Shown here: positions 1 to 64,000 of the stretch, piece by piece | Numbering within the stretch: the first letter of the stretch is position 1 | How the letters are laid out: each line of letters begins with the position of its first letter | Origin: a virus | IMG/VR virus record: IMGVR_UViG_3300042889_002533 | Location: 1 to 64,000 of that record | Reading direction: 5' to 3' (one strand) | DNA length: 64,000 nucleotides | Made by a program: the position numbers and the translations under genes | Notes under the pieces: generated by a model | What the model saw: only the letters and a program-made list of their open reading frames with translations | Told to the model about the DNA's origin: nothing | The model's database searches: none

Positions 1-302
1 CCGCAAGCGCGCGCAAAGATGCTTACCTAGCATTTTTCAATGACTCCAACAAAGCTAATCTTGACTTGATGTATCAGCTACAAAATGCAATTGTCAAGGC
101 TAAACTTATTATTATAGAAAAGCTTGACAGTCTCAAAAAGATAGATACCTTTGTCAAAACAAGTGATGGGTTCCGCGTAACAAGTCAAGAAGGCTTTGTT
201 GCAATTGACCATCTTAAAGGTGGTGCAGTCAAACTGGTTGACCGCATGACATTCAGTAAAAATAATTTTGATCCAAATGTAATCAAAGGCTGGCAAAAAT
301 AA
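1..302 (+). CDS. C-terminal part of an unidentified phage protein (cut by window edge)
   Basis: The reading frame is open from the left edge to a TAA at 302, so this is the last 99 or so residues of a longer protein rather than a 78-residue gene starting at TTG 66. The tail contains EGFVAIDHL, KLVDRMTFSKNNF and the ending VIKGWQK. These resemble, from memory, the C-terminus of a phage family of unknown function (possibly DUF6267-like). A late-promoter-like sequence for the next gene overlaps its end. Function unknown. Confidence 0.6.
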   Translation, partial: ASARKDAYLAFFNDSNKANLDLMYQLQNAIVKAKLIIIEKLDSLKKIDTFVKTSDGFRVTSQEGFVAIDHLKGGAVKLVDRMTFSKNNFDPNVIKGWQK

Positions 303-308
303 TAAATA
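301..308 (+). promoter_or_regulatory. Late-promoter-like box AATAAATA
   Basis: AATAAATA, one base from T4 late consensus TATAAATA, lies 7 bases before the ATG at 316. A start of transcription at the usual distance would fall at the start codon. Confidence 0.45.
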
Positions 309-315
309 GAACTAT

Positions 316-1266
316 ATGCAAACGTTTAACACACAAGACGATCCATTGGTAGGTATAGCACGTGCTATACTTGAAGGCACAGATGCACCACAAACTATTC
401 CAGCTAATTATTCAACACCATCTGACTTAAATGTTAACTATTCATTCTATGAAATGAGAGAAGCAACAGGTCCATTCATGTATATTGGGCCGGGGCGTGG
501 TACACTAATATATATGCTAAACCGCACCAATAAGCGTGCTGTACACGATGCCATCTTCATTGCGCTTAAAAAAGCATACAACGGTGGTGTTTGTGATGCG
601 GCTAGCATCCAGAGAGTCCTAAAGTATCATGATGTATATACTCTTAAGCCGTTAAAACCTAATGATATCAAACACAACCTTAGTGAAATTAACCGTGGCT
701 TTGATGATCAAGACGCTGCGCGCATGAAAACGCGTGCTGGTCGTGTTTGGTCAAACATCCCAGTAAAAGTTTTTCGCAATAAAAAGTTTGATTTTGTTAC
801 CTTTTGGGCCAAACAGAATGACATTAAAATGTCTGATGTTAAAGCTGTACACGACGCATTTAAGTTAAAAAATAACATCTTATGGGTCTGTTCCGATTCA
901 GAAAATTTTAATTTATATGGCGACCGCACGACCAATGATACTCCGTCCAAAACAAAACAATTGCAGAGTAAGTTGTATCCAAATCTTACACATGACCAAA
1001 TCTTGGCTATCATCATTAAGGCACATACCTCTGCTGCTCAAAAGTTAACTAGTGTTGAACGTGATGTTGTCGATGAGTTTAGAGGTACTAAAGATCGTGA
1101 TATGCAAGCATTGGTTAAAAAGTTAACTGGAGGATGGGATACGGTCGCCGCCCGTAATTATTATTCACGCATGTCAGAAGATAATATGAACTATTCAAAT
1201 ATACAGGACGACCCATTAGTAGAGATTGCAAAACAATTCCAATCTTATAGCCAAAGGATAATATAA
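316..1266 (+). CDS. Unknown late protein with capsid-targeting-like N-terminus
   Basis: 316 residues, product not recognised. The N-terminus (residues 7-20, QDDPLVGIARAILEG) is a short amphipathic stretch ending in LEG, like the capsid-targeting peptides that T4 prohead protease cuts after Glu. Nearly the same phrase, QDDPLVEIAKQF, recurs at residues 299-310, so the signal seems duplicated at the C-terminus. The middle is basic and lysine-rich (for example VFRNKKFDF near residue 150). A late-type box precedes it and late gene 1277 follows after 10 bases. I infer an internal head or injected protein; no enzymatic motif seen. Confidence 0.7.
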   Translation: MQTFNTQDDPLVGIARAILEGTDAPQTIPANYSTPSDLNVNYSFYEMREATGPFMYIGPGRGTLIYMLNRTNKRAVHDAIFIALKKAYNGGVCDAASIQRVLKYHDVYTLKPLKPNDIKHNLSEINRGFDDQDAARMKTRAGRVWSNIPVKVFRNKKFDFVTFWAKQNDIKMSDVKAVHDAFKLKNNILWVCSDSENFNLYGDRTTNDTPSKTKQLQSKLYPNLTHDQILAIIIKAHTSAAQKLTSVERDVVDEFRGTKDRDMQALVKKLTGGWDTVAARNYYSRMSEDNMNYSNIQDDPLVEIAKQFQSYSQRII

Positions 1267-1269
1267 ATA
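1262..1269 (+). promoter_or_regulatory. T4-type late promoter TATAAATA
   Basis: Exact TATAAATA 7 bases before ATG 1277, overlapping the stop of the previous gene. The predicted transcript would begin at or next to the start codon. Confidence 0.75.
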
Positions 1270-1276
1270 CAAACCT

Positions 1277-1660
1277 ATGAGCAAACCTTTTTCATTTAGA
1301 GACTTGATGGTTGTTGATCAGACTGAAGGCGCATGGGATGACGCTATCGGATTGATTGCATATCAATACAAAAAGCGCCGCCGTGGAATTATTGGTGAAG
1401 CAACCCAAGAGCCGTGTGAGGAGTGTGCGACCGAGCCATGTGAATGTGATGAAAGTTTTGAAGCACAATTTGATGCATTGACACCAACGGCTGAAGCTGT
1501 ATTAACTGGACCGCAGCGCGCAGATTGGGCCCGAGTTAATGCCGGTGCAATGAGCCGTGATGATTATAATAAAAAGTATAAGCGTGGTAAATATCGTCCA
1601 GCCGGCAATAAGCTTGCTGGTCCAGGAGGACTATATAAAAACCTTGTTAAAGGTGTATAA
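1277..1660 (+). CDS. Unknown small late protein, basic C-terminus
   Basis: 127 residues, not recognised. It starts MSKPFSFRDLMVV, a short helix-like leader similar in style to the capsid-targeting leaders nearby. Residues 46-60 hold a cysteine-rich acidic patch (CEECATEPCECDE). The C-terminal third is basic and glycine-rich (YKRGKYRPAGNK). An exact late promoter sits 7 bases upstream, and the next gene begins after 8 bases. Probably a minor head or internal protein; this is inference from context. Confidence 0.65.
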   Translation: MSKPFSFRDLMVVDQTEGAWDDAIGLIAYQYKKRRRGIIGEATQEPCEECATEPCECDESFEAQFDALTPTAEAVLTGPQRADWARVNAGAMSRDDYNKKYKRGKYRPAGNKLAGPGGLYKNLVKGV

Positions 1661-1663
1661 ATC
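1656..1663 (+). promoter_or_regulatory. Late-promoter-like box TATAAATC
   Basis: Seven of eight bases match TATAAATA. It overlaps the stop codon of the 1277 gene and lies 5 bases before ATG 1669. Confidence 0.5.
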
Positions 1664-1668
1664 ATATT

Positions 1669-2520
1669 ATGATAAAGTCCTTTAAGTCATTTACTGAAGA
1701 GCGCACTAATGGCGTTGTAGTTACCTTTGGGCGCTACAATCCACCTACCGTTGGTCATGAAAAATTATTTGATGCTGTCGCAAAAATTGCAAAAGGCAAA
1801 AACTTTTTAATCTATTCTTCTCAAAGTAATGACCTTAAAAATCCATTAGCTTATGATGACAAGATTAAGTTTCTTCGCAAAATGTTTCCATCATATGGGC
1901 GCAGTATTATATCTGATAAAAGTGTAAAGAACGTATTTGATGTTGCTGTAAAAGCATATGACGGCGGATATAACAAATTGACTCTGGTTGTTGGCAGCGA
2001 TCGTATAGATGAATTCACAAAGCTGTTAAACAAATATGATGGCGTTAAAGCCGGCCATGGATACTACTCATTCCGTGATGGTATTGAAGTTAAGAGCGCT
2101 GGTGAACGGGATCCTGATAGTGATGGAGTCAGCGGTATGAGTGCTAGCAAAATGCGAGCGGCGGCCGCCAACAATGATCTTGAAGCATTTGCAAAAGGCG
2201 TACCCAAAACATTTGGTGATGTCAAAGACATGTTCAATGCAGTGCGCGTTGGCCTCGGTCTTAAAGAAAGCCACAACTTTCGCAAACATGTTCAATTTGT
2301 AGCCGTTTCAGAAAACCGTGAACGCTATATTGCTGGAGAAATTTTCAACAAAGGTGATGTGGTATACAGCACCAAAACCGGTGAAGCTGAACTAATGATC
2401 ACTGAACAAAAACCAAACTATGTAGTGTGTAAGAACCTGCATACGCTAGCCGAAAGCAAAATCTTTGTGGCTGACTTGCGACTAACATTAGAAAATATAC
2501 AACCATTATGCACAGCATGA
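1669..2520 (+). CDS. NMN adenylyltransferase-like nucleotidyltransferase with capsid-targeting-like leader
   Basis: 283 residues. The fold signature is GRYNPPTVGH (residues 22-31), the HxGH-type nucleotide-binding motif of the cytidylyl/adenylyltransferase superfamily. It is followed by VVGSDR (near 104) and SGMSASKMRAAA (near 154), equivalent to the ISxTxxR motif. The natural role of the family is making NAD from NMN and ATP, or related nucleotidyl transfers. The extra N-terminal leader MIKSFKSFTEE resembles T4 capsid-targeting peptides, and the 80-residue C-terminal extension is not recognised. Late-type promoter upstream and late neighbours suggest it is made with the virion. Substrate is inferred, not shown. 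Confidence 0.75.
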   Translation: MIKSFKSFTEERTNGVVVTFGRYNPPTVGHEKLFDAVAKIAKGKNFLIYSSQSNDLKNPLAYDDKIKFLRKMFPSYGRSIISDKSVKNVFDVAVKAYDGGYNKLTLVVGSDRIDEFTKLLNKYDGVKAGHGYYSFRDGIEVKSAGERDPDSDGVSGMSASKMRAAAANNDLEAFAKGVPKTFGDVKDMFNAVRVGLGLKESHNFRKHVQFVAVSENRERYIAGEIFNKGDVVYSTKTGEAELMITEQKPNYVVCKNLHTLAESKIFVADLRLTLENIQPLCTA

Positions 2521-2921
2521 AAAATTTAGTAGAAGAAAGACAAAAACGTATTGTTCAAATAGCGACCAATAGTCCATATGACGACTTGATTGCGCAATTT
2601 GTTGAAAGCACAGCCGACTTTAAAAGCCTCAGTATTCTTGATATTAAAGAAAAGTATCATGCATTCATTGAAGAGAATACACCAGACGATTATGAAGCTG
2701 GCGGTATTGATAAAGGAGAAACCGCTAAGATTCGTTGCATTGGGAGTCACGGCGCATGCCGCATAGGTGATACCTATAATGGCCGCTGGGTTGCTAGTGC
2801 ACGTTCTAATGTATTGCGCCTAGAAGTTGATAACCTGCCTGGTGCTACGCAGCATCCAATTATCTTTTACGATAAAAACACAAACTACATCTCAATCCCA
2901 AAACAATTCAAACTATTATGA
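2517..2921 (+). CDS. Unknown small late protein
   Basis: 134 residues from ATG 2517, which overlaps the previous stop as ATGA; an in-frame ATG at 2508 would add three residues. The leader MKNLVEERQKR resembles those of the neighbouring late genes. The rest has no recognisable motif apart from a central region with scattered Cys and Gly (CIGSHGACRIGD, near 77). It overlaps the 2918 gene by 4 bases, so the two are probably translationally coupled. Confidence 0.65.
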   Translation: MKNLVEERQKRIVQIATNSPYDDLIAQFVESTADFKSLSILDIKEKYHAFIEENTPDDYEAGGIDKGETAKIRCIGSHGACRIGDTYNGRWVASARSNVLRLEVDNLPGATQHPIIFYDKNTNYISIPKQFKLL

Positions 2922-3814
2922 AAACATTATCGCAAATCTTAAACGCCGTTCCAGCTGTTGACCTTACCGAAAGTCATTCATGGAAGATTCTTAATACAAC
3001 ACTTCACGGACTAGGTTTTGAAGCAGCTAAAGGTTCTGACCTACGCAGCTTTAAAGGCCTGCCTAAGGATGACATTTACCATCTATATGGTATTCCAATG
3101 CGCGCTGGTAAGTGGGCTGACGTATGGTTCGTTATTCTTGAAGATGGCTATGCAGTTGTCAATGATGAAAAGGTAACCATGTTTGATCATATGGGAGATG
3201 CTATTAAAGCTATTCAAAAGATTGGTGTTCAACAGAAGAAGAATGCTGTCAATGAAGATCGTAGTTTTGAAACATTTGATGACAAACACCTTAAGATGTG
3301 GTTAAATATAAACTGGACAACCGCAAAGGTGGGCGATCAGTTTGCAAAGGAGCTTAAAGCTGCTGCAGCTGAGGCTAAGAAACGCGGTCTTAAGTGGATG
3401 ACAGAAGAAAAGTTGAGTGCAGACGACGATGCAGGTGTATGGATCAGTGATTTTGTAAAGAGTACCGACACACGCTTTGAAGGCAAGAGTAAAAAGGAAC
3501 GCATCAAGATGGCGCTAGGTGCTTATTATGCAGCTCAAAACGAAGAGTTTGAAACCGAAGGAACTCAACTAGACGAAGAAGTTGACTATTATAAATTCAA
3601 ACAGTTGGCTATCCTTGGATTGTTATCACCAGGCGATGCAAATAAAGCAGCTCTTGGCATGAAAGCTATTGAAGGCGGACATCCACCAACTCAAGAACAA
3701 AAGAAAATCATTGGTGATACTCTTGTTCTATTGGTTAGTATGATTACAGGCGATAGCGCAATATTAAACAAACTAAAGAAGACTGCTCGTGACGCTAAAA
3801 CACCTGCGGCATAA
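2918..3814 (+). CDS. Unknown late protein with phage head-associated motif
   Basis: 298 residues. The leader MKTLSQILNAV matches MKTLQQILE of the 6124 gene, so both probably carry a capsid-targeting-type signal. Residues 187-208 (near FEGKSKKERIKMALGAYYAA) are a block I recall from several phage head or prohead-associated proteins. The C-terminal domain is helical (KQLAILGLLSPGDANKAALG). It is the last gene before a 194-base non-coding gap ahead of the endolysin. Product class inferred. Confidence 0.65.
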   Translation: MKTLSQILNAVPAVDLTESHSWKILNTTLHGLGFEAAKGSDLRSFKGLPKDDIYHLYGIPMRAGKWADVWFVILEDGYAVVNDEKVTMFDHMGDAIKAIQKIGVQQKKNAVNEDRSFETFDDKHLKMWLNINWTTAKVGDQFAKELKAAAAEAKKRGLKWMTEEKLSADDDAGVWISDFVKSTDTRFEGKSKKERIKMALGAYYAAQNEEFETEGTQLDEEVDYYKFKQLAILGLLSPGDANKAALGMKAIEGGHPPTQEQKKIIGDTLVLLVSMITGDSAILNKLKKTARDAKTPAA

Positions 3815-3855
3815 ACAGTCTAATGGTTCTTTCTCTATTGCAACGGTACTCCCTT

Positions 3856-3873
3856 CGGGAACCTACGGTAACA
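3856..3873 (+). repeat. 18-base sequence exactly complementary to 53168-53185
   Basis: The segment CGGGAACCTACGGTAACA here is the exact reverse complement of bases 53168-53185, inside a promoter-plus-terminator unit with no ORF. With one mismatch the match extends to 24 bases. If both are transcribed rightward the RNAs could pair. Confidence 0.7.
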
Positions 3874-3915
3874 ACTGATGTAACAAGATTGTTTAATTAA
3901 GCAACCTTAACGTAT

Positions 3916-3965
3916 CATATGGTATACAATATTGCACCATTTCGTATAAAGTATTATACCATATG
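3916..3965. promoter_or_regulatory. 11-bp inverted repeat upstream of endolysin
   Basis: CATATGGTATA (3916-3926) and TATACCATATG (3955-3965) are exact inverted repeats with a 28-base loop, 43 bases before the endolysin ATG. They could form an RNA hairpin or an operator. Together with the element at 3856 they fill most of the 194-base gap 3815-4008, which holds no ORF. Confidence 0.55.
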
Positions 3966-4008
3966 ACATTAAACTTGTAAAGGATAAAATTCATAAATTA
4001 CAAAATAA

Positions 4009-4779
4009 ATGCAATTCGACGGAAGAAAACAAATTGTTAAGAGTGTTCAAGCTGCATTGGGTTTGGATGCTGATGGTGTTGACGGCGCACACACATGGAC
4101 TGCTATTGCAGCTAAGATTGGTGTAGCTGCAGCTACTGTTGCACCAGTATCAACCTCAACCGTTGTTGGTATTGGTGACGCTGCCTACAAACTTATTCTT
4201 AAGTATGAAGTGGGTGGAGGCCCAAGCTATTACAATAAAGCATTGAAGAATCCATGTTACCCAGGTGGTGAAAGTGGTGTTACCATTGGTATTGGTTATG
4301 ATATGGGTTACAATACTACTGCTCAATTTGCAACCGATTGGAAAGGGCTATTAAGCGCATCAGATTATACCCGACTTGTGCCACACCTTGGCAAAAAGAG
4401 CAGTCCTGCAAAAGATGCAGTGCGCATTCTTAAAGATATTAGCGTATCTTGGGAAGCAGCTGAAGTGGTATTCAAAGGCAACACGCTACCACGCTTTATC
4501 AAGGAAACTGTTCGTGCATTCCCAGGCTCTGAACGGCTACACGAGGACGCCTTTGGTGCACTTGTAAGTTTAGTATTTAATCGTGGTGGCAGCATAACTG
4601 GCAGTTCACGTGCTGAAATGTTAAACATCAAGAATGCAATTGCCTCCAATCGTGCTGACATTTATGCCTACATTGCAGATCAAATCGTTGATATGAAACG
4701 TCTTTGGGTTGGCAAAGGTTTGGATGGATTACTTACACGCCGCGATGAAGAAGCAAAGATGGTCAAAAGCTGTGCTTAA
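4009..4779 (+). CDS. Endolysin: peptidoglycan-binding domain plus lysozyme-like domain
   Basis: 256 residues. Residues 1-37 look like a peptidoglycan-binding type 1 repeat (VKSVQAALGLDADGVDG). After an Ala/Val/Thr linker the C-terminal domain has KYEVGGG (likely catalytic Glu near 67), GVTIGIGYDMGY (near 91) and LVSLVFNRGGS (near 186), as in pesticin/T4-lysozyme-like muramidases. It should cut the glycan strand of the host cell wall at lysis. No signal peptide is visible, so a holin is needed for export. The long structured leader upstream suggests post-transcriptional control. Confidence 0.8.
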   Translation: MQFDGRKQIVKSVQAALGLDADGVDGAHTWTAIAAKIGVAAATVAPVSTSTVVGIGDAAYKLILKYEVGGGPSYYNKALKNPCYPGGESGVTIGIGYDMGYNTTAQFATDWKGLLSASDYTRLVPHLGKKSSPAKDAVRILKDISVSWEAAEVVFKGNTLPRFIKETVRAFPGSERLHEDAFGALVSLVFNRGGSITGSSRAEMLNIKNAIASNRADIYAYIADQIVDMKRLWVGKGLDGLLTRRDEEAKMVKSCA

Positions 4780-4780
4780 T

Positions 4781-4788
4781 TATAAATA
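4781..4788 (+). promoter_or_regulatory. T4-type late promoter TATAAATA
   Basis: Exact consensus, 7 bases before ATG 4796 and directly after the endolysin stop. Confidence 0.75.
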
Positions 4789-4795
4789 GATTGTT

Positions 4796-6127
4796 ATGCC
4801 ACACTATACTGCTCCACGCACGTTGTCTCGTAAGATTGAGGATTACCTTGACTATGGGTTTACTAGCAATTCTTCAAGTGCTGCAACTGCAACCTCAACA
4901 GCATATGACGGGTTTGGGCGCCTTCGTGTGGCTGAACCTTATACATTATTTGATAGTCAGCATCGGTATTCAGAAAATAAAAAATGGAATAATGTTCTTA
5001 CCGGAACTGGTGCAGTAGCTTATATACAAAGTGAAAGCGCTGTTGACTTAAAGGCGCCAGCCGGTGCTGGAACTGTGACGAGACAAAGCAATGTTGTATT
5101 TCCTTATCAGCCAGGAAAATCATTGCTCTTAATGAATAGTTTTGCTTTCAGTGCCCGTACCACAACGGGATCACAAACAGTTACGCAACGAATCGGTTAT
5201 TTTAGCAGTGATAATGGCATTTATCTTGAACAAACAAACGGCACCGCCGATGTAGTGACGCCTCGTAATGGTAATGGCTTACGATTTGTATTGCGATCAG
5301 ACAGCACAAATACAACAGTTGGCGATTCAACAGAAATTTCTGTTGAGCAGGCAAATTGGAATGGCGATAAGTTTGACGGAACCGGAATTAGTGGCAGAAT
5401 TTTAGATATTAGTAAAGCAAATATATTCTGGATGGATATCGAATGGCTGGGTGTTGGTGATGTTCGTTGCGGATTTATTGTTGACGGCCGAATGGTTGTT
5501 GCACATACATTCCATAATGATAATATCAACACCACTTCCTATATGACAACCGCGGTGTTGCCTATAAGATATGAATTGACCAACACTGGTTCTACAAGCC
5601 CATTCATTAAACAGGTATGTAATACTGTAATTAGTGAAGGTGGTTTTAACCCAACTAGCATTACATATAATCAATTAGCAACCGCTAATATATCAAATGC
5701 CAATCTTCGTACTGCAGCCACAGATGGATTATTCTATAATGTAGTTTCAATACGATTGGCCACAGGCAAAACTGATGGTATAATTATTCCTACTGATATT
5801 GAATTGCTAGGAGAAAGTAACAAATCATATCAATGGGCTTTACTTCGTAACGCTACATTTGGCACCGCTCCTACATGGACAACACATGCGGATTGTGACA
5901 CAGCCCAATTTACAACTAGTGTATCAACGATCACCGGCGGTGTGTTGGTAAAGACTGGATATTTCACAAGTAATAGTGGAAGTGTTGGTGCAACGCTTGC
6001 TGGTGATATTGCATTGCAACTTGGAAGAACTATAGCTGGAGTGTCTGATACGTATACTGTTGCAATTACAACTACTGGCACAAACGCAAAATATACAGGC
6101 GGCCTTGCATGGTATCAAATCATATGA
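4796..6127 (+). CDS. Phage structural protein, beta-rich (tail or capsid decoration)
   Basis: 443 residues, Ser/Thr/Gly-rich and largely beta by composition, as is typical of tail fibre, baseplate or decoration proteins. The motif DGFGRLRVAEPYTLFDS (residues 40-56) is one I recall from minor structural proteins of large phages. No transmembrane segment or catalytic motif is seen. It lies under its own exact late promoter and its stop overlaps the next start (ATGA). The exact position in the virion cannot be told from sequence. Confidence 0.65.
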   Translation: MPHYTAPRTLSRKIEDYLDYGFTSNSSSAATATSTAYDGFGRLRVAEPYTLFDSQHRYSENKKWNNVLTGTGAVAYIQSESAVDLKAPAGAGTVTRQSNVVFPYQPGKSLLLMNSFAFSARTTTGSQTVTQRIGYFSSDNGIYLEQTNGTADVVTPRNGNGLRFVLRSDSTNTTVGDSTEISVEQANWNGDKFDGTGISGRILDISKANIFWMDIEWLGVGDVRCGFIVDGRMVVAHTFHNDNINTTSYMTTAVLPIRYELTNTGSTSPFIKQVCNTVISEGGFNPTSITYNQLATANISNANLRTAATDGLFYNVVSIRLATGKTDGIIIPTDIELLGESNKSYQWALLRNATFGTAPTWTTHADCDTAQFTTSVSTITGGVLVKTGYFTSNSGSVGATLAGDIALQLGRTIAGVSDTYTVAITTTGTNAKYTGGLAWYQII

Positions 6128-6459
6128 AGACACTACAACAAATATTAGAGACTCCAACCTTTACGCTGTTTGAAGCGGCTGAATATGATGGTAAAGAAGT
6201 AACACTCAACAAGCCATTTCGCAGCGATGACGATAAACATAAGTTTTATGTATATGTCAAAAACGAAAAAGACAATGTAATCAAACTTGGTTTTGGCGAT
6301 CCCAACATGGAAATCAAACGAGACGACCCAGCGCGTCTAAAAAGTTATCGTGCACGCCACGGCTGCGATACCGATCCTGGCCCAAAGTGGAAAGCTAACT
6401 ATTGGAGCTGCAGATTCTGGGAAGCAGGCAAGAGTGTTAGTGATTTGCTTAAAAAATAA
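6124..6459 (+). CDS. Conserved phage protein of unknown function, capsid-leader-like N-terminus
   Basis: 111 residues from ATG 6124 (ATGA overlap with the structural gene). The leader MKTLQQILETPTFTLFEAAE resembles a T4 capsid-targeting peptide with a possible cut after Glu 16 or 20. The core LGFGDPNMEIKRDDPARL, then a Cys-containing segment ending NYWSCRFWEAG, is a conserved domain I recall from many large phages and some giant viruses, with no known function. The stop overlaps the next start by one base. Confidence 0.65.
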   Translation: MKTLQQILETPTFTLFEAAEYDGKEVTLNKPFRSDDDKHKFYVYVKNEKDNVIKLGFGDPNMEIKRDDPARLKSYRARHGCDTDPGPKWKANYWSCRFWEAGKSVSDLLKK

Positions 6460-7184
6460 TGTACATTACAAAAAATGCAGTATACTTGCATGTGCCTAAA
6501 ACCGGCGGAACATGGATGGATTCTGTATTAAGCAGCATTATAACAGAAGGCCATGATTGCAATTTGGATTGGATGCCAAAAGAATATACTCATTGCTTTG
6601 CAGCAGTAAGAAATCCTTGGGCATGGTATGTTTCTCTTTATAAGTTTTGTATATACGGTTCAGAAATGGAAATGCCAATTTGGCCGCAAAGCATTATGAT
6701 GACATTTGGTGTTAAGACTGTATCATTTGAAACATTCTTAAAAACTCTATTGTCACCATCACATCAATTTAAGCATGACCTTATTAAAAACAATCGCATT
6801 GTAATGATGCAAAATTATTTTGTTGATTCGGATGATTGGGAATTGCAAAAAAGATTAAAGAATACATATAAGCCTATTGCTCGTGAATGGTTAAATAATC
6901 AATATGATTATTATACACACGTTTGTAACCTTTATTTACAACATGCAACAGTAATTGGTAAAACCGAAACATTAAAAGATGACTTGTCAGCATTTATAAC
7001 AGCTGTAGGAGATATGACTCCACAGGTAAAGTACCAACTTGACAATATGTTGCCAATAAATACTACTACAAAGGATGACTATCGTGAATACTATTCAAAA
7101 TCATTGCGTGATTTGGTATATGATCATGCTAAAGAAGTCATAAATAAATTTGGTTATACATTTGAATATGAAACGTACGCATGA
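6459..7184 (+). CDS. Sulfotransferase-like protein
   Basis: 241 residues. HVPKTGGTWMDS (residues 11-22) matches the PAPS phosphosulfate-binding loop (HIPKTGGT) of Golgi-type carbohydrate sulfotransferases. AAVRNPWAWYVSLYKF (near 50) matches the 3'-phosphate-binding motif RNPxxRxxSxY, with Trp where Arg is usual. Such enzymes move sulfate from PAPS to a sugar or other hydroxyl. A gene like this in a late structural cluster suggests modification of a virion glycan or host surface, but the acceptor is unknown. The C-terminal 100 residues are not recognised. Confidence 0.65.
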   Translation: MYITKNAVYLHVPKTGGTWMDSVLSSIITEGHDCNLDWMPKEYTHCFAAVRNPWAWYVSLYKFCIYGSEMEMPIWPQSIMMTFGVKTVSFETFLKTLLSPSHQFKHDLIKNNRIVMMQNYFVDSDDWELQKRLKNTYKPIAREWLNNQYDYYTHVCNLYLQHATVIGKTETLKDDLSAFITAVGDMTPQVKYQLDNMLPINTTTKDDYREYYSKSLRDLVYDHAKEVINKFGYTFEYETYA

Positions 7185-7536
7185 CTTGACAGAAAAGAAT
7201 TTTCTACTGTATGCAGCTACCAATTATAACAATCCACGCTGCCTTGATGTAAAAGAATTTCATGAGGACCTTAATCGTCTTAAATATATCAAAAAGCTTC
7301 TAAACAAATACCAAGAAAAAAGTATACTTCAGGAGCGACTAATTTTAAACCATTTGATCATTATGCACAACGTGTTTAATATCTCTGCTGCAACGCGCAT
7401 GTGCTTTTTTAAAATTAAAGAAACACATTGGCCAACACTAAAAACTTTTTTATTGTATCTTAACTATATACCTGAAGATCAGTATCTTAATATACCAATT
7501 GACTTGCGCGTAGCGCGTGTTCTTCAAAAATTATAA
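7168..7536 (+). CDS. Conserved phage protein of unknown function (DUF7207-like)
   Basis: 122 residues from ATG 7168, inside the end of the previous gene. DLTEKNFLLYAATNYNNPRC at the N-terminus and LILNHLIIMHNVF near the middle match, from memory, a small helical family widespread in large marine and T4-like phages (DUF7207). No function is known. It is followed after 7 bases by a late gene with its own promoter. Confidence 0.65.
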   Translation: MKRTHDLTEKNFLLYAATNYNNPRCLDVKEFHEDLNRLKYIKKLLNKYQEKSILQERLILNHLIIMHNVFNISAATRMCFFKIKETHWPTLKTFLLYLNYIPEDQYLNIPIDLRVARVLQKL

Positions 7537-7539
7537 ATA
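7532..7539 (+). promoter_or_regulatory. T4-type late promoter TATAAATA
   Basis: Exact consensus 4 bases before ATG 7544, overlapping the stop of the previous gene. The predicted transcript would have essentially no leader. Confidence 0.75.
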
Positions 7540-7543
7540 CATT

Positions 7544-8128
7544 ATGGGATTCTTTTCAACTGCTACAGACACATACTTTGCATTTCGTTTTCTGCGACTG
7601 CTTACAACTCCTTGGGAAAAAACAGGAGCTTACAAGCTGGGCATAATTGATGCTGAAGGAAAGATACTGCGTAAGCCAATCGACATGAGCGAACGCAGCA
7701 AATACAACATCTTTCACCGATTAGTATTTCGCATCAAGCGTTTGCTCAACAAGATTCCATTTGGTAAAACCACCGTAGCTAGCTATCTTGCTGCGCTATG
7801 GCTTATTAAAGAACATACGGGCATCAGCGACAAAAGAATCCATAGTATATTGCATGAGGTTACTGGCGTTGACATTGATATGAATAGCTTGATTGAAAGC
7901 ACATGGTATATCAACGAGGACTCAACACTCCAAAGCGGTGTGTATACACTTGCAAGAAATATTGCATTTGCAACCACAGGCGAAGAACTTCAAATTATAA
8001 ATACCCAAGTGGTTGTAAAAGAAAATGCAATTGCAGTTGGATCAATTTTAGGTGTGCCGGTTTATGAAGCATGCCATGTAAAAACTCGACAGACACTATT
8101 TGTAACACCATACGACCTTAAAAGATGA
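7544..8128 (+). CDS. Conserved large-phage protein of unknown function
   Basis: 194 residues from the ATG placed 4 bases after an exact late box (an upstream in-frame ATG at 7517 would include that promoter). FRFLRLLTTPWEKTGAYKLG (residues 13-32) and FHRLVFRIKRLLNKIPFGKT (near 67) are basic, partly hydrophobic segments I recall from a conserved family in T4-like jumbo phages. It may be membrane- or head-associated. It overlaps the next gene by 4 bases. Confidence 0.6.
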   Translation: MGFFSTATDTYFAFRFLRLLTTPWEKTGAYKLGIIDAEGKILRKPIDMSERSKYNIFHRLVFRIKRLLNKIPFGKTTVASYLAALWLIKEHTGISDKRIHSILHEVTGVDIDMNSLIESTWYINEDSTLQSGVYTLARNIAFATTGEELQIINTQVVVKENAIAVGSILGVPVYEACHVKTRQTLFVTPYDLKR

Positions 8129-8646
8129 ATGCTAAAGAAGATACAACCACTGCAAATGTAGCATTGCCAGCGACTGGCAATCGCCCGCATGACAACAGCG
8201 ACACTATGATTCGCCGTAAAAAGTTTATGCAGTTTGATGTTAATAGCGATACATTTCGTAAATTTGAAACCGGTCGCAATCGCTTTGAGCGCTGGAGCAA
8301 ATACTTAAATCTGCAAGATGACTCTGAAAAAGCAATTTATGATTATGCAATGAAAAATCGTGATCATACCATTGTGTTGCGCAATGGAGATACTGGTGCA
8401 ATGCGTAGTATCCGCCGTCGTGCACTCAATGAAGCAGACGCAAAAATGGCAGAGTTTAAAGGATTCTTTAAACCAGTAGACACTCAAATTGATTATGATG
8501 CTGAACAATTAACAGTGGGGATAGAGGTAGAATCAGAACATACGCCTCATAAAGAAATTGCTACCATAATAGCTAAGCATCATTTGGCAGAAGATCCTGA
8601 CTACTATGTTAAGCTCAAGAAGTATGTTGAAAAGAAAGGTGCCTAA
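8125..8646 (+). CDS. Conserved phage protein of unknown function
   Basis: 173 residues. Two blocks are visible: residues 40-100 with FERWSKYLNLQDDS and GDTGAMRSIRRRAL, and a C-terminal block VGIEVESEHTPHKEIA followed by HHLAEDPDYYVKLKKY, which resembles the DUF5661-type tail seen in many phage and viral proteins. Function unknown. It is the last gene of the left late block; a strong terminator follows. Confidence 0.6.
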   Translation: MNAKEDTTTANVALPATGNRPHDNSDTMIRRKKFMQFDVNSDTFRKFETGRNRFERWSKYLNLQDDSEKAIYDYAMKNRDHTIVLRNGDTGAMRSIRRRALNEADAKMAEFKGFFKPVDTQIDYDAEQLTVGIEVESEHTPHKEIATIIAKHHLAEDPDYYVKLKKYVEKKGA

Positions 8647-8711
8647 AATTCGCAAAATGTAAAATAAAGATTTACATACTCAGAAATTCAATATATAATT
8701 TATATAGAAGG

Positions 8712-8740
8712 TAGGCTACAGTAAAGTAGCCTATTTTTTT
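8712..8740 (+). terminator. Rho-independent terminator
   Basis: TAGGCTAC, 6-base loop, GTAGCCTA, then seven T. It closes the left late gene block 50 bases before nrdB. Confidence 0.9.
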
Positions 8741-8760
8741 GCTAATTTTCCTTTAACCAT

Positions 8761-9756
8761 ATGAATCCCGACAATACCAAAATGACCATCTTTGATGAGC
8801 AAATCTCACGTAAACCAAACCGCTACCCATGGACCGAGGGTTTTATTGAAGCTATGCATTCCGGGTTTTGGACCGACAAAGAATTTTCATTTCAACCTGA
8901 CTTACATGACTTTAAAACAGTTCTTGATGATCGCCGCCGTGAAATTGTTATACGTACGCTAAGTGCTATTGGTCAAATTGAGGTTGCAGTCAAAACCTTT
9001 TGGGCTAAGTTGGGTGATAACTTGCCGCATCCATCATTGCAAGATCTTGGTTTTGTTATGGCCAATACTGAAGTGATTCACAACAATGCCTATGAGCGTT
9101 TGATTAGTGTATTGGATATGGAAGACATCTTTGAGGAGAATCTTAAATTGGAATGGATTCAAGGGCGTGTCAAATACCTAAAGAAATATACACACCGTTT
9201 TTATAAGGACAGCAATAAACAATATCTTTATGCACTAACTCTTTTTACATTGTTTGTTGAGAATGTTAGCTTATTTAGCCAGTTTTATGTTATCAATTGG
9301 TTTAAGACATTTGAAAATGTATTGACACATGCTGACCAACAAGTTAAGTATACACGCAACGAAGAAAACATTCATGCACTTGTTGGTATTCAAATCATCA
9401 ATACCATGAGGCAGGAATTGCCTGACATGTTTGATGATGAATTGGAAGAGCGTATTATTGCGGCTGCACATGAAGCATACAAAGCAGAAAGTAAAATTGT
9501 TGATTGGATGATTAATGGTATCAATGAAACTGGTCTAAGTGCGCCAATTCTTAAAGAGTTTATCAAAAATCGTATCAATGAAAGCATGACGCAAATTGGA
9601 TTCCGTAAACCATTTGAGATTGATGAAGCATTGATTGCCGAAACAATGTGGTTTGATGAACAGTTGCATGGCAACAATATGACCGACTTTTTTGCATCAC
9701 GCCCAGTCGAATACAGCAAGAAAAATCAGAGCTTTGGTGAGGACGACTTGTTCTAA
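8761..9756 (+). CDS. nrdB: Ribonucleotide reductase class Ia, small (radical) subunit
   Basis: 331 residues, close to full length. It makes the di-iron tyrosyl radical that NrdA needs to reduce NDPs to dNDPs. TEVIHNNAYERL holds the Glu, His and radical Tyr in the E-x2-H-x3-Y spacing. FTLFVENVSLF and NEENIHALVG supply further iron ligands (Glu, Glu, His). The C-terminus GEDDLF is a typical tail for docking into NrdA. It starts 21 bases after a terminator and is followed after 16 bases by nrdA, as in an operon. No inteins or introns. Confidence 0.93.
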   Translation: MNPDNTKMTIFDEQISRKPNRYPWTEGFIEAMHSGFWTDKEFSFQPDLHDFKTVLDDRRREIVIRTLSAIGQIEVAVKTFWAKLGDNLPHPSLQDLGFVMANTEVIHNNAYERLISVLDMEDIFEENLKLEWIQGRVKYLKKYTHRFYKDSNKQYLYALTLFTLFVENVSLFSQFYVINWFKTFENVLTHADQQVKYTRNEENIHALVGIQIINTMRQELPDMFDDELEERIIAAAHEAYKAESKIVDWMINGINETGLSAPILKEFIKNRINESMTQIGFRKPFEIDEALIAETMWFDEQLHGNNMTDFFASRPVEYSKKNQSFGEDDLF

Positions 9757-9772
9757 TATATAACTTTAGATT

Positions 9773-11434
9773 ATGAGTACAGAAGATATTTACTGGCTAA
9801 ACAAAGACAGCCGAAAGTTCCTAAGCAGAGGTTATGTCCTTGAAGAAAACGGTGAAACTGCAGAAAGCCGCATGCGTGATATTGCTGTTGCGGCGGAAAC
9901 ACGATTAGGAATCGCTGGATTTGCTGACAAGTTTGAAAGCTATCTACACAAAGGATACTATTCACTAAGCAGCCCAATCTGGAGTAATAGCGGTCGTGAG
10001 CGTGGATTGCCAATCAGTTGTTTTGGTACATATATTGATGATACTCTTGAAGAGATTGCTGGTTATAAAATCGCTGAAATCTCCATGATGACAAAAAATG
10101 GAGGTGGTACAAGTGCATACTTTGGCGCGCTACGCGGCCGCGGTACTCCTATTAGCACTGGCGGAACAAGCACAGGCGCTGTTCACTTCATGGAGCTTTA
10201 TGACAAACTAATGAGTGTAGTATCTCAAGGCAATGTTCGCCGAGGCAGCTTTGCAGCATACCTACCAATTGACCATCCTGACATTGAAGAATTCCTAAAA
10301 ATTAAAGGAGAAGGCCACACCATTCAGGACATGAGTATTGGTGTTACTGTTAGTGACGCATGGATGAAGCGCATGATTGATGGCGATAAAGAAGCACGCA
10401 AGACATGGGGATTAGTCATCAAGAAGCGTTTTGAAAGTGGCTATCCATACCTGTTCTTTAGTGATACCGCAAACAATGGTGCGCCTCAAGTATACAAGGA
10501 CAAAGGTAAACGCATCCATGCAAGCAACCTTTGCAATGAAATTTACCTGAGTACGTGTAAAGACGAAAGCTTTGTTTGTAATCTATCATCAATCAACCTT
10601 GAGCGTTGGGATGACATGAAAGATACTGATGCTATTGAAACGTTGGTATACTTTCTTGACAGTGTCATGACTGAATTCATTGACAAGACTGAAGGTATGG
10701 CGCACATGGATGCTCCACGTCGGTTTGCAATCAATCAGCGCGCATTGGGTGTAGGCGTTCTTGGATGGCATAGTTACTTGCAAAGCAAAGCCTTGCCGTT
10801 TGAGAGTATGGAAGCCAAGATGGAAAATATCGGCATCTTTAAAACACTTCGTGAAAAATGTGACTCTGCTACAGAGCAACTTGCGCAGATGTATGGCGAA
10901 CCTGAATTGCTCAAAGGGTATGGGCGGCGCAATGCTACAACCATTGCAATTGCACCAACCACCAGCAGCTCATTTATTCTCGGTCAAGTTAGTCCAAGTA
11001 TTGAACCTCTTAACAGCAACTACTTTGTTAAAGATCTTGCAAAAGGTAAATTCACATATAAGAATCCATACCTGACAAAGTTACTTAAGAGCAAAGCGTT
11101 GGACAACAGCGAAACATGGCGTGATATTCTTATTCATGGCGGCAGTGTTCAACATCTGACAACACTAACGGATGAAGAGAAAGCCACATTTAAAACCTTT
11201 GGTGAAATCCCTCAAAAGGAAATTGTTATACAAGCAGCTCAACGTCAACGATATATAGATCAAGGACAAAGTCTTAATTTAATGATTGCACCAAAAGCCA
11301 AACCAAAAGAAGTAAATGAACTAATGATTTTTGCGTGGGAAAGCGGAATCAAAGGATTGTATTATCAACGTAGTGCAAATCCTGCTCAAGAGCTAGCGCG
11401 CAGCATCATGACATGTTCAACCTGTGAAGCATAA
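9773..11434 (+). CDS. nrdA: Ribonucleotide reductase class Ia, large (catalytic) subunit
   Basis: 553 residues, shorter than cellular NrdA (about 750) because the N-terminal ATP-cone is absent, so dATP inhibition is probably lost, as in many phages. Seen: PISCFGTYIDD (active-site Cys), NGGGTSAYFG, ASNLCNEIYL and CNLSSINLE (catalytic Cys/Asn/Glu region), NATTIAIAPTTSSS, and the C-terminal CSTCEA redox cysteine pair. It reduces ribonucleotides with NrdB encoded just upstream; the thioredoxin-like protein at 20355 could be its electron donor (inference). The stop overlaps the next start (TAATG). Confidence 0.93.
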   Translation: MSTEDIYWLNKDSRKFLSRGYVLEENGETAESRMRDIAVAAETRLGIAGFADKFESYLHKGYYSLSSPIWSNSGRERGLPISCFGTYIDDTLEEIAGYKIAEISMMTKNGGGTSAYFGALRGRGTPISTGGTSTGAVHFMELYDKLMSVVSQGNVRRGSFAAYLPIDHPDIEEFLKIKGEGHTIQDMSIGVTVSDAWMKRMIDGDKEARKTWGLVIKKRFESGYPYLFFSDTANNGAPQVYKDKGKRIHASNLCNEIYLSTCKDESFVCNLSSINLERWDDMKDTDAIETLVYFLDSVMTEFIDKTEGMAHMDAPRRFAINQRALGVGVLGWHSYLQSKALPFESMEAKMENIGIFKTLREKCDSATEQLAQMYGEPELLKGYGRRNATTIAIAPTTSSSFILGQVSPSIEPLNSNYFVKDLAKGKFTYKNPYLTKLLKSKALDNSETWRDILIHGGSVQHLTTLTDEEKATFKTFGEIPQKEIVIQAAQRQRYIDQGQSLNLMIAPKAKPKEVNELMIFAWESGIKGLYYQRSANPAQELARSIMTCSTCEA

Positions 11435-11619
11435 TGACTGAAAAACCATCATCAGCAGATAGCCTTTCACCATTCTGGTACGCAGTTGGAACGTTGTTTA
11501 GCGTTCCACTATTAGTAATCATACTATTGATTACGTCCGTTGCATTTTTATGCAGTTGGCCAATAGTTCCAATATTAGCTTATTATCAACGTAAAGAAGA
11601 ATTAAAAGATAATGATTGA
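11434..11619 (+). CDS. Small membrane protein, unknown
   Basis: 61 residues with one long or two close hydrophobic segments (PLLVIILLITSVAFLCSW, residues 25-42) and a charged C-terminus EELKDND. It starts inside the nrdA stop and overlaps the next gene by 8 bases. No family recognised. Confidence 0.6.
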   Translation: MTEKPSSADSLSPFWYAVGTLFSVPLLVIILLITSVAFLCSWPIVPILAYYQRKEELKDND

Positions 11620-11824
11620 AACAAATAAATGTCCTGGTTGCAAACATGTGTATGAAATTGTTTGGGATGATGATAATAGCGAATATTATAATGATAATGA
11701 AGATGAAGATGAGCTAGACCAATTTGACGAATCAGAAGAGCTATATCCTGAGTATTGCCCTTTCTGTGGTATTCATCGTGATTATAATGGAGAGGTTGAT
11801 TCGTCCGATGATGAATTACTCTGA
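11612..11824 (+). CDS. Acidic zinc-ribbon protein
   Basis: 70 residues. Two Cys pairs, CPGC (7-10) and CPFC (49-52), should bind one zinc. Between them lies a very ac​idic run of Asp/Glu. Such small ribbons may mimic DNA or bind RNA polymerase, but no partner can be named. Cotranscribed with the nrd genes by position. Confidence 0.6.
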   Translation: MIETNKCPGCKHVYEIVWDDDNSEYYNDNEDEDELDQFDESEELYPEYCPFCGIHRDYNGEVDSSDDELL

Positions 11825-11834
11825 TATATAATAC

Positions 11835-12266
11835 ATGGATTGGTATTACAATGGAGAAGTATTTAGCGTTACACATGCGGTTGAAAAGATAGCTGAAGGT
11901 TACATCGGATTCATATATGAAGTAACTGACAATACCAATGGGAAAAAATATATTGGTAAGAAGCTATTAACTACAACTAAAAAATTACCGCCACTTAAAG
12001 GAACAAAGCGCAAGCGCAAAAAAATTGTACACAGTGATTGGCAAACATATTATGGAAGTAGCGAACTCGTTAAGCAGTTGGTTGAAGAACGGGAGGACAC
12101 CTTCTCAAGAGAGATACTTGCGTTTGGTAAAGCAAAAGGCGAGCTGTCATACATTGAAGCAAAGTACCATTTTGACCGAGAAGTGCTCCTAAGTGACGAT
12201 TACTACAATGAATTTATTGGCTGCCGCATTCATTCAAAGCATGTACAAAATTTGTGGAAAAAGTAA
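11835..12266 (+). CDS. GIY-YIG endonuclease-like protein
   Basis: 143 residues. IGFIYEVTDNTNGKKYIGKK (residues 25-44) is a GIY-YIG variant, followed by a basic segment KGTKRKRKK and DWQTYYGSS. EAKYHFD near 114 carries the conserved Glu. The size and the end RIHSKHVQNLWKK match, from memory, a family of phage GIY-YIG proteins related to T4 Seg/DenA nucleases. It could cut host DNA or act as a mobile nuclease. It is not flanked by tRNAs, unlike the other GIY-YIG gene at 23331. Confidence 0.7.
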   Translation: MDWYYNGEVFSVTHAVEKIAEGYIGFIYEVTDNTNGKKYIGKKLLTTTKKLPPLKGTKRKRKKIVHSDWQTYYGSSELVKQLVEEREDTFSREILAFGKAKGELSYIEAKYHFDREVLLSDDYYNEFIGCRIHSKHVQNLWKK

Positions 12267-12295
12267 TTTACATTCTTTCGTTTTTAGATTATAAT
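12267..12295 (+). promoter_or_regulatory. Early sigma70-type promoter before rnh
   Basis: TTTACA at 12267-12272, a 17-base spacer, and TATAAT at 12290-12295, 20 bases before ATG 12316. The -35 touches the stop of the previous gene. Confidence 0.7.
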
Positions 12296-12315
12296 TACAT
12301 AACAACCAAAACAAA

Positions 12316-13182
12316 ATGATTCTCATCGATTATAGTGGCATTGCCATTTCAAGTGTCTTTAGCCAAGCAAAGAGCAATAAGATTGAAGAAGACTTTCTTC
12401 GACATATTATTCTAAATAGCCTGCGCATGTATAACCTTAAGTACCGTGATAAGTATGGTAAGATGGTTATTGCCTGCGATGGCGGCAGCTGGCGCAAAGA
12501 TTACTATCCACAATATAAAGCAGCCCGCCGTAAGAATCGTGAAGAAAGCAGCATGGACTGGAAGGAAATCTTCCGCATTCTCAACAACGTCAAAGCCGAA
12601 ATTGTTGAGCATTTGCCATACACTGTAGTACAAACTGATAAGGCAGAAGCCGATGATGTTATTGCTGCACTAGTGGAAACCACTCAAGAATTTGGCAACT
12701 ATGAGCCTGTCATGATTATTAGTGCGGATAAGGACTTTATTCAATTGCAGCGATATGATAATGTCGCACAATGGAGTCCAATGACCAAGAAGCTTATCAC
12801 TGATAAAAATCCAGCAAGGTATCTGATGGAGCATGTTCTCAAAGGCGATAGCGGTGATGGCGTACCTAATGTTCTTAGTCCCGACAATACATTTACTGAC
12901 AGCATTCGTCAAACAGCATTGCGTGCAACCAAGATTGACGAATGGATTTCAGCCGATAAAGCAGGCAAGCTGCAAAATGTTATGCCTGAAGAAACATATC
13001 GCAACTATATTCGCAACCGCACCGTGATTGATCTTGATTGCGCACCTACAGAGGTGCGCAATGCTATTCTTACAGAATACAATTCAGCTCCGGTTAAAAA
13101 TAACAGTAAGGTTCTTAACTATCTGATATCCAAACGTTGCAACATGCTTATTAGCAGTGCATCAGAATTTTTTACCAAATAA
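12316..13182 (+). CDS. rnh: RNase H / 5'-3' flap exonuclease (T4 Rnh type)
   Basis: 288 residues, FEN-1/5' nuclease family as in T4 RNase H, which removes RNA primers from Okazaki fragments. Seen: ILIDYSG (2-8) with the first metal Asp, CDGGSWRKDYYPQYKAARRK (near 54), EADDVIA (near 100), ISADKDFIQL (near 132) and GDSGDGVPN (near 175), all acidic metal-site motifs of the family. Own early promoter upstream. The C-terminal helical part would contact the single-strand binding protein by analogy to T4. Confidence 0.88.
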   Translation: MILIDYSGIAISSVFSQAKSNKIEEDFLRHIILNSLRMYNLKYRDKYGKMVIACDGGSWRKDYYPQYKAARRKNREESSMDWKEIFRILNNVKAEIVEHLPYTVVQTDKAEADDVIAALVETTQEFGNYEPVMIISADKDFIQLQRYDNVAQWSPMTKKLITDKNPARYLMEHVLKGDSGDGVPNVLSPDNTFTDSIRQTALRATKIDEWISADKAGKLQNVMPEETYRNYIRNRTVIDLDCAPTEVRNAILTEYNSAPVKNNSKVLNYLISKRCNMLISSASEFFTK

Positions 13183-13186
13183 ACAT

Positions 13187-13621
13187 ATGATTAGAAGAAT
13201 GAATGATAGGTTACCACATGAGGTATTTGAGTTGCTTGAAAAAACTACAAGTCTTGATGAACGTGTAGAGGTTTTAAGAAACAATTTTACACAACCAGTT
13301 CAAATGATTTTGCAGGCAGCATTCAAACCTGACCTTCATTTGGATCTTCCAGCAGGAGCTCCTCCATACAATCCAGATCCTAACGCAGCGGGATTGCAAC
13401 CTTCTCCATTAAAACAACAAATTAAAATTTTGCCAAGCCTATTGAAACGAAATGATCGTTTGTCTAGTATTCGTAAAGAAACATTGTTTATTCGTCTTAT
13501 TGAGGGAGCACATGCAAAAGACGCTATTATAATTATTGCAGCTAAAGATAAAAAGCTACCTGAATTGTATCCATTGCTTACGGAGTCTTTAGTACGTGCT
13601 GCATTTCCAAATTTAATTTGA
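13187..13621 (+). CDS. Conserved phage protein of unknown function (DUF6433-like)
   Basis: 144 residues from ATG 13187, just after the rnh stop. LDLPAGAPPYNPDPNAAGL (mid) and AHAKDAIIIIAAKDKKLPEL (near 112) match, from memory, a family found beside replication genes in large phages. Function unknown. Likely cotranscribed with rnh. Confidence 0.65.
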   Translation: MIRRMNDRLPHEVFELLEKTTSLDERVEVLRNNFTQPVQMILQAAFKPDLHLDLPAGAPPYNPDPNAAGLQPSPLKQQIKILPSLLKRNDRLSSIRKETLFIRLIEGAHAKDAIIIIAAKDKKLPELYPLLTESLVRAAFPNLI

Positions 13622-13622
13622 T

Positions 13623-13895
13623 ATGACTTATACATTTAAATGTACGTCGTGTGAGCATGAATGGGACGCTAGTATGAGTATGGCAGACCGTGATGTTCCA
13701 TTGACACAGCATTGTGTAGCATGTGCAGCAGAAGGGCCCGGCGTAATCAAACGCATCATTAGCAGTGCGCCTCGCATTTCATATGACGGTGCTCAAACGG
13801 TATTGCAACGCGCCGGTAGGGGATGGAACGATGTTCTGAAAAAAATCCAAAAGGCAAATGGCCGATACGCAAAGAAAAATATTGAAACACGATAA
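13623..13895 (+). CDS. FmdB-like zinc-ribbon protein
   Basis: 90 residues. CTSC (7-10) and CVAC (32-35) form a zinc ribbon with EHEWDAS between them, as in FmdB-type putative regulatory proteins. The C-terminal half is basic (LKKIQKANGRYAKKN). Begins 2 bases after the previous gene. Role unknown. Confidence 0.65.
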   Translation: MTYTFKCTSCEHEWDASMSMADRDVPLTQHCVACAAEGPGVIKRIISSAPRISYDGAQTVLQRAGRGWNDVLKKIQKANGRYAKKNIETR

Positions 13896-13900
13896 CGCAT

Positions 13901-14065
13901 ATGGGAAAGAGTCGAAAAAGCAAAGGATCTAATGGTCGTAAGCAATCATATTATGATGACGACTATAACGCTGAAAATAAAAAACTCAAAAAGAGTAAAC
14001 ATTCTGATAGCCGAAAAGACAAAAGTGTGGAAAAAGGTATCTTTATTGATTGGAGTGCGCTATGA
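13901..14065 (+). CDS. Small basic protein, unknown
   Basis: 54 residues, highly charged: Lys/Ser-rich start MGKSRKSKGSNGRK, a YYDDDY patch, and the end FIDWSAL. It fits exactly between the zinc-ribbon gene (5-base gap) and the exonuclease gene (ATGA overlap), which supports it being real. Confidence 0.6.
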   Translation: MGKSRKSKGSNGRKQSYYDDDYNAENKKLKKSKHSDSRKDKSVEKGIFIDWSAL

Positions 14066-14760
14066 ATGAGCGCAGAACTTTTGTGCATGATCCTGTTGAA
14101 TTGGGTTATGCTGAGTTGGGCGATGCTAGCGTTCCAGGCACACGTGTATACGTTACACCTGAAGGGAAAAAGTATCCTAGTATTACAACCGTATTGGGTG
14201 CGCGCGGCAAGGAAGCTATCTATGAATGGCGCCGGCGCGTAGGTGAAGAAGAAGCTAACCGTATCACGCGGCATGCCTGTGCACGAGGAACGGCACTGCA
14301 TACCATTGCTGAGAAGTATATTAATAACGAACTTGATATATACAAAAAGGATGAGATGCCCCATGTTGTAGCATTATTCCGTAGTATTCAACCAATCCTC
14401 GATAAGAACATTGGACGCGTTGTAATGCAGGAACGACCACTATATAGTGACCATCTTGGAATTGCTGGAAGAGTTGATCTAATTGCAGAATATGAAGGAA
14501 AACTTAGTGTCATTGATTTTAAAACCAGTAAGCGTGTTAAAACTCGAGAAGAGATTAGCAACTACTTTGTGCAGTCGTGTGCATATGCTATAATGTTTGA
14601 AGAGCGCACGGGTATACCAGTATCACGTACTGTAATTGTTATGGCTATTGATGACAATCCCGTTCCTATTGTATTTAAAGAAAAGCGAGACTCTTGGGCG
14701 GCTGAACTGCAAAAAGTAATTAAAGAATACAATACCAAAAAACTATTCGGACATGGATAA
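14062..14760 (+). CDS. PD-(D/E)XK exonuclease (Cas4/MGME1-like)
   Basis: 232 residues. GIAGRVDLIAEYEGKLSVID followed by FKTSKR is the PD-(D/E)XK core (Asp, then D-F-K), with RGTALHTIAEKY (near 76) and an added QSCAYAIMFEE helix as in RecB/Cas4/MGME1 nucleases. It probably trims DNA ends during replication or recombination. Start chosen at 14062, overlapping the previous stop as ATGA; it overlaps the ClpP-like gene by 8 bases. Confidence 0.8.
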   Translation: MNERRTFVHDPVELGYAELGDASVPGTRVYVTPEGKKYPSITTVLGARGKEAIYEWRRRVGEEEANRITRHACARGTALHTIAEKYINNELDIYKKDEMPHVVALFRSIQPILDKNIGRVVMQERPLYSDHLGIAGRVDLIAEYEGKLSVIDFKTSKRVKTREEISNYFVQSCAYAIMFEERTGIPVSRTVIVMAIDDNPVPIVFKEKRDSWAAELQKVIKEYNTKKLFGHG

Positions 14761-15376
14761 TACAAAAACTAAAAACAACAAAGGCCTGCTTGATCTGCTA
14801 ACAAGTGGACCACCAGACAGTTTCTCAAGCGATTATGGATGTGTACGTGAGTATTACCTGAGCGATGAAATTGGATCACCAAGTGAATATATCAGTTGGT
14901 TCCATGAGATTCGCAACTGTCGTGAAACTGATGCAATAAAGATTCATATCAATTGCCCAGGAGGAAACTTATTTACAACCATTCAATTCCTTCAAGCATT
15001 ACAAGAAACTGAAGCACACATCATTGTAAGTGTTGAAGGCGCATGCATGAGCGCAGCAACACTTATCTTCTTGTCGGCCGATGAATATATGATTACCAAT
15101 CACAGCATGTTCCTGTTTCATAACTATAGTGCTGGAACAGTTGGCAAAGGCGGTGAAATGTATCATGGCATGGTTCATGAGCGCAAATGGAGCACTGGAT
15201 TGTTTCAAGACATGTATACCGACTTCCTTACACCTGAGGAAATTGTTGACATGACAAATGATAAAGATATTTGGCTGGATGCAAATCAGGTTCTTGAGCG
15301 CCTTGAAAAGCGCGGCAAGCTGATGGAGAAAAAAGCTAAAAAGGCTGGACAGCCCAAAAAAACTGAATCCAATTAA
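14753..15376 (+). CDS. ClpP-like serine protease
   Basis: 207 residues. INCPGGNLFTTI (near 64) forms the oxyanion strand, GACMSAATLIF (near 97) contains the nucleophile Ser, and MFLFHNYSAGTVGKG (near 119) supplies the His; a later Asp completes the ClpP/crotonase-fold triad. Known ClpP pairs with ClpX/ClpA; no phage unfoldase is seen here, so it may use the host one or act alone. Phage relatives serve in proteolysis of host or head proteins. A phage tmRNA at 31581 offers a possible link to tag-directed degradation (inference). Ends before a bidirectional terminator. Confidence 0.8.
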   Translation: MDNTKTKNNKGLLDLLTSGPPDSFSSDYGCVREYYLSDEIGSPSEYISWFHEIRNCRETDAIKIHINCPGGNLFTTIQFLQALQETEAHIIVSVEGACMSAATLIFLSADEYMITNHSMFLFHNYSAGTVGKGGEMYHGMVHERKWSTGLFQDMYTDFLTPEEIVDMTNDKDIWLDANQVLERLEKRGKLMEKKAKKAGQPKKTESN

Positions 15377-15383
15377 AGAGACG

Positions 15384-15419
15384 AAAAAGCCGCTGCAATT
15401 TGTTTTACAGCGGCTTTTT
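15384..15419. terminator. Bidirectional rho-independent terminator
   Basis: AAAAAGCCGCTG and CAGCGGCTTTTT pair perfectly (12 bp) around a 12-base loop. It lies between two convergent genes and has A and T runs on the two sides, so it can stop both. Confidence 0.9.
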
Positions 15420-15421
15420 CT

Positions 15422-16000
15422 TTACTTGCTTTGTCCAGCCTTAATCCAGTTTCTCGCTGCAGCAATCAATTTGGGATGAGCAGCGCCCAATACAGTTTCC
15501 CATGAGTCGCCTATAAGAGGTTTTAATCCAGCCTCACGGAGAAAAGCATATCGCTTAGGTCGCCCGACTTTCAATAGGTTTGGGTTGAGGATAAAAAGTT
15601 TCATGCTTTCAGCAAAAACTTCATAAGCATTGGGCTCATACGGACTTACAGCCTTTTCGCCTTTGACTGCTTTCTTAATATGCTTTGAAGGTTTTTTAAG
15701 CATGTCATCAACATAATGTCCGCATTCATGAGCAATAACACCAGCGCCTGTCAAGTCTGCTTTGTATCCAGTATATGACCAGCAAAACCCAGGCGTGCGC
15801 ACAGGCGTCAAAACAATTTTTTCATTCACGGAAATCGTCCCGCTGCCCCAATCATAAAATCCGTAATATGAAGTATTAGCAGCATTCACAATATACGGAA
15901 TTGGGAGTTTGTTGATTTTACAAAAGGCGACAACAATGTCCCGCCCATACTTTAGGTTTTCAGGCTTTTTTTGGCCTGGGTGTGGGTATTCAATTCGCAT
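15422..16000 (-). CDS. Zinc metallopeptidase-like protein
   Basis: 192 residues from the ATG at 16000. GVIAHECGHYVDDM (near 94) is an HExxH-type zinc site, and YEPNAYEVFAESMKLF downstream supplies a likely third ligand Glu, as in anti-restriction ArdC- or SprT-like metalloproteases. Leftward gene with its own promoter whose -10 ends 7 bases before ATG, so the mRNA is probably leaderless. An upstream in-frame ATG (16087) would run through that promoter and is rejected. Substrate unknown. Confidence 0.7.
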   Translation of the reverse strand: MRIEYPHPGQKKPENLKYGRDIVVAFCKINKLPIPYIVNAANTSYYGFYDWGSGTISVNEKIVLTPVRTPGFCWSYTGYKADLTGAGVIAHECGHYVDDMLKKPSKHIKKAVKGEKAVSPYEPNAYEVFAESMKLFILNPNLLKVGRPKRYAFLREAGLKPLIGDSWETVLGAAHPKLIAAARNWIKAGQSK

Positions 16001-16007
16001 CAAGATT

Positions 16008-16036
16008 ATTATAAACCAAAAAGTGCAGCTTGTAAA
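16008..16036 (-). promoter_or_regulatory. Leftward early promoter of metallopeptidase gene
   Basis: On the minus strand TTTACA (16036-16031), 17 bases, TATAAT (16013-16008), then 7 bases to the ATG at 16000. Confidence 0.75.
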
Positions 16037-16072
16037 GGAAAAAATATGACAAAATGCATTCCTCCGTAACTT

Positions 16073-16085
16073 GTTGATATTCAAC
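16073..16085. promoter_or_regulatory. Palindrome GTTGATATTCAAC between divergent promoters
   Basis: Perfect GTTGA-TAT-TCAAC inverted repeat, about 37 bases from both the leftward and rightward -35 elements. The same palindrome recurs upstream of other early promoters, so it is probably a shared protein-binding site. Confidence 0.6.
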
Positions 16086-16121
16086 AAAACCGCAAAATAT
16101 GCATTTTATGGCAAAAAGTCC

Positions 16122-16150
16122 TTTACAGAGCACAAGATTTAGAGTATAAT
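16122..16150 (+). promoter_or_regulatory. Early sigma70-type promoter
   Basis: TTTACA 16122-16127, 17-base spacer, TATAAT 16145-16150, followed by the conserved GTAAGG leader and ATG 16171. Confidence 0.8.
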
Positions 16151-16170
16151 GATCTTGTAAGGAAACTAAT

Positions 16171-16353
16171 ATGACACCTAATTTTTACGCTAGTCTCGCG
16201 GGAGCACTTAGAGGAACACTGCTTTCTCTAAAATATAATCGTGACATTGCTCACCTATTGGACAATGAAGCGGATAAACTAAAAGCCTTTCAAGCGATTG
16301 TAGATAAGGCTATCATGCAAGCAGATAGGCAAAGTAAGGAGGTTGTTGAATGA
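16171..16353 (+). CDS. Unknown small early protein
   Basis: 60 residues, helical by composition; not recognised. First gene after an early promoter, and its stop overlaps the HNH gene start by 4 bases. Confidence 0.6.
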   Translation: MTPNFYASLAGALRGTLLSLKYNRDIAHLLDNEADKLKAFQAIVDKAIMQADRQSKEVVE

Positions 16354-16934
16354 CACCTGTAGCGCCCAAAACAAAAACCACACTCGTCTTGACTGCAGGC
16401 TTTCAGGCCTGCGGATTCTTTAGTGCGCGCAGTACAGTTCGCAACATGATTGTGGGCGGCGTTAAAGCATATGACCTGTATGGCAATATTCATGATTGGG
16501 ATAGCTGGATTGCAAATGATGAATATCTTGTGCCAGATCATCCAGCGTTGCGCAGTGTTGATAGCAGCTGGGCTGTGCCTACAATTGTAGTGATCCCAGG
16601 ATGGTTTGGCACTTTTGGCAAGAGGCGCAATCGTGTCATCAACTTGAGACAGCTATACTATGTGTATGATGGCGAATGCCAATACTGTCTCAAAAAGATT
16701 CCATTTACGGCTGCAACACGTGATCATGTATTGCCACGCAGTCGAGGTGGAAGCAATGATGACAGCAACATTGTATTGAGTTGCAAAAAGTGTAACAGCA
16801 AAAAGAGCAACAAGTTTCCATATCAGAACATCAAAGGCAGCAGTGTCAAACCAAAGATTCTTAATGATGTGGAGTTTACAGCACTAAGTGAAAAAGTAGA
16901 GATTCGAGAAGAGTGGAAAACCTTCCTTGTATAA
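16350..16934 (+). CDS. HNH endonuclease domain protein
   Basis: 194 residues. The C-terminal half has CQYCLKKIPF then TRDHVLPRSRGGSND and NIVLSCKKCNSKKSN: two zinc CxxC pairs and the DH...N...H core of a McrA-type HNH nuclease. The N-terminal 90 residues are unrecognised. This gene is not beside a tRNA and could be a host-takeover nuclease rather than a homing enzyme. Confidence 0.75.
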   Translation: MTPVAPKTKTTLVLTAGFQACGFFSARSTVRNMIVGGVKAYDLYGNIHDWDSWIANDEYLVPDHPALRSVDSSWAVPTIVVIPGWFGTFGKRRNRVINLRQLYYVYDGECQYCLKKIPFTAATRDHVLPRSRGGSNDDSNIVLSCKKCNSKKSNKFPYQNIKGSSVKPKILNDVEFTALSEKVEIREEWKTFLV

Positions 16935-16937
16935 ATA
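16930..16937 (+). promoter_or_regulatory. T4-type late promoter TATAAATA
   Basis: Exact consensus overlapping the HNH stop, 9 bases before ATG 16947. Confidence 0.75.
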
Positions 16938-16946
16938 AACTATAAT

Positions 16947-17318
16947 ATGAATATCACAACTGCATATCGTCAAATGGCTCAAGAATCTTATGATGCGTCG
17001 ATGGCGGCCGAACAAACGCAATTGGACGAGGCTGCAATTAAATCTCAAATCATTAAGGATGGTTACATATACTTTCCTGACGATGACGAACTATATAAGG
17101 TTAGCCCATACAAGCTTATTGGCAAAGCTAGTAAGCTAGGCGCACTTGGTGTGCAAAAGTGGTATAGCGTAAATGTTGCGACTGGTGAGGATCTTGATGA
17201 CGCTGGCCTAGCTGAAATTGATGCCGATGAAAAAGGACGCTGGTTTACTGTTACTAAAAACATTAAAGACACCGATGCGGCGCTTATTTCAAGCGAACCC
17301 AATAACATTTACTTATAA
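16947..17318 (+). CDS. Putative internal head protein, capsid-targeting leader
   Basis: 123 residues. The leader has ITTAYRQMAQESYDASMAAE (residues 3-22), a degenerate form of the AYRAMLAEQ leaders of the next four genes. The mature part is unrecognised. Own late promoter. In T4 such leaders direct proteins into the prohead and are cut by gp21 after Glu; I infer the same here. Confidence 0.65.
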   Translation: MNITTAYRQMAQESYDASMAAEQTQLDEAAIKSQIIKDGYIYFPDDDELYKVSPYKLIGKASKLGALGVQKWYSVNVATGEDLDDAGLAEIDADEKGRWFTVTKNIKDTDAALISSEPNNIYL

Positions 17319-17321
17319 ATA
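17314..17321 (+). promoter_or_regulatory. T4-type late promoter TATAAATA
   Basis: Exact consensus overlapping the previous stop, 11 bases before ATG 17333. Confidence 0.75.
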
Positions 17322-17332
17322 AGGTACAATCT

Positions 17333-18142
17333 ATGAATCCAAATATCTCAATCCCACCAACAGCAGCTGACGCATATCGTGCAATGTTAGCAGAACAAAC
17401 ATACGCTTCTCTTAAAGAAGTTGCGCTAACCGAAGTAAAACAGGTTACACTTAGTATTCCATTTCCTGGCTCCAACGAGAAAAAAGTTCTCGCCCAGGCT
17501 AAAGAGATTGGTGTTAAGAATGGATTTACCGTTCTTGGTGGTGAATATGACCGCTATGATGAAGCAGTATATGTCACAATCAAAGGCGATCTTAGCAAGT
17601 TAGCTAAATTTGTTAATAAGTGGATGAGCTCCGACGATAGTGACGAAGAAATTTTAAATGACTATAGTGAATCATATGATTCCTCTATAAATGAAGGAAA
17701 GATGGTCACATTGACTGTTCCATTTCCTGGGTCAAACGAAGATAAAATTATGGCTCAGGCTAAAACTCTTGGTAAGACTCATGGCTTTACTGTTCTTGGT
17801 GGTGAATACAACCGTTATGACAAAACTGTTGATATTGAACTTAAAGGCGATCTTAGCAAGTTAGCTAAATTTGTTAATATGTGGATGCGTACTGACGACA
17901 GTGACGAGGAAATTTTAAATGACTATAGCGAATCATATGATTCCTCTATAGCTGAAGAAACTGAAGCGCCTGATTATGGATTTGCTTCTAATCCTCCTAA
18001 AGTTAAGCTTAAGCAATTGAAGGCAGTCATTAAAAAAATTCCTGACAATAAAGTTGATTACATTGTACATGTTCTTGCGCGCCTTGCAAACTTTGAACAA
18101 ATCAAAGAGATTATGAAGGGTATGAGCGTAAAGAGTAACTAA
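17333..18142 (+). CDS. Putative internal head protein with tandem duplicated domain
   Basis: 269 residues. Leader TAADAYRAMLAEQTYASL (residues 8-25). Two near-identical domains follow (about residues 39-117 and 122-201), each with VPFPGSNE or IPFPGSNE, GFTVLGGEYDRYD or GEYNRYD, KGDLSKLAKFVN and DSDEEILNDYSESYDSSI. The C-terminal 60 residues are basic and helical. The repeat indicates a recent internal duplication. No known fold recognised. Confidence 0.7.
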   Translation: MNPNISIPPTAADAYRAMLAEQTYASLKEVALTEVKQVTLSIPFPGSNEKKVLAQAKEIGVKNGFTVLGGEYDRYDEAVYVTIKGDLSKLAKFVNKWMSSDDSDEEILNDYSESYDSSINEGKMVTLTVPFPGSNEDKIMAQAKTLGKTHGFTVLGGEYNRYDKTVDIELKGDLSKLAKFVNMWMRTDDSDEEILNDYSESYDSSIAEETEAPDYGFASNPPKVKLKQLKAVIKKIPDNKVDYIVHVLARLANFEQIKEIMKGMSVKSN

Positions 18143-18153
18143 TAATCTAATTA

Positions 18154-18161
18154 TATAAATA
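18154..18161 (+). promoter_or_regulatory. T4-type late promoter TATAAATA
   Basis: Exact consensus 11 bases before ATG 18173. Confidence 0.75.
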
Positions 18162-18172
18162 AACTACAATCT

Positions 18173-18676
18173 ATGGACAACAATATCTCAACTGCAGCCG
18201 ATGCATATCGTGCAATGTTAGCAGAACAAACATACGCCTCTCTTGAAGAAGCTGCACATGAAGTGCTTTCAGAAGGTAAGTATATAATTTCAGTTGACAA
18301 CTTAAAGAAATCTTTTAAAGCGCTTTCATCGGCTCAAAACGGCTTAGATGTGGCAATAAAAGACTATGATTCAATTGAAGGCCATAGCGGTCATGGTTCA
18401 GGCCATCATCAAGCTGGAACGGTTATTGTATATTATCGCAAAAAAATTAAAGAACATATCAATGCGATGATTGAAATTCAAGAGGGTTTAATGGAGCAAG
18501 GTGAAATGACAAAGCTATTGCAACGTGCTTTCATTGATGAATTGGAGGATAATGTTGAATCATTGCAAAAACAAATTGAATCTCGTGATGATAATAATTA
18601 TATTCTTAAGACTCAATTAAGCTCACGTAAAGCAGTGCTCGCTAAAGCAAAAGCAGATCTTAAGACTTTTAAATAA
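18173..18676 (+). CDS. Putative internal head protein, coiled-coil-like
   Basis: 167 residues. Leader STAADAYRAMLAEQTYASLE almost identical to the neighbouring gene's. The mature part has a His/Gly patch (GHSGHGSGHHQAG, near 68) and a long charged helical C-terminus suggesting a coiled coil. Own late promoter; likely packaged with its paralogs. Confidence 0.65.
   Translation: MDNNISTAADAYRAMLAEQTYASLEEAAHEVLSEGKYIISVDNLKKSFKALSSAQNGLDVAIKDYDSIEGHSGHGSGHHQAGTVIVYYRKKIKEHINAMIEIQEGLMEQGEMTKLLQRAFIDELEDNVESLQKQIESRDDNNYILKTQLSSRKAVLAKAKADLKTFK
18668..18675 (+). promoter_or_regulatory. Late-promoter-like box TTTAAATA
   Basis: One base from consensus, overlapping the previous stop, 11 bases before ATG 18687, the same spacing as for the two paralogs upstream. 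Confidence 0.55.
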
Positions 18677-18686
18677 ACTACAATCT

Positions 18687-18830
18687 ATGAACGACCACAT
18701 CTCAATCCCACCAACAGCAGCTGACGCATATCGTGCAATGTTAGCTGAACAAACATACGCCTCTCTTGAAGAAGCAGCCGATGCCATTGAAAAAGCTGGT
18801 GGTAAACGACCAAAGATTGTAAAGGCGTAA
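18687..18830 (+). CDS. Small putative internal head peptide (47 residues)
   Basis: Begins MNDHISIPPTAADAYRAMLA, then EQTYASLEEAADAIEKAG and a basic end KRPKIVKA. It is essentially the capsid-targeting leader plus about 25 residues. Spacing, promoter-like box and leader match the flanking paralogs, so it is likely a real gene or a remnant of one. Confidence 0.6.
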   Translation: MNDHISIPPTAADAYRAMLAEQTYASLEEAADAIEKAGGKRPKIVKA

Positions 18831-18840
18831 CAACAACTTA

Positions 18841-18848
18841 TATAAATA
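18841..18848 (+). promoter_or_regulatory. T4-type late promoter TATAAATA
   Basis: Exact consensus 6 bases before ATG 18855. Confidence 0.75.
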
Positions 18849-18854
18849 AAGTAT

Positions 18855-19550
18855 ATGAACAACAACAATATATCAACAGCGGCCAACGCATACCGTGCAA
18901 TGTTAGCAGAACAAAGAAACCAATTAACCGAAGCTTTTTCATATAAGGATAATGGTGATAAAAATGAACTCTCTAAGAAAGAAGTAAAGTCTATAATTGA
19001 TAAGTTTTGCGATAAACACAATTTGACTGTAGATTGGTATCCGGCTGCTAAAGATAGATTAGGTTGGTTTAAAGATGATGGCGATTTAAGCGTCAGAGTT
19101 AAAAAAAGTGATGCAGATACTCCTTCGTCTCCGCACATTGTGATACAATTCTCATGGTATAATAATGGGATGTTGGTTGGTCTTCATGGCTATAAAGACA
19201 ATCTTATGAAAGCTAAGCCTATTGATAAGGTTACATCTTCTGACGTTGAAGGCGCATTTGAAGCACAAATTGCTGGAGTAAAACCGGTTAAAGGTACTGT
19301 TGCTAAAATTAAAGAAGTTGCGCTTAAAACACTCTCTAAGATTAACAATGTTGATATTACAGCAGCCGATATTAAAACCGCAGAAGCAGACGTTGATGAT
19401 GCTGGTATTACTCGCATTTTGATTCCTAGCACGTGTGTCATATACCTCTTGACCAATGCTGACATTAAGGAATATGAATTTGGTGATAGTGACAATGAAG
19501 ACCTGTTCTCTGTAGGCAATGGACAAAAACTTGTTGTTGTAGCAATCTAA
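18855..19550 (+). CDS. Putative internal head protein
   Basis: 231 residues. Leader ISTAANAYRAMLAEQRNQL as in the paralogs, then an unrelated acidic body with no recognised domain. The shared leader with divergent bodies is the pattern of T4 internal proteins IPI to IPIII. Own late promoter. Confidence 0.65.
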   Translation: MNNNNISTAANAYRAMLAEQRNQLTEAFSYKDNGDKNELSKKEVKSIIDKFCDKHNLTVDWYPAAKDRLGWFKDDGDLSVRVKKSDADTPSSPHIVIQFSWYNNGMLVGLHGYKDNLMKAKPIDKVTSSDVEGAFEAQIAGVKPVKGTVAKIKEVALKTLSKINNVDITAADIKTAEADVDDAGITRILIPSTCVIYLLTNADIKEYEFGDSDNEDLFSVGNGQKLVVVAI

Positions 19551-19553
19551 TTG

Positions 19554-19561
19554 TATAAATA
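19554..19561 (+). promoter_or_regulatory. T4-type late promoter TATAAATA
   Basis: Exact consensus 6 bases before ATG 19568. Confidence 0.7.
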
Positions 19562-19567
19562 AAGCGT

Positions 19568-19666
19568 ATGGTACAGGACAAACATAATAATACAGCAAAC
19601 GAGCAGCTCGCAGGACCTGCGCCGTTCCGCTGCAGTATTATATCAAAGGGACTTCCGCCCGCATAG
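19568..19666 (+). CDS. Very small late peptide (32 residues)
   Basis: Starts MVQDKHNNTANEQLAGPAPF and ends SIISKGLPPA. Not recognised. Support is an exact late promoter at the usual distance and a terminator 29 bases after its stop. No AYRAMLAE leader. Confidence 0.45.
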   Translation: MVQDKHNNTANEQLAGPAPFRCSIISKGLPPA

Positions 19667-19695
19667 AATCCAGACACCGTAAATTTAAAACACTT

Positions 19696-19728
19696 ACCTT
19701 TGTTCTGGAAACGGAACAAAGGTTTTTT
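19696..19728 (+). terminator. Rho-independent terminator
   Basis: ACCTTTGTTC, 8-base loop, GAACAAAGGT, then a T run. Ends the internal-protein gene block. Confidence 0.88.
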
Positions 19729-19754
19729 ATTTTTACATTTTAGACAAAAACTCC

Positions 19755-19783
19755 TTTACAAATCTCAATTTTTAGATTATAAT
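19755..19783 (+). promoter_or_regulatory. Early promoter of the tRNA/ncRNA array
   Basis: TTTACA 19755-19760, 17 bases, TATAAT 19778-19783. No ORF follows; transcription would enter the leader RNA and tRNA-Ile. Confidence 0.75.
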
Positions 19784-19833
19784 AATCGCATAACAAACGG
19801 CAACAACAAGTTGCCCAACATTTTTTCAAAATC

Positions 19834-19965
19834 TCAATGCGCGCCTTGTGCTACAAACAAGGTAACGACCGTGGTTGAACGGCTTGGATCTGAAAAGAGA
19901 TGCAATGACAGTAAGTTTAAATATGGAGCCGTGAGTCCCTTAGCGCACACCAATGCGCAACTCAC
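19834..19965 (+). ncRNA. Structured leader RNA before the first tRNA
   Basis: Hairpins seen: CCTTG/CAAGG, CCGT/ACGG, ATCT-GAAA-AGAT, and GTGAGT (19931)/ACTCAC (19960) enclosing GCGCA/TGCGC. The strand CCGTGAGTCC (19929-19938) can alternatively pair perfectly with GGACTCACGG (20063-20072) on the far side of tRNA-Ile. No ORF. Confidence 0.4.
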
Positions 19966-19977
19966 AAATTTTCAAAA

Positions 19978-20052
19978 CCTCCTGTAGCTCATCGGAAGAG
20001 CGGCTTCTTTATAAGGGGCGGGTAGTTGGGTCAGCACCAACCAGGAGGACCA
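19978..20052 (+). tRNA. tRNA-Ile(UAU)
   Basis: Acceptor CCTCCTG/CAGGAGG perfect, D stem GCTC/GAGC, anticodon loop TTTATAA giving UAU, CCA encoded. The T loop is GTCAGCA instead of TTCRANY, which is unusual. Confidence 0.8.
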
Positions 20053-20070
20053 ATTTGCAAACGGACTCAC

Positions 20071-20147
20071 GGAAAGTGGCGACGCACATGAGTGATTAAG
20101 TTCACGTCTTCGGATCAACATGACAAGTATGCCTGTAGAAGCTTTCC
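20071..20147 (+). ncRNA. tRNA-sized closed-stem RNA, not a tRNA
   Basis: GGAAAG (20071) and CTTTCC (20142) close a 77-base unit between tRNA-Ile and tRNA-Pro. Internal pairing GTGA/TCAC is visible; no T arm or anticodon loop found. Confidence 0.35.
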
Positions 20148-20156
20148 AAATTTTCA

Positions 20157-20233
20157 CGGATATTAGCTCAGCCTGTTAGAGCGCTGCGTTTGGGACGCAG
20201 AAGTCGTAGGTTAGAATCCTACATATCCGACCA
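20157..20233 (+). tRNA. tRNA-Pro(UGG)
   Basis: Acceptor CGGATAT/ATATCCG, anticodon stem CTGCG/CGCAG with loop TTTGGGA (UGG), CCA encoded. T loop TTAGAAT has A in place of the conserved C56. Confidence 0.88.
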
Positions 20234-20240
20234 GCTTAAA

Positions 20241-20330
20241 GGAACGGTGGCTGAGTGGTCTAAAGTACTCCCTTGCTAAGGGAACGTGGCAGCAATGTCA
20301 CCGTGGGTTCAAATCCCACTCGTTCCGCCA
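20241..20330 (+). tRNA. tRNA-Ser(GCU)
   Basis: 90 bases with a long variable arm and discriminator G. Loop TTGCTAA gives GCU. T loop TTCAAAT canonical. Acceptor GGAACGG pairs with TCGTTCC. Confidence 0.9.
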
Positions 20331-20354
20331 ATCTCAAACCAATATATAAACTAT

Positions 20355-20591
20355 ATGAAACAAACATACACACTAGCAAGCAGCGAATTTTGCGGACCAT
20401 GCAAGATGATTAAGAAGTATCTCGCAGAGAATAGTATCTCCGTGGCTGTGATCAATATGGAAGATGATCAAAAGTTTTTCATGGAAAACGGTATCAAGAC
20501 TGTTCCCGTTCTCCTAAGCTCTGATGGCGCCAGATATGCTGGTGTTGATGCCATTCTGGGCCATTTTTCAGCAAAAGCTGTAACTTGTTGA
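20355..20591 (+). CDS. Thioredoxin/glutaredoxin-like protein
   Basis: 78 residues. FCGPCKMIKKYL (residues 11-22) carries the CGPC redox pair, and KTVPVLL (near 52) contains the cis-Pro, both typical of a short thioredoxin fold. It may reduce the phage NrdA, as T4 NrdC does (inference). It sits alone between tRNA-Ser and an early promoter, preceded by a weak late-like TATATAAA box. Confidence 0.8.
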   Translation: MKQTYTLASSEFCGPCKMIKKYLAENSISVAVINMEDDQKFFMENGIKTVPVLLSSDGARYAGVDAILGHFSAKAVTC

Positions 20592-20599
20592 TTTTCAAC
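20587..20599. promoter_or_regulatory. Palindrome GTTGATTTTCAAC of early promoter module
   Basis: Perfect inverted repeat beginning at the thioredoxin-like gene stop, about 36 bases before the next -35. Confidence 0.6.
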
Positions 20600-20634
20600 G
20601 GCTAAAAATAAATGCAAAAACATGCATTTTTTCC

Positions 20635-20663
20635 TTTACAAAGCCGATTTTTTGTGGTATAAT
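20635..20663 (+). promoter_or_regulatory. Early promoter of an RNA-only transcript
   Basis: TTTACA 20635-20640, 17 bases, TATAAT 20658-20663. The next 620 bases hold structured RNA, not genes. Confidence 0.78.
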
Positions 20664-20677
20664 AATTCTGTAAGGCG

Positions 20678-20757
20678 AAACTAATTCCCCAAACCGAAGC
20701 TAAATAAGATCTGGATTTAATAATACTTTCTTGTTTACAAGTTGCAGAAATTAGTTT
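20678..20757 (+). ncRNA. Closed-stem RNA at transcript 5' end
   Basis: AAACTAATT (20678-20686) and AATTAGTTT (20749-20757) pair perfectly over 9 bp. The 5' strand begins within about 10 bases of the predicted transcription start. Confidence 0.4.
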
Positions 20758-20851
20758 ACAATTACAACACGATCAAACTGGTTGAGATTCAAAACCTCGG
20801 CTGATGCGATTCCTTCAAGGCAAAGTCTTGATTGTAGCTTGTTCTCCAAAT

Positions 20852-20969
20852 ATGATTGTTGCTAGGCGAAGGGCTAATAACCCTGCTGAACGGTGAAAAT
20901 CCGTTCCGTTAATCACTACGCTCTAAATGAGGTTACCGCCTCGGAATGAGAAGCCCTAGTTAAAATCAT
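20852..20969 (+). ncRNA. Multi-arm RNA with closing stems
   Basis: ATGATT/AATCAT and CTAGG/CCTAG close a unit with three inner hairpins: GGG-CTAATAA-CCC, GAACGG-TGAAAAT-CCGTTC and GAGG/CCTC. Two have 7-base loops, like a degenerate cloverleaf. Confidence 0.45.
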
Positions 20970-21173
20970 TGAGGTCATGTTGAGTGACAATCATGTTTGG
21001 ACCACAACATTTCTTTGACAACATTTTGATTTTGAAACCCAGGAGCATTCAGTCCCTGGTACCAAACAAGAAGAATGTGATTCCGCTCCTCGCTTTGAGT
21101 TGAAGCCGTTCACAAGTAAAACTTCACTGAAAACACTTTTAGGTGCTCATCCAGCTGATCAAGGCGGTGAGTT
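20970..21173 (+). other. Non-coding stretch with hairpins
   Basis: No ORF. ATGTTG (20977)/CAACAT (21005) and CCAGG/CCTGG near 21040-21060 are the clearest pairings. Probably continuing RNA units; no further assignment. Confidence 0.3.
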
Positions 21174-21260
21174 AAACGTGCGATCAGTACGGCCTTTAAA
21201 TTTTAATAGCACGTTTGATTATTGCGGCGAGCGACTGCAAGACCAGTGGTCGCAATAATC
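21174..21260 (+). ncRNA. Two adjacent strong hairpins before tRNA-Met
   Basis: AAACGTGC (21174)/GCACGTTT (21209), 8 bp, then GATTATTGCG (21217)/CGCAATAATC (21251), 10 bp perfect. No ORF. Confidence 0.5.
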
Positions 21261-21287
21261 AAAAGGAATTAGTGTAATACTTTTAAT

Positions 21288-21362
21288 CGCGGGTTAATCG
21301 AGTGGTTCAGATAGGTGTCTCATAAGCATCTCACGGGAGTTCGAATCTTCCACCCGCAACCA
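21288..21362 (+). tRNA. tRNA-Met(CAU), initiator-like
   Basis: Loop CTCATAA gives CAU. Position 1 C faces A72 (CGCGGGT/ACCCGCA), the mismatch typical of bacterial initiator tRNA; the three G-C pairs of the initiator anticodon stem are absent. CCA encoded; T loop canonical. Confidence 0.82.
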
Positions 21363-21367
21363 ATTTT

Positions 21368-21457
21368 GGGACGAAGGCAACTGTTAGATGCGTTGCGGCG
21401 GTCTGTAAAACCTCTACTTAAGAAACACCGTGGGTGCAATTCCCTCTCGGCCCACCA
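21368..21457 (+). tRNA. tRNA-Tyr(GUA), first copy, divergent
   Basis: 90 bases with long variable arm, loop CTGTAAA (GUA), CCA encoded. Acceptor GGGACGA/TCGGCCC has one A-G mismatch, and T loop is TGCAATT. May be degenerating. Confidence 0.65.
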
Positions 21458-21460
21458 TCC

Positions 21461-21607
21461 TTTATTGTTAAAGCATCTTTGGTTTGATGCTGTCCATATC
21501 GAGAACGGACTATGCCGGAGCATACGAACGAAGTACAAGTTCTATGGTGCAAACGGAAAATGCGCTCAAAGGCGCGCGAGGTGGTTCAATTCCACAGACA
21601 ATAAACA
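21461..21607 (+). ncRNA. tRNA-like RNA family, copy A
   Basis: Acceptor-like TTTATTGT/ACAATAAA (8 bp), two-base spacer, 6-bp D-like stem AGCATC/GATGCT with loop TTTGGTTT containing GG, and a T-like arm GTGG-TTCAATT-CCAC. In place of the anticodon arm is a region of about 70 bases with hairpins GTCC/GGAC, CATA-GAAC/GTTC-TATG and GCGC/GCGC. No CCA. A second copy at 24270 shares both ends. Confidence 0.65.
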
Positions 21608-21619
21608 TTTTTGATTTTT

Positions 21620-21705
21620 GGGTAGGTATACCGTTAAGGAGACGGTTCAGACTGTAAATCTGACGCCGCAAGGCTCGCTGGGATCGTTCCCCAGACTGCC
21701 CACCA
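21620..21705 (+). tRNA. tRNA-Tyr(GUA), second copy
   Basis: 86 bases, long variable arm, stem TCAGA/TCTGA with loop CTGTAAA (GUA), CCA encoded. T stem CTGGG/CCCAG perfect but loop is ATCGTTC, with A54 and T58 swapped relative to the usual T54 and A58. Confidence 0.82.
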
Positions 21706-21800
21706 ATTTGTATGAACAGCCGCTTTTCGTGTCTAGGGAAAAGCTCCACAATATCAAGGTTATGATATGGCGCTGGTGAAATTCCAGAACGGATTCAAAT
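21706..21800 (+). ncRNA. Cloverleaf-like RNA without anticodon
   Basis: ATTTG/CAAAT closes three arms: CTTTTC/GAAAAG (6 bp), ATATCA-AGGTTA-TGATAT (6 bp, 6-base loop) and CTGG-TGAAATT-CCAG (T-like, 7-base loop). The middle loop has no U33-anticodon arrangement. Confidence 0.5.
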
Positions 21801-21805
21801 TTTTA

Positions 21806-21880
21806 CCTGATGTAGCTCAGAGGAAGAGCATCCGCTTGATAAGCGGAAGGTCGAGATATCGTAATTCTCCATCAGGACCA
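21806..21880 (+). tRNA. tRNA-Ile(GAU)
   Basis: Acceptor CCTGATG/CATCAGG perfect, loop TTGATAA (GAU), CCA encoded. T loop ATCGTAA carries the A54/T58 swap. Confidence 0.85.
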
Positions 21881-21882
21881 AT

Positions 21883-21956
21883 TGAGGATTAGCATAATGG
21901 TAATGCATCTGACTTTGACTCAGAACATAGAAGTTCGATTCTTCTATCCTCTACCA
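21883..21956 (+). tRNA. tRNA-Gln(UUG)
   Basis: Stem TCTGA/TCAGA with loop CTTTGAC (UUG), T arm AGAAG-TTCGATT-CTTCT, CCA encoded. First acceptor pair is T-T, fitting the weak first pair of glutamine tRNAs. Confidence 0.85.
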
Positions 21957-21962
21957 ATTTAT

Positions 21963-22051
21963 GGGCTGGTATGATCGAGCTGAGCTGATGATTGCATATT
22001 GCAATTGTTCTAAGGAACCTTAAGTGAGTTTGAATCTCACACTGTCCACCA
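21963..22051 (+). ncRNA. Class II tRNA-like RNA with abnormal anticodon arm
   Basis: T arm GTGAG-TTTGAAT-CTCAC and encoded ACCA are normal and a variable arm (TAAGG-AA-CCTTA) is present. The anticodon arm is ATTGC-ATATT-GCAAT with a 5-base loop, or a 7-base loop lacking U33. Acceptor pairing is only about 5 of 7. Confidence 0.45.
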
Positions 22052-22089
22052 ATTTCAATGAGAGATTAGAGGTAAGTTGATATACAACA

Positions 22090-22161
22090 CCTTCTATAGC
22101 ATTATGGTAATGCGCCGACATGATATGTTGGAGATTCCCGGGTTCAAATCCCGGAGAAGGG
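22090..22161 (+). tRNA. tRNA-Ile(GAU)-like gene without CCA, nested in an outer stem
   Basis: Acceptor CCTTCT/AGAAGG, D stem GCAT/ATGC with GG, T arm CCGGG-TTCAAAT-CCCGG. The anticodon arm reads CCGAC-ATGATAT-GTTGG (GAU) or a 6-bp stem with loop TGATA. No CCA. An outer stem ATTAGAG (22065-22071)/CTCTAAT (22164-22170) encloses it. Functional status unclear. Confidence 0.5.
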
Positions 22162-22218
22162 TGCTCTAATAAACAACGAGGCGTCAGACCACGCCTACAA
22201 CATTGAGAAAATTTTAAT

Positions 22219-22293
22219 GGAGGTAAAGCTTTAATGGTGAAGCATCGAGCTTTTAACTCGAAGAACTGGGATCGTTACCCAGTGCCTCTACCA
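22219..22293 (+). tRNA. tRNA-Lys(UUU)
   Basis: Stem TCGAG/CTCGA, loop CTTTTAA (UUU), CCA encoded. T arm CTGGG-ATCGTTA-CCCAG again has A54/T58. Confidence 0.87.
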
Positions 22294-22300
22294 ATTTCAT

Positions 22301-22375
22301 GGGGTTGTAGCATAACGGTAATGCACCTGCTTTGCAAGTAGTAGATTGTCAGTTCGAATCTGACTAGCTCCACCA
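22301..22375 (+). tRNA. tRNA-Ala(UGC), first copy
   Basis: Loop TTTGCAA (UGC), acceptor GGGGTTG/TAGCTCC with the G3-T70 pair that AlaRS reads, canonical T loop, CCA encoded. Confidence 0.92.
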
Positions 22376-22380
22376 ATTTC

Positions 22381-22475
22381 CCTTGGTATCTACCCGCAAT
22401 TTGGGTATTGCTCACGAGTGTGAAGCAAGTCAGAAGTTAGGCTGGTCGCGACAGTAATCCTTCTGATGGCCAAGG
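22381..22475 (+). ncRNA. Three-arm closed-stem RNA
   Basis: CCTTGG (22381)/CCAAGG (22470) encloses TACCC-GCAATTT-GGGTA, TTGCT/AGCAA and TCAGAAG/CTTCTGA. No anticodon or T-loop consensus. Confidence 0.5.
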
Positions 22476-22483
22476 CTCTTTTC

Positions 22484-22557
22484 GCGGGATTAGTTTAATG
22501 GTAAAATGATAGTCTTCCAAACTGAAGTCGAGAGTTCAATTCTCTCATCCCGCACCA
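22484..22557 (+). tRNA. tRNA-Gly(UCC)
   Basis: Acceptor GCGGGAT/ATCCCGC perfect, loop CTTCCAA (UCC), T loop TTCAATT, CCA encoded. One mismatch in the anticodon stem. Confidence 0.9.
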
Positions 22558-22564
22558 ATCACAA

Positions 22565-22636
22565 TGGGCGATCTCTGGCATGGAGGTCTAAAAACCGAAA
22601 GGTATCCTCTGGGTTCGATTCCCAGTCGCTCCACCA
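22565..22636 (+). ncRNA. tRNA-like RNA with GAAA tetraloop instead of anticodon loop
   Basis: Acceptor TGGGCGA/TCGCTCC (6 of 7) with ACCA and a perfect T arm CTGGG-TTCGATT-CCCAG. The central hairpin is GAGG/CCTC then ACC-GAAA-GGT, so no 7-base anticodon loop can form. Confidence 0.5.
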
Positions 22637-22644
22637 ATCATAAC

Positions 22645-22719
22645 GGGCTGTTAGTAGAATGGATATAACGTTGCGCTACGAACGCAAAGATCTAGGTTCA
22701 ATTCCTGGGCGGCCTACCA
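22645..22719 (+). tRNA. tRNA-Arg(ACG)
   Basis: Stem TTGCG/CGCAA, loop CTACGAA (ACG), T loop TTCAATT, CCA encoded, acceptor with several G-T pairs. Confidence 0.88.
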
Positions 22720-22756
22720 ATTTTCGCTAATGTATTCGGGTACGATGCATCGGCAA

Positions 22757-22824
22757 CTCTACCAGTGAAGCAAATCATATTTGCGAAGAATTCGTGACCA
22801 GTGAAAGTCGGTTTAACGGTAGAG
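22757..22824 (+). ncRNA. Closed-stem RNA
   Basis: CTCTACC/GGTAGAG (7 bp) encloses GCAAAT-CAT-ATTTGC and a T-like segment. Just upstream is the palindrome CGATGCATCG (22743), also present in the phoH leader. Confidence 0.45.
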
Positions 22825-22863
22825 CAATTTTAATACATAGTGTAAAGGCATAAGATATAAAAA

Positions 22864-22940
22864 GATGCATTAGGGTAATTGGTTATCCCGCCACGCTTTC
22901 ACCGTGGAGATTACGAGTTCAAATCTCGTATGCATTGCCA
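22864..22940 (+). tRNA. tRNA-Glu(UUC)
   Basis: Stem CCACG/CGTGG, loop CTTTCAC (UUC), discriminator G, CCA encoded, canonical T loop. Confidence 0.92.
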
Positions 22941-22947
22941 TTCTTTT

Positions 22948-23022
22948 GGGTCGTTCGTTCAACGGATAGGACTGAGGATTTCTACTCCTCCGATGCAGGT
23001 TCGATTCCTGCACGACCCACCA
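22948..23022 (+). tRNA. tRNA-Arg(UCU)
   Basis: Acceptor GGGTCGT/ACGACCC, stem GAGGA/TCCTC, loop TTTCTAC (UCU), CCA encoded. Confidence 0.93.
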
Positions 23023-23028
23023 TTTTCT

Positions 23029-23105
23029 GATACTGTGGTGGTATCGCTTACAGGAGTTTTCGGTCCCTACACTGTGTCTTTGCTACACGGAACCGATAAA
23101 TTTTT
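23029..23105 (+). ncRNA. Possible structured spacer RNA
   Basis: Hairpins GATAC-TGTGGTG-GTATC and CGGT...ACCG enclosing GTGT/ACAC. tRNA-sized, but no T arm or CCA. Confidence 0.3.
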
Positions 23106-23182
23106 GAAGATGTAGCTCAGCTGGTTAGAGCACTTGCCTGTCGAGCAAGACGTCGTGGGTTCGAGCCCCATCATTTTCGCCA
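23106..23182 (+). tRNA. tRNA-Asp(GUC)
   Basis: Acceptor GAAGATG/CATTTTC, D stem GCTC/GAGC, stem CTTGC/GCAAG with loop CTGTCGA (GUC), discriminator G, CCA encoded. Confidence 0.93.
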
Positions 23183-23193
23183 TTCTTTTCATT

Positions 23194-23270
23194 GGCCGTG
23201 TAGCCGAATTGGTATAGGCAGCGAACTTAAAATTCGTAATCTGTCGGTTCGAGTCCGACCATGGCTACCA
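23194..23270 (+). tRNA. tRNA-Leu(UAA), short variable arm
   Basis: Stem GCGAA/TTCGT, loop CTTAAAA (UAA), CCA encoded, canonical T loop. Only 77 bases: the long variable arm of bacterial leucine tRNAs is missing. Confidence 0.88.
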
Positions 23271-23317
23271 TTTTATAGCTTAAAGGTTAATGCAACAAAC
23301 TCTGAAATTATGATTTG

Positions 23318-23325
23318 TATAAATA
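23318..23325 (+). promoter_or_regulatory. T4-type late promoter TATAAATA
   Basis: Exact consensus 5 bases before ATG 23331 of the GIY-YIG gene. Confidence 0.72.
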
Positions 23326-23330
23326 CTTTT

Positions 23331-23960
23331 ATGTTATATACAATCTATCAAGTAACCAATTTGCTTAACAGCAAGATATACATTGGAAAGCATCAGACAA
23401 CTAATCCTGATGACTCTTATTATGGTTCAGGTGTTGCACTGAAGAAAAGTATTGCTAAACATGGTAAAGATAACTTTAAGAAGGCGGTATTATTTGTATT
23501 TCAAACCGAAGAGGAAATGAATGCAAAGGAAACAGAATTGATTACTGAAGAATTTGTTGCTCGTAGCGATACATACAACATGGGAGTGGGTGGTGAAGGC
23601 GGCGCTCATTTTAAAGGCAAATCTCATTCGGCTGAAACTGTTGAACGTATCAAACAATCACTTGGTTCTGATGAGAATAAACAAAAACTCATTGAAGCTG
23701 GACGTAAAGCAGGCTCTTTATCCAAAGGAAGAAAGTTAAGTGCAACTGCTCGACAGAATATGTCTGACGCTCAGAGAAAAGCTATCTCCGATGAGACCAA
23801 GAAAAAAATTTCAGAATCATTAAAGAAATTTAATGAAGAAAATCCAGGCCACCTCAAAGGTCTAGTAAAAAGAAAACGCAAACCTTTAAGTGAAGAAACT
23901 AAGGAAAAGCTTAGACAAATTCAACTTAAACGTTGGCAAAATAAAAGGCTCGTAGCTTAG
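23331..23960 (+). CDS. GIY-YIG homing endonuclease (SegB/SegF-like) in the tRNA array
   Basis: 209 residues. MLYTIYQVTNLLNSKIYIGK is the GIY-YIG core (residues 1-20), followed by YYGSG and NMGVGGEGG. The C-terminal half has repeated NUMOD3-type DNA-binding segments (GKSHSAETVERI, SKGRKLSATARQNMS, RKPLSEETKEKL). Such enzymes copy themselves into related phages by cutting near tRNA genes. The last 15 bases including the stop lie inside tRNA-Met. Own late promoter. Confidence 0.85.
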   Translation: MLYTIYQVTNLLNSKIYIGKHQTTNPDDSYYGSGVALKKSIAKHGKDNFKKAVLFVFQTEEEMNAKETELITEEFVARSDTYNMGVGGEGGAHFKGKSHSAETVERIKQSLGSDENKQKLIEAGRKAGSLSKGRKLSATARQNMSDAQRKAISDETKKKISESLKKFNEENPGHLKGLVKRKRKPLSEETKEKLRQIQLKRWQNKRLVA

Positions 23961-24023
23961 CGGTTTTAAAGCGTTCGACTCATAATCGAAGGATCCTCGG
24001 TTCGAGTCCGAGCGGGCCCACCA
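23946..24023 (+). tRNA. tRNA-Met(CAU), elongator-like (or tRNA-Ile2)
   Basis: Stem TTCGA/TCGAA, loop CTCATAA (CAU), D stem GCTT/AAGC, canonical T arm, CCA encoded. Its first 15 bases are also the end of the endonuclease gene. Whether C34 is modified for Ile cannot be told. Confidence 0.85.
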
Positions 24024-24035
24024 TTTTATATACCG

Positions 24036-24189
24036 TCTCGCGGCGTCACCGCTAGTGTGTTCACGAAAGAACGTAACAAAACGGCAAGTTGTTACCCATA
24101 TGAAAGAAGCTTGTAGCGCAAGTAAAAATCGTAAGCCAAACGTTGAAGTGATGTTCAACAAAGGGTGCCCCGGCAGTTTGATGCCGTTA
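24036..24189 (+). other. Non-coding stretch with hairpins
   Basis: No credible ORF. Hairpins GTTGAA/TTCAAC (near 24140), CGGCA/TGCCG (near 24175), GTTC/GAAC and CTTG/CAAG are visible. Probably RNA units; not resolved further. Confidence 0.3.
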
Positions 24190-24259
24190 TCTCGCAATTT
24201 GCTGGAGCATGCGTTAAGCATTGCGCAGAAGGCAAATGATGCAATTCGTTGCAGCGAGA
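24190..24259 (+). ncRNA. Closed-stem RNA
   Basis: TCTCGC/GCGAGA closes the unit; inside are ATTTGC/GCAAAT (6 bp) and TGCAA-TTCG-TTGCA. 70 bases, tRNA-sized but no anticodon or T loop. Confidence 0.45.
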
Positions 24260-24269
24260 ATCATTTACT

Positions 24270-24406
24270 TTTATTGTTAAAGCATCTTTGGTTGATGCTG
24301 TCTGCCCAGACTATGACAATACACCGAACGCTGATCATGTTCAAGTGTGTAATGTAAAATGTGCTCATAGGCGCGTGAGGTGGTTCAATTCCACAGACAA
24401 TAAACA
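24270..24406 (+). ncRNA. tRNA-like RNA family, copy B
   Basis: First 36 and last 60 or so bases nearly identical to copy A at 21461. The middle differs in sequence, but helices persist: GTCT/AGAC replaces GTCC/GGAC, and GAAC/GTTC is kept with a different flanking stem (TACAC/GTGTA). A G-C in the GCGC stem becomes G-T. This supports a selected RNA structure. Confidence 0.68.
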
Positions 24407-24409
24407 TTT

Positions 24410-24496
24410 TTACAATGGAAATCGGTGAGTTAGGTGCATATTAGGTTATGCATACAGGCTTGAAATTCCGTGTGGGTCAATATCCATACATTGTAA
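24410..24496 (+). ncRNA. Closed-stem tRNA-like RNA
   Basis: TTACAATG/CATTGTAA (8 bp) encloses TGCAT-(8-base loop)-ATGCA and GTGTGG-GTCAATAT-CCATAC, a T-like arm. No CCA. Confidence 0.5.
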
Positions 24497-24508
24497 ATAT
24501 AAAAAGCC

Positions 24509-24602
24509 ATATGAAGGTTACGGGCTTCCTTCTCCAGCTATAAGGATTCATATAGCTAGTGCCAGTCCTGCATAACGCATTGAGAGTGCATACTCTATGG
24601 AC
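24509..24602 (+). ncRNA. Closed-stem RNA pair
   Basis: ATATGAA (24509)/TTCATAT (24547), then GTCC/GGAC enclosing AGAGT-GCAT-ACTCT. No ORF. Confidence 0.4.
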
Positions 24603-24613
24603 AAATTTTCAAT

Positions 24614-24688
24614 GGCTAGAGGGAATCTGGCGAGTGAATTCATAACGGGGTGCGACTCCCCGAGATTCCACAAACACTCTAGCCACCA
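24614..24688 (+). ncRNA. 75-base RNA with two nested acceptor-like stems and ACCA end
   Basis: Outer GGCTAGAG/CTCTAGCC (8 bp) followed by ACCA. Directly inside, GGAATCT/AGATTCC (7 bp) and a T-like arm CGGGG-TGCGACT-CCCCG, with only 17 bases where D and anticodon arms belong. Not a foldable tRNA, yet tRNA-sized with a tRNA end. Confidence 0.5.
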
Positions 24689-24692
24689 TTTT

Positions 24693-24780
24693 TGGGTATC
24701 ACTCCTCTGATAGGGAGAAGAAAAGAACAAGTCCCTGCGCTAGCAATGCAAACCCTAACACCTGAATTGACAGGAACCCA
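24693..24780 (+). ncRNA. Closed-stem RNA
   Basis: TGGGT/ACCCA encloses CTCC/GGAG and CCTG-AATTGA-CAGG. Weak closing stem. Confidence 0.35.
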
Positions 24781-24788
24781 CCTTTTTT

Positions 24789-24890
24789 AGAAGAGTAACA
24801 TAACGGCAGTTATGGTTGAGGTTCGAATCCCCATTTGTTGGAAACAACAATCTGGCGACTTATATTGGTTCAATTCCAATCTCTTCTGCA
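24789..24890 (+). ncRNA. 102-base tRNA-like RNA with two T-like arms
   Basis: Acceptor AGAAGAG/CTCTTCT perfect, then GCA. T arm ATTGG-TTCAATT-CCAAT at the 3' side. A second T-like element (GG-TTCGAAT-CC) and a hairpin TTGTTG-GAAA-CAACAA lie inside. No anticodon arm found. Confidence 0.5.
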
Positions 24891-24894
24891 TTTT

Positions 24895-24971
24895 TAGATA
24901 TGTAAAGGGAAGGACGTTCAGTTAGTCCTATAGTTTGCAAACTCCCGCAATCAAACTTTATGCCATATCTA
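24895..24971 (+). ncRNA. Closed-stem RNA
   Basis: TAGATATG/CATATCTA (8 bp) encloses AGGAC/GTCCT and AGTTTG/CAAACT. 77 bases; no CCA or T loop. Confidence 0.5.
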
Positions 24972-24987
24972 TTTTTCAATGCAACAC

Positions 24988-25048
24988 GCAACCGTATAGG
25001 TTGCTTCGATATAGGAATAGTCATAAAAGCTTAATGACGTACCATATC
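24988..25048 (+). ncRNA. Hairpin group
   Basis: GCAACC/GGTTGC, then GATAT...CCATATC enclosing GTCA/TGAC. No ORF. Confidence 0.35.
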
Positions 25049-25080
25049 TGAGAGGTTTTGACACCAGTGCTTGCTCCAAT

Positions 25081-25305
25081 TTTAACATCGGCGTGGAAAG
25101 CAGACACGCAGGAAAATGTGGTTGGTATGAAAGTGCTCTTGGAGATACACCGAGATGAGAGCATGAGTAGGCCGACCTTGACCGAAGAGAAGAGCCGTGT
25201 ATGGCGAGTAAACAGAATGCAAACCAACTCCGAATCGAGATTGAGAGGCATGTCCTGTTGGTAGTAATAACTACGTCTAATCAGAGTAGCGCCTGATATG
25301 TTAAA
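25081..25305 (+). ncRNA. 225-base structured RNA
   Basis: TTTAACA...GGCG at the 5' end pairs with CGCC...TGTTAAA at the 3' end. Inside, GTTGGT/ACCAAC and GCTCT/AGAGC nest. No convincing start or coding bias in any frame. Larger than a tRNA. Confidence 0.5.
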
Positions 25306-25317
25306 CATTTTCTACTG

Positions 25318-25384
25318 CTCCAGCAGCGACCGTTCGCTACGGAAACTGTAAAGCATGGCTTACAACACTGGAGGAAGGAAGCCA
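25318..25384 (+). ncRNA. Putative H-type pseudoknot RNA
   Basis: CTCCAG (25318-25323) pairs with CTGGAG (25368-25373). TGGCTT (25356-25361), lying inside that loop, pairs with AAGCCA (25379-25384) outside it. Connectors are 6 and 5 bases. A small hairpin CCGT/ACGG fills the first loop. Confidence 0.45.
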
Positions 25385-25425
25385 CAAAGCACCTGTCTGT
25401 TAAATGCGCGGTTCTTCCGCAATAG

Positions 25426-25538
25426 GGTGTAAAGATGACAGCCGGAAAGACGGCACAACGTCAGCAGGAAAAGCAGGTTCAATGCCTGTCGCGAATGGCC
25501 ATAAACCTCAGCGGGCCGGTAGGGATCGGACTGACACC
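25426..25538 (+). ncRNA. Closed-stem RNA
   Basis: GGTGT/ACACC closes it; inside GCCG/CGGC and CAGG-TTCAATG-CCTG, a T-like arm. Preceded by GCGG/CCGC near 25408. Confidence 0.4.
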
Positions 25539-25693
25539 TTTATCTGTCGAGAATATCTACACACGGCTGTGAAGACCTATGCTGATGATCCGTCTGAGGC
25601 GATGTAAATCGCTACAAAGTGGCCCTTCCATGATTCAGCGAAGATGCTGTATATACGTGAGGGGTATATGCATATACAGGTCTGACAGATAAA
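25539..25693 (+). ncRNA. 155-base structured RNA with 10-bp closing stem
   Basis: TTTATCTGTC/GACAGATAAA is perfect. Inside AGACC/GGTCT encloses GCGAT-GTAA-ATCGC, CAGC/GCTG and a TATATAC-rich hairpin. Confidence 0.5.
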
Positions 25694-25721
25694 CAATTTT
25701 TGCGTCCTATGCGTTTTCTCA

Positions 25722-25799
25722 CCGTTTTTGCGACGATGCAATTGAAGCGCAATGAGCGGAAAAAACGGATCAGGTTAGAGGTTATCCAGTAAAAACCTC
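25722..25799 (+). ncRNA. Two hairpin RNAs before a small gene
   Basis: CCGTTTTT (25722)/AAAAACGG (25761) with inner TTGCG/CGCAA, then GAGGTT (25778)/AACCTC (25794). Confidence 0.42.
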
Positions 25800-25808
25800 A
25801 CCAATTTT

Positions 25809-26030
25809 ATGACAAACAAACAAGTAACATTATACAAAGGAACTCGTGAAGAGTTTGAAGCAAAATATGAAGATTACAAACCAGTGGGAAAATCATTCAA
25901 AGAACAATTGGATGCTATTCAATCTATTGGAATGGTATTTTATTTTTTAGAAACATCAACTAAGGATGAAGAAGGTAATTATCTAATAAATCGTTTAGTT
26001 GAAAATGATTTCATTATAATCGCATCATAA
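25809..26030 (+). CDS. Unknown small protein inside the RNA array
   Basis: 73 residues: MTNKQVTLYKGTREEFEA then a mixed alpha/beta body and end NDFIIIAS. Codon use is protein-like and it is the only credible ORF between 24.0 and 26.9 kb. No promoter or strong ribosome site at its start; not recognised. Confidence 0.55.
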   Translation: MTNKQVTLYKGTREEFEAKYEDYKPVGKSFKEQLDAIQSIGMVFYFLETSTKDEEGNYLINRLVENDFIIIAS

Positions 26031-26035
26031 ACAAT

Positions 26036-26199
26036 TTTGCGGTCATTGAGGGGTATTCGTCACTAAGACGTTTGTGCAAGGTAGTCAACATAAAACGCAC
26101 GATTCAGCGATGAGTTAATGCAGTTGATAGAAATCGAGTCTTTCGAGGCGATTATTCGGTTGGGAACACATTGCACGATATAGCGACCTGAGCCGCAAA
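26036..26199 (+). ncRNA. 164-base closed-stem RNA
   Basis: TTTGCGG/CCGCAAA (7 bp) encloses GTGCAA/TTGCAC and ATCG/CGAT hairpins. No ORF. Confidence 0.45.
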
Positions 26200-26206
26200 C
26201 CCATTT

Positions 26207-26268
26207 CCAATTACCTGACTGCAAGCGGCTATACCTGATAAAGTAGTGCGCAGTAGGTCAGGAATTGG
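26207..26268 (+). ncRNA. Long hairpin RNA
   Basis: CCAAT, CCTGAC and ACTGC pair with GCAGT, GTCAGG and ATTGG in order, an almost continuous stem of about 15 bp with small internal loops. Confidence 0.5.
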
Positions 26269-26276
26269 TCAATTTT

Positions 26277-26343
26277 ATGAGAGGATCATACGGAGATCGC
26301 TAGGCCCATAGTCTAGAGAGGAGGTTAAATTCCTTCCCCTCAT
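26277..26343 (+). ncRNA. tRNA-like RNA with CAU in an anticodon-like loop
   Basis: Acceptor ATGAGAG/CCCTCAT (6 of 7), T arm GGAGG-TTAAATT-CCTTC, anticodon arm CTAGG-CCCATAG-TCTAG giving CAU but with C33 instead of U33. No CCA and a weak D arm. Could be a decayed tRNA-Met. Confidence 0.4.
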
Positions 26344-26345
26344 AA

Positions 26346-26445
26346 TTCGTATTCATACGCGATAAAGTATGACGCTGCTAAGAGTGTATCCTTAGATAGT
26401 CCCAGCCCTGGATGAGTCGTAGGCCGTAATGCTATGGGCACATCA
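26346..26445 (+). ncRNA. Hairpin-rich spacer
   Basis: CGTAT/ATACG and CTAAG/CTTAG hairpins; overall fold not resolved. Confidence 0.28.
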
Positions 26446-26622
26446 TTTTCTATCGTGCGTTTTGATCGCCCGAAGTATTCGAGGAAAACAGACTGGAAGG
26501 TAGTCTATATACACATTGAGTATGTAGGTGTTCGGCGAGACAGTACTTGTAGAAAAGTGAAGAGGGATCAATGAAAAGTGAGAGTCTGCAAAACGACACC
26601 ACACCTCTTCAGCGATAGAAAA
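26446..26622 (+). ncRNA. 177-base structured RNA with 10-bp closing stem
   Basis: TTTTCTATCG/CGATAGAAAA perfect, then CGTTTTG/CAAAACG (7 bp) nested inside, enclosing CGAA/TTCG and AGACT/AGTCT hairpins. Confidence 0.5.
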
Positions 26623-26647
26623 ACTTTCGTATATATAACTATACAAA

Positions 26648-26734
26648 TCCACTGTACCCTAATGGCAAGGGACCGCACTGTTAATGCGGCGTATATCCGA
26701 GAGGATTATGAAGGTTCGAGTCCTTCTGGTGGAG
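26648..26734 (+). tRNA. tRNA with Asn anticodon (GUU) on a class II body
   Basis: Stem CCGCA/TGCGG, loop CTGTTAA (GUU), T arm GAAGG-TTCGAGT-CCTTC. It has a long variable arm of about 20 bases and discriminator G, followed by CCC not CCA. Long arm plus G73 are serine-tRNA traits. Either a rebuilt tRNA-Asn or a tRNA-Ser with changed anticodon. Confidence 0.75.
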
Positions 26735-26763
26735 CCCTTTATTATTAACGACTTATATATAAT

Positions 26764-26838
26764 GGCTCATACGCATAGAAAGCGATGCACCGGATTTGTA
26801 ACCCGGATAGGAGTGTGCATGTCACTCATGAGCCTCCA
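26764..26838 (+). tRNA. tRNA-Thr(UGU), noncanonical loops
   Basis: Acceptor GGCTCAT/ATGAGCC perfect, D stem GCAT/ATGC, loop TTTGTAA (UGU), CCA encoded. The D loop AGAAAGCG lacks GG and the T loop is TGCATGT; both sides of the usual D-T loop contact are altered. Confidence 0.75.
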
Positions 26839-26845
26839 CTTTTAT

Positions 26846-26926
26846 GCAGGCGTTAGCGTAGCGGCCGAACGCACCTGATTTACATTCAGGCAATCACCGC
26901 AGGTTCGAATCCTGCCGCCTGTACCA
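26846..26926 (+). tRNA. tRNA-Val(UAC)
   Basis: Acceptor GCAGGCG/CGCCTGT, stem CCTGA/TCAGG, loop TTTACAT (UAC), canonical T arm, CCA encoded. Variable loop slightly long. Confidence 0.88.
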
Positions 26927-26950
26927 TTTCATAAGATGTATATATACTTT

Positions 26951-27586
26951 ATGAGAAAATTCATTTTGTTTTTAGCGCTGATGGCTGCCGTTCAATCATG
27001 CGCACCACAAAAAGAAACGCTGTTGTTGTCAAACCCACCAGTTGCACAGCTTGTGGCTCCATCGGTTGAAAAAGCAATCAGTGTTAAAAACAAAATCAAC
27101 AAAACGGTTGACTCACAGCGTGTTAATATAACAGCGGTTGACTCTGACATCAAACAGTCTATAGCGTATGCAGTGTTGGTCAAACCATACACTGATGTGG
27201 ATGCAAATGGCACCACGCATTATTCAGCCTTGATTCGTTACTTAAATAGTGCCGACACACATATACAACTGCTTACAGCTGCAAACACAGCCTTGATTGC
27301 CGATGAGCAATCGCTGCAAACTCTTTTGGATGCTAGTTTATCAGCCGCACAAAACAAGGATGCCGAAGCTGCGTCACTGATTGCAGCTGCCGCTAATAAA
27401 GACTTAGTGATAGCTGAAGGTAAGATCAAACTTAATGCCGCGCTTGCTAAAGCTCGTGTGTTAGAGCTTGATCTTGAAAACGCTGCAGCCTATAAGAAAG
27501 GCGTGGTTGCATTGGTTGCTCTAATTTTTCTCTATTTTATTTTCCGAGCAGTTGCTAGCATATGGTCGCCATTCTCTAAATTTTAA
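26951..27586 (+). CDS. Candidate unimolecular spanin (lipoprotein with C-terminal membrane anchor)
   Basis: 211 residues from the ATG 4 bases after a late-like TATATATAC. N-terminal signal MRKFILFLALMAAVQSCAP with a lipobox-like VQSC. The middle (residues 35-175) is Ala/Asn/Lys-rich and helical, suited to a periplasmic coiled coil. A transmembrane helix VVALVALIFLYFIFRAVA lies at the C-terminus. Outer-membrane lipid plus inner-membrane anchor in one protein is the u-spanin layout (as in phage T1), used to fuse membranes at lysis of Gram-negative hosts. Gln at lipobox -2 is atypical. Confidence 0.6.
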   Translation: MRKFILFLALMAAVQSCAPQKETLLLSNPPVAQLVAPSVEKAISVKNKINKTVDSQRVNITAVDSDIKQSIAYAVLVKPYTDVDANGTTHYSALIRYLNSADTHIQLLTAANTALIADEQSLQTLLDASLSAAQNKDAEAASLIAAAANKDLVIAEGKIKLNAALAKARVLELDLENAAAYKKGVVALVALIFLYFIFRAVASIWSPFSKF

Positions 27587-27591
27587 TATAG

Positions 27592-27599
27592 TATAAATA
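27592..27599 (+). promoter_or_regulatory. T4-type late promoter before tRNA-Ala
   Basis: Exact TATAAATA 11 bases before tRNA-Ala, with no ORF following. tRNAs downstream may be made late as well as early. Confidence 0.6.
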
Positions 27600-27610
27600 C
27601 AATTTCTAAA

Positions 27611-27685
27611 GGGGATATAGCTCAGCGGTAGAGCAGATCACTTGCACTGATAAGGTCTGCAGTTCGATCCTGCATATCTCCACCA
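27611..27685 (+). tRNA. tRNA-Ala(UGC), second copy
   Basis: Acceptor GGGGATA/TATCTCC with G3-T70, loop CTTGCAC (UGC), T arm TGCAG-TTCGATC-CTGCA, CCA encoded. Confidence 0.88.
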
Positions 27686-27688
27686 AAT

Positions 27689-27762
27689 GCGTTGTTCGTC
27701 TAATGGTAAGACTATTGATTCCAAACCAATAAACGTGGGTTCGATTCCTACACAACGTGCCA
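27689..27762 (+). tRNA. tRNA-Trp(CCA)
   Basis: Acceptor GCGTTGT/ACAACGT, loop TTCCAAA giving CCA, discriminator G, CCA encoded, canonical T loop. Confidence 0.85.
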
Positions 27763-27767
27763 TTTTT

Positions 27768-27842
27768 CCCTACTTAGCTGAGGCGGATTAGCGCAAGACT
27801 GAAAATCTTGAAAGGTTGGATCGTTACCAACAGTAGGGGCCA
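27768..27842 (+). tRNA. tRNA-Phe(GAA)
   Basis: Acceptor CCCTACT/AGTAGGG perfect, stem CAAGA/TCTTG, loop CTGAAAA (GAA), CCA encoded. T arm GTTGG-ATCGTTA-CCAAC with A54/T58 swap. Confidence 0.87.
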
Positions 27843-27855
27843 TTTTTTTATATAC

Positions 27856-27928
27856 GGAAGTTGTCCGGTTGGTCGAGGACACTGTCTTGAAAACGGAAGA
27901 GGGCGACGAGCTCTCCGTGGGTTCAAAG
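27856..27928 (+). pseudogene. Truncated tRNA-Ser(UGA)
   Basis: Begins as GGAAGTTGTCCGG with anticodon loop CTTGAAA (UGA) and a long variable arm, then GTGGG-TTCAAA of the T arm. It breaks off there; no matching 3' acceptor AACTTCC is found. The break is next to the HNH endonuclease gene. Confidence 0.65.
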
Positions 27929-27937
27929 GTTCGTTTT

Positions 27938-27945
27938 GTATAAAT
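27938..27945 (+). promoter_or_regulatory. T4-type late promoter TATAAATA
   Basis: Exact consensus 6 bases before ATG 27952 of the HNH gene. Confidence 0.72.
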
Positions 27946-27951
27946 AAACCC

Positions 27952-28797
27952 ATGGACTATAAGCGAATCTATAATGACCTTATTACATATCGTCAAAATA
28001 ATGTATTGTCTAATGGTTATATTGAAAAACATCATATAATTCCAAGATCGTTAGGTGGAAGCAATGATAAAGAAAACATTGTTTCATTAAGCGGGAGAGA
28101 ACATTATATTGCACATTTATTACTTGCTCGATTTAATCGTTGTAGTAAAACGGCATATGCTCTTTGGATGATGCAGATGAAAAATTCTAAAGATTGTGAT
28201 CGCCCTCGTATCAAGAGCGGCAGAATGTATGAATGGATTCGTAAGGAAATCATTAAGTATACTTCAAGGAATAATAGGATTACATCTAAAGGCGAACGTA
28301 ATAGCCAACATGGTACACGTTGGATTTGTAACATCAAATTGCAAGAAAACCGAAAGGTGAGTAAAGACGAACTTATTCTTGATGGATGGATTCTTGGGCG
28401 TAATAAATGGGTTGTCAGTACTTATGTTCCAAAGAAATATATTAACATATGTAATTTAGTTCTTCAATCAAATTCACGTATTATTTACGGCGAAGATATT
28501 CCCGATGGATGGGTAAAAGGAAAAAATAAATGGTTAACCCGTAAAAGAAAAGATACCAAGACTAGAGTTAAGAAAACTAGAGCCGAACTTAAATTTTTAA
28601 GTGATGAAAAACTCAAAGGATTGGCAAAAACATTATGGGCTGAATTTTTTATTAGTAATCATGAGTCTCTTAATTCTTTTGCAAAAGAAAAAGGCTTAAT
28701 AAGAATGACAATAAAAGGATGGTTTAAAAAGTATATACCTGAGTATCCATCAGATATTACAACCAAATCATTAAAGAAACATATAACGGGTACTTAA
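27952..28797 (+). CDS. HNH homing endonuclease in the tRNA array
   Basis: 281 residues from ATG 27952, after the late promoter; longer in-frame starts run back into tRNA-Phe and tRNA-Ser. EKHHIIPRSLGGSNDKENIV (residues 24-43) then SGREHYIAHLLLARF is an HNH core lacking zinc cysteines, as in T4-like phage homing enzymes. The C-terminal region is basic and probably binds DNA. Its last 10 bases lie inside the following tRNA-Ser. Confidence 0.8.
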   Translation: MDYKRIYNDLITYRQNNVLSNGYIEKHHIIPRSLGGSNDKENIVSLSGREHYIAHLLLARFNRCSKTAYALWMMQMKNSKDCDRPRIKSGRMYEWIRKEIIKYTSRNNRITSKGERNSQHGTRWICNIKLQENRKVSKDELILDGWILGRNKWVVSTYVPKKYINICNLVLQSNSRIIYGEDIPDGWVKGKNKWLTRKRKDTKTRVKKTRAELKFLSDEKLKGLAKTLWAEFFISNHESLNSFAKEKGLIRMTIKGWFKKYIPEYPSDITTKSLKKHITGT

Positions 28798-28877
28798 CCA
28801 GAACGGCTTCTGGGACCGCCTTGAAAGCGAATCGTGGGATTATATCTCATGGGGATCGACACCTCAGGTACCCGCCA
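28788..28877 (+). tRNA. tRNA-Ser(UGA)
   Basis: Acceptor GGGTACT/GGTACCC, loop CTTGAAA (UGA), long variable arm, discriminator G, CCA encoded. T loop ATCGACA is noncanonical. Same anticodon as the truncated copy upstream of the HNH gene. Confidence 0.82.
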
Positions 28878-28931
28878 TTTTAAAACCATATCTTTATAAG
28901 AAAAAGGATAATGTTGAATTTGGCGTTTAAT

Positions 28932-29008
28932 GCAAGTGTAGCCCAATTGGCAGAGGCGACAGATTTAGGATCTGTATAGTGTAGGTTCGAGTCCTATCAC
29001 TTGTACCA
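28932..29008 (+). tRNA. tRNA-Leu(UAG), short variable arm
   Basis: Acceptor GCAAGTG/CACTTGT, stem ACAGA/TCTGT, loop TTTAGGA (UAG), canonical T arm, CCA encoded. Only 77 bases, like the other Leu tRNA here. Confidence 0.9.
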
Positions 29009-29018
29009 TTTTTTTATA

Positions 29019-29093
29019 CGCACAGAGGGTGACTGGATAATCGACAGCCTGCAAAACTGTTTTTAGTGAGTTCGATTCTCACCTGTGCGTCCA
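29019..29093 (+). tRNA. tRNA-Cys(GCA)
   Basis: Acceptor CGCACAG/CTGTGCG perfect, loop CTGCAAA (GCA), discriminator T as expected for Cys, CCA encoded. Confidence 0.9.
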
Positions 29094-29122
29094 TTTTAAA
29101 CTTATTGTCAAAATCAAAATGT

Positions 29123-29130
29123 TATAAATA
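29123..29130 (+). promoter_or_regulatory. T4-type late promoter TATAAATA
   Basis: Exact consensus 6 bases before ATG 29137. Confidence 0.75.
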
Positions 29131-29136
29131 CGGTAT

Positions 29137-29397
29137 ATGAATATATTTTCGTCATCATACATCGACAGCATGATTGAAGACGCCGCGGCCATTCTTGAAG
29201 GCAAGACGCCAGCAGAGCGCAAACAATTCCTGCGAGATCGAGTGCAAAGCTTACGTGATCGCATGGATAAAAATAAACAAAAGATGCGTGACTCTTCACT
29301 TGAGCCTGAAGAAAAGAGCCGCCTTAAATTTCAGAATGATGCTATGACTAAAGAAATCACATGGCTTAATAGCAAACTCAATGCACCAACCGTTTAA
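29137..29397 (+). CDS. Small putative internal head protein
   Basis: 86 residues. Leader SYIDSMIEDAAAILEGKTPA (residues 7-26) resembles a capsid-targeting peptide with a possible cut near LEG. The body is charged and helical (coiled-coil-like). Late promoter upstream. Confidence 0.65.
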   Translation: MNIFSSSYIDSMIEDAAAILEGKTPAERKQFLRDRVQSLRDRMDKNKQKMRDSSLEPEEKSRLKFQNDAMTKEITWLNSKLNAPTV

Positions 29398-29405
29398 TAT
29401 AAATA
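29398..29405 (+). promoter_or_regulatory. T4-type late promoter TATAAATA
   Basis: Exact consensus overlapping the previous stop, 14 bases before ATG 29420. Confidence 0.7.
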
Positions 29406-29419
29406 ACTAACAACCAATT

Positions 29420-30385
29420 ATGAAACCATTCCATTATCACGAAGATCCAATGTATGCTGCAGCTGCAGCAATTCTCGCTCAAAAAACTGTATCTGAAGAA
29501 GCAGTACAACTCGATGAAGGCGTAGAAGATATTGCAGCTGCTGTTGCCAATTTCAAAAAAGGTGACAAAACAAACTTTGGTGTAGTTACCGATGTTTCTT
29601 CCACTAGTATTAGCTTTAAAGCAAAAGACCTGCCGGTTACAAAGATCGCTTTTAACCAACGCAAGATGGGCAGCAAAGATTTTGTACTTGATAAACTGGT
29701 TAAACTTAAAGAAGGCGTTTCCCTTGAAGAAGGTGTTATTGAATTACAAGAAGCCGTTTCAATCCGTTTCATTGATGACCTAATTGATGCGGCTAACAAA
29801 AATCAAAGTAAAAATAAGCAATTGCGTCAAGGTCAAAGTATGATGATTGCTTTGAAGGACATGAACTCAAAATTGTATTCTGATGTTACTGGTACCGATT
29901 ATGATCCGTTTTATAATGATAAGAAAATTCCAGCATTACTGAAACATTTAAATCCTAATTGGAAGTTTTCTGATCTGGACGAGATCATGAAAGAAGCTAT
30001 GGCTATGGGTATGGGTACAGCAACCATCACTGCTCCAGGCAACAAGTTGCACGGCAAACAAGTTAGCATCTTCCACAAGTTTGACGATGGTCGCCTTAAT
30101 GTTCAATACGCAAAGAGTGACAAGAAGGGCGATGTGATTAATCTCACACTCAACAAAGGTCAATACAAATTGGATGAAGCTGCGCTCAAGCAAAGTTTAC
30201 CAACTAAAGAAAACAAACAGCGCCTTGAATCATTTATGAAGAAGTTTAATGCGCTTCGTGACGCATTTCCAGATGTAATATTTCGCGGTACACACGATGA
30301 AAAAGTTGAAACAGGTTTAATTGATGATGACAATATCGTTCAATATCTTGGATCAAAGATTCCATTAGTTCACAAAGGAAAATAA
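29420..30385 (+). CDS. Putative internal head protein
   Basis: 321 residues. Leader HEDPMYAAAAAILAQKTVSE (residues 7-26) follows the same style as the other packaged proteins. A second Glu-rich segment VQLDEGVEDI follows. The body has no recognised domain. Late promoter upstream. Confidence 0.65.
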   Translation: MKPFHYHEDPMYAAAAAILAQKTVSEEAVQLDEGVEDIAAAVANFKKGDKTNFGVVTDVSSTSISFKAKDLPVTKIAFNQRKMGSKDFVLDKLVKLKEGVSLEEGVIELQEAVSIRFIDDLIDAANKNQSKNKQLRQGQSMMIALKDMNSKLYSDVTGTDYDPFYNDKKIPALLKHLNPNWKFSDLDEIMKEAMAMGMGTATITAPGNKLHGKQVSIFHKFDDGRLNVQYAKSDKKGDVINLTLNKGQYKLDEAALKQSLPTKENKQRLESFMKKFNALRDAFPDVIFRGTHDEKVETGLIDDDNIVQYLGSKIPLVHKGK

Positions 30386-30388
30386 ATA
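30381..30388 (+). promoter_or_regulatory. Late-promoter-like box AATAAATA
   Basis: One base from consensus, overlapping the previous stop, 5 bases before ATG 30394. Confidence 0.5.
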
Positions 30389-30393
30389 CTAAT

Positions 30394-30813
30394 ATGAATA
30401 GTTTTGCATACAATATAAAAGGTGACGCACTTCTTAAAGCTGCGGAGTCAATTCTTCAAGATTCTTTACAAGAAGCAGATATTAAGAGAGTCAAATATGA
30501 CTTAGTTATTGCTAAACTTAAAGACGGAATTTGGGACACATCATATGATGTAAAACCTAGAACGCATCTTGAAGTTATTGACAACAAAGGACAATATAAA
30601 CTTGATGAATCGCACAAAGTAGGTTTTCCATTAACTAAAAAAGCAATCACAGCTGTAGCCAATTTAGATCATGACGAATTTGAAGAATTTCTTGGAGGTA
30701 TCGCTGATTATTTTCATGAATTAGATGCCGGAGATGAAGGTATCAGTGTTCGCGTGACTACGCAAATTGCTATACATTTTGAACAGGCATATAAGATCTG
30801 GAAAAACCGATAA
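30394..30813 (+). CDS. Putative internal head protein
   Basis: 139 residues. Leader GDALLKAAESILQDSLQEAD (residues 9-28) is again amphipathic with Glu near the end. No recognised domain. Followed by a strong terminator. Confidence 0.6.
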   Translation: MNSFAYNIKGDALLKAAESILQDSLQEADIKRVKYDLVIAKLKDGIWDTSYDVKPRTHLEVIDNKGQYKLDESHKVGFPLTKKAITAVANLDHDEFEEFLGGIADYFHELDAGDEGISVRVTTQIAIHFEQAYKIWKNR

Positions 30814-30830
30814 TAAGTATTTTCAAACAA

Positions 30831-30877
30831 ACCTCCCGCGCCTCTGCTTGCATGCGAAATTCGGGAGGTATTTTTTT
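30831..30877 (+). terminator. Rho-independent terminator
   Basis: ACCTCCCG/CGGGAGGT around a 23-base loop, then seven T. Confidence 0.85.
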
Positions 30878-30946
30878 GTCTTTATATATAAACTGTAATG
30901 ATTGCATACCGCGACATTACAAATTAACACAAACACACAAAAACAA

Positions 30947-31222
30947 ATGAATAAAAACGCATATGAAATTCGCCTTGAACTATTAAATCTTGCGCATGGC
31001 GATTGTCAAAATCGCTTCTATGAAAAGCTTAACTTGCTTAAAGAAGCTGACAACCGTAACTTTGACTCTTATCTTAGAGCTGTTGAAAAAGACACTCCTG
31101 ATACTGTAAGATTATCATTCATTAGCGAATGCACAGCCGAAAAGATTGACGCATTGCTTCCTAGCAGCGCTGAAATTATTACGCGAGCTGAGGAACTATA
31201 CCGCTTCATTGAAGGCAAGTAA
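30947..31222 (+). CDS. Unknown small protein
   Basis: 91 residues, helical and charged (YEIRLELLNLAHGDCQNRFY at the N-terminus). Resembles small phage proteins of unknown function. Followed by a terminator. Confidence 0.6.
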   Translation: MNKNAYEIRLELLNLAHGDCQNRFYEKLNLLKEADNRNFDSYLRAVEKDTPDTVRLSFISECTAEKIDALLPSSAEIITRAEELYRFIEGK

Positions 31223-31241
31223 AGCATTCGCAAACACACAG

Positions 31242-31276
31242 AAGTTTCATAGCAAAACCTGCTATGAAACTTTTTT
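31242..31276 (+). terminator. Rho-independent terminator
   Basis: AAGTTTCATAGCA/TGCTATGAAACTT (13 bp perfect), 5-base loop, T run. Confidence 0.9.
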
Positions 31277-31297
31277 CATATCTGCAGCATTTTTCCA

Positions 31298-31326
31298 TTT
31301 ACAACTTGACCCAAACATGTTACAAT
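31298..31326 (+). promoter_or_regulatory. Early promoter before the tmRNA region
   Basis: TTTACA 31298-31303, 17 bases, TACAAT 31321-31326, 9 bases before ATG 31336. Could drive both the small gene and the tmRNA. Confidence 0.72.
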
Positions 31327-31335
31327 AATCTCACA

Positions 31336-31581
31336 ATGAAAATCAACGCAACTAAAAAGTTTGAAGCTGAAATAAGTGAAGCTGAAGTAAAGCGCATTGC
31401 AGTTCAATGCATACGTGACGCTGTCGGCTGGCATACCGATCACTATGTTGAGAACGGCAAACTTTACATTAGCAAAACCATGAATACCTCTCACCGTTGG
31501 ACCGAAGAAATTGTGGTTGGTGAAGCTTCGCCCACCGACATTGCAGCTCAACACGTTATCAATCAAATTTTAAAATCTTAG
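31336..31581 (+). CDS. Unknown small early protein
   Basis: 81 residues, not recognised. Starts MKINATKKFEAEISEAEVK. Its TAG stop shares its last base with the first base of the tmRNA, so processing of the tmRNA 5' end would cut this mRNA. Confidence 0.62.
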   Translation: MKINATKKFEAEISEAEVKRIAVQCIRDAVGWHTDHYVENGKLYISKTMNTSHRWTEEIVVGEASPTDIAAQHVINQILKS

Positions 31582-31903
31582 TGCCTGTTCCGGTTTCGAC
31601 ATGATTCACAGGCGCTGCTTGCAACCAAAAGTCTGCTCGACTCTAAGAGCACAAAGACAAAAGGCGAAAACACACTCGCATTAGCTGCGTAAGCTACGTC
31701 ACTTCACAGACTCCTCTATGTGAATGTGGCGACGACAGAGGATAGCTTGAGTGTGCAAATACACTCTAGATTGAAGCATTCAAATATGTTTCCCAGATTC
31801 TTGGATTGAATATAATCAGGCACCGATGAAAAATGTGTTCTATAGTTGTAGAAGAGTAGCGTTAATGTTTCGTGGACGGGGTTCGACTCCCCCAGGTACA
31901 CCA
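31581..31903 (+). ncRNA. ssrA: tmRNA (ssrA) encoded by the phage
   Basis: Acceptor GTGCCTG/CAGGTAC with G3-T70 (the AlaRS identity pair), discriminator A and encoded CCA; T arm around GGG-TTCGACT-CCC. The tag frame ends at TAA 31692 and reads, back from the stop, AALALTNEG; the likely tag is GENTLALAA with resume codon GGC at 31663. LALAA is the ClpXP degron. tmRNA frees stalled ribosomes and tags the nascent peptide; SmpB would be the host's. 323 bases, one-piece type. Confidence 0.93.
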
Positions 31904-31934
31904 TCTTTTTAGGTTCAATTTTGCTCAGCTCCAG

Positions 31935-31942
31935 TATAAATA
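31935..31942 (+). promoter_or_regulatory. T4-type late promoter TATAAATA
   Basis: Exact consensus 5 bases before ATG 31948. Confidence 0.72.
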
Positions 31943-31947
31943 CTTAT

Positions 31948-32727
31948 ATGAAAGTATGTAAACATTGTAACAGTGAATTCATTGCTACCGAAATTCATAA
32001 GTCATTTGCAAATCATGTTAGATGGTGTAATAAAAATCCAAATAGCACTGATAGCAAATGGTCTAATGGTGCAGATTCACGATTGGGAATCTTTTCGGAC
32101 TTTTCAGTTAATTGCTGTAAATGTAATAAAGAATTTACCGTTAATGAACGTGAAAAACTTTTTCCCAAAAAAGAAAAATACTTTTGTTCACGTTCATGTG
32201 CAAATAGCAGAATATTTACAGACGAAACTAATTCTCTTAGAAGTCGATCGTGTTCTGCAGCGTCTAAAGTATTATGGCAAAATGCCGACTATCGAAAAAT
32301 GATGGGGGAGCAAATGTCAAATAGCAAAAGATTCACAAGTAAAAACGAAGTTTTAATCAGAACATATTTTATTGAAAATTATGTAAATGATGAATGGACT
32401 TTTGGCGGAATAATTTCACATAATGGTTATAATCTGTCACGTGATTTATATTCTAACAAATTAAAAGTATGTTTTGAATATGACGGCGTATGGCATTTTA
32501 AAGACATACATGGGCAATTGGAAACTAAACAGATTAAGGACGCCGCTCTTAATGATTGGTGTAAACAAAACAATTATCGTATGATTAGACTCTCTGAAAG
32601 TTTTGCTGCTAAAAATAAAGATTTTATTTCTATACTTGAAAACTTTATTTACAATGAAAGCGGAAATAAGAATTTTGGGAAAGAATACATTTTTCCTTTA
32701 CATACACACACCAGTTTGATACAATAA
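31948..32727 (+). CDS. Putative homing endonuclease beside the tmRNA
   Basis: 259 residues. N-terminal zinc-finger-like pairs CKHC, then HVRWC, CCKC and CSRSC. The C-terminal nuclease part has LSRDLYSNKLKVCFEYDGVW then HFKD and NDWCKQNNYRMIRLSE, like Vsr/PD-(D/E)XK-type (EDxHD-like) phage endonucleases. It starts 45 bases after the tmRNA and has a late promoter, the same arrangement as the two tRNA-linked endonucleases. Confidence 0.65.
   Translation: MKVCKHCNSEFIATEIHKSFANHVRWCNKNPNSTDSKWSNGADSRLGIFSDFSVNCCKCNKEFTVNEREKLFPKKEKYFCSRSCANSRIFTDETNSLRSRSCSAASKVLWQNADYRKMMGEQMSNSKRFTSKNEVLIRTYFIENYVNDEWTFGGIISHNGYNLSRDLYSNKLKVCFEYDGVWHFKDIHGQLETKQIKDAALNDWCKQNNYRMIRLSESFAAKNKDFISILENFIYNESGNKNFGKEYIFPLHTHTSLIQ
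32697..32725 (+). promoter_or_regulatory. Early promoter of the UV endonuclease gene
   Basis: TTTACA 32697-32702, 17 bases, TACAAT 32720-32725, ATG 6 bases later, so probably leaderless. Confidence 0.75.
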
Positions 32728-32731
32728 CAAC

Positions 32732-33643
32732 ATGAGATTAGGGTTAGTTTGCATCAGTGAGATGCTTAGAGATGAGAAGAAGTTGAGCGCCAAAACAATG
32801 ACACGCAAAGGATTCAATGCACTGCCTCGTGATGCCGCACTAGCGCTGTTGAGCGCTCGTATTTTGCACAATACCACAGTTGTATATGCTACACTTGGCG
32901 GCATGGTTGGGCGCGGCATTTTGCACTATCGTATTAGCAGCTGTATTTTTCCATGTGTTACCGATGCTACACTAAACATCAAGCTCGAAGACTTGCCTGA
33001 CATTGACGCTATTCGAGCTAATCTTCGTGGTGCTGGTGATCTTGCGCGTGCAATGAATATCTCACTAAGTTGTCATCCAGATCAGTTTAATGTATTGTCG
33101 AGTTACAATACCGATGTGATTGATCGTAGTATCAAGGAATTGAATCATCAAAGCAACGTGTTGGATATGATGGGTTGCGCCCAAGATCTTAGCAGCCCAA
33201 TGTGTTTGCATCTCAACAAGACGCCTGATCTCAAGCGTGAAACGGTGCAGGATTATCGTGAACGTTTCTTGCGCTCATTAAGCCGATGCAATAGTGGAGT
33301 GCGCGCACGTCTTGTATTGGAAAACGAAGACAAAGGCTATTGGACCACTGAACAGCTGCATCGCTGGTTTGGTGCACATCGCGCATTGGTATATGACAAC
33401 CTGCATGACCGCTGCAATCCTAGTATTGACCAAAACATTGCGGTATCACTATTCCGACAAACATGGAGTAATCATACGCCAGTGTTTCATTGGAGCGAAG
33501 GCACTGACTCAAAACCGCGCAGCCATGCTGAGCGCGCTAGTCACCTACCGCAGATTGTTTCAGCCAACTCTGACTGCATCTGGGAAGTGGAACTTAAAGA
33601 CAAGGACTATGCAATTGTTGAAATCTTAACCAACCTATTATGA
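32732..33643 (+). CDS. uvsE: UV DNA damage endonuclease (UvsE/UVDE)
   Basis: 303 residues, TIM-barrel UVDE family, which nicks DNA 5' to UV photoproducts. RLGLVCIS (2-9), SCHPDQFNVL (near 110), LVLENEDKGYW (near 194), YDNLHDRCNP (near 219), FHWSEG and EVELKDKDYAI (near 286) match family motifs with metal-binding His, Glu and Asp. Own early promoter. Overlaps the next gene by 4 bases. Confidence 0.88.
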   Translation: MRLGLVCISEMLRDEKKLSAKTMTRKGFNALPRDAALALLSARILHNTTVVYATLGGMVGRGILHYRISSCIFPCVTDATLNIKLEDLPDIDAIRANLRGAGDLARAMNISLSCHPDQFNVLSSYNTDVIDRSIKELNHQSNVLDMMGCAQDLSSPMCLHLNKTPDLKRETVQDYRERFLRSLSRCNSGVRARLVLENEDKGYWTTEQLHRWFGAHRALVYDNLHDRCNPSIDQNIAVSLFRQTWSNHTPVFHWSEGTDSKPRSHAERASHLPQIVSANSDCIWEVELKDKDYAIVEILTNLL

Positions 33644-33867
33644 AAGAATTATACTACCGCCTCCGTGATCGTTATGACTGGTGGATTTACCGTCGTGCAT
33701 ATCGCTCTCTCGCCCGCATGAGCGTCAAAAGCCCAGGATTCTCCTATCTGATGCAGTTACATCTTGAAGAATGGAATGGGAAGCGGCCGCTTCCCGATCA
33801 ACTGAAAACTGCCGCGGAAAGCTTCCATGCTAGCCTGAAAACTGCAGAAAAAGCCGTAACTCGTTGA
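33640..33867 (+). CDS. Unknown small early protein
   Basis: 75 residues, basic, aromatic-rich start (YYRLRDRYDWWIYRRAYR). Not recognised. Its stop lies within the upstream part of the next early promoter module. Confidence 0.55.
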   Translation: MKELYYRLRDRYDWWIYRRAYRSLARMSVKSPGFSYLMQLHLEEWNGKRPLPDQLKTAAESFHASLKTAEKAVTR

Positions 33868-33951
33868 TTTTCAACAAAAACCTTAAAAGATGTAAAAATA
33901 TGCATTTTTGTTGAAAAAGTCCTTTACATTCTACTTTTTTTAGTGTATAAT
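33863..33951 (+). promoter_or_regulatory. Early promoter module with palindrome
   Basis: Palindrome GTTGATTTTCAAC 33863-33875, TGCATTTTT element, TTTACA 33923-33928, 17 bases, TATAAT 33946-33951, GTAAGG leader, ATG 33972. Confidence 0.8.
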
Positions 33952-33971
33952 AATCCTGTAAGGCAACCACC

Positions 33972-34166
33972 ATGAATCACACCACCTACCAAACCCTCGA
34001 TGCAGTCAAAGCTGCAGTCTCCGCCGGAGCCACCGTTTACTGGAGCAATCCTTCGTATGTTGTCAAATTGAGCAAGTCAGGTGACTACAACATTATCTGC
34101 TCAAACGGGCATGTTGCTTATATGGGAAATGCCTATACTGCAAAAGATTTTTACGCCATTGCTTAA
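33972..34166 (+). CDS. Unknown small early protein
   Basis: 64 residues: repeated small-residue start (AVKAAVSAGATVYW) and end YTAKDFYAIA. Similar small proteins occur in early regions of large phages; function unknown. Confidence 0.58.
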   Translation: MNHTTYQTLDAVKAAVSAGATVYWSNPSYVVKLSKSGDYNIICSNGHVAYMGNAYTAKDFYAIA

Positions 34167-34188
34167 TTTTTATCTAACCAACACTAAG

Positions 34189-34365
34189 ATGCACTGGAAA
34201 ACTAAAGAGAAGATCACTCGGCTTATCAATGAGAAGCTTGAAGCATGCCCACGCAACAAATCAGTGTGGGGCAATTTGACCGCAGAAGAACGGGCGGTCT
34301 ACAATGAACGCTTTGGTCCGGCGGACCGTACATATCCAATTGACTGGATTATGAAAAACCGCTAA
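34189..34365 (+). CDS. Unknown small early protein
   Basis: 58 residues from ATG 34189: MHWKTKEKITRLINEKLEAC, with NLTAEERAVYNERFG further on. Not recognised. Confidence 0.52.
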   Translation: MHWKTKEKITRLINEKLEACPRNKSVWGNLTAEERAVYNERFGPADRTYPIDWIMKNR

Positions 34366-34373
34366 TACTTTTT

Positions 34374-34634
34374 ATGAATACCGCCACACAAATTAAAGAT
34401 CAGGTCATTAGCCTATTTGAAGTTCAACAACCCAATGGGCATATGTTGAGTACAACTGTAATGAAGAAAGGTAAGAAGCTGATTACAGGAACATCTGTCA
34501 AAGGCACTTTTTTTCGCAATGAATGGGCTGTCAACCTGAACAATTATGCTTCACTCAGTGAAGCACTTGATGACCTATACGAACAAGTTAAAGATAGCGC
34601 TCACGCTATGAACAGCAAACACCAATTGCTTTAA
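34374..34634 (+). CDS. Unknown small early protein
   Basis: 86 residues, mixed alpha/beta; not recognised. 8 bases after the previous gene, probably cotranscribed. Confidence 0.55.
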   Translation: MNTATQIKDQVISLFEVQQPNGHMLSTTVMKKGKKLITGTSVKGTFFRNEWAVNLNNYASLSEALDDLYEQVKDSAHAMNSKHQLL

Positions 34635-34646
34635 TATTAAAAAAAT

Positions 34647-34919
34647 ATGAACGCTAAAAAAGAACTCTTAGAGCACGCAGCTGGTCGCACTATACAATAT
34701 GTGGAAGTCAAACATTGGCATTCATATGATGAAGAAGTTGTGATTTCCGGTGAACGGGGCGACGTATTACCGCATCTGAACTTTGAATATGATAACGGCT
34801 ATGGCTGCCAACATCTAGAAGGAACCGTTTGGTATGCTGACGGAACATGGTCAGAGCGCGTAGAATATGATGGCTCGGAATGGTGGGAACACCGTGAGCG
34901 CCCACCATTGCCAAAGTAA
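34647..34919 (+). CDS. Unknown small early protein
   Basis: 90 residues, Trp/Tyr/Glu-rich (GTVWYADGTWSERVEYDGSE near 60). Not recognised. Last gene before the next early promoter module. Confidence 0.55.
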   Translation: MNAKKELLEHAAGRTIQYVEVKHWHSYDEEVVISGERGDVLPHLNFEYDNGYGCQHLEGTVWYADGTWSERVEYDGSEWWEHRERPPLPK

Positions 34920-34930
34920 TGCTGTAACTC

Positions 34931-35010
34931 GTTGATTACCAACAAAAATGCAAAAATATGCATTTTTGCTGAAAAAAGTCCTTTACAAGTGGGATTTTTT
35001 AGTGTATAAT
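34931..35010 (+). promoter_or_regulatory. Early promoter module with imperfect palindrome
   Basis: GTTG/CAAC 34931-34943, AAAAATGCA/TGCATTTTT hairpin, TTTACA 34982-34987, 17 bases, TATAAT 35005-35010, ATG 35037. Nearly identical to the module at 40761. Confidence 0.8.
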
Positions 35011-35036
35011 AATCTTGTAAGGCAAACCACCACATC

Positions 35037-35330
35037 ATGAGTTTAGAAAAAGCAATCATTCACCGGAAAGAAAATCGCAAACCATATCGCGGCAGCAAGG
35101 CATTTGATTGCTCTTGCCGCAACCACGGCAGCTGCGCCTATTGCGAAAGCAATCGTACGCTCTTCGACAAGAAAGCTCGGATGCGGGTCGAGGGTCAAGT
35201 GGATGAATGGTTTGGTTATTGGAACCTTCCAGACCCGTACGATGCCTCGAGCGATGCATACGATGAGCGTCTCAAGCAAATTGACGTTGACCCTTGGGAC
35301 TTTGAGACACGTCGAGAATTAGATATCTAA
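35037..35330 (+). CDS. Cysteine-rich small early protein
   Basis: 97 residues. CSCRNHGSCAYCESNR (residues 26-41) has four Cys and a His, a likely zinc site. Basic N-terminus and acidic C-terminus. Not recognised further. Confidence 0.58.
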   Translation: MSLEKAIIHRKENRKPYRGSKAFDCSCRNHGSCAYCESNRTLFDKKARMRVEGQVDEWFGYWNLPDPYDASSDAYDERLKQIDVDPWDFETRRELDI

Positions 35331-35349
35331 ACACAAATAAAATAAGCAT

Positions 35350-35811
35350 ATGAAACCACAATACATTGAAATTGATGAAGGCGGCAAAAAGCGTTACTAC
35401 TCTGACCGACATATGACTATTGCACATCGACTAGATGGGCCAGCAGTTGAATATGCTGATGGAAGTAAAGAGTGGTTTGTTAATGGTAAGCTTCATCGTA
35501 CTGATGGTCCAGCAATTGAATGGGCTGATGGAGGTAGAGCATGGTGGCTAGATGGTAAGCTTCATCGTCTTGATGGTCCAGCAATTGAATGGGCTGATGG
35601 AGGTAGAGCATGGTGGCTAGATGGTAAGCTTCATCGTCTTGATGGTCCAGCAGTTGAATATGCTAATGGAAGTAAAGCATGGTATGTTGATGGTAAACGT
35701 CTCACTGAAGAACAATTCAATGCTCTCACAGCACCAACACTAGAGTTGACACTTGAAGACATTGCTGCTAAGTTTGGTGTTGATGTTGGTAAGATCAAGA
35801 TTGTAAAGTGA
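35350..35811 (+). CDS. MORN-like repeat protein (DGPA repeats) with shared C-terminal module
   Basis: 153 residues. From about residue 22, four copies of a 23-residue repeat (pattern HRxDGPAxEyADGsraWwxdGKL). The C-terminus LTLEDIAAKFGVDVGKIKIV is shared with the genes at 44260 and 44860 and looks like a small helix-turn-helix. The DNA repeats are near-identical 69-base units. Similar repeat proteins exist in other phages and bacteria; role unknown. Confidence 0.65.
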   Translation: MKPQYIEIDEGGKKRYYSDRHMTIAHRLDGPAVEYADGSKEWFVNGKLHRTDGPAIEWADGGRAWWLDGKLHRLDGPAIEWADGGRAWWLDGKLHRLDGPAVEYANGSKAWYVDGKRLTEEQFNALTAPTLELTLEDIAAKFGVDVGKIKIVK

Positions 35812-35813
35812 CA

Positions 35814-35829
35814 GGAACAATAATATAAT
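35814..35829 (+). promoter_or_regulatory. GGAAC-type promoter
   Basis: GGAAC 35814-35818, 5 bases, TATAAT 35824-35829, 6 bases, ATG 35836. A weak -35 TTGTAA sits 17 bases before the -10. Confidence 0.65.
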
Positions 35830-35835
35830 AAAAGT

Positions 35836-36270
35836 ATGCAAGAACAATACATCGAGACATTAAAGAACGGTACAAAGAAGTACTACAAAGACAAAGCTAA
35901 GACAATTCTTCACCGTGAAGACGGTCCAGCAATTGAATATGCTGATGGAGGTAAAGAATGGCTAGTTGATGGTAAGTATCATCGGCTTGATGGTCCAGCA
36001 ATTGAAAGCGCTAATGGTAAAGAAGCATGGTGCATCAACGGAGAATCTATTTCTGAGGATGAGTTCTTCAAGCGTACCGATTGGCGTGAAGACCAACACA
36101 TTGTAGATCTTCAATACCTGCGTAATTTACTCTCCATTGGCACAGTTGACACAGCTGACACAGCTAGCGAACTTCTCAAGACAAGCCTCATCAAGATGGC
36201 CCTAGACAGTGTCAATGAAATGCATCGCGTCGCGATGGAGGAGAAGAGGGCTAACGGATTTGTTGGATAA
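35836..36270 (+). CDS. DGPA-repeat protein
   Basis: 144 residues. Starts MQEQYIETLKNGTKKYYKD, with two HR(E/L)DGPAIE repeats (near 29 and 52). The C-terminal half is unrelated and helical, without the LTLEDIAAKFG module. Same first residues as the 44260 gene. Confidence 0.6.
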   Translation: MQEQYIETLKNGTKKYYKDKAKTILHREDGPAIEYADGGKEWLVDGKYHRLDGPAIESANGKEAWCINGESISEDEFFKRTDWREDQHIVDLQYLRNLLSIGTVDTADTASELLKTSLIKMALDSVNEMHRVAMEEKRANGFVG

Positions 36271-36272
36271 AG

Positions 36273-36288
36273 GGAACACCGATATAAT
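36273..36288 (+). promoter_or_regulatory. GGAAC-type promoter
   Basis: GGAAC 36273-36277, 5 bases, TATAAT 36283-36288, 7 bases, ATG 36296. Confidence 0.62.
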
Positions 36289-36295
36289 AAAAATT

Positions 36296-36457
36296 ATGAT
36301 TACAGAAAAAGAAATTGAACAAAAAGCAAATGATGCATTAAAAAGTTTGGAAGCTAAGGTTGACAAATTAAATGATGGTAGCAAACAAAGTAAAGTAATC
36401 ATTTGGGTTATTGCTGCAGTGATTGCTGTAATCATCATTTACTTTAAGCAACACTAA
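36296..36457 (+). CDS. Small C-tail-anchored membrane protein
   Basis: 53 residues: charged helix MITEKEIEQKANDALKSLEA then a transmembrane segment VIIWVIAAVIAVIIIYF and short basic tail. Not recognised. Confidence 0.58.
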   Translation: MITEKEIEQKANDALKSLEAKVDKLNDGSKQSKVIIWVIAAVIAVIIIYFKQH

Positions 36458-36461
36458 ATTT

Positions 36462-36776
36462 ATGGAAAAATTTGCAGTTAATTTTGACCGCTTTAAAGAA
36501 GAAGTATTGTTTGAATGTATCTTGCACGGCAGCTTAGTTGCATGTCAATATTCATTTGAAGATTTTTATACACACAATGGAGAACCAAAAAATTGGAAGG
36601 ATGACTTCCTATCGGACGTTCATGCTTGCCGACGTATAGAATATGGTGAAGAAATTTTCTTTGTGAATCGTGATACGGAGATTGATAGTATCCGTTATAT
36701 TTTCCACGGGGGCAAAGTATATTCATTCGATTCTTACTATACTGACTGTCCCATCTTACAAAGAATCTTAAAATGA
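36462..36776 (+). CDS. Unknown small protein
   Basis: 104 residues, acidic and aromatic; not recognised. Stop overlaps the next start (ATGA). Confidence 0.55.
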   Translation: MEKFAVNFDRFKEEVLFECILHGSLVACQYSFEDFYTHNGEPKNWKDDFLSDVHACRRIEYGEEIFFVNRDTEIDSIRYIFHGGKVYSFDSYYTDCPILQRILK

Positions 36777-36919
36777 GCATTCTTTGGTTATTGAAATTTT
36801 TAATTGCTTTTGGATGCGCATGTTGTATTTCGTACTGCACAGATTCTTTACATCGCAAAATTAAAATCATTGCATATCTGACCATCGCTTTATACTTCAC
36901 ATTACGTATTATTGAATAA
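36773..36919 (+). CDS. Small membrane protein (48 residues)
   Basis: MSILWLLKFLIAFGCACCIS then a second hydrophobic segment IIAYLTIALYFTLRII. ATGA overlap with the previous gene supports translation. Confidence 0.52.
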   Translation: MSILWLLKFLIAFGCACCISYCTDSLHRKIKIIAYLTIALYFTLRIIE

Positions 36920-36935
36920 TTATGAAACACAATTT

Positions 36936-37232
36936 ATGAAAATCACAGAAGAAATTATTAAAGAGTTAGATGAATTAGCAAGCTGGGACGGTTGCGAAAC
37001 TGGAGGTTATTGCCATATGCTACTTGAATTGCGTGAATCATATTTACCTACATATTGCTCTATTGAATTTGCAGAGGCTTTAGATACAGAATTGATTGTT
37101 TTGTATAATTCTTTTAAAGAATTTAAAGCTGATGAAGATGAGTTGACCGCTGAATTGTCATATGCTGACAAAAGAGAAAACGCTTTAGATAAACTAACTG
37201 ATGAAGAAAAGAAAATCTTAGGATTGATTTGA
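36936..37232 (+). CDS. Unknown small protein
   Basis: 98 residues from ATG 36936; acidic, helical, not recognised. Confidence 0.55.
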   Translation: MKITEEIIKELDELASWDGCETGGYCHMLLELRESYLPTYCSIEFAEALDTELIVLYNSFKEFKADEDELTAELSYADKRENALDKLTDEEKKILGLI

Positions 37233-37233
37233 T

Positions 37234-37512
37234 ATGAAAACAAAATACAAAATTATTAAAAGTGAGGGATGTACATCATTTGGCACTACGGTGAATGGTC
37301 AAAACGTTTATGGCGAATTTGAACCAATGTGCGAGTCTCAGATCAATGAGTTTGTGGATTATCTCTGCGAGAAATTCAAGGAAGAGTTAAAAGATAATAC
37401 TGTCAGCCTTGACGATTTGATTGGTTGTTTCCAATATGACTCTTGTGAAACTGAGGATGGTTACTGTGAGACATGCGGTGATTCTGTGACAGAAACTACT
37501 TGGAATATTTAA
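37234..37512 (+). CDS. Unknown small protein with C-terminal Cys pairs
   Basis: 92 residues. The C-terminus has CETEDGYCETCGDS, possible metal site. Not recognised. Confidence 0.55.
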   Translation: MKTKYKIIKSEGCTSFGTTVNGQNVYGEFEPMCESQINEFVDYLCEKFKEELKDNTVSLDDLIGCFQYDSCETEDGYCETCGDSVTETTWNI

Positions 37513-37535
37513 CATTTTCTTGTTTACCTTCCGAA

Positions 37536-37551
37536 GGAACTATGTTAAAAT
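37536..37551 (+). promoter_or_regulatory. GGAAC-type promoter
   Basis: GGAAC 37536-37540, 5 bases, TAAAAT 37546-37551, 6 bases, ATG 37558. Confidence 0.55.
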
Positions 37552-37557
37552 AATCAT

Positions 37558-37920
37558 ATGACGAACGAACAATACCTAGATAAACAAAGCAATCGCACTA
37601 AAACTATCAAAGAAAAAACCATGAATCCTGAAGCACAACGGATCGCCATCGCGAAAGCGTGTGGGTGGGAAAAAATACCATTACCAAAAGACCTTGGATG
37701 TGGAGCATCTGCGCCAGAGAAAAAATGGTATTTAATCCATCAACTCCCCGACTACATCAACGACCTCAACGCGATGGCAGCAGCCGAGTCCATCATCATC
37801 AAGGCTGGGGCGCAAACCATTCGGCTTTATGAGGACGCACTCCAAAAGTTTGTTGCTAACATCGTATTTGCCACCGCCGCACAACGCGCAGAAGCTTTTC
37901 TCCGCACCATTGGCAAATAG
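37558..37920 (+). CDS. Phage protein family member (PDYLNDLNAM type), copy 1
   Basis: 120 residues. MNPEAQRIAIAKACGWEK (from residue 22), LPDYINDLNAM and AAQRAEAFLRTIGK match the genes at 59590 and 60539. This family is common in phages, function unknown. The internal Met 22 could be the start. Confidence 0.62.
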   Translation: MTNEQYLDKQSNRTKTIKEKTMNPEAQRIAIAKACGWEKIPLPKDLGCGASAPEKKWYLIHQLPDYINDLNAMAAAESIIIKAGAQTIRLYEDALQKFVANIVFATAAQRAEAFLRTIGK

Positions 37921-37928
37921 AAGATAAC

Positions 37929-37944
37929 GGAACTTTGGTATAAT
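37929..37944 (+). promoter_or_regulatory. GGAAC-type promoter
   Basis: GGAAC 37929-37933, 5 bases, TATAAT 37939-37944, 6 bases, ATG 37951. Confidence 0.6.
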
Positions 37945-37950
37945 AATCAT

Positions 37951-38151
37951 ATGAAAGACAGTCTATCACTTATGCAAATCAACGACCTTATTGAATATGA
38001 AAAGCTTCATAGTTTCGTTCGTTTAGTAGCATCTGGTCCTCGTCCAGATGGCACGTACAACTACTGCCGTGACGCTTTGCAGCGACGAGCAGAAAATGTC
38101 TTGGCTGACATTAAAAAAGTAAGAAATGAAACCATAGAAAGTATGGGCTAA
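37951..38151 (+). CDS. Unknown small protein
   Basis: 66 residues, not recognised. Confidence 0.52.
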   Translation: MKDSLSLMQINDLIEYEKLHSFVRLVASGPRPDGTYNYCRDALQRRAENVLADIKKVRNETIESMG

Positions 38152-38238
38152 ATGATTAACATCGACACATTTGAAATGATTTTCGCTATACCTGTTTTGA
38201 TCGCAGGTTTTTGGCTTATTTACGACTCTTTTAAATAA
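38152..38238 (+). CDS. Membrane micropeptide (28 residues)
   Basis: MINIDTFEMIFAIPVLIAGF then WLIYDSFK: one transmembrane helix. Starts directly after the previous stop. Support is only position and composition. Confidence 0.4.
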   Translation: MINIDTFEMIFAIPVLIAGFWLIYDSFK

Positions 38239-38248
38239 CAATAAAAAA

Positions 38249-38809
38249 ATGATTCACACATACAAAACCAATCCATTGAGAGTGTTTAAGCACCCCTCAC
38301 TAATCTTTAACAGTTTCTTCTGGTGGGATTTGAAATATCAAATTTCTGCATCGTTTAATCCACGACAAAAGTGGTTAACCAAAAGCATTCCAAATACATG
38401 GTGTGATAAGACAACACTCATACCACATTTGCTTTTTGAGTGTCTTATTCATTATGTAGAAAAGGAAGAGGGTCTTCGGGATCAAACAGACTGGAGTGAG
38501 GATCTTAAAGCGGGATACGTGTCTCAAGAATATATTAATACTTTAAAAACAAGAGACACTCTTCTTCGTGCAGTTTATAACTACGTAAAGACTGAGCGTA
38601 CAGAACTTGAAGCAGCACACGACAACTCTCATCCAATTCCGTTATGCCCCAAAAAAGATTTATTCTCAATGAGAAGTTGTGATGATGTTTATGGAATGCC
38701 ATACGCAGAAGCATATGCCGAAACAAATCGTCTCGAAAAACTAATCGAAGAAAAAGACTTGTGGGCCATGAACATCATTGTTCAATATCATCAATACCTT
38801 TGGACATAA
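38249..38809 (+). CDS. Conserved phage protein of unknown function
   Basis: 186 residues. Pattern of Trp-rich N-terminal half (FFWWDLKYQI) and LLFECLIHYVEKEEG resembles a recurrent unknown family of large phages. No catalytic motif. Confidence 0.6.
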   Translation: MIHTYKTNPLRVFKHPSLIFNSFFWWDLKYQISASFNPRQKWLTKSIPNTWCDKTTLIPHLLFECLIHYVEKEEGLRDQTDWSEDLKAGYVSQEYINTLKTRDTLLRAVYNYVKTERTELEAAHDNSHPIPLCPKKDLFSMRSCDDVYGMPYAEAYAETNRLEKLIEEKDLWAMNIIVQYHQYLWT

Positions 38810-38810
38810 T

Positions 38811-38873
38811 ATGTGTTTTATAATTATTATAATCCTGCTATGCATCATCATTTACAAAGAAAATAATTCATGA
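38811..38873 (+). CDS. Membrane micropeptide (20 residues)
   Basis: MCFIIIIILLCIIIYKENNS. Starts 1 base after the previous stop and overlaps the next start as ATGA. Very short; translation unproven. Confidence 0.35.
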   Translation: MCFIIIIILLCIIIYKENNS

Positions 38874-39082
38874 CCGTAAAACAACTGATTGAAAAACTAA
38901 GCGCTTATGATCCAGAAACGATGGTTATTGTTTCTGGATATGAGGATGGAGTCAATGAAGCGGAATATGCAGCTGACGTTAAGATTAAACTTAATGTGTA
39001 TACCGAATGGTATTATGGTAAACATGAAGTTGCTGATCGTGATGATGATCCGTTTGACTGTGAAGCAATTTATATTCATTAA
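38870..39082 (+). CDS. Unknown small phage protein
   Basis: 70 residues. MTVKQLIEKLSAYDPETMVI is typical of a small phage/bacterial family of unknown function. Confidence 0.58.
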   Translation: MTVKQLIEKLSAYDPETMVIVSGYEDGVNEAEYAADVKIKLNVYTEWYYGKHEVADRDDDPFDCEAIYIH

Positions 39083-39085
39083 ATT

Positions 39086-39559
39086 ATGACAAACCGAGAA
39101 ACAATTAAATTCCGAGTCTGGACTAAAAAATATAAACGATGGTTGAGTGCCGATGACGGAGGTACACACGCTAGTAGTAACTGGGTACTTGATATTTTTA
39201 CTGGAAAAATCGTAGACTATGTAAACTGCAATGGTGAGTATATACCATCACCAGAACCAGATCATTACTTTGATGGACTTACACACATCAATGAATCTCC
39301 TCTCGTCATTCAACAATGCACTGGTCTAAAAGATAAGAATGGTATAGACATCTACGAAGGCGACATTTTAGAAATTTTTAATCACTCTCATCACGAGGAG
39401 GTTGAATATGAACCTGAAGGGAGCGGTTTTGGATTTTTTGCATATGATAGTGCAAATCGAGATTGCGGTGCATTTCAATTTCTTAGCGATTGGACCACCT
39501 CTGAAGGCTATATGATTGTTGGCAACATCTTTGAGAACAGTGAACTATTAAAAGCATGA
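39086..39559 (+). CDS. YopX-family protein, copy 1
   Basis: 157 residues. KFRVWTKKYKRW at the start, QQCTGLKDKNGIDIYEGDIL (near 74) and VGNIFEN at the end are the YopX signature. Function unknown. Overlaps copy 2 (ATGA). Confidence 0.75.
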   Translation: MTNRETIKFRVWTKKYKRWLSADDGGTHASSNWVLDIFTGKIVDYVNCNGEYIPSPEPDHYFDGLTHINESPLVIQQCTGLKDKNGIDIYEGDILEIFNHSHHEEVEYEPEGSGFGFFAYDSANRDCGAFQFLSDWTTSEGYMIVGNIFENSELLKA

Positions 39560-39969
39560 GAAAACTAAAATTTAGAGTGTGGTCAAAGACCTCAGAGAAG
39601 TTCTTTACAAAAGATGAATGGTTTTTTGATTTTGATGGTGATTTATATTTTTTAGATATTGTAGAAAATGATATGATTAGAGTCCCTGACAATGAATATC
39701 TCGTTCAGCAATATACTGGCCTAAAAGATAAGAATAATGTTGAGATTTATGAGGGAGATATTGTAAAATATCACGAATGTCCATTGGCTCCTGTTGTGTT
39801 CTCCCCATTTGTTGTTGGGTTTGTCTTAAACACGTCTGGTAGACATGCAATCGGCGACGATAAATATGGTAATTATATTCCCTTGGTGGCTAACTGCCCA
39901 AAAGAAGAGAATGTTTATTATGAAGTTGTTGGCAACATCTTTGAGAACAGTGAACTATTAGAAGCATGA
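39556..39969 (+). CDS. YopX-family protein, copy 2
   Basis: 137 residues. QQYTGLKDKNNVEIYEGDIV and VVGNIFENSELLEA. Tandem paralog of copy 1. Confidence 0.75.
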   Translation: MRKLKFRVWSKTSEKFFTKDEWFFDFDGDLYFLDIVENDMIRVPDNEYLVQQYTGLKDKNNVEIYEGDIVKYHECPLAPVVFSPFVVGFVLNTSGRHAIGDDKYGNYIPLVANCPKEENVYYEVVGNIFENSELLEA

Positions 39970-40345
39970 ACAGAGAAATTAAATTTAGAGTCTGGGATAA
40001 TCAGAGTGATTTTTATTGGGGTGAGGGAGAGGGAATGGATTTTAAAAAAATAGCTTTTAATTTTTATGATGCATTGTTTACTGATGAATCAAGATTTGTG
40101 TTTGAACAATACACTGGTCTAAAAGATAAGAATGGCGCTGAGATTTATGAAGGCGATATTGTAAAAGCGACATCTGATCAATACATAAATGAAAACTTTG
40201 TTGGCAAAGTGATTTTTGATGAAGGGTGTTTTTTTAACTTGGATTAATAAAAATGATATTCGGGGAATTTGGGGCGAGGAGGATATTGAGGTAATCGGCA
40301 ACATCTTTGAAAACACTGAGCGTATTAGAAAAAGCATGAGCGTAT
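39966..40345 (+). pseudogene. YopX-family protein, copy 3, frameshifted
   Basis: The first frame runs 39966-40247 (93 residues) with EQYTGLKDKNGAEIYEGDIV. After a run of seven T (40228-40234) the family C-terminus VIGNIFENTERI continues in another frame. Removing one T restores it, and removing one A from the run near 40329 would give the usual ending with an ATGA overlap. Real mutation, programmed shift or sequencing error cannot be told apart. Confidence 0.7.
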
Positions 40346-40605
40346 TTGAAAAAGATAAAGAAAGAATGGGACTCCCGAAAGATGGCCAAAAGATTACATT
40401 TACTCAACCTTGCACGCACGCATGGTTTACCAATGTAGTAGACGATCAAAAGTATCTTGTCATTGGACAGGAATATACCGTGCGTAAAACTCAACTTAAT
40501 TCCTCTTCGTCATATGTTTGGCTAGAAGAGATCGAGCCTTATGACGCTGAACGTGATGTGCCATTTTTCAATATGTGGAGTTTCGATTGGGAAGGTAAAA
40601 AATGA
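40336..40605 (+). CDS. Unknown small protein
   Basis: 89 residues from ATG 40336: MSVFEKDKERMGLPKDGQKI, then ITFTQPCTHAWFTNV. Starts where the paralogous YopX genes overlap their neighbour. Not recognised. Confidence 0.55.
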   Translation: MSVFEKDKERMGLPKDGQKITFTQPCTHAWFTNVVDDQKYLVIGQEYTVRKTQLNSSSSYVWLEEIEPYDAERDVPFFNMWSFDWEGKK

Positions 40606-40700
40606 GCTCATTGGATTCCATGAGCCAAAGTATTTTCGCTTTTTATGTAAAAAGATGTGTACAAAGGCCCTGAATACGGTAGGATACCCTTGTAACTGCC

Positions 40701-40745
40701 AAAAATCCTCGGAATCTGCAAAATCTTGCGGCCCTAGGATTTTTT
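40701..40745 (+). terminator. Terminator-like hairpin
   Basis: AAAAATCCT/AGGATTTTT with a 26-base loop, directly before the next early promoter module. The 260-base gap 40606-40866 otherwise holds a small hairpin GCTCA/TGAGC and no gene. Confidence 0.6.
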
Positions 40746-40760
40746 ATGCCTCTGTAACTC

Positions 40761-40840
40761 GTTGATTACCAACAAAAATGAAAAAATATGCATTTTTACT
40801 GAAAAAAGTCCTTTACATGTGGGATTTTTTAGTGTATAAT
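40761..40840 (+). promoter_or_regulatory. Early promoter module
   Basis: GTTG/CAAC element 40761-40773, TGCATTTTT, TTTACA 40812-40817, 17 bases, TATAAT 40835-40840, ATG 40867. Confidence 0.8.
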
Positions 40841-40866
40841 AATCTCGTAAGGCAAACCACCACATT

Positions 40867-41046
40867 ATGATTACACTCGCTCCAAAATACAAGAAACATT
40901 CCCAATATCTCGGAAAGACAATTTATAAACGTCTCCCGAACACTGGCACCAGCGGCGGAATGTGGTTGGCAGATTCCACTACGTTTCAATCATTGGCTCG
41001 TGTCAAAGCATTTTTGGAATATTACTACGGTTCAACCACAATATGA
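40867..41046 (+). CDS. Unknown small early protein (59 residues)
   Basis: MITLAPKYKKHSQYLGKTIY then RLPNTGTSGGMWL. First gene after an early promoter module, with ATGA overlap into the next gene. Not recognised. Confidence 0.58.
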   Translation: MITLAPKYKKHSQYLGKTIYKRLPNTGTSGGMWLADSTTFQSLARVKAFLEYYYGSTTI

Positions 41047-41198
41047 AAGTCAAGATTCACAAATTCTGGATTCCAACTACTTCCTCTGTAGGAACATCCA
41101 AATATAAGAGCTTCGTAGCAAAAGCTGATTATGATCGTGCAATGAAACAAATCAAAGAGCTCACTGAAATTATTAATCGGCTCGACGGTCTTGATTAA
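41043..41198 (+). CDS. Unknown small early protein (51 residues)
   Basis: MKVKIHKFWIPTTSSVGTSK with a short helical end. Start chosen by ATGA overlap. Confidence 0.52.
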   Translation: MKVKIHKFWIPTTSSVGTSKYKSFVAKADYDRAMKQIKELTEIINRLDGLD

Positions 41199-41199
41199 G

Positions 41200-41215
41200 G
41201 GAACTCCAATATAAT
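41200..41215 (+). promoter_or_regulatory. GGAAC-type promoter
   Basis: GGAAC 41200-41204, 5 bases, TATAAT 41210-41215, 5 bases, ATG 41221. Confidence 0.6.
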
Positions 41216-41220
41216 AAGAC

Positions 41221-41421
41221 ATGAAAAAGCACACAAAACTTCCAACTGGAAGACTAACTCAGATTCAAAATTACACTCAAGAAGAACAACTTGTATTGCT
41301 TACGCATATTTGTCATCAGATCTTCATTGCCAGAAATATTAGTATGAATCAAGAAGTAATCCTTGCTAATCTAAAGAAAATTGATACACTCTTCTGTACG
41401 GGACCAGAAGACGGAAATTAA
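41221..41421 (+). CDS. Unknown small protein
   Basis: 66 residues, helical; not recognised. Confidence 0.52.
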   Translation: MKKHTKLPTGRLTQIQNYTQEEQLVLLTHICHQIFIARNISMNQEVILANLKKIDTLFCTGPEDGN

Positions 41422-41424
41422 AAT

Positions 41425-41790
41425 ATGAAATCAACCGCAGAAATAATACTTGATCGTTTTGAAGAAATTGAAGCCGACAACAGGCATCTTATTAATCAAA
41501 ATAAAGTATGGAAAATCAAGTGTGAAAAACTTGAAGCTGTAGTCAAAGGTGATACATATAATATAAAAAGGCTATCTGAAGAAAATGAAAAATTGAAGAT
41601 TGAACTTGCCGAAGCAAAAGATTATGCCGATAGACTTGTAGAGCATAAAGACATGGTATGTCTACCAGCTGACCTAGCTAACCTTCGTGAAGCCAACGCT
41701 CGATTTGCCTCTGAGAATGCAAAACTTAAAGAAGGAATCAAAAGCTTATCAGAAATACTATCTATTGTAAATTACAAAATATACACATGA
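41425..41790 (+). CDS. Coiled-coil protein, paralog of the 61280 gene
   Basis: 121 residues, heptad-like charged helix throughout. DYADRLVEHKDMVCLPADLA and SENAKLKEG match the 61280 gene (DYANRLVAHKNMLCLPKDL). Function unknown. Confidence 0.6.
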   Translation: MKSTAEIILDRFEEIEADNRHLINQNKVWKIKCEKLEAVVKGDTYNIKRLSEENEKLKIELAEAKDYADRLVEHKDMVCLPADLANLREANARFASENAKLKEGIKSLSEILSIVNYKIYT

Positions 41791-42290
41791 GCAACACACC
41801 AAAAACAGACGCCGCTGCTCGTCATATCGATGGATTTGCCGATCAATGGGTTCCACGATATATAAGCGAAGAAATTGAAAGAGAAATGATCGAACTGAGA
41901 AAAGCAACAACTACGCAGGAGGAATTAGATAAGTGGGAGCAATTAGCGTATGATAAACTTAGTGAAGTGTGCAAGCAAATCGAGAAAACAAGAATTGTCA
42001 CCGAGCAACGAGATCAACTTAAACGTGAATGTGATGCGTGGAAAGCCGCTCACGACAATCAAGTAAAACTAAAGCAAATCATTAGTGACCGCCCTGACTT
42101 GAAAGAGCGTGCTAAACTTGTAGCTGAGTTGATTGAAGAACGTGATGGCTGGAGAGAAGCCGCATACGCACTAGGCGAAGCAATTCCGCCATCATGGGAT
42201 GAACTACAACCTCCAGCAGCACAACTACAAAAATTTAAAGAAATGGTTGCACTTCAAAACGAGAAAACCAAAAAAGAACTTAATTTATGA
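41787..42290 (+). CDS. Coiled-coil phage protein
   Basis: 167 residues. Start MSNTPKTDAAARHIDG resembles the TDTPETDGEW starts near 60 kb; the rest is a long coiled coil with ERDQLKRECDAWKAA. Common phage architecture, function unknown. Confidence 0.58.
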   Translation: MSNTPKTDAAARHIDGFADQWVPRYISEEIEREMIELRKATTTQEELDKWEQLAYDKLSEVCKQIEKTRIVTEQRDQLKRECDAWKAAHDNQVKLKQIISDRPDLKERAKLVAELIEERDGWREAAYALGEAIPPSWDELQPPAAQLQKFKEMVALQNEKTKKELNL

Positions 42291-42514
42291 AACAAGATAG
42301 CCCGTTAATGTGTTTGGGTGTTGGTGTTTGTTTAGGAATAGCAATCCTTGCCTTAGTAATATCATTCTTTCCAAAAAATACTATTGCATATCGACAAGCA
42401 GTTAAGGATATTCATAAAGAAGCGTTTGAAAATGGCCTTATGATTAAAGAGATTAATAAAGATGATCAAGTAATTTACCGTTGGATTCACACAGAAAAAC
42501 TCGGCTACGAATAA
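42287..42514 (+). CDS. Small membrane protein
   Basis: 75 residues with one N-terminal transmembrane helix (CLGVGVCLGIAILALVISFF). Not recognised. Confidence 0.56.
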   Translation: MKQDSPLMCLGVGVCLGIAILALVISFFPKNTIAYRQAVKDIHKEAFENGLMIKEINKDDQVIYRWIHTEKLGYE

Positions 42515-42515
42515 T

Positions 42516-43121
42516 ATGAAAAAATGCAAAGACTGCAATGACACCCTCTTCACGGATCGTTATGAAACATGTATGACCTGTTATGAAAAATATCACACCA
42601 AATTACTTATGAAAAAATGCCCTAATTGCGAAACCCACGCTAAAAATAGCGAGACGAAAAGCGACATCATTGGAGACTTGTGGAGCGTCTTAGACAAAAC
42701 ACTCTATGAACTGCCTGTAGGCTATATTCCTGCACATACCTATGAAAGTATTCCTGAGCGAGTAGCTTATTATGTTAATGAATATACGAAACTAGTCAAT
42801 GATGTCATGAACACCGCCGATTATATCGAAAATGTGATACCTGATTTTTATCAGGATACTGAAGACATTACAATGTATAATACCACCAGAAAGTTATTCG
42901 CTATACTCAATAAGGCTGATCTTGAGTCTCGGGTAGATAGAGAAGCATTAGAAGCCCTACAAGGAGAGATTAAAATGACCTATAAGTATTATGCTGGCTT
43001 TGGAGCAAAGAAAGATCTTACGACTACTCAGATGTTGAATCATATCTTGAAGAACGTGGCAAACTATAAACCGACCAAAGAGGAGCACGATCTGGAAGAT
43101 ATGAAGCAAACATCGAACTGA
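42516..43121 (+). CDS. Zinc-finger N-terminal phage protein
   Basis: 201 residues. Three Cys pairs at the start (CKDC, CMTC, CPNC), then an unrecognised acidic helical body. Confidence 0.56.
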   Translation: MKKCKDCNDTLFTDRYETCMTCYEKYHTKLLMKKCPNCETHAKNSETKSDIIGDLWSVLDKTLYELPVGYIPAHTYESIPERVAYYVNEYTKLVNDVMNTADYIENVIPDFYQDTEDITMYNTTRKLFAILNKADLESRVDREALEALQGEIKMTYKYYAGFGAKKDLTTTQMLNHILKNVANYKPTKEEHDLEDMKQTSN

Positions 43122-43133
43122 AAGAAAAATAAC

Positions 43134-43550
43134 ATGAAATGGGAAGACTTTAAAGACAAATTAAAAAGGGGAATGGGCATTCCAAATGCTTATATTGTTG
43201 TTGATTATAATTGGACTGCCGATATACTACATTCTTACAGAAACGCTATGGAAAAATTAATTCGTAATACAGATGCTACTGATCTTAATTTAGACGAGAT
43301 GAGTATTGATAAAGCAATTGAATATCTTAAATCACTACAAGAAAAATATTCAAAGGATTGGACCGATTTACAAATCTATGAAGATTATTGCTATGAAGGC
43401 GGGTATCATCTCAAGCTTCGTGGTAAACGATTTGAAACTGATCTTGAATACGCAAATCGATTAAAGTATGAAAAAGAACGTGACGAGGAAAAAATGATCA
43501 GAGCTCGTTCTGAATATGAGAGATTAAAAGCTTTATTTGAAAAGCAATAA
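43134..43550 (+). CDS. Unknown protein
   Basis: 138 residues, helical and charged; not recognised. Confidence 0.55.
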   Translation: MKWEDFKDKLKRGMGIPNAYIVVDYNWTADILHSYRNAMEKLIRNTDATDLNLDEMSIDKAIEYLKSLQEKYSKDWTDLQIYEDYCYEGGYHLKLRGKRFETDLEYANRLKYEKERDEEKMIRARSEYERLKALFEKQ

Positions 43551-43554
43551 TAAT

Positions 43555-44247
43555 ATGAAAACTAAAACCGTGAAAGAACTAAAAGAAAAAATCGAAGCAG
43601 AAGTCAAAGAAGATTTCGACTTTGAGCAACATCTGTTTAAAAAGTATCCGAGTCTTTTTTATACAGGAGAAGACGGCGAACTACTACCACAGTTTCAAAG
43701 ATGCTGGAATGATTGCCCTAAAGGTTGGGAGACTCTCGTAGACAATCTTTGTGGAGCAATTGTAGACTATACCAAAAATACTTCTCGTTCGATTCCTAAT
43801 CCAAATAAGAAAACTATGCGCTTTTTCCAAAAAGCTTGGACACCTATTCGGATAAAAATTGATCAATGGTTTAACCCATATAAAAACTGTAAAATTGCTT
43901 TTACTTTGGAACAAAAACAAAAACTTAAAAATTCATTTGCTAGTAAAGTAAGAGCTGCAACCAGTAAGATTAGTCAATACTTTTACAATAAAGAGCTTTA
44001 TGTCTATCAGAAACCACCAGCAGTAAAGGTTGACCAATATAAAGAAAAGTTTGGCACACTGAGATTTTATATTGATGGGGGTGATGAAACTGTTGAAGGT
44101 ATGATTCGATTTGCGGAATATCTTAGTGGAAAGACCTGTCAGGAGACGGGTGAAGCAGGATCTACTGTTAGCAAAGGTGGCTGGTGGGCAACACTATCAC
44201 CGAAAGTAGCCAAGCGATTGGGTTACTCTTCAAAGAAGGAACAATAA
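43555..44247 (+). CDS. Conserved phage protein of unknown function
   Basis: 230 residues from ATG 43555. The C-terminal KFGTLRFYIDGGDETVEGMI and SGKTCQETGEAGSTVSKGGW resemble a family seen in many phages. Function unknown. Confidence 0.58.
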   Translation: MKTKTVKELKEKIEAEVKEDFDFEQHLFKKYPSLFYTGEDGELLPQFQRCWNDCPKGWETLVDNLCGAIVDYTKNTSRSIPNPNKKTMRFFQKAWTPIRIKIDQWFNPYKNCKIAFTLEQKQKLKNSFASKVRAATSKISQYFYNKELYVYQKPPAVKVDQYKEKFGTLRFYIDGGDETVEGMIRFAEYLSGKTCQETGEAGSTVSKGGWWATLSPKVAKRLGYSSKKEQ

Positions 44248-44253
44248 TATAAT
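44238..44253 (+). promoter_or_regulatory. GGAAC-type promoter
   Basis: GGAAC 44238-44242, 5 bases, TATAAT 44248-44253, 6 bases, ATG 44260. Same flanks as at 35814. Confidence 0.65.
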
Positions 44254-44259
44254 AAAAGT

Positions 44260-44580
44260 ATGCAAGAACAATACATTCACATTGGCAAATATGGTAGTAA
44301 GATTTTCTACAAAGACCGAGAAATGAAAATATGTCATCGTCTTGATGGTCCAGCAGTTGAAGATGGTGATGGATATAAAGCTTGGTATGTTGATGGTAAA
44401 CTTCATCGTCTTGATGGTCCAGCAATTGAATGGGCTGATGGAAGTAAAGCATGGTATGTTGATGGTAAACTTCTATCAGAAGAAGCATTCAATGCTCTTA
44501 CCAAGCCAATTGAGTTGACACTTGAAGACATTGCTGCTAAGTTTGGTGTTGATGTTGGTAAGATCAAGATTGTAAAGTGA
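44260..44580 (+). CDS. DGPA-repeat protein with shared C-terminal module
   Basis: 106 residues: MQEQYIHIGKYGSKIFYKD, two HRLDGPA(V/I)E repeats, then IELTLEDIAAKFGVDVGKIK. The last 80 or so bases and the following promoter are nearly identical to 35752-35829. Confidence 0.63.
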   Translation: MQEQYIHIGKYGSKIFYKDREMKICHRLDGPAVEDGDGYKAWYVDGKLHRLDGPAIEWADGSKAWYVDGKLLSEEAFNALTKPIELTLEDIAAKFGVDVGKIKIVK

Positions 44581-44582
44581 CA

Positions 44583-44598
44583 GGAACAATAATATAAT
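44583..44598 (+). promoter_or_regulatory. GGAAC-type promoter
   Basis: GGAAC 44583-44587, 5 bases, TATAAT 44593-44598, 6 bases, ATG 44605. Confidence 0.62.
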
Positions 44599-44604
44599 AA
44601 TAGT

Positions 44605-44841
44605 ATGCTGAACAACACTATGAAAACCAAAATCTTTGACACTCTCATCTTGATCTCGATGATCATCCTCTTCGCCCTCGCTCATGTCTCACCACTGGTC
44701 GGCATCATCATGATGTCACTAGCAGGTAATATGGTGTATCAAATCCTAGGAGCGATCTTACAAGTAGTATCTATTGCTGGACTTGTATACATTCATTACT
44801 GGAACGGCACATTCCGCTCCGATAAGAAAGACCTCGACTAA
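44605..44841 (+). CDS. Small membrane protein, two helices
   Basis: 78 residues (or 73 from Met at 44620). Hydrophobic segments FDTLILISMIILFALAHV and ILGAILQVVSIAGLVYIHY, then charged SDKKDLD. Not recognised. Confidence 0.56.
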   Translation: MLNNTMKTKIFDTLILISMIILFALAHVSPLVGIIMMSLAGNMVYQILGAILQVVSIAGLVYIHYWNGTFRSDKKDLD

Positions 44842-44859
44842 CACTAATATAATAATAAT

Positions 44860-45240
44860 ATGAAAACAACAATCGCACAACAATTAAAAATCAAAGACTT
44901 TCCATTCGTCATCAAGGATAAAGATGGCAATACAATCTATCTCGAAAAATCCACTGGTTATTGGGACAAAAGTGAACGTGATGCACATGGCAATGAAATC
45001 CGTTTCGAAAACTTCACTGGTTATTGGAGCAAAAGAGAATATGATGCCAATGGCAATGAAATTTATTACGAAAACTCCAATGGTTATTGGAGCAAAAGAG
45101 AATATGATGCCAATGAAATTTATTGGGAAAACTCCAATGGAAAAATCATTGACAAACGCCCAAAAGTGGTGGAGCTAACACTCCAAGACATTGCTGCTAA
45201 GTTTGGTGTTGATGTTGGTAAGATCAAAATTGTAAAGTGA
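44860..45240 (+). CDS. Y-D-x-N-G repeat protein with shared C-terminal module
   Basis: 126 residues. Three or four 18-residue repeats (TGYWSKREYDANGNEI pattern), then LTLQDIAAKFGVDVGKIKIV as in the DGPA-repeat proteins. A different repeat class carries the same C-terminal module. A TATAAT lies 8 bases before ATG without GGAAC. Confidence 0.6.
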   Translation: MKTTIAQQLKIKDFPFVIKDKDGNTIYLEKSTGYWDKSERDAHGNEIRFENFTGYWSKREYDANGNEIYYENSNGYWSKREYDANEIYWENSNGKIIDKRPKVVELTLQDIAAKFGVDVGKIKIVK

Positions 45241-45242
45241 CG

Positions 45243-45258
45243 GGAACAATAATATAAT
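45243..45258 (+). promoter_or_regulatory. GGAAC-type promoter abutting a start codon
   Basis: GGAAC 45243-45247, 5 bases, TATAAT 45253-45258, with ATG 45259 immediately after. Transcription from it would start inside the gene, so the gene may rely on read-through. Confidence 0.5.
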
Positions 45259-45450
45259 ATGCGATACTATATTGAAGGTAACAATGTGTTTTTTCCAAAA
45301 CATGGCTTTGTTTTTCATTGTAGTTTCGCAGAAGTATATCGAAATTATTCCACTATAAACGCTAGACGAAAGCTGAAAAAGAGTTACACAAAATCACAAC
45401 AGGATGACATCATCCACTATTTAAAAGATCAAAAATATATTACAATATGA
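45259..45450 (+). CDS. Unknown small protein
   Basis: 63 residues, aromatic and basic; not recognised. Overlaps the phosphoesterase gene by 4 bases. Confidence 0.5.
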   Translation: MRYYIEGNNVFFPKHGFVFHCSFAEVYRNYSTINARRKLKKSYTKSQQDDIIHYLKDQKYITI

Positions 45451-46133
45451 GCAATCCAATTTACATTATCGGAGACATCCACGGCGCATTTAATCGTCTA
45501 ATGAAGAAAGTTACTGACCTCGATTTGCGCGACTGCACATTGATTTGTGTTGGTGATCTTGGTATGGGATTTAACTATTCACCAGAGGGCGAACGTAAAG
45601 GTTGCTTCCTTATGAATGAATTTTTTGAAGAGCGAAATATGATATTTATGTCGATTCGCGGCAATCATGATGATCCACAATATTTTAATGGTTCTGATCG
45701 AATTGACCTGAGCCACTTTAAATTGCTGCCTGACTATCATACCGAAACGATCAACGGAGAAAAATTCTTGTTTGTCGGCGGAGCAGTAAGCATTGATCGA
45801 GTCTTTCGAAAAGAAGGTTTAAGTTACTGGAGTGATGAAGTATTCGTACTAAAACCAGAACTGGTTGAGAAGTGTGACGTTCTTATTACGCATTCTACGC
45901 CAAGTTGGATCGGCCCCTTTGATAAGGAAGGTCTTAGCGGTTGGTGCGAAAAAGATCCTACGCTCTGGGACTTATGCTATAAAGAGCGTATTGAACATAG
46001 CGAATTGATTAAACTCTGTCAGCCATCAAAATCATATCATGGCCATTTTCACGAAAGTCATTGGGTTGACTTTGCTGAATGTTATTCTACAATTTTAGCG
46101 ATTGAGGAAATAAAAGAGCATCGAAAAGCTTAA
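45447..46133 (+). CDS. Calcineurin-like metallophosphoesterase
   Basis: 228 residues. GDIHGAF (8-14), GDLGMG (near 36), RGNHDDP (near 69), THSTPSW (near 150) and GHFHESH (near 193) are the five metal-binding motifs of the family. Substrate unknown; phage members include protein and nucleotide phosphatases. Confidence 0.85.
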   Translation: MSNPIYIIGDIHGAFNRLMKKVTDLDLRDCTLICVGDLGMGFNYSPEGERKGCFLMNEFFEERNMIFMSIRGNHDDPQYFNGSDRIDLSHFKLLPDYHTETINGEKFLFVGGAVSIDRVFRKEGLSYWSDEVFVLKPELVEKCDVLITHSTPSWIGPFDKEGLSGWCEKDPTLWDLCYKERIEHSELIKLCQPSKSYHGHFHESHWVDFAECYSTILAIEEIKEHRKA

Positions 46134-46156
46134 CAACTAACATATATTTTACACAC

Positions 46157-46975
46157 ATGATTACATCACAAATTGTTGCTGACAGCATTGCTCCTAACGG
46201 CAAACGTATTACTACGTTTGAACTTGAATACCCGCGATTCATTCACAGTGAATTTATGACGCATCGTGCATTAAGCCGCAATGCAGCTAGCAGCAGAGCA
46301 ATACCTGTAAGTGCTATGTTGTCGCGCATCTGGGAAGAACCGGCAGTTCCTGTACATTGGGGACGCAACGCGAGTGGCATGCAAGCCGCTGAAGAATTGC
46401 AAGGATGGCGGAAAGCATGCGCAGAATGTCTATGGGACTTGAGCGGGCGTGTGACATGCGGCTTTGCATGGCTTCTATCTAAAATTGGTGCACACAAACA
46501 AATTGTGAATCGTATAGTTGAGCCGTGGAGCCACATCAAGGTTGTTGCTACCGCAACCGAATGGGATAACTTTTTTTACTTGCGCAATCATCCAGATGCA
46601 CAGCCTGAGATTCATGAACTTGCGGTATATATGTATGATGACTATCTGCACAGCAAACCCAAGTTGTTAAAAGCTGGTGAATGGCACCTGCCGTATGTTC
46701 CTGATTATACTAACTCTGACATATCACTTGAAGATGCGTTGAAACTTAGTGCTAGCTTGTGTGCTCAGGTGTCATATCGTAAAGCAGATCAAAGCGTAAA
46801 GAAGGCGCTGTTCATTTATGACCGATTGGTTGCTAGCAAACCAGTTCATGCATCGCCATTTGAGCATCAAGCATCTCCTGCTCCTAAGAAAGGTGACCGT
46901 AGTGGTAATTTTGTGGGATGGCTGCAGTACCGTCAACAGATTGCTGACAATGTTTGCTCCTCATACAAGTCCTAA
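46157..46975 (+). CDS. thyX: FAD-dependent thymidylate synthase
   Basis: 272 residues. THRALSRNAASSRAIPVS (near 35) is the phage version of the RHRxxSxNxxSxR ThyX motif. It converts dUMP to dTMP with methylene-THF and FAD and so complements the nrd genes. Also seen: EWDNFFYLR, VSYRKAD. Slightly longer than bacterial ThyX. Confidence 0.88.
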   Translation: MITSQIVADSIAPNGKRITTFELEYPRFIHSEFMTHRALSRNAASSRAIPVSAMLSRIWEEPAVPVHWGRNASGMQAAEELQGWRKACAECLWDLSGRVTCGFAWLLSKIGAHKQIVNRIVEPWSHIKVVATATEWDNFFYLRNHPDAQPEIHELAVYMYDDYLHSKPKLLKAGEWHLPYVPDYTNSDISLEDALKLSASLCAQVSYRKADQSVKKALFIYDRLVASKPVHASPFEHQASPAPKKGDRSGNFVGWLQYRQQIADNVCSSYKS

Positions 46976-47010
46976 AATACGCCTCGGTTTTTAAGAAAAA
47001 GCCGTAACTA

Positions 47011-47134
47011 GTTGACAGTCAACGTGCATTAAAATGCCGATTTATTTGTGTAACTTGTTGATTTTCAACGGTTAGTAAATAAATCCCATTTTAATGCATT
47101 TTTTATTTACATTCTCGGTAGTTTGTGGTACAAT
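47011..47134 (+). promoter_or_regulatory. Early promoter module with two palindromes
   Basis: GTTGACAGTCAAC 47011-47023 and GTTGATTTTCAAC 47057-47069, then TTTACA 47106-47111, 17 bases, TACAAT 47129-47134, ATG 47157. The gap 46976-47156 holds nothing else. Confidence 0.78.
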
Positions 47135-47156
47135 AATCCTGTAAGGAAACCACAAT

Positions 47157-47363
47157 ATGAAAGATTCTCAACAACTACTCGCTGACATTAAGGACGCTGA
47201 ACGTGCCTTTGATGATGCCGCAACACACCTGTGCAGGTTGCTGTTTGCAGTCTCAACAAGTGAGCAGCTTAAAGATCGCTCACTACTATACGGCGAATTT
47301 CTTGACAGCATCCATGCCGATATTAAAAAAGCATTTCCGAACAATTACTTTCCAAACTTCTAA
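47157..47363 (+). CDS. Unknown small early protein
   Basis: 68 residues, helical; first gene after an early module. Not recognised. Confidence 0.56.
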   Translation: MKDSQQLLADIKDAERAFDDAATHLCRLLFAVSTSEQLKDRSLLYGEFLDSIHADIKKAFPNNYFPNF

Positions 47364-47364
47364 T

Positions 47365-47508
47365 ATGAATCCATACGACACCATTATTGCGCGCTACTAT
47401 GAATTGCTCAACAGCAAAACTCCACTCATCATGAGTGAAGAAGCAGAATTCCGTGACATTTGCACAACGCTTCTGGGCTTCTTCTTGGAACAAAACAAGA
47501 ATCGTTAA
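47365..47508 (+). CDS. Unknown small protein (47 residues)
   Basis: MNPYDTIIARYYELLNSKTP with an acidic helical end. Starts 1 base after the previous stop. Confidence 0.5.
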   Translation: MNPYDTIIARYYELLNSKTPLIMSEEAEFRDICTTLLGFFLEQNKNR

Positions 47509-47509
47509 T

Positions 47510-47587
47510 ATGCCTCTTGATTATGACTCGCTATCCGAAGCTGACCTTTGGGATCTAACTGACTACTATTACTCTATAACACAATAA
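47510..47587 (+). CDS. Micropeptide (25 residues)
   Basis: MPLDYDSLSEADLWDLTDYY, acidic. Starts 1 base after the previous stop; unproven. Confidence 0.38.
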   Translation: MPLDYDSLSEADLWDLTDYYYSITQ

Positions 47588-47591
47588 ACAT

Positions 47592-47975
47592 ATGGGACTT
47601 GACATGTACTTTACGCGGGAGCCAAAAGCAAAGAGCTCTAAGGATAGCCGCCGCTATACAAGCGAGGTTGGATATTTCCGCAAACACAATGCGCTTCATG
47701 GCTGGCTAGTTGACAATGCACAAGGTGGCCTTGACGAATGTCAGCGAGTCGAACTCTCACATGAACTCCTAACCAAACTGTCCAGCTTGGTGGAAACTGC
47801 TCTGCAAACGCGAGAAGACACATTGTTTCCACCAGTCGCTGGTTTCTTCTTTGGACACAATACTGTTGATGAATGGTATTGGTCAAAGATGGCTGACACA
47901 GATGAAACTCTAAAAACCATCATCAACACAACTGACTTTGAAACTGAAAGCGTATACTATCAAAGTAGTTGGTAA
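47592..47975 (+). CDS. Widely conserved phage protein of unknown function
   Basis: 127 residues. MGLDMYFTREP, VGYFRKHNALHGWLVDN and PVAGFFFGHNTVDEWYW are hallmark blocks of a very common phage/prophage family with no assigned function. Confidence 0.7.
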   Translation: MGLDMYFTREPKAKSSKDSRRYTSEVGYFRKHNALHGWLVDNAQGGLDECQRVELSHELLTKLSSLVETALQTREDTLFPPVAGFFFGHNTVDEWYWSKMADTDETLKTIINTTDFETESVYYQSSW

Positions 47976-47993
47976 ACACAGATATATAAAAAT

Positions 47994-49112
47994 ATGAGAT
48001 TTCACCTGTTAGGATTACCGCACACGGTATCAAATAAAGATTATGTTGCGTGCGCATATACGCAAAAAGTTGTCAAGTTTGGCAAGATGATGAAAGCACT
48101 TGGCCATACAATTATTCATTATGGTCATGAAGATAGCGATCTTGAATGCGATGAACATGTTACAGTAACTACCAATCGTGACCTTGAAATTGCTTATGGC
48201 AATTATGATTGGCGTGCTAACTTCTTTAAGTATGATCCCGAAGATCATGCATATCAAACATTTTATGGCAATGCTATTCGAGAAATTTCTGCGCGCAAAC
48301 AGAAGAATGATTTCTTGCTTCCATTTTGGGGCAGCGGTGTTAGACCAATTTGTGATGCGCATAGTGATATGATTGTAGTTGAGCCTGGTATTGGTTATGG
48401 TGACGGACATTGGGCTAAGTTTAAGATCTTTGAAAGTTATGCAATTTATCATGCATATTGTGGTTTGCAGAGTGCAGTAGAATGTAAACAAAGTTGGAGA
48501 GAAGTAGTTATTCCAAACTACTTTGATGTCAATGACTTTAAGTATAACGCAAAGAAAGAAGATTACTTTCTTTATCTTGGGCGTGTATATGATGGCAAAG
48601 GTGTTAACATTGCTATTGATGCTACTCAACGTGCTGGTGTTAAACTTGTGATTGCGGGGCAAAAAGAAAAAGGTTATAAGTTGCCTGCTCATGTTGAATA
48701 TGTTGGTTATGCTGATACTGAAAAGCGCAAAGAACTTATGAGTAAAGCAAAAGCTAGTTTCTTACCTAGCATTTATCTTGAGCCGTTTGGTGGAGTTCAA
48801 ATCGAAAACCTGTTAAGTGGCACACCAACCATTACCACCGACTGGGGAGCTTTTGCCGAAAATAATTTGCATGGCATTACTGGTTATCGTTGCAGAGTAA
48901 TGCAAGACTTTATTGACGCTATTCATCGTATCGACGAAATTAAACCTAAAGATTGTCGTGTATGGGGTGAAAACTTTAGTCTTGAAAAGGTTGCTCTTAT
49001 GTATGAAAAGTATTTTGTTGATGTTCTTAATATGTACACAGGCAAAGGTTTTTATGATGAGAAAACCAAAGGCATCGATTGGCTTACTAAAAAATATCCT
49101 AAGAGCAAATGA
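47994..49112 (+). CDS. Glycosyltransferase, GT4-like (GT-B fold)
   Basis: 372 residues. YFLYLGRVYDGKGVNIAIDA (near 183) is the donor-domain start, LVIAGQKEKG (near 219) follows, and PSIYLEPFGGVQIENLLSGT (near 262) is the E-x7-E motif of retaining GT4 enzymes. Donor and acceptor are unknown. First gene of a sugar-modification block; overlaps the next by 4 bases. Confidence 0.82.
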   Translation: MRFHLLGLPHTVSNKDYVACAYTQKVVKFGKMMKALGHTIIHYGHEDSDLECDEHVTVTTNRDLEIAYGNYDWRANFFKYDPEDHAYQTFYGNAIREISARKQKNDFLLPFWGSGVRPICDAHSDMIVVEPGIGYGDGHWAKFKIFESYAIYHAYCGLQSAVECKQSWREVVIPNYFDVNDFKYNAKKEDYFLYLGRVYDGKGVNIAIDATQRAGVKLVIAGQKEKGYKLPAHVEYVGYADTEKRKELMSKAKASFLPSIYLEPFGGVQIENLLSGTPTITTDWGAFAENNLHGITGYRCRVMQDFIDAIHRIDEIKPKDCRVWGENFSLEKVALMYEKYFVDVLNMYTGKGFYDEKTKGIDWLTKKYPKSK

Positions 49113-49819
49113 AGAAGAATGTAGCGTTATGTTATAGCGGTCAAATCCGCAATTTTAAAGAGTGTTGGCCAACACACCTTAAACATATTATTCAATGCAA
49201 TCGAGACCGCTATAACTTTTATATTTTTGGCCACTTTTGGAATGACAACTCTTTGCATGGCCAAAATTATTGGCCTGAGATTGCTGATCGTGATGGTTAT
49301 AGTTTAGCCAACGTATTATCATTTATTGATTGCAATCCCGACTCTTACATTTGCGAAAAACCTATAGACTTTAAAAGTACCTTGATACCCGACTCAAGGT
49401 TTCCTCATCCAATACAAAATACGCTGTCGATGTTTTCTTCAATGAATGGAGTTAATCTCGTCAAAAATGCTTTTGCATATAAACGCAATTTAAAGTTTGA
49501 TATTACATTACGCTTAAGAACAGATTTGTATTTTTCGCAAAATTTAGATTTTAATAAATTTGATGAAAAATATGTATATGTAAATGCAGACTATTATTAT
49601 CAACATACTGAATATAGCGTGAATGATATTTTTGCAATTGGTAATGATGTGAATATGTGTAAGTACTTTTCAGTGTTTCAAAACATCAATCAGTTGGTAG
49701 CTGAAGGTTGTGCAATCAATCCTGAATGCTTTTTGGGTTTTAACTTGCAGAGACACGGCGTGCCAATACATAAAATTGAGATGCAGGACATTGCATATAA
49801 ATTGTTTAGACATGTATGA
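49109..49819 (+). CDS. Putative glycosyltransferase-like protein
   Basis: 236 residues. NVALCYSGQIRNFKECW at the start and FDITLRLRTDLYF (near 130) resemble a family found in capsule and LPS clusters. Weakly related in layout to the 51168 gene (GQPRF start). Catalytic assignment is inference. Confidence 0.58.
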   Translation: MKKNVALCYSGQIRNFKECWPTHLKHIIQCNRDRYNFYIFGHFWNDNSLHGQNYWPEIADRDGYSLANVLSFIDCNPDSYICEKPIDFKSTLIPDSRFPHPIQNTLSMFSSMNGVNLVKNAFAYKRNLKFDITLRLRTDLYFSQNLDFNKFDEKYVYVNADYYYQHTEYSVNDIFAIGNDVNMCKYFSVFQNINQLVAEGCAINPECFLGFNLQRHGVPIHKIEMQDIAYKLFRHV

Positions 49820-51171
49820 TTAAACTTATTATTTTTGACCTGGATGGCGTATTGGTAGATGCAAAGAAAATACATTATGATACGCTTAACCAAGCTCTTT
49901 ACCAAATAGGTAAGCAGTATATTATAAGTGAAGCTGAACATTTGGCTGTTTATGATGGTCTTAAAACATTTGAAAAGTTAAACATACTTTCACAACGAAA
50001 AGCATTACCTATAGGAACGCACCAAACGGTTTGGGAAGAAAAACAAAGATTAACAATTGAAGCAATTTCACAATTGCAGTCTGACGCTAAACTTATTGGG
50101 ATGTGTAGGCAGTTACGTGATGATGGTTTTAAACTTGCGTGTTGCAGCAACAGTATTCGCCGTAGTGTATTTGTAATGCTATCACGCCTTGGTATAGCTG
50201 AACATATGGATTTGATATATTCCAACGAAGATGTAAGACATGGCAAGCCTCATCCTGAAATATATTGGGCTGCAATGAGTGCTCTTGGATTGTTGCCTGA
50301 AGATACTCTTGTGGTTGAAGATAGCCCGCACGGATTGTTGGCTGCACAGCGTTGTGGTGCTGATGTATTGCGCGTTAAGAATTCCCAGGATCTCACATTG
50401 CAAAAAATACAAACACACCTAAAAAGAAAAGACACTCTTATGAATACAACATGGCAAGATAAAAATTTAAATGTACTTATACCTATGGCTGGTGCAGGCA
50501 GTCGATTTGAAAAGGCTGGCTATACATTCCCAAAACCATTGATTAGTGTACATGGTTCACCTATGATTAAAGTGGTTGTTGATAACTTAAACTTTGATGC
50601 ACACCACATTTTCATTGCACAACGAGAGCATCGCGAAAAATACAATCTTACTTCATTGCTAGGTTTAATCTCTAAGGATTGCGACATTATTGATGTTGAT
50701 GGATTGACTGAAGGAGCATGTTGTACTACATTGCTAGCCAAGCATCTTATTGACAACGACTCTCCATTACTTATTGCTAACAGTGATCAGTATCTTGATT
50801 GGAACACAAGTGAGTTTATGTACAAGATGCAAGAACAGGATGTTGATGCTGGTATGGTTACATTCCGCTCAACACATCCAAAATGGAGTTTTGCACGAAT
50901 TGATAGCGATGGATATGTAACAGAGGTTGCCGAAAAGAATCCTATTAGTGATATTGCTACTGCTGGAATTTACTACTGGAAACATGGACGCGACTATGTA
51001 CGATATGCGGAACAAATGATTGCGAAAGAGATTCGTTTTAACAATGAATTTTATGTATGTCCAGTATTCAATCAGGCCGTTGCAGATGGTAAGAGAATTA
51101 AAACATATGATATTGATGGTATGTGGGGGATTGGAACACCTGAAGACTTAAACACATTTTTAACACGATGA
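49816..51171 (+). CDS. Fusion of HAD phosphatase and sugar-phosphate nucleotidyltransferase
   Basis: 451 residues. Residues 1-205 form a beta-phosphoglucomutase-like HAD domain: IIFDLDGVLVD, CCSNSIRRS, GKPHPEIYW, VVEDSPHG. Residues 215-451 form an NTP-transferase domain: VLIPMAGAGSRF, FPKPLISV, ANSDQYLDW, AEKNPISD and a final GIGTPEDL. Together they could process a sugar phosphate and activate it as NDP-sugar for the adjacent transferases. A Met at the joint (50440) might allow separate translation of the second domain. Confidence 0.82.
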   Translation: MIKLIIFDLDGVLVDAKKIHYDTLNQALYQIGKQYIISEAEHLAVYDGLKTFEKLNILSQRKALPIGTHQTVWEEKQRLTIEAISQLQSDAKLIGMCRQLRDDGFKLACCSNSIRRSVFVMLSRLGIAEHMDLIYSNEDVRHGKPHPEIYWAAMSALGLLPEDTLVVEDSPHGLLAAQRCGADVLRVKNSQDLTLQKIQTHLKRKDTLMNTTWQDKNLNVLIPMAGAGSRFEKAGYTFPKPLISVHGSPMIKVVVDNLNFDAHHIFIAQREHREKYNLTSLLGLISKDCDIIDVDGLTEGACCTTLLAKHLIDNDSPLLIANSDQYLDWNTSEFMYKMQEQDVDAGMVTFRSTHPKWSFARIDSDGYVTEVAEKNPISDIATAGIYYWKHGRDYVRYAEQMIAKEIRFNNEFYVCPVFNQAVADGKRIKTYDIDGMWGIGTPEDLNTFLTR

Positions 51172-51884
51172 AGGTAGCAATATTATTTTTTGGCCAACCG
51201 CGTTTTATTGAAAATGCTCAGGTATTACATACATATAAAAATCTTATAAAAAGATATGATGCTGATGTATTTTGTCATGTGTGGTGGGAAGAATCTGGCA
51301 TTTACGAAACAGCAACATGTAGTACATTAAATGGATGCCGCATTCACAAAAATGCAATAGATATAATTAAAGAAAATTATAGGCCAAAAGTTATTGATGT
51401 AGAACAGTCTCGTAAATTTTTTATGCCTATTCAAGTTAAACAGTTTCTTGATGCAAAATTTACGAATAGATTTGAACATTGGAATGAGCGTAATTATGGA
51501 TGTGTGTTATCACAATTGTATAGTATTCAAAGTGTTTCACGATTGTTTGAGCAGTATGAAAAAGAAAATAATCAGAAGTATGATTGGATCTTCTTGGTAC
51601 GATATGATGGCTATATTCACGCATTACCTAGATTAGATCATCCAAAATTGCCACAAGATAAATTTTATATTTCAGATCATCATCCTAATTTTCCTGATTT
51701 GGTTTTTTGTTACTCACGACGTTTTTGTGATTGGTCGTCAAATGTGTTCGACGACATATCTAGTGTATATCATACAATATGGGAACCATCTGCTGAAGCG
51801 TTTAAGAGTGGTAGCTTTTACAAAAGATTTACTGCACATGATATAATGCCTACACATATGAAGTGCGATATCATAAGAAATTAG
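51168..51884 (+). CDS. Putative glycosyltransferase-like protein
   Basis: 238 residues. VAILFFGQPRFIENA start, DADVFCHVWWEES, YDWIFLVRYDGYIH (possible DxD-like acidic site). Same family type as the 49109 gene. Assignment is inference from context and pattern. Confidence 0.58.
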   Translation: MKVAILFFGQPRFIENAQVLHTYKNLIKRYDADVFCHVWWEESGIYETATCSTLNGCRIHKNAIDIIKENYRPKVIDVEQSRKFFMPIQVKQFLDAKFTNRFEHWNERNYGCVLSQLYSIQSVSRLFEQYEKENNQKYDWIFLVRYDGYIHALPRLDHPKLPQDKFYISDHHPNFPDLVFCYSRRFCDWSSNVFDDISSVYHTIWEPSAEAFKSGSFYKRFTAHDIMPTHMKCDIIRN

Positions 51885-51895
51885 AGCCGCATTAT

Positions 51896-51934
51896 TATAA
51901 ATAAACTCGATTACGCATGTTCTAGTGAACATGC
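51896..51934 (+). promoter_or_regulatory. Late promoter and leader hairpin of the holin-like gene
   Basis: Exact TATAAATA 51896-51903, then GCATGTTC-TAGT-GAACATGC (8 bp perfect) at 51915-51934, 27 bases before ATG 51962. Unlike other late genes this one has a long structured leader. Confidence 0.65.
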
Positions 51935-51961
51935 AACTAATCACAACCAAAATATAAAAAT

Positions 51962-52144
51962 ATGGAAGTAATTATCTCACTGATCGAAAACCAACCATGG
52001 TTTGTCATTGTTTCCGCTGTAGTCACACTTGCAAGTGCAATTGCTGCAGCAACACCAACTCCACAAGCTGGTACGGTATTAGCCAAAATTTATAGTGTTA
52101 TCGACCTGTTAGCACTTAACATTGGAAAAGCAAAGCAAAAATAA
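51962..52144 (+). CDS. Small membrane protein, holin-like
   Basis: 60 residues: one hydrophobic segment WFVIVSAVVTLASAIAAA, then TPTPQAG and LAKIYSVIDLLALNIGKAKQ. The layout matches small phage membrane proteins often annotated as holins; function is inferred. Confidence 0.55.
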   Translation: MEVIISLIENQPWFVIVSAVVTLASAIAAATPTPQAGTVLAKIYSVIDLLALNIGKAKQK

Positions 52145-52208
52145 TTTGATCTGCTCTTGCAGATACTTTATTTTAATTTACATATGATGCAGTACGCATC
52201 CGAAAAAT

Positions 52209-52259
52209 TGCCGATGCATCTTCTTAGGGTACCCCGCCCTGGGTTCCGATGCATCGGCA
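52209..52259 (+). promoter_or_regulatory. 12-bp stem in the phoH leader
   Basis: TGCCGATGCATC (52209-52220) and GATGCATCGGCA (52248-52259) pair perfectly; the 27-base loop contains AGGG/CCCT. It lies 46 bases before phoH. The gap 52145-52304 has no other gene. Confidence 0.6.
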
Positions 52260-52304
52260 GTTTAGTTTTATAAGACAATCTCATTAAACAAACAACCAAA
52301 CAAT

Positions 52305-53075
52305 ATGCCAATCAACCCAATCGCACACCGTAGAGAAAAGAAACGTAAGGCCGCCGAAGCAGCAATGTATCATGATGATGCGTTGGCTGGAATTGAAAAT
52401 GGAATGGCCGCTACCTTTTCATACAACTTTAAAATTAAAAAGCCATTTCACTTTAATGAAAATCACAAAGGGTTTTATGATAGTATCAAGTGCGATGACT
52501 CCAACATGACTTTTGTTGATGGCCCTGCTGGCAGTGCTAAAAGTTATATTGCAGTACTCGCCGCGCTTGAGCTGTTCAAGGAAAAAAAGATTAAGAACGT
52601 CATCTATATTCGTAGTGTAATTGAGAGCGCTTCACGCAGTATTGGTTCACTACCTGGGGAAGTTGATGACAAGTTCTTGCCATATGCAATGCCACTACTT
52701 GAAAAAGTTAAGGAGATTACAGATGATGCAACATGCTTGCAACTAAAAACAGCCAACATCATTAGTGCTATTCCCGTCAACTTTTGCCGCGGCTTGACAT
52801 TTAATGATAGTATAGTAATTATTGATGAAGCCCAAAACTTAACCAAAAGTGAGATTGTAACCATCCTTACACGCTTCGGTAAGAACAGCCGTTATGTTGT
52901 TTGTGGTGACCTTAAGCAAAGCGATATTGGCAAGCTTAGCGGCTATAAGGAAATCTACAATAAATTTGATACGCCAGAAGCGGCACAAAACCATATTCAT
53001 GTATATAAATTTGGACAAAACGAAATTGTTCGCAGTAAGATCTTGCGCTTCATTGTTAGCGTTCTTGAAGCATAA
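52305..53075 (+). CDS. phoH: PhoH-like P-loop ATPase
   Basis: 256 residues. VDGPAGSAKSYIA (Walker A, near 70), SVIIDEAQNLT-type Walker B (IVIIDEAQNL, near 171), ARPGEVD-equivalent SLPGEVDDKF (near 111) and YVVCGDLKQSD (near 199) identify PhoH. Ubiquitous in large phages; probably an RNA/DNA helicase-like ATPase, role uncertain. Confidence 0.88.
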   Translation: MPINPIAHRREKKRKAAEAAMYHDDALAGIENGMAATFSYNFKIKKPFHFNENHKGFYDSIKCDDSNMTFVDGPAGSAKSYIAVLAALELFKEKKIKNVIYIRSVIESASRSIGSLPGEVDDKFLPYAMPLLEKVKEITDDATCLQLKTANIISAIPVNFCRGLTFNDSIVIIDEAQNLTKSEIVTILTRFGKNSRYVVCGDLKQSDIGKLSGYKEIYNKFDTPEAAQNHIHVYKFGQNEIVRSKILRFIVSVLEA

Positions 53076-53087
53076 TGCATTTTTTCC

Positions 53088-53115
53088 TTTACAATATAAT
53101 ATAACTTGTTATAAT
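53088..53115 (+). promoter_or_regulatory. Promoter of a candidate small RNA
   Basis: TTTACA 53088-53093, 16 bases, TATAAT 53110-53115, just after the phoH stop. No ORF before the terminator at 53226. Confidence 0.65.
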
Positions 53116-53121
53116 AATATA

Positions 53122-53264
53122 AGATTCCATTCCGCAACGGCTTCGCATTATACCTTAACAAATCTGGTGTTACCGTAGGTTCCCGCAGGGATGATTGAGA
53201 ATCGGAGAAAGAGCAGTTAGACTCTAATCCCATGGCCGATATGATTCAGCCATGGGATTTTTTT
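53122..53264 (+). ncRNA. Candidate small RNA with sequence antisense to the endolysin leader
   Basis: About 143 bases between a promoter and a strong terminator, with no coding frame. Bases 53168-53185 are exactly complementary to 3856-3873, upstream of the endolysin gene, and 23 of 24 bases match over the wider block. End points are estimates. Confidence 0.5.
53226..53264. terminator. Bidirectional rho-independent terminator
   Basis: AATCCCATGGC/GCCATGGGATT (11 bp) then seven T, between the candidate sRNA and the convergent helicase gene. Confidence 0.9.
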
Positions 53265-54978
53265 ATAATACACGAGCTAAGAAGCTGTCGCTGAAGTATC
53301 GCTTGTTGCCTTTTATAAACTTTGCAGCACGATCATCGAGTATATAAGTTGTGCTCCAATCGTCAGCGTGACGAGTGCTGCGCCCTGCACTTTGTTCAAG
53401 TACAGCAGCCGTTTCTCCAAAGTAAACGTCTTTCTGAAATTTATAGCGGCGACTCCACAATTGGCTGCTTACATTTGGAAAGCTTAATTTGAATATGATG
53501 TTGAATCGTGCCAGCTCGTCACTCAAGTCGATTCCTGTGAATAGTGATGGCCCGCACAATACAGCATTGCTAGGCAATTCACGAATGCGCTTTAACAGCT
53601 CAAGCTTTTCAGCAGTCCCATTGTAAGTGTATAGTCGAGCTGCATGTCGTGAGCGGTCAAGTAAACTATTCATAATGACATTTGTTGTTGTATGAATAAT
53701 GCCGCGTTCACTGCTGTGTGAGTCAAGCAAGCGATCAATCTTTTTGATTGCAGAGTCGACACTTGCCCGCCCATTGCTATATGACATGTTACTTGTTGCA
53801 CAACAAACAATTGGACTTTTTAGCGGATCCCAATCGCTTTGAATATCAATTATGTGTGTTGTAGCTGGGTTTAAGTTCCAGCGCTGTATCAACAATTCAG
53901 GCTGCAGCGTAGCGCTCATGTATATACGCACACCTGCATGTCGCCGAAAATGCTTGTGAAAAAGGTTGTAATCGGAAAGATTATGATATGACCGATCTCC
54001 GCCGTCGCCATTGCAAGCAACAAGATTGCGAAGCCCATGCACTTCAATCATTTGTGTATAGTCTTCAACTTTACAATGTTGATCTTTAACGTCATCAGCC
54101 AGCACAAATAATGCACGTGCTTCGCGAGGAAGTTTAGCGCTATATTGTTTTAGTGCTTCAGGTGATAAGTTGGCTGGCAAGTATTTTGCAGTCACAGCGG
54201 CCTTAACAGTATGAATGTCGTGAAGAAGATCTGTATAAGCTTTATAAACTCGTTTGAGCGCATCGTGATGTAATGCTGGTGAAACACCTTCGGCATGACT
54301 TAATGCATGCTGTAATGCGGTTTGCAGTGCTTTTGTTGATACCGTAAAAGTAAAGCCGCAATTGTTTAGTGCACCTATTACAGCGTCAATTCTATTAACG
54401 ACCTTTTCATTAAGGCGACACGCAAAGTGACTTTCAATGATGTCAGGTATTTTGTGCGCCTCATCGCATATAACAACGTCACGCCGACAAAACGGCGGGC
54501 TCTTATACATTTTGGGCAAGACATAATTCATTTGAATTAGCCAATAAGAATAATTCATTAAGACGCGATCGCTTTGGCGTGCAGTGTCCCATCGGGTCAA
54601 ATAGCCGCATGTAGCAGCGCAAGGCATTGAAGCAATTGCTTCTTTATTGCTAAGGCCTAAATTGCGGCAAACACCCAATGAGAATTTTTCGCCATTCACG
54701 TCGCACGTGTATGTGTCAATGCCAGAAATACTTGTCACGTCGGAATGAAGTGAAGAAAATTTTCCTTTGCAGTCAACTTCATACTGTTGCTGTAAACTTT
54801 TTTCGCTTGTTAGTATATATGACTTTTGCCCGTTTGCTTTAAGCAGCCGCGAAAGTTCAAGAGCAATAAGACTTTTTCCAGTGCCTGTTGGCGCTTGAAT
54901 AAAAATGTCATGTTTCCCATTTTCTATGGCTGCTTGAATTTCAAGCAGCGCCTCTTTTTGTGCTTCTCGTAATTGCAT
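53263..54978 (-). CDS. XPD/DinG-like superfamily 2 helicase
   Basis: 571 residues. QAPTGTGKSLIALEL (Walker A, near 29), VICDEAHKIPD (motif II, near 172), MSATLQPEL (motif III) and QSAGRSTRHADDW (motif VI, near 535). Between motifs I and II four cysteines (CDVN, VCRN, PCAATC region, residues 95-128) sit where XPD-family helicases bind an iron-sulfur cluster. Probably a 5'-3' DNA helicase in repair or recombination. Leftward, with its -10 8 bases before ATG. Confidence 0.8.
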   Translation of the reverse strand: MQLREAQKEALLEIQAAIENGKHDIFIQAPTGTGKSLIALELSRLLKANGQKSYILTSEKSLQQQYEVDCKGKFSSLHSDVTSISGIDTYTCDVNGEKFSLGVCRNLGLSNKEAIASMPCAATCGYLTRWDTARQSDRVLMNYSYWLIQMNYVLPKMYKSPPFCRRDVVICDEAHKIPDIIESHFACRLNEKVVNRIDAVIGALNNCGFTFTVSTKALQTALQHALSHAEGVSPALHHDALKRVYKAYTDLLHDIHTVKAAVTAKYLPANLSPEALKQYSAKLPREARALFVLADDVKDQHCKVEDYTQMIEVHGLRNLVACNGDGGDRSYHNLSDYNLFHKHFRRHAGVRIYMSATLQPELLIQRWNLNPATTHIIDIQSDWDPLKSPIVCCATSNMSYSNGRASVDSAIKKIDRLLDSHSSERGIIHTTTNVIMNSLLDRSRHAARLYTYNGTAEKLELLKRIRELPSNAVLCGPSLFTGIDLSDELARFNIIFKLSFPNVSSQLWSRRYKFQKDVYFGETAAVLEQSAGRSTRHADDWSTTYILDDRAAKFIKGNKRYFSDSFLARVL

Positions 54979-54986
54979 CAGGTATT

Positions 54987-55015
54987 ATTATAATCAAAAA
55001 ATAGGCATATGTAAA
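54987..55015 (-). promoter_or_regulatory. Leftward early promoter of the helicase gene
   Basis: Minus strand TTTACA (55015-55010), 17 bases, TATAAT (54992-54987), then ATG at 54978; probably leaderless. Confidence 0.75.
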
Positions 55016-55031
55016 CAAAAAAAATGACTCC

Positions 55032-55111
55032 GTTGAATATCAACGAGTTACGGCAAAAAATACATTTCACTAAAAAAAGTCCTTTACAAGTGGGCATTTT
55101 TAGAGTACAAT
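55032..55111 (+). promoter_or_regulatory. Early promoter module sharing a palindrome with the leftward promoter
   Basis: GTTGAATATCAAC 55032-55044 lies between divergent promoters, as at 16073. Rightward TTTACA 55083-55088, 17 bases, TACAAT 55106-55111, ATG 55125. Confidence 0.75.
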
Positions 55112-55124
55112 GATCACGTAAGCA

Positions 55125-55364
55125 ATGGCAACCACCTACCTCACCGAACCTCAAATGGATCAGCTGATTATTCAAGTTCAGCGACTCCGAAAAGGACATA
55201 AGCTGAATTCTTTGCGTAAAAGATACACCGTAATTGTTGATGATGCGCATCACTATTTCCGCAGCACAACCACTTTAAGGAAGTTCTTAAACTCCTGTGT
55301 TTTTCCTGAAAACTTTCGGATTTTCCGCAATTTTGACAAGGGCGTCAGCATAAATCTTGACTAA
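55125..55364 (+). CDS. Unknown small early protein
   Basis: 79 residues, basic; not recognised. Confidence 0.56.
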   Translation: MATTYLTEPQMDQLIIQVQRLRKGHKLNSLRKRYTVIVDDAHHYFRSTTTLRKFLNSCVFPENFRIFRNFDKGVSINLD

Positions 55365-55387
55365 ATGCATTTTTCTGAAAAAAGTCC

Positions 55388-55416
55388 TTTACAAGTGGGA
55401 TTTTTTAGTGTATAAT
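55388..55416 (+). promoter_or_regulatory. Early promoter
   Basis: TTTACA 55388-55393, 17 bases, TATAAT 55411-55416, GTAAGG leader, ATG 55438. TGCATTTTT is present upstream but the palindrome is not. Confidence 0.78.
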
Positions 55417-55437
55417 AATCTCGTAAGGAACCACAAT

Positions 55438-55659
55438 ATGTATAAATTCACTAAAACCGAATACTGCCATACACCAATATCCATGGGCGGAGGGACTGGA
55501 GTCGAAACCAAAGTTTCATTCAGCCGCTCGCCCAAGTTGGCTGCATCACTGCAAGGAGTAATTGTTCGCACTGTTCGCGGTGATTGTGAATGTCCTCAAC
55601 TAACCTACATCCGCTTTGAGCGCGATGGTATGATTCTTAGCGAAGGCTGGATTGACTAA
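55438..55659 (+). CDS. Unknown small early protein
   Basis: 73 residues from ATG 55438; a longer in-frame start would include the promoter. Gly-rich start (ISMGGGTGVETKVSF). Not recognised. Confidence 0.56.
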   Translation: MYKFTKTEYCHTPISMGGGTGVETKVSFSRSPKLAASLQGVIVRTVRGDCECPQLTYIRFERDGMILSEGWID

Positions 55660-55670
55660 ACTACACTCAT

Positions 55671-56009
55671 ATGAAATTGATTGAAACCACCTCTTTTGGA
55701 TATAAGTTTGAAACTAGCAACGGGTGCACTTTTACACGTGAGCGCTTGAAGCCGTGCCACATTGCATATGAACTTGATGGCTGGTATGGCTCACGTTCGC
55801 TATATGAACTTACTGAGCATGACCTCATAACTTTTCCTGAAGCTACTCACCGCATTGCATTGACACAAGATCGCTCGCAAGATGATCCATTTTTTATTAC
55901 TGTTCCTTGCTGGATTAAGAACGGAACCAAACATCAGCTGCAATACATTTCCGACGATGATCAAAACTTTGATCAAGTAAAAATCAAAAAAGTATACGAC
56001 TTCTCCTAA
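55671..56009 (+). CDS. Unknown early protein
   Basis: 112 residues, beta-rich by composition; not recognised. Confidence 0.55.
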   Translation: MKLIETTSFGYKFETSNGCTFTRERLKPCHIAYELDGWYGSRSLYELTEHDLITFPEATHRIALTQDRSQDDPFFITVPCWIKNGTKHQLQYISDDDQNFDQVKIKKVYDFS

Positions 56010-56012
56010 ATT

Positions 56013-56306
56013 ATGACAAAACTTGAAGAACTAAACATCGATCTTGAAATTCACGAAGCATCGTACGCAAAGCTGTTTGACCCAGCATACGTTGCGTATT
56101 GGCTTAAATTTAAAAAACTTGATGTGAATCTTTTAATCCCATCTTATATTAAAATCATCAAAAGTATCAAGGATGAAATTGCAATGATTGAAAGCAAAAA
56201 GAAACCGAAGGCTGAGTCAACAGCTAAGGTGAAGAAAGCTACTAAAACAGCTGTAAAGACAAAGAAAACAGCTAAAACCGCGACAAAGAAAACACCTAAA
56301 AAATGA
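56013..56306 (+). CDS. Small protein with histone H1-like lysine tail
   Basis: 97 residues. N-terminal 60 residues helical (LEIHEASYAKLFDPAYVAYW); the last 35 are a Lys/Ala/Thr tail (KKATKTAVKTKKTAKTATKK) like bacterial H1-type or AlgP tails. It likely binds nucleic acid. Confidence 0.62.
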   Translation: MTKLEELNIDLEIHEASYAKLFDPAYVAYWLKFKKLDVNLLIPSYIKIIKSIKDEIAMIESKKKPKAESTAKVKKATKTAVKTKKTAKTATKKTPKK

Positions 56307-56494
56307 GTGAAATAAAACTTACTAAAGAAGAAGACGTATTGCTGCGAAGCATGCTAAGAGGAATCATCGCTATTGCGGCTGGTGAGCAACAAGCAGCTGC
56401 TCTGTTTGACAATCAACAACTACAAAGTGGAAATGTTCAAACCGTCAATCGTATGGTTGACTATACCAAAAATTTTATCAGAGAAAACGCTTAA
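56303..56494 (+). CDS. Unknown small early protein
   Basis: 63 residues, helical; overlaps the previous gene by 4 bases. Not recognised. Confidence 0.52.
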   Translation: MSEIKLTKEEDVLLRSMLRGIIAIAAGEQQAAALFDNQQLQSGNVQTVNRMVDYTKNFIRENA

Positions 56495-56495
56495 A

Positions 56496-57494
56496 ATGAA
56501 ACTAGCAACAATTGAACGCATTCAAAGCATCACTGCACATCCTAATGCAGACAAGCTTGATCTTGCCACCGTAAGCGGCTATACTTGTATTGTAGGTCGC
56601 GATCAATATGCCGTCGGAGAAGCTGTTGTGCTGATTCAACCAGATACACTATTGCCTGAAGCGCCGTGGAGCGAGATGTTCCGCAAGCGCAGTAATCGTG
56701 TTCGTGCTATGAAGTTGAGAGGCGAATGGAGCTTTGGTATTGTGATGCCATTTTCTACATTCTTTGATGGCATACTGCCAGTGCATTCACTAGCTCCTGG
56801 CTGTGAAGTAAGTCATCTGATTGGAGTCGCCAAGTATGAGCAGCCACAACCGCAGCAACTTGATGCAATGGGTTACCCACCATCTGGATTGCCAAAGACT
56901 GATGAAGAGCGCTATCAGAACCTTGACGGAACTCTTCCTTATGGCGAACGCGTTGACATCACTCTTAAGATTGATGGCTCAAGTGCAACCTATTTCTGCA
57001 AGATGAATGCAGAGACTGGCGAATATGAAACTGGAATCTGCAGCCGTTCATTGCGCCTCAAACCAGAGTGTGAAAATAACTATACGCGAGCAGAAGCACG
57101 CTACAACATTTTAGCTAAGCTTAAAGAATATTGCGTCAACAACGGCGTTAGTCTTGCGGTGCGAGGAGAGGTATATGGCGCCGGCATTCAAGCGTTTAGT
57201 ACCAATCCGCATGCCGGAGGAGAAGTAAATTTTGCATTGTTTAGCGTATGGGATTTTGAGAAACATGAATACGCTAAACCGTCAGATCTTCACTATTATG
57301 CTAACCTAGGCTATGCACTCAGCATTCCTTGCGTGCCTTGCATTGAAAAGGATGTGGTGTTGACTCCCGAGATTGTCAAGTATTACGCACAGGGGATTGA
57401 TCGCATTGCTGACAAGCCGTTTGAAGGAGTTGTAGTCAAGCACCACTCTGGTTCTTTTAAAGTTTTGAGCCTATCATACGATGAGCGCAAATAA
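56496..57494 (+). CDS. RNA ligase (Rnl5/DraRnl-like, with N-terminal OB domain)
   Basis: 332 residues from ATG 56496. N-terminal tRNA-binding-like OB domain: IERIQSITAHPNADKLDLA. Ligase domain: TLKIDGSSATYF (near 159) with nucleotidylated Lys, RGEVYGAG (motif IIIa-like), FALFSVWDFE and FEGVVVKHHSGSFKVLS (motifs IV-V). It probably seals RNA nicks. With over two dozen tRNAs in the window, tRNA repair is a natural guess, but no polynucleotide kinase is seen here. Confidence 0.82.
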   Translation: MKLATIERIQSITAHPNADKLDLATVSGYTCIVGRDQYAVGEAVVLIQPDTLLPEAPWSEMFRKRSNRVRAMKLRGEWSFGIVMPFSTFFDGILPVHSLAPGCEVSHLIGVAKYEQPQPQQLDAMGYPPSGLPKTDEERYQNLDGTLPYGERVDITLKIDGSSATYFCKMNAETGEYETGICSRSLRLKPECENNYTRAEARYNILAKLKEYCVNNGVSLAVRGEVYGAGIQAFSTNPHAGGEVNFALFSVWDFEKHEYAKPSDLHYYANLGYALSIPCVPCIEKDVVLTPEIVKYYAQGIDRIADKPFEGVVVKHHSGSFKVLSLSYDERK

Positions 57495-57936
57495 AAACAT
57501 TGACCTGAGCAAATACCGCTATGTCTATTATGTAGATTCTGGAGAATTGTATGAAGTTGATGGATGGCATAACCTAGGGCGTTACTCTGATGTAGGCGGT
57601 CTTGTGGCCTATGAAGTAAAGAGCTGGAAACCGTTTCGAGTACGCCGTCTTATTGACGGATTGGTGGTTGACAATAAAGCTGACAATAAAGCTGCATTTC
57701 TCGGTTTTCTCCGCATTCTCCAGCCATGCATTATCAACGAGTTACAACTTTTTTCACAATTTATGCATTTTTTCCTTTACAAGCCGCTTTTTTTAGTGTA
57801 TAATAATCTCGTAAGGCAAACCACCACACCATATGACCAACACCACACTATCATCCCACATCGTCAGTCTCAATGCCGCAACTCTCGCTTGGGTTGCAGA
57901 AGATCCGACAAACCGCGGTGCGTGCACCTACACTGA
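57481..57936 (+). CDS. Unknown protein whose frame runs through the next promoter
   Basis: The first 80 residues look genuine (YYVDSGELYEVDGWHNLGRY). The frame then continues without stop through the early promoter and 104 bases into the next gene. The C-terminal part is therefore probably not the original protein; the ancestral stop may be lost. Confidence 0.45.
   Translation: MSANKNIDLSKYRYVYYVDSGELYEVDGWHNLGRYSDVGGLVAYEVKSWKPFRVRRLIDGLVVDNKADNKAAFLGFLRILQPCIINELQLFSQFMHFFLYKPLFLVYNNLVRQTTTPYDQHHTIIPHRQSQCRNSRLGCRRSDKPRCVHLH
57776..57804 (+). promoter_or_regulatory. Early promoter
   Basis: TTTACA 57776-57781, 17 bases, TATAAT 57799-57804, GTAAGG leader, ATG 57833. Upstream the ATCAACGAGTTAC half of the palindrome module appears in inverted orientation. 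Confidence 0.78.
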
Positions 57937-58264
57937 GGATATGTCCTATTGGAATGAGATGGGCGTTTGCACAGTGGAAGACTTTCAACGCAACGAGCTG
58001 GAATCCACAATTTGGGATTTGTACAAAAGCGTGCATGGAATCCGCCCTCGTTGGGTAAACTTCAAGGAAATGTCAATCGAGGATCTTGAGAAAACCATTA
58101 CAAGTCTCCACGAGACGGCCGCATGGCATGCCGAAATGGAGGAGAAATATGCCGCTCAACAAAAGATTGAGGACGCATGGCGTGCCGAAGTGGATGCACA
58201 CGAAGTCACTCTTTGCATTCCAGGTGAATTGCAATTCGTCCGTGGAACCTGGGCTGTCGCTTAA
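57833..58264 (+). CDS. Conserved phage early protein of unknown function
   Basis: 143 residues. TIWDLYKSVHGIRPRWVNF (near 61) and EMSIEDLEKTI match a common phage family with no known role. C-terminal half is a charged helix. Confidence 0.65.
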   Translation: MTNTTLSSHIVSLNAATLAWVAEDPTNRGACTYTEDMSYWNEMGVCTVEDFQRNELESTIWDLYKSVHGIRPRWVNFKEMSIEDLEKTITSLHETAAWHAEMEEKYAAQQKIEDAWRAEVDAHEVTLCIPGELQFVRGTWAVA

Positions 58265-58281
58265 TATTTAAATCTAACATT

Positions 58282-58605
58282 ATGAAAAAACAAGAAGTTA
58301 AAAAAACATTGGACAGCAATTGCCTGTATGAATTGGACGGTCTCACTCTTCGTGAAGCTGCAGCTTATTTGCTTAAGCGTTCTACTGAATATGAAGCAGA
58401 AGGCTATACCTACATTTCGTTTGATACCGACACGGATTATGACAATACATGCTTGATGATCAATGGCTCTCGCCCTGAAACGACTGAAGAAGCAATTGCA
58501 CGATCTGAAGCTGAAGCACGTAGAGCAAGAGTAAGTCATGAACACGATCTGAAGGTCTTTAAGGCTACTGCGGAACGTCTGGGAATTAACATTGAAAACA
58601 TCTAA
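58282..58605 (+). CDS. Unknown early protein
   Basis: 107 residues, helical, with ARSEAEARRARVSHEHDL coiled-coil-like C-terminus. Not recognised. Confidence 0.56.
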   Translation: MKKQEVKKTLDSNCLYELDGLTLREAAAYLLKRSTEYEAEGYTYISFDTDTDYDNTCLMINGSRPETTEEAIARSEAEARRARVSHEHDLKVFKATAERLGINIENI

Positions 58606-58609
58606 CAGT

Positions 58610-58834
58610 ATGAAACATATTAAACATCTATTGGTGCTGCTCGCTTGCGGCATATCTTTTACCAGTTGTGCTGTAAGCTATGACGCTTATGGCGTGACTG
58701 TTGCCGCTCCGGTTATATACACTCCTCAGTACTATACATACCGCTGTCGCCCTAGCGTATACTCACATTATGATTATTCCATTGCACGTGCGCATGGCAT
58801 TCAGAATCGTTATATGCGGCGCTGTCATTATTAA
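58610..58834 (+). CDS. Small putative lipoprotein
   Basis: 74 residues from ATG 58610. Signal HIKHLLVLLACGISFTSCAV with lipobox-like FTSC; mature part Tyr-rich (YTPQYYTYRCRP). Would be anchored in a membrane; role unknown. Confidence 0.6.
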   Translation: MKHIKHLLVLLACGISFTSCAVSYDAYGVTVAAPVIYTPQYYTYRCRPSVYSHYDYSIARAHGIQNRYMRRCHY

Positions 58835-58849
58835 GACCAAAATTTTTCC

Positions 58850-58878
58850 TTTACAACTCTTGTTTTTTATTGTATAAT
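58850..58878 (+). promoter_or_regulatory. Early promoter, leaderless type
   Basis: TTTACA 58850-58855, 17 bases, TATAAT 58873-58878, 6 bases, ATG 58885. Confidence 0.75.
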
Positions 58879-58884
58879 AATCTT

Positions 58885-59226
58885 ATGGAAGTAGAATATA
58901 CATGTACTGAAGATGGAATGATTCAATTTCATTGCACTGACTCTGATGGCGCAGTGTATGGTGTTGCAGACACCGTTAGCGATGGGCTGATCACCGATAC
59001 ACTCGTCATTAATATGGAAACATATGATGAAGTTGAAGATAGCGAGCTGTTTAAGCGTATTGTGATTGCGCGCGCGGCTTTTATGAATGACAATTACTTT
59101 GTGCAGGAAGCACTCACCGTAAAAACCACGGAACGCGCCAAACGTGCCTTGGGACGTGCCGCATTTTCTTCGCTGAACGTCCAAGGTGACGGATCGTCCG
59201 TCACTAACACTCAACCAACAAAATAA
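58885..59226 (+). CDS. Unknown early protein
   Basis: 113 residues from ATG 58885: MEVEYTCTEDGMIQFHCTDS. Not recognised. Overlaps the next start by one base. Confidence 0.56.
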   Translation: MEVEYTCTEDGMIQFHCTDSDGAVYGVADTVSDGLITDTLVINMETYDEVEDSELFKRIVIARAAFMNDNYFVQEALTVKTTERAKRALGRAAFSSLNVQGDGSSVTNTQPTK

Positions 59227-59600
59227 TGCCACTACCACCAACACCCGCCGACAGCCCAGTCATCTATGGTGCATCGCTTGTGATCCCAACAAACCCATCG
59301 TGGGCAAACAGTCCGATCCATCAAGAGGTTCAGGAGTGGGAGAAGGAGTCGATCCATTCCCAGTATGTGAACAAACCAAGTGAGACATTGGTCGCCGCGC
59401 TCGATGAGCTGGACGATCAACTGGATCAAATAATACTCCGACTTGGCGAAACGCAAGAACGCATGATTGATGCGGAGAGGCAGCGGGACAGGCTGGCTGA
59501 GGCTTTGAATAGAGCGTGTGCCAATCCAACGACTGGCACCTGGTATCGAGAAGCCCAAGACGCTTTAGCTGCATGGAAGGTGGCGCGCTGTGAATCCTGA
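59226..59600 (+). CDS. Coiled-coil phage protein
   Basis: 124 residues. Pro-rich start, then a coiled coil with LGETQERMIDAERQRDRLAE, also present in the 59871 gene. More GC-rich than genes before 59 kb. Confidence 0.56.
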   Translation: MPLPPTPADSPVIYGASLVIPTNPSWANSPIHQEVQEWEKESIHSQYVNKPSETLVAALDELDDQLDQIILRLGETQERMIDAERQRDRLAEALNRACANPTTGTWYREAQDALAAWKVARCES

Positions 59601-59883
59601 ACAACAAAGAATCGCCATAGCGGAAGCGTGTGGGTTTGCTAAAGACTGGGATTTTAAAAGGGCGCAACCTTGCCGTGGATGGTGTGTCACTAGCCTTCCC
59701 GACTACCTCAACGACCTCAACGCGATGCACGAGGCGGAGAATGTGCTGACGAACGAACAATGGTGGTTGTTTGTGGAGTTTCTTACTGAAATCCGTGGTG
59801 GTGGTGTAGCTCTTTGTATTTCAGCCACCGCTGCTCAACGCGCTGAAGCCTTTTTGAAAACACTGAACCTATGGAAACCATGA
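59590..59883 (+). CDS. Phage protein family member (PDYLNDLNAM type), copy 2
   Basis: 97 residues from GTG 59590, overlapping the previous gene. MNPEQQRIAIAEACGFAK, LPDYLNDLNAM, AAQRAEAFLKTLNLWKP. Paralog of 37558 and 60539. Confidence 0.62.
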   Translation: MNPEQQRIAIAEACGFAKDWDFKRAQPCRGWCVTSLPDYLNDLNAMHEAENVLTNEQWWLFVEFLTEIRGGGVALCISATAAQRAEAFLKTLNLWKP

Positions 59884-60542
59884 ATACAGACACACCAGAA
59901 ACAGACGGAGAATGGAACCGCCTAGCTTGCCAAGACCACCCGGAATTTGAACGGAACCTAGCTGACTTCGCCCGTAAGCTCGAACGCGAGCGCGATGAGG
60001 TGCTGGAGCAGGTGCAACAACTGAACCACCAACTCGATAGATCGCAAGCAGCCGGAACAATCTGGTATCGCCGCTGTTTCAGCGAGGATGCGGAATGGAA
60101 TCTAGGAGAGTTGACCAAGCTGACTGAGGAGCGCGATGAACTCCGCGACATGCTACAAGAAGAACAACGGCTGCACATCCAGACGCTTAATGAGCGCGAC
60201 GAGGCGCGGGAGGAGACGATCCGAACCCGCGAGTTCATGGGTCGCGGATTTGCTAAGGCTAAAGAGGAACTCGCGACAATGGAAACCCGCCATGCCGCCA
60301 CGATGATGCACACTCAGAGCGTTGTCGAAGATGCTAAACAATTACGGGAGCAGCGGGATGCTGTAACACTCAGATTAGGCAATACTCAAGAACGCATGAT
60401 TGATGCGGAGAGGCAGCGGGACAGGCTGGCGGAGGCTTTGAATAAAATACAATTAGTTATGGTAGATGGCTTCGACAAACTAAAAAGAATTGATGAGATT
60501 GCAACCGAAGCACTCCAATCCCTAACCCCGAAGGAACTATGA
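59871..60542 (+). CDS. Coiled-coil protein (TDTPETDGEWNRL type), copy A
   Basis: 223 residues (or from Met 59880). N-terminal TDTPETDGEWNRLACQDHP, then a long coiled coil rich in ERDELRDMLQEEQ. The N-terminus recurs at 60832. Confidence 0.58.
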   Translation: METMNTDTPETDGEWNRLACQDHPEFERNLADFARKLERERDEVLEQVQQLNHQLDRSQAAGTIWYRRCFSEDAEWNLGELTKLTEERDELRDMLQEEQRLHIQTLNERDEAREETIRTREFMGRGFAKAKEELATMETRHAATMMHTQSVVEDAKQLREQRDAVTLRLGNTQERMIDAERQRDRLAEALNKIQLVMVDGFDKLKRIDEIATEALQSLTPKEL

Positions 60543-60844
60543 ACAAAGAACAACAAAGAATCACCATCGCGGAAGCGTGTGGATGGACGAAAATTTCCGA
60601 TTGGAAAGCGGCAGGAATTAACGGGCAACACCCAACTGAACCGTGGATAGAAGTAATTCCCGACTACCTCAACGACCTCAACGCGATGCACAAAGCGGAG
60701 GACACAATGTATGATGGTCAACTGTGGATTGAATATGAAATCGAACTCACCACTGCAATGGACCATGTTGGATGGCAATTTCACGCTACCGCCGCTCAAC
60801 GCGCTGAAGCCTTCCTGAAAACACTGAACCTATGGAAACCATGA
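60539..60844 (+). CDS. Phage protein family member (PDYLNDLNAM type), copy 3
   Basis: 101 residues. MNKEQQRITIAEACGWTK, IPDYLNDLNAM, AAQRAEAFLKTLNLWKP. Tandem duplicate of the 59590 gene. Confidence 0.62.
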   Translation: MNKEQQRITIAEACGWTKISDWKAAGINGQHPTEPWIEVIPDYLNDLNAMHKAEDTMYDGQLWIEYEIELTTAMDHVGWQFHATAAQRAEAFLKTLNLWKP

Positions 60845-61275
60845 AGACAGACACACCAGAGACAGACGGAGAATGGAACCGCCTAGCTTGCCAAGACCAC
60901 CCCGCAACTGGATGGGGCTTCGCCAGAAAGTCACCCGACACCACTAACCACGAAAATACTATGCAAACCGAAAATGATACATCGAAGCTGGAAGACTCAC
61001 CCGAACAAGAGGATGGTGAGGGTTGCTCAGGAGCGTCTTGTTCGCGGTCTTTGTTGACCGATAGACTGCGATCTGAGTTGCACGAATCGAACGCCCCTCA
61101 AGTGGTGTGCTACAATCAAATGATGCTGCTGGCACGCAAACTGGAATCAGCATTGCGAGACATGATTGATGCGGAGGATAGACACGGATACGGGGCGAGC
61201 ATGAGTCATCCGCGCGTCACGAGGGCGCGTTCCGCTGCGGTCAAAATTCTTTCCGCGAAGCCCTCAACCAACTAA
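60832..61275 (+). CDS. Coiled-coil protein (TDTPETDGEWNRL type), copy B
   Basis: 147 residues. First 25 residues nearly identical to the 59871 gene, then the sequence diverges (ATGWGFARKSPDTT). The break suggests recombination at the shared segment. Confidence 0.56.
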   Translation: METMKTDTPETDGEWNRLACQDHPATGWGFARKSPDTTNHENTMQTENDTSKLEDSPEQEDGEGCSGASCSRSLLTDRLRSELHESNAPQVVCYNQMMLLARKLESALRDMIDAEDRHGYGASMSHPRVTRARSAAVKILSAKPSTN

Positions 61276-61279
61276 ATCT

Positions 61280-61651
61280 ATGAACACTGACACACCGAGA
61301 ACGAATGAAGCCCTTGTCGCCATACTTGAGAGGGACGGCGAGCTGTCCGAAAAGAATGCGCCCGAGGCACTAGTGAAACTTTGCAGAGCGATGGAATGCA
61401 AAGTAAAGGAACTGAACCACCAACTCGCCAGATCGCAAGAAGCCGCGGATCGGCTTGAAGAGTTGCAGGCACAGCTGCAGGAAGCACAGGACTATGCGAA
61501 CCGATTGGTAGCGCATAAAAATATGCTGTGTCTGCCAAAGGATTTGCAAAATCTCCGTAGCGTGAATTCACAGTTTGCGGCGGAAAATCACATCTTAAAA
61601 GAACAGATGAGAATACTAGAGAGTTCTAAAAACCAAATAACATGGACATAA
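61280..61651 (+). CDS. Coiled-coil protein, paralog of the 41425 gene
   Basis: 123 residues. NTDTPRTNEALVAILERDGE start; DYANRLVAHKNMLCLPKDL shared with 41425. Function unknown. Confidence 0.58.
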   Translation: MNTDTPRTNEALVAILERDGELSEKNAPEALVKLCRAMECKVKELNHQLARSQEAADRLEELQAQLQEAQDYANRLVAHKNMLCLPKDLQNLRSVNSQFAAENHILKEQMRILESSKNQITWT

Positions 61652-61842
61652 AAGATAAACGAATAACTGTTACTGTTGTGAATCATAATAAGTTCAACAG
61701 CGAATTGCAATTAACGATGAACTGGGATGCCAATCTCGATGATTGGATCGGTGCATTCAAGACGATCTTGATTCATCAGACGTTTGCAGAAGATAGCGTC
61801 AAAGAATTATTTGAAGACGCTATCCAATACACACTATTATGA
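61642..61842 (+). CDS. Unknown small protein
   Basis: 66 residues. KRITVTVVNHNKFNSELQLT and DLDDWIGAFKTIL-like region (DDWIGAFKTILIHQTF) resemble small phage proteins of unknown function. Overlaps both neighbours. Confidence 0.55.
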   Translation: MDIKDKRITVTVVNHNKFNSELQLTMNWDANLDDWIGAFKTILIHQTFAEDSVKELFEDAIQYTLL

Positions 61843-62444
61843 GCAGCACTGCATACAATGGATACAAGCACTTCTTTCTTGATGTTGAAACCACTGGCAC
61901 TGATCGGTCATTACACAACATTTTTCAGATTAGTGGAATCCTTACAGACGAGAACTTTAATATTCTAGAAGAATGTGACCTTAAGTTTAAGCCGTTTAGT
62001 CTTGAACATTGGGAGCAGGGCGCATTGGACAAGACGGGCATGACATTAAAATCACTTGCCGAACTAGAGTTGAATAGCGCCGGTGCTTACCTGCAATTCT
62101 CACAGTTGCTATCACGTCATTGCAATAAGTTTGACAAGAAAGACAAGATTCATTTTGTTGCCTATAATGCAAGCTTTGATGCAGACTTTATTCGTGAATG
62201 GTTTGCCAAACATGGAGACAACTATTTCGGCAGCTGGTTTTGGCATCCGCAGATTTGCGTAATGCAAGCCGCGGCATGGATGACCCAACGAGTACGTGGC
62301 GCATTGCCCAATTTTCAGCTGGGAACGCTCTGTCAATGTGCTGACCTGGGATGGGATGAAACACAAGCACATGATGCAAAATATGACATTCTGAAGACTC
62401 TGCAGCTGTTCCGATACATTCAGGCAAATGTGCCTACGCTGTAA
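61839..62444 (+). CDS. DnaQ-like DEDDh 3'-5' exonuclease
   Basis: 201 residues. FFLDVETTGTD (Asp/Glu, near 14), FVAYNASFDADF (Asp, near 103) and AHDAKYDILKT (His and Asp, near 180) are the ExoI, II and III motifs. It could proofread or degrade DNA or RNA; substrate not deducible. Confidence 0.85.
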   Translation: MSSTAYNGYKHFFLDVETTGTDRSLHNIFQISGILTDENFNILEECDLKFKPFSLEHWEQGALDKTGMTLKSLAELELNSAGAYLQFSQLLSRHCNKFDKKDKIHFVAYNASFDADFIREWFAKHGDNYFGSWFWHPQICVMQAAAWMTQRVRGALPNFQLGTLCQCADLGWDETQAHDAKYDILKTLQLFRYIQANVPTL

Positions 62445-62447
62445 CTC

Positions 62448-62535
62448 ATTGAAAATCAACGGAAACCCAAAAAATGCATATTTTTGAAGATTTATGTATT
62501 TTTTCCTTTACAAGTCCTCAAAAATGTTGTATAAT
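62448..62535 (+). promoter_or_regulatory. Early promoter module
   Basis: ATTGAAAATCAAC 62448-62460 (imperfect palindrome), TTTACA 62507-62512, 17 bases, TATAAT 62530-62535, GTAAGG leader, ATG 62563. Confidence 0.78.
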
Positions 62536-62562
62536 AATTCTGTAAGGAAACCACCACAAAAT

Positions 62563-62850
62563 ATGTCAAAACCAACTGTTGCTACCCTCAAGTCGTTTAT
62601 CGCTAAAAACCGAGCAAACCTATTCGTTCAACAAAAAAGTGCATTTGACGGCATGCATGATTGCGTGATGCAAAATGAGCATGCTGGCTTTACTCCTGCA
62701 ACCGCAAGTGACGGTTATAAAAATACTCTAGGCATCAACGGAGTGTGGGTTGTGGGCCGAGACGCAATCTCGCCTTTTGAAGCTAAAGGTTTTAAAGGCT
62801 ATAGCGTCTACAATTGCTGCGGCTCGTTTGTCCTTGCTGTCCGTGCCTAA
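62563..62850 (+). CDS. Conserved phage early protein of unknown function
   Basis: 95 residues from ATG 62563. LKSFIAKNRANLFV and FKGYSVYNCCGSFVLAV recall a small early phage family. Function unknown. Confidence 0.62.
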   Translation: MSKPTVATLKSFIAKNRANLFVQQKSAFDGMHDCVMQNEHAGFTPATASDGYKNTLGINGVWVVGRDAISPFEAKGFKGYSVYNCCGSFVLAVRA

Positions 62851-62884
62851 TTTCTAAAACTAACCTCTACCTATAAATTATATT

Positions 62885-63142
62885 ATGAAAGACCAAAACT
62901 ACATTGTACTTGATAAGAATGGAAACGAAGTGATTGTGCCAGCGCGCACAGCATCTGAAGCATTAGGTATCTTCCTTAAGCGCGGCCGATTCGGTTTGGG
63001 CGCTGGCTGGACGCTTACTCGCCAACCAGACGGTTGGATTGTGGCTAGCAATAAGACTGGCAGGACGCTTGAGCGTACCTACCACAAGCTGCGCGAAGCA
63101 GACTACAGCCGCGCGCACAAGCGCTATTCCAACATTGCCTAA
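62885..63142 (+). CDS. Unknown early protein
   Basis: 85 residues, basic; KNGNEVIVPARTASEALGIF near the start. Not recognised. Confidence 0.55.
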   Translation: MKDQNYIVLDKNGNEVIVPARTASEALGIFLKRGRFGLGAGWTLTRQPDGWIVASNKTGRTLERTYHKLREADYSRAHKRYSNIA

Positions 63143-63170
63143 TCTCCTAATACACACCAACTACTATATC

Positions 63171-63374
63171 ATGAAACTAAAATTTAATTCGCAAACATCT
63201 TTTAATACCGCTTACAATGCACTTAGTGGCAATAACTTTAAGTTTGACAACTATCGCGATGAACTCGCACTAAAGTTCTTTACTACAGAATGTGTCGGCA
63301 ATGCAATTCTCGACTTGACCTCAAAAGGATTGATTGAAGGTACTGACTTTAATTTTTATCGTTATGCTGCTTAA
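63171..63374 (+). CDS. Unknown small early protein
   Basis: 67 residues from ATG 63171: MKLKFNSQTSFNTAYNALSG. Not recognised. Confidence 0.54.
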   Translation: MKLKFNSQTSFNTAYNALSGNNFKFDNYRDELALKFFTTECVGNAILDLTSKGLIEGTDFNFYRYAA

Positions 63375-63419
63375 TGAATCGGGCGGTTACGCAGCCCGAT
63401 TTGATTATATCACTAAATT

Positions 63420-64000
63420 ATGAAATTACCTACCCTTTATAGTCGCACGAGCACGGGAGCCATTCAAGTATGGACCGTCGAAATTCAAGAAAACGCTTAC
63501 CGCACATTGCATGGTCAATACGGTGGCAAGATTGTCACCACCGAATGGTTTACGGCGTCTCCTACTAATGTGGGGCGAAGCAATGAGCGTGACGGCGTTG
63601 CACAAGCTCTGTTTGAGGCTCAGGCATGCTGGAAGAAAAAGTGTGACAGCGGAATGTTTGAAGACATTCTTGCAGTTGACACCTTTACATTCGTCGAGCC
63701 GATGTTGGCAAAAAAGTGGGAAGATCGCCGCAGTAAGGTTTCGTTTCCGCTCTATTGTCAACCCAAGCTGGATGGCATGCGCGCAGTCATTACTCGACAT
63801 GGTGCAACAAGCCGCAACGGCAAGCCATGGGTAACCATCCCGCACATTCTCAAAGCATTGGAACCAGTGTTCGCAGCATACCCAGATTTGATTCTGGATG
63901 GTGAATTGTATTGCCACGGGCTACACGATGACTTTAACAAGATCAGTTCGCTTATCAAAAAGACTAAGCCTACCACTGCAGATCTTGAGGAAAGCGCTGC
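63420..64000 (+). CDS. ATP-dependent DNA ligase (N-terminal part, cut by window edge)
   Basis: ATG 63420, open to the right edge (193 residues visible). N-terminal WGR-like region (IQVWTVEIQENAYRTLHGQY) then YCQPKLDGMRAVITRHG, the KxDG adenylation motif I, followed by RNG (motif Ia-like) and LILDGELYCHG (motif III). It seals DNA nicks in replication. Typical of ligases of large phages. Confidence 0.85.
   Translation, partial: MKLPTLYSRTSTGAIQVWTVEIQENAYRTLHGQYGGKIVTTEWFTASPTNVGRSNERDGVAQALFEAQACWKKKCDSGMFEDILAVDTFTFVEPMLAKKWEDRRSKVSFPLYCQPKLDGMRAVITRHGATSRNGKPWVTIPHILKALEPVFAAYPDLILDGELYCHGLHDDFNKISSLIKKTKPTTADLEESA

What the first reader, a model, noticed from the sequence alone, without database searches (positions are those of the whole stretch)
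19750..26640. Array of about 25 non-tRNA structured RNAs interleaved with tRNAs
Between the tRNAs lie units of 45-225 bases closed by perfect or near-perfect stems (for example 10 bp at 25539/25684, 10 bp at 26446/26613, 9 bp at 20678/20749, 8 bp at 24410/24489 and 24895/24964), usually followed by a short T run like the tRNAs themselves. Inner hairpins often imitate D or T arms. T4 has two small stable RNAs (C and D) in its tRNA cluster; here such RNAs seem to outnumber the tRNAs around them. This is the best candidate for an undescribed system, perhaps decoys, regulators or tRNA-processing scaffolds.
Basis: partly seen in the sequence, partly recalled or inferred. Interest (0 to 1): 0.9.

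Follow-up and report, generated by a model that had tools for sequence, protein, structure and literature searches.

The report
Shuffled structured-RNA cassettes among phage tRNAs
Between the transfer-RNA genes of a large phage known only from environmental DNA lie about thirty other small folded RNAs, many conserved and swapped like cassettes between related phages and several built like transfer RNAs with the decoding arm altered or replaced, so most are probably real RNA genes of unknown job rather than spacer.

Summary
Confirmed and extended. The stretch 19,750-26,640 holds 16 ARAGORN tRNAs and about 31 other units, 22 of 32 followed by an (A)ATTTT-type linker. As a set they fold as well as the tRNAs (mean z -1.69 vs -1.80; coding control -0.40). 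22 of 33 units tested have homologues in other phage contigs, often in different order, with alignment ends clustering at linkers (53% vs 18%). Base-pair covariation supports five families: a pseudoknot motif (46), a UUCG-hairpin RNA (86), a five-arm tRNA-like RNA (88), a cloverleaf-plus-hairpins RNA (89) and, in relatives only, another five-arm tRNA-like RNA (82) whose model also picks up ordinary tRNAs (97, 107). Rfam matched only tRNAs in the array; no named phage matched 24,025-26,647. Nearest precedents: T4 RNA C and D, ROOL and GOLLD, all of unknown function. My reading: co-transcribed cassettes cut at AU linkers, tRNA-like ones using the tRNA body as scaffold, acting in trans, perhaps as decoys in phage-host conflict. 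Processing and function are inferred; no RNA data were available. 11 units have no homologue, and some are missed or divergent tRNAs.

The parts
19755..19783 (+). promoter-like TTTACA-17-TATAAT before the array
   Evidence: 11 of 12 consensus bases; such sites overall are no more frequent than in shuffles (20 vs 21.4)
19790..19819 (+). leader hairpin GGCAAC/GTTGCC then T-run; terminator-like
   Evidence: z -4.75
19826..19965 (+). uA; its 3' part is a copy of the GGAG/CCC pseudoknot motif (R1 hit 19920-19968)
   Evidence: distinct homologues in L006, L013, L026, L028, L035; R1 36.9 bits
20057..20147 (+). uB, closing helix plus UUCG hairpin
   Evidence: homologues in L006, L013, L033, L066; single-sequence z +0.7, but 70 of 70 cells paired and covariation 0.514 vs 0.262 shuffled, 0/500
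20635..20663 (+). second promoter-like TTTACA-17-TATAAT
   Evidence: 11 of 12
20672..20757 (+). uC, 9-bp closing stem
   Evidence: no shuffle of 200 reaches the stem, but fold z -0.15; no homologue
20758..21030 (+). uD
   Evidence: z -2.88; homologue in L026, partial in L174 with double changes in an unassessed helix scan
21039..21204 (+). uE, starts with the GGAG/CCC motif
   Evidence: z -0.59; homologue in L026
21205..21275 (+). uF hairpin
   Evidence: z -3.0; no homologue
21368..21457 (+). u213, divergent tRNA
   Evidence: 25.2 bits as tRNA; z +1.11; no homologue
21459..21606 (+). uG, tRNA-like: 9-bp closing stem, arm with GG loop like a D-arm, three further arms, T-arm
   Evidence: homologues in L006, L066
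21620..21708 (+). tRNA-Tyr missed by ARAGORN
   Evidence: 87.5% identical to tRNA-Tyr(gta) of L013
21710..21796 (+). uH
   Evidence: homologue in L026; z -0.53
21960..22051 (+). u219, tRNA-like, ends CCA
   Evidence: 98% identical in L006
22053..22207 (+). uI, a tRNA-Ile (22089-22162) nested in a larger structure
   Evidence: z -3.95; no homologue
22378..22482 (+). uJ, four-way-junction fold
   Evidence: z -3.41; no homologue
22562..22640 (+). u225, T-arm plus acceptor, ends CCA
   Evidence: T-arm CTGGG-TTCGATT-CCCAG; z -0.78; no homologue
22721..22825 (+). uK
   Evidence: z -2.04; homologue in L006
23027..23097 (+). uM, hairpin plus GGAG/CCC pseudoknot
   Evidence: single-sequence z about 0, but S1 and S2 covary in 14 sequences; blastn hits in 17 loci of the dereplicated set
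24025..24262 (+). uN
   Evidence: z -1.23; homologue in L029
24265..24405 (+). uO, paralogue of uG
   Evidence: 78% identical to uG
24412..24497 (+). uP, closing stem with adjacent T-arm-like hairpin
   Evidence: z -2.39; distinct homologues in 7 other contigs
24498..24546 (+). uQ, possible H-type pseudoknot AAGCC/GGCTT + GAAGG/CCTTC
   Evidence: all 49 cells paired, one double change only, 86/500 shuffles reach it: not significant alone
24547..24602 (+). uR, free-standing copy of the 3' domain of uAC as seen in L006, L058, L066
   Evidence: z -0.14
24608..24687 (+). uS, GGAATCT/AGATTCC stem with T-arm CGGGG-TGCGACT-CCCCG inside an outer 9-bp stem
   Evidence: z -4.19 (the predicted MFE does not show the T-arm); T-arm pairs change on both sides in relatives
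24693..24970 (+). uT, uU (two T-arms), uV: no homologues; absent in a near-identical phage
   Evidence: L002 joins uS to uW; uU z -2.62
24976..25077 (+). uW
   Evidence: z -2.69; L006, L034
25083..25306 (+). uX
   Evidence: z -2.22; L066
25311..25538 (+). uY
   Evidence: z +0.34, no homologue: one of the weakest units
25539..25694 (+). uZ, 11-bp closing stem
   Evidence: z -2.83; L006, L011, L056, L066
25701..25802 (+). uAA
   Evidence: z -1.75; no homologue
26037..26270 (+). uAB
   Evidence: 6 other contigs, also L172-L174
26275..26444 (+). uAC, cloverleaf-like 5' domain plus 3' hairpin domains
   Evidence: 18 sequences, 99.7% cells paired, 7 double-change pairs vs 3.3 shuffled, 0/500
26448..26622 (+). 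uAD
   Evidence: 9-bp closing stem; double changes in an unassessed helix scan of 11 sequences

Best explanation
The locus is a co-oriented array of RNA cassettes: tRNA genes alternating with many small structured non-coding RNA genes. SHOWN by sequence: AU linkers after most units, conserved pairing in five families, exchange of whole units between phages, and tRNA-type arms in a subset. INFERRED: one or two promoters (about 19,755 and 20,635) make long transcripts; host ribonucleases cut the AUUUU linkers (RNase E type) and tRNA enzymes (RNase P, 3' trimming) trim the tRNA-like units; the mature RNAs persist and act in trans. For the tRNA-like units the acceptor stem, D-type arm and T-arm form a stable tRNA body and the anticodon arm is lost, altered or replaced by up to three other arms, so the tRNA serves as scaffold for a different payload. 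Because the set of units changes between related phages while each unit stays conserved, the most likely job is phage-host conflict or host adaptation: decoys or inhibitors for RNA- or tRNA-binding host proteins. My probabilities: real RNA cassettes 0.95; processed with the tRNAs 0.75; conflict or host-adaptation role 0.35.
For: Folding equal to tRNAs and far from the coding control. Homologues of 22 of 33 units, best E at or below 3.3e-7 for each, reordered: uS is followed directly by uZ in L011, L056 and L066, but six units lie between them here. Covariation scores that 0 of 500 shuffles reach in five families, with lower values in every slid control. Alignment ends at linkers 85 of 161 = 53% vs 18%. 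A near-identical phage lacks exactly three units. T-arm excess 10 vs 1.36. The five-arm model R2 finds 12 members at 100 bits or more, then 34 weaker hits of 32.6 bits or less, all 34 on ARAGORN tRNAs. R1 hits at E<=0.04: 25 in 47 sources, seeds included, 19 of 25 within 40 bases of a tRNA gene and the other 6 within 800. For a conflict or host-adaptation role only indirect support: T5-like phages that lost their tRNA-rich region infect retron-carrying bacteria less well (PMC11555353, passages); one mutation in the rnaD homologue recurred in all lines of a T4-like phage evolved on one host (PMC12685909, passages); T4 RNA C and D are late RNAs validated by Northern blot (PMC9697503, passages).
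Against: No transcript data for any unit. 11 of 33 units have no homologue; uY, uC and u213 fold no better than shuffles. 10 of 32 units lack a 3' linker by my rule. uG, uO and c4 end without an encoded CCA, so tRNA-type maturation is not certain. The count of further standard pair types is not raised in uB, uG/uO, uAC or c4 (313, 198, 380 and 468 of 500 shuffles reach it), and for uM the count of double-change pairs is reached by 28 of 500. No defence target was identified; anticodon-nuclease decoys would need an anticodon arm that several of these lack. Some units often keep a tRNA neighbour (uA before tRNA-Ile(tat), uM near tRNA-Leu(taa), uAC after tRNA-Gly), which would also fit a cis role. 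The strong conservation could partly be recent exchange.
Confidence: 0.4

Rival explanations
1. Trans-acting regulatory RNAs: units base-pair with phage or host messages, or bind regulatory proteins, and time the infection.
For: Some stretches are nearly invariant, e.g. the 5' domain of uAC in 18 sequences and GGAG, GTCCC and AAC in the pseudoknot motif. A T4 review says T4-related genomes may suggest such RNAs (PMC3014915, passage).
Against: Many of the conserved stretches lie inside folded arms; no target search was made. The idea that the GGAG motif serves a RegB-type nuclease found no support: RegB was found in T4 only, 1 of 12 records, several of the others being fragments.
Confidence: 0.2
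2. Cis-acting spacers or processing scaffolds that keep neighbouring tRNAs correctly folded and cut.
For: Interleaving with tRNAs, common linker, recurrent neighbours such as uA/tRNA-Ile and uAC/tRNA-Gly.
Against: Several tRNAs here stand directly next to each other with no unit between them, e.g. 21806/21883 and 22219/22301; 17 units run together without an ARAGORN tRNA between 24,025 and 26,647; specific sequence and a pseudoknot are conserved beyond what a spacer needs.
Confidence: 0.2
3. Debris: decaying tRNAs, intron remnants and products of recombination, kept only because arrays tolerate junk.
For: Some units look like divergent tRNAs (u213, u219, u225); one relative carries group I introns and some tRNA matches there lack the acceptor positions; homing endonucleases sit in the array; units come and go; 11 units have no homologue.
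Against: Compensatory changes and near-invariant sequence in several phages; folding as strong as tRNAs for the set; no intron match in the window.
Confidence: 0.12
4. DNA-level cassettes: the inverted repeats are recombination or endonuclease sites and the RNA is irrelevant.
For: Module borders coincide with linkers and endonuclease genes lie in the array.
Against: Pairing is conserved in internal multi-arm folds with G-U pairs, T-loops and a pseudoknot, which DNA recombination would not need.
Confidence: 0.05

Closest known systems
Phage T4 small stable RNAs C and D (rnaC, rnaD; species 1 and 2)
   Same: Non-tRNA RNAs inside a T4-superfamily tRNA cluster; RNA C folds well (z -4.57) with a T-arm beside a short interrupted closing helix; 4 of 11 records of this phage and relatives carry the T4-type Gp23 capsid protein.
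   Different: Two RNAs in T4, about 31 units here. RNA D folds little better than shuffles (z -0.83). The T4 genome gives no R1 match; R2 finds only a T4 tRNA (none at E<=1). Reordering between phages is not something I saw reported for C and D.
ROOL and GOLLD RNAs
   Same: Structured phage or prophage RNAs often near tRNA islands, function unknown; tRNAs sometimes lie in the GOLLD linker (PMC12286853, passages), as a tRNA lies inside uI.
   Different: No ROOL or GOLLD match in the window or in nine relatives; units here are about 50-275 nt, many GOLLD members over 800 nt.
tmRNA tRNA-like domain (architecture recalled)
   Same: D-type arm and T-arm on an acceptor stem with the anticodon arm replaced.
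   Different: A separate tmRNA is present at 31581-31903; units are short; only u225 gives a weak tmRNA score of 14.9 bits, cut-off 47.
Engineered tRNA-scaffold RNAs (recalled, no call)
   Same: Payload RNA carried in place of the anticodon arm of a tRNA.
   Different: Those are laboratory constructs.
Type III toxin-antitoxin RNA antitoxins (ToxI; listing and abstract starts only; details recalled)
   Same: Small pseudoknots cut from an RNA array; phages are known to meet such systems.
   Different: Units are not tandem near-identical repeats; a toxin gene was not sought.

Membership tests
tRNA (RF00005) | score at or above gathering cut-off 29 bits | tested here: not met
   24 window hits reach it: the 23 ARAGORN tRNAs (one nested in uI) and 26764-26835 in uAE; u213 25.2 bits; no other unit
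tRNA (RF00005) | anticodon arm able to decode | tested here: not met
   for uG/uO (three arms in its place), uAC (6 bp, 5-base loop) and c4 (3 bp; base before GCA is A, not U); the 5-bp/7-base and U33 rules are recalled
T4 RNA C/D type | non-tRNA structured RNA in a T4-superfamily tRNA cluster | tested here: met
   (Gp23 in 4 related records; the window's own record, a fragment, has none)
T4 RNA C/D type | sequence or model homology to T4 RNA C or D | tested here: inconclusive
   R1 and R2 do not hit RNA C or D; the other families were not turned into models
T4 RNA C/D type | stable transcript in infected cells | not testable with these tools
   needs RNA from infected cells
ROOL / GOLLD | Rfam covariance model match | tested here: not met
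   window at gathering, 19500-29300 at E<=5, nine relatives at gathering
Group I / II introns | Rfam match | tested here: not met
   none in the window; two group I introns in L013
Type III antitoxin RNA | tandem near-identical pseudoknot repeats | tested here: not met
   among 33 unit queries only uG and uO found each other in the window, and they are 2.7 kb apart
Type III antitoxin RNA | neighbouring endoribonuclease toxin | not tested
   not searched
New pseudoknot family (uM) | S1 and S2 conserved by compensatory change | tested here: met
   S2 four pairs with double changes, S1 one; score 0.468 vs 0.150, 0/500; number of such pairs 9 vs 7.0, 28/500

The most novel reading that the evidence does not exclude
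A phage 'RNA island': a modular locus that collects, swaps and co-expresses dozens of distinct non-coding RNA genes as cassettes between tRNAs, including natural tRNA-scaffolded payload RNAs with five arms instead of three and pseudoknot RNAs, which together serve as an exchangeable RNA arsenal against host defences, the RNA counterpart of anti-defence gene islands.
Probability: 0.3. Interest if true: 0.93.

Novelty: new variant of a known kind. Interest (0 to 1): 0.8.

Why it matters
T4 RNA C and D still have no known function. A clade in which such RNAs number about thirty, keep covarying structures and move as cassettes gives alignments, natural deletions and clear units to test. If they act in trans, phage tRNA arrays are also arsenals of non-coding RNA, and annotation that stops at tRNAs misses many of their genes.

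Tried and rejected
Closing stems alone as proof: only 7 of 34 beat shuffles, so folding energy, homology and covariation were used instead. uQ pseudoknot: attractive but one double change, 86/500 shuffles reach it. GGAG motif as a RegB substrate or decoy: RegB found in 1 of 12 records, T4 itself. Rfam: tRNA and tmRNA only in the window, plus two group I introns in nine relatives; weak sub-threshold matches (plastid and cis-regulatory families lying over tRNAs, engA over the uI tRNA, tRNA-Sec 21.6 bits over uU) were set aside. Named phages: no blastn match for 24,025-26,647 at E<=1e-3; of the 121 phage records matching the whole array I saw 20, and those were tRNAs, homing endonucleases or an unannotated stretch overlapping a tRNA. 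Bacterial genomes: one 24-base pattern, 0 matches, which says little. The first motif script used a wrong spacing and gave 5 spurious hits; the second tested 211 pattern matches and printed 25, of which 6 (L069, L073, L093, L116, L118, L129) were not in tRNA arrays known to me and were dropped as chance.

Rows dropped before counts: alignment A2 holds 14 sequences; left out were five members with a long inner hairpin (in L006, L013, L028, L033, L035), the uE-type copies (window, L026) and copies identical to a kept row (L017, L035, L022, L028, L038). Four of the 14 appear unpaired in helix 3 because their hairpin sits one base earlier. A7 left out rows identical to L017 (L035, one L066 copy). 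One search reduced 67 loci to 42; one search mapped 38 loci, 35 of them with at least one unit (none in L010, L016, L021); one search covered 47 loci, one search used 22, one search used 23, one search used 34, of about 180 held. One search used 21 of 23 tRNAs. One search dropped short partial hits and its output was cut, so uZ and uAB were judged. Many contigs are near-identical, so sequence counts overstate independent evidence. The loci were fetched by searching for these units or a neighbouring protein, so they do not measure prevalence. Alignment ends include tRNA ends and are not independent; the acceptor partners counted there had no shuffle control. Model R2 has an effective sequence number of 0.96, so it is a loose model.

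Literature: the library lacks most subscription papers; the listings showed no description of this array. One likely relevant survey of candidate structured RNAs was not held.

Full report
WHAT IS THERE. The window is the first 64,000 bases of an 84,920-base virus record. A virion structural protein at 4796-6127 is about 40% identical to cyanomyovirus proteins, and 4 of 11 records of this phage and its relatives carry a T4-type Gp23 capsid protein (the window's own record, a fragment, shows none), so I place it in the T4 superfamily. The array runs from about 19,755 to 29,093 on the plus strand with 23 ARAGORN tRNAs and a tmRNA downstream at 31581-31903. In the stated interval there are 16 ARAGORN tRNAs. 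Between them I delimited 32 units plus a leader hairpin, by linkers where present (22 of 32 have one at the 3' end) and otherwise by neighbouring genes, stems and alignments; a 33rd unit, uAE at 26740-26840, contains a tRNA that passes the Rfam cut-off (26764-26835). Two promoter-like sites with 11 of 12 consensus bases open the array, though promoter-like and terminator-like sites in general are no more frequent than in shuffles, and the leader hairpin itself looks like a terminator.

IS IT MORE THAN CHANCE. Folding energy is the better test. The 34 stretches average z -1.69, 14 of 34 below -2 and 5 above 0; 21 of the window's 23 tRNAs average -1.80, 8 of 21 below -2; 68 length-matched stretches from the gene-rich part average -0.40, 1 of 68 below -2. 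Two units whose structure is well supported by covariation, uM and uB, have z near or above zero, so single-sequence folding misses some.

CONSERVATION AND SHUFFLING. A scan with a neighbouring protein (29420-30385) and pattern scans with three units brought in related IMG/VR contigs. With nhmmer at E<=0.01, 22 of 33 units have a homologue in at least one contig other than the two assemblies of the same phage, the best E for each being 3.3e-7 or lower; 11 do not (uC, uF, u213, uI, uJ, u225, uT, uU, uV, uY, uAA). Maps of 38 loci show the units in different orders and combinations: P-Q-R-S-Z-AB-AC in L056, P-Q-R-X-S-Z-AB-AC-AD in L066, W-Z-AB-AC-AD in L006, S-Z-AB-AD in L011, against P-Q-R-S-T-U-V-W-X-Y-Z-AA-AB-AC-AD here. 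Some neighbourhoods recur (uA before tRNA-Ile(tat), uM near tRNA-Leu(taa), uAC after tRNA-Gly), though not everywhere. Ends of local alignments to 22 loci fall within 8 bases of a linker in 85 of 161 cases, 53%, against 18% of all positions. L002, otherwise 99.99% identical over 14.4 kb, joins uS directly to uW and lacks uT, uU and uV. A second contig, L001, is identical through the array, which makes misassembly less likely. Relatives hold further conserved inter-tRNA stretches: 189 unassigned segments in 23 loci give 21 clusters, some of them coding or tRNA pieces.

STRUCTURE SUPPORTED BY COVARIATION. (1) The uM pseudoknot motif: (A)GG-AG-N-[S2 5']-C-CC(U)...hairpin...AAC-[S2 3'], 14 sequences. 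S2 shows double changes in four pairs, S1 in one; covariation 0.468 against 0.150 +- 0.030 shuffled, 0/500, and at most 0.146 when slid; the number of double-change pairs is 9 against 7.0, reached by 28/500. It recurs at the end of uA, in uM and in uE. A covariance model, R1, gave 27 hits at E<=1 in 47 sources; the 25 at E<=0.04 all lie within 800 bases of a tRNA gene, 19 within 40 (seeds included; three of the loci, L004, L005 and L038, show a single tRNA). The whole T4 and S-CRM01 genomes gave none. (2) uB: 70 of 70 cells paired, 0.514 vs 0.262, 0/500, five sequences. (3) uG/uO: 99.3% of 152 cells paired, four double-change pairs (9/500), score 0/500, four sequences. (4) uAC: 99.7% of 665 cells, seven double-change pairs vs 3.3, 0/500, 18 sequences, two helices of the cloverleaf invariant. 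(5) Family c4, in relatives but not in this window: 99.5% of 208 cells, ten double-change pairs vs 4.4, 0/500, eight sequences. In families 2 to 5 the number of further pair types is not raised over shuffles. Their structures were read from these same alignments or folds, so the percentage paired leans towards them; the double changes are the stronger part. The uQ pseudoknot is plausible but not significant. uAD, uS and uD show double changes in an unassessed helix scan.

THE tRNA-LIKE THEME. The units hold 10 hairpins with a T-loop-like 7-base loop on a 5-bp stem; mononucleotide shuffles give 1.36 on average, maximum 5 in 200; one of the ten belongs to the tRNA inside uI. Seven of the ten have a 6-7 bp partner for the bases just 3' of them, as an acceptor stem would, but that count had no control. 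uG/uO have a 9-bp closing stem, an arm whose loop holds GG like a D-loop, a T-arm, and three further arms between them, one of them built of three helices. The 5' domain of uAC is a small cloverleaf with a 5-bp/7-base last arm beside its closing stem. c4 has a 7-bp acceptor stem, a D-type arm with GG in six of eight sequences or more, a T-arm and three other arms; its model R2 finds 12 members at 100 bits or more and then 34 hits of 32.6 bits or less, all 34 on ARAGORN tRNAs, among them window tRNAs at 31.2, 24.9 and 21.3 bits and a T4 tRNA at 20.4. R2 is a loose model, yet this ties c4 to tRNAs without making it a decoding tRNA. In uI a whole tRNA-Ile sits inside a larger structure. T4 RNA C folds alike in outline: a T-arm CCGGG-UUCGAAU-CCCGG beside a short interrupted closing helix and long arms instead of an anticodon arm; T4 RNA D does not.

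HOW IT MOST LIKELY WORKS. Shown: conserved, structured, exchangeable RNA cassettes. Inferred: co-transcription, cutting at AU linkers, trimming by tRNA enzymes. Bacterial RNase P is known to process tRNA-like and pseudoknotted RNAs (PMC11143913, passages). Function is open. I favour a role in trans in phage-host conflict because unit content turns over between related phages while each unit is conserved, because phage tRNA regions are known to counter tRNA-targeting defences (PMC11555353, passages), because some immune nucleases attack tRNA tails (PMC12851939, abstract), and because one mutation in an rnaD homologue arose in all lines of a T4-like phage evolved on one host (PMC12685909, passages). 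None of this tests the units here. A regulatory or a cis role is not excluded; the recurrent tRNA neighbours favour the latter for some units.

COMPARISON WITH WHAT IS KNOWN. T4 RNA C and D: same setting, late RNAs seen on Northern blots, function unknown (PMC9697503 and PMC3014915, passages). ROOL and GOLLD: phage RNAs near tRNA islands, function unknown (PMC12286853, passages); no match here. No named phage in 50,697 records matched 24,025-26,647 by blastn. I therefore call it a new variant of a known kind: the kind is 'non-tRNA RNAs in phage tRNA clusters', the variant is a large modular array with several families not in Rfam.

LIMITS. Few independent lineages, no expression data, no host known, family borders partly by eye, and covariation tests that do not model the phylogeny.

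Noticed in passing
31581-31903: Phage-encoded tmRNA found by Rfam (76.9 bits) but not by ARAGORN; several relatives also carry tmRNAs in or near their arrays.
   Followed up: no
27855-27930 and about 28788-28876: A tRNA-Ser-like 5' part appears cut off where a homing-endonuclease ORF (27808-28797 as listed, phrog_655) begins, and a second tRNA-like sequence with TGA at the anticodon position follows that ORF; read by eye, neither called by ARAGORN.
   Followed up: no
23310-23960: Homing endonuclease gene (phrog_314) between tRNA-Leu and tRNA-Met, with DNA similarity to Seg-like genes of T4-like phages.
   Followed up: no
20355-20591: Small thioredoxin-domain gene (phrog_22) inside the RNA array, before the second promoter-like site.
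   Followed up: no
17311-18775: Several direct repeats of 67-250 bp, 82-91% identical, just upstream of the array.
   Followed up: no
L013:994-1182 and 6242-6436; L006:about 601-887: Two group I introns by Rfam in the L013 array; L006 seems to hold a tRNA split by an insert, judged by eye, where Rfam reported no intron.
   Followed up: partly
L007:1098-1222, L013:3182-3305 and others (cluster c5); L026:10984-11066, L172, L174, L029 (c10): Further conserved non-tRNA units in relatives, not seen in the window, with double changes in an unassessed helix scan.
   Followed up: partly
G001:C1:95395-96462 and three other records: T4-type Gp23 major capsid protein in 4 of the 11 records searched.
   Followed up: no
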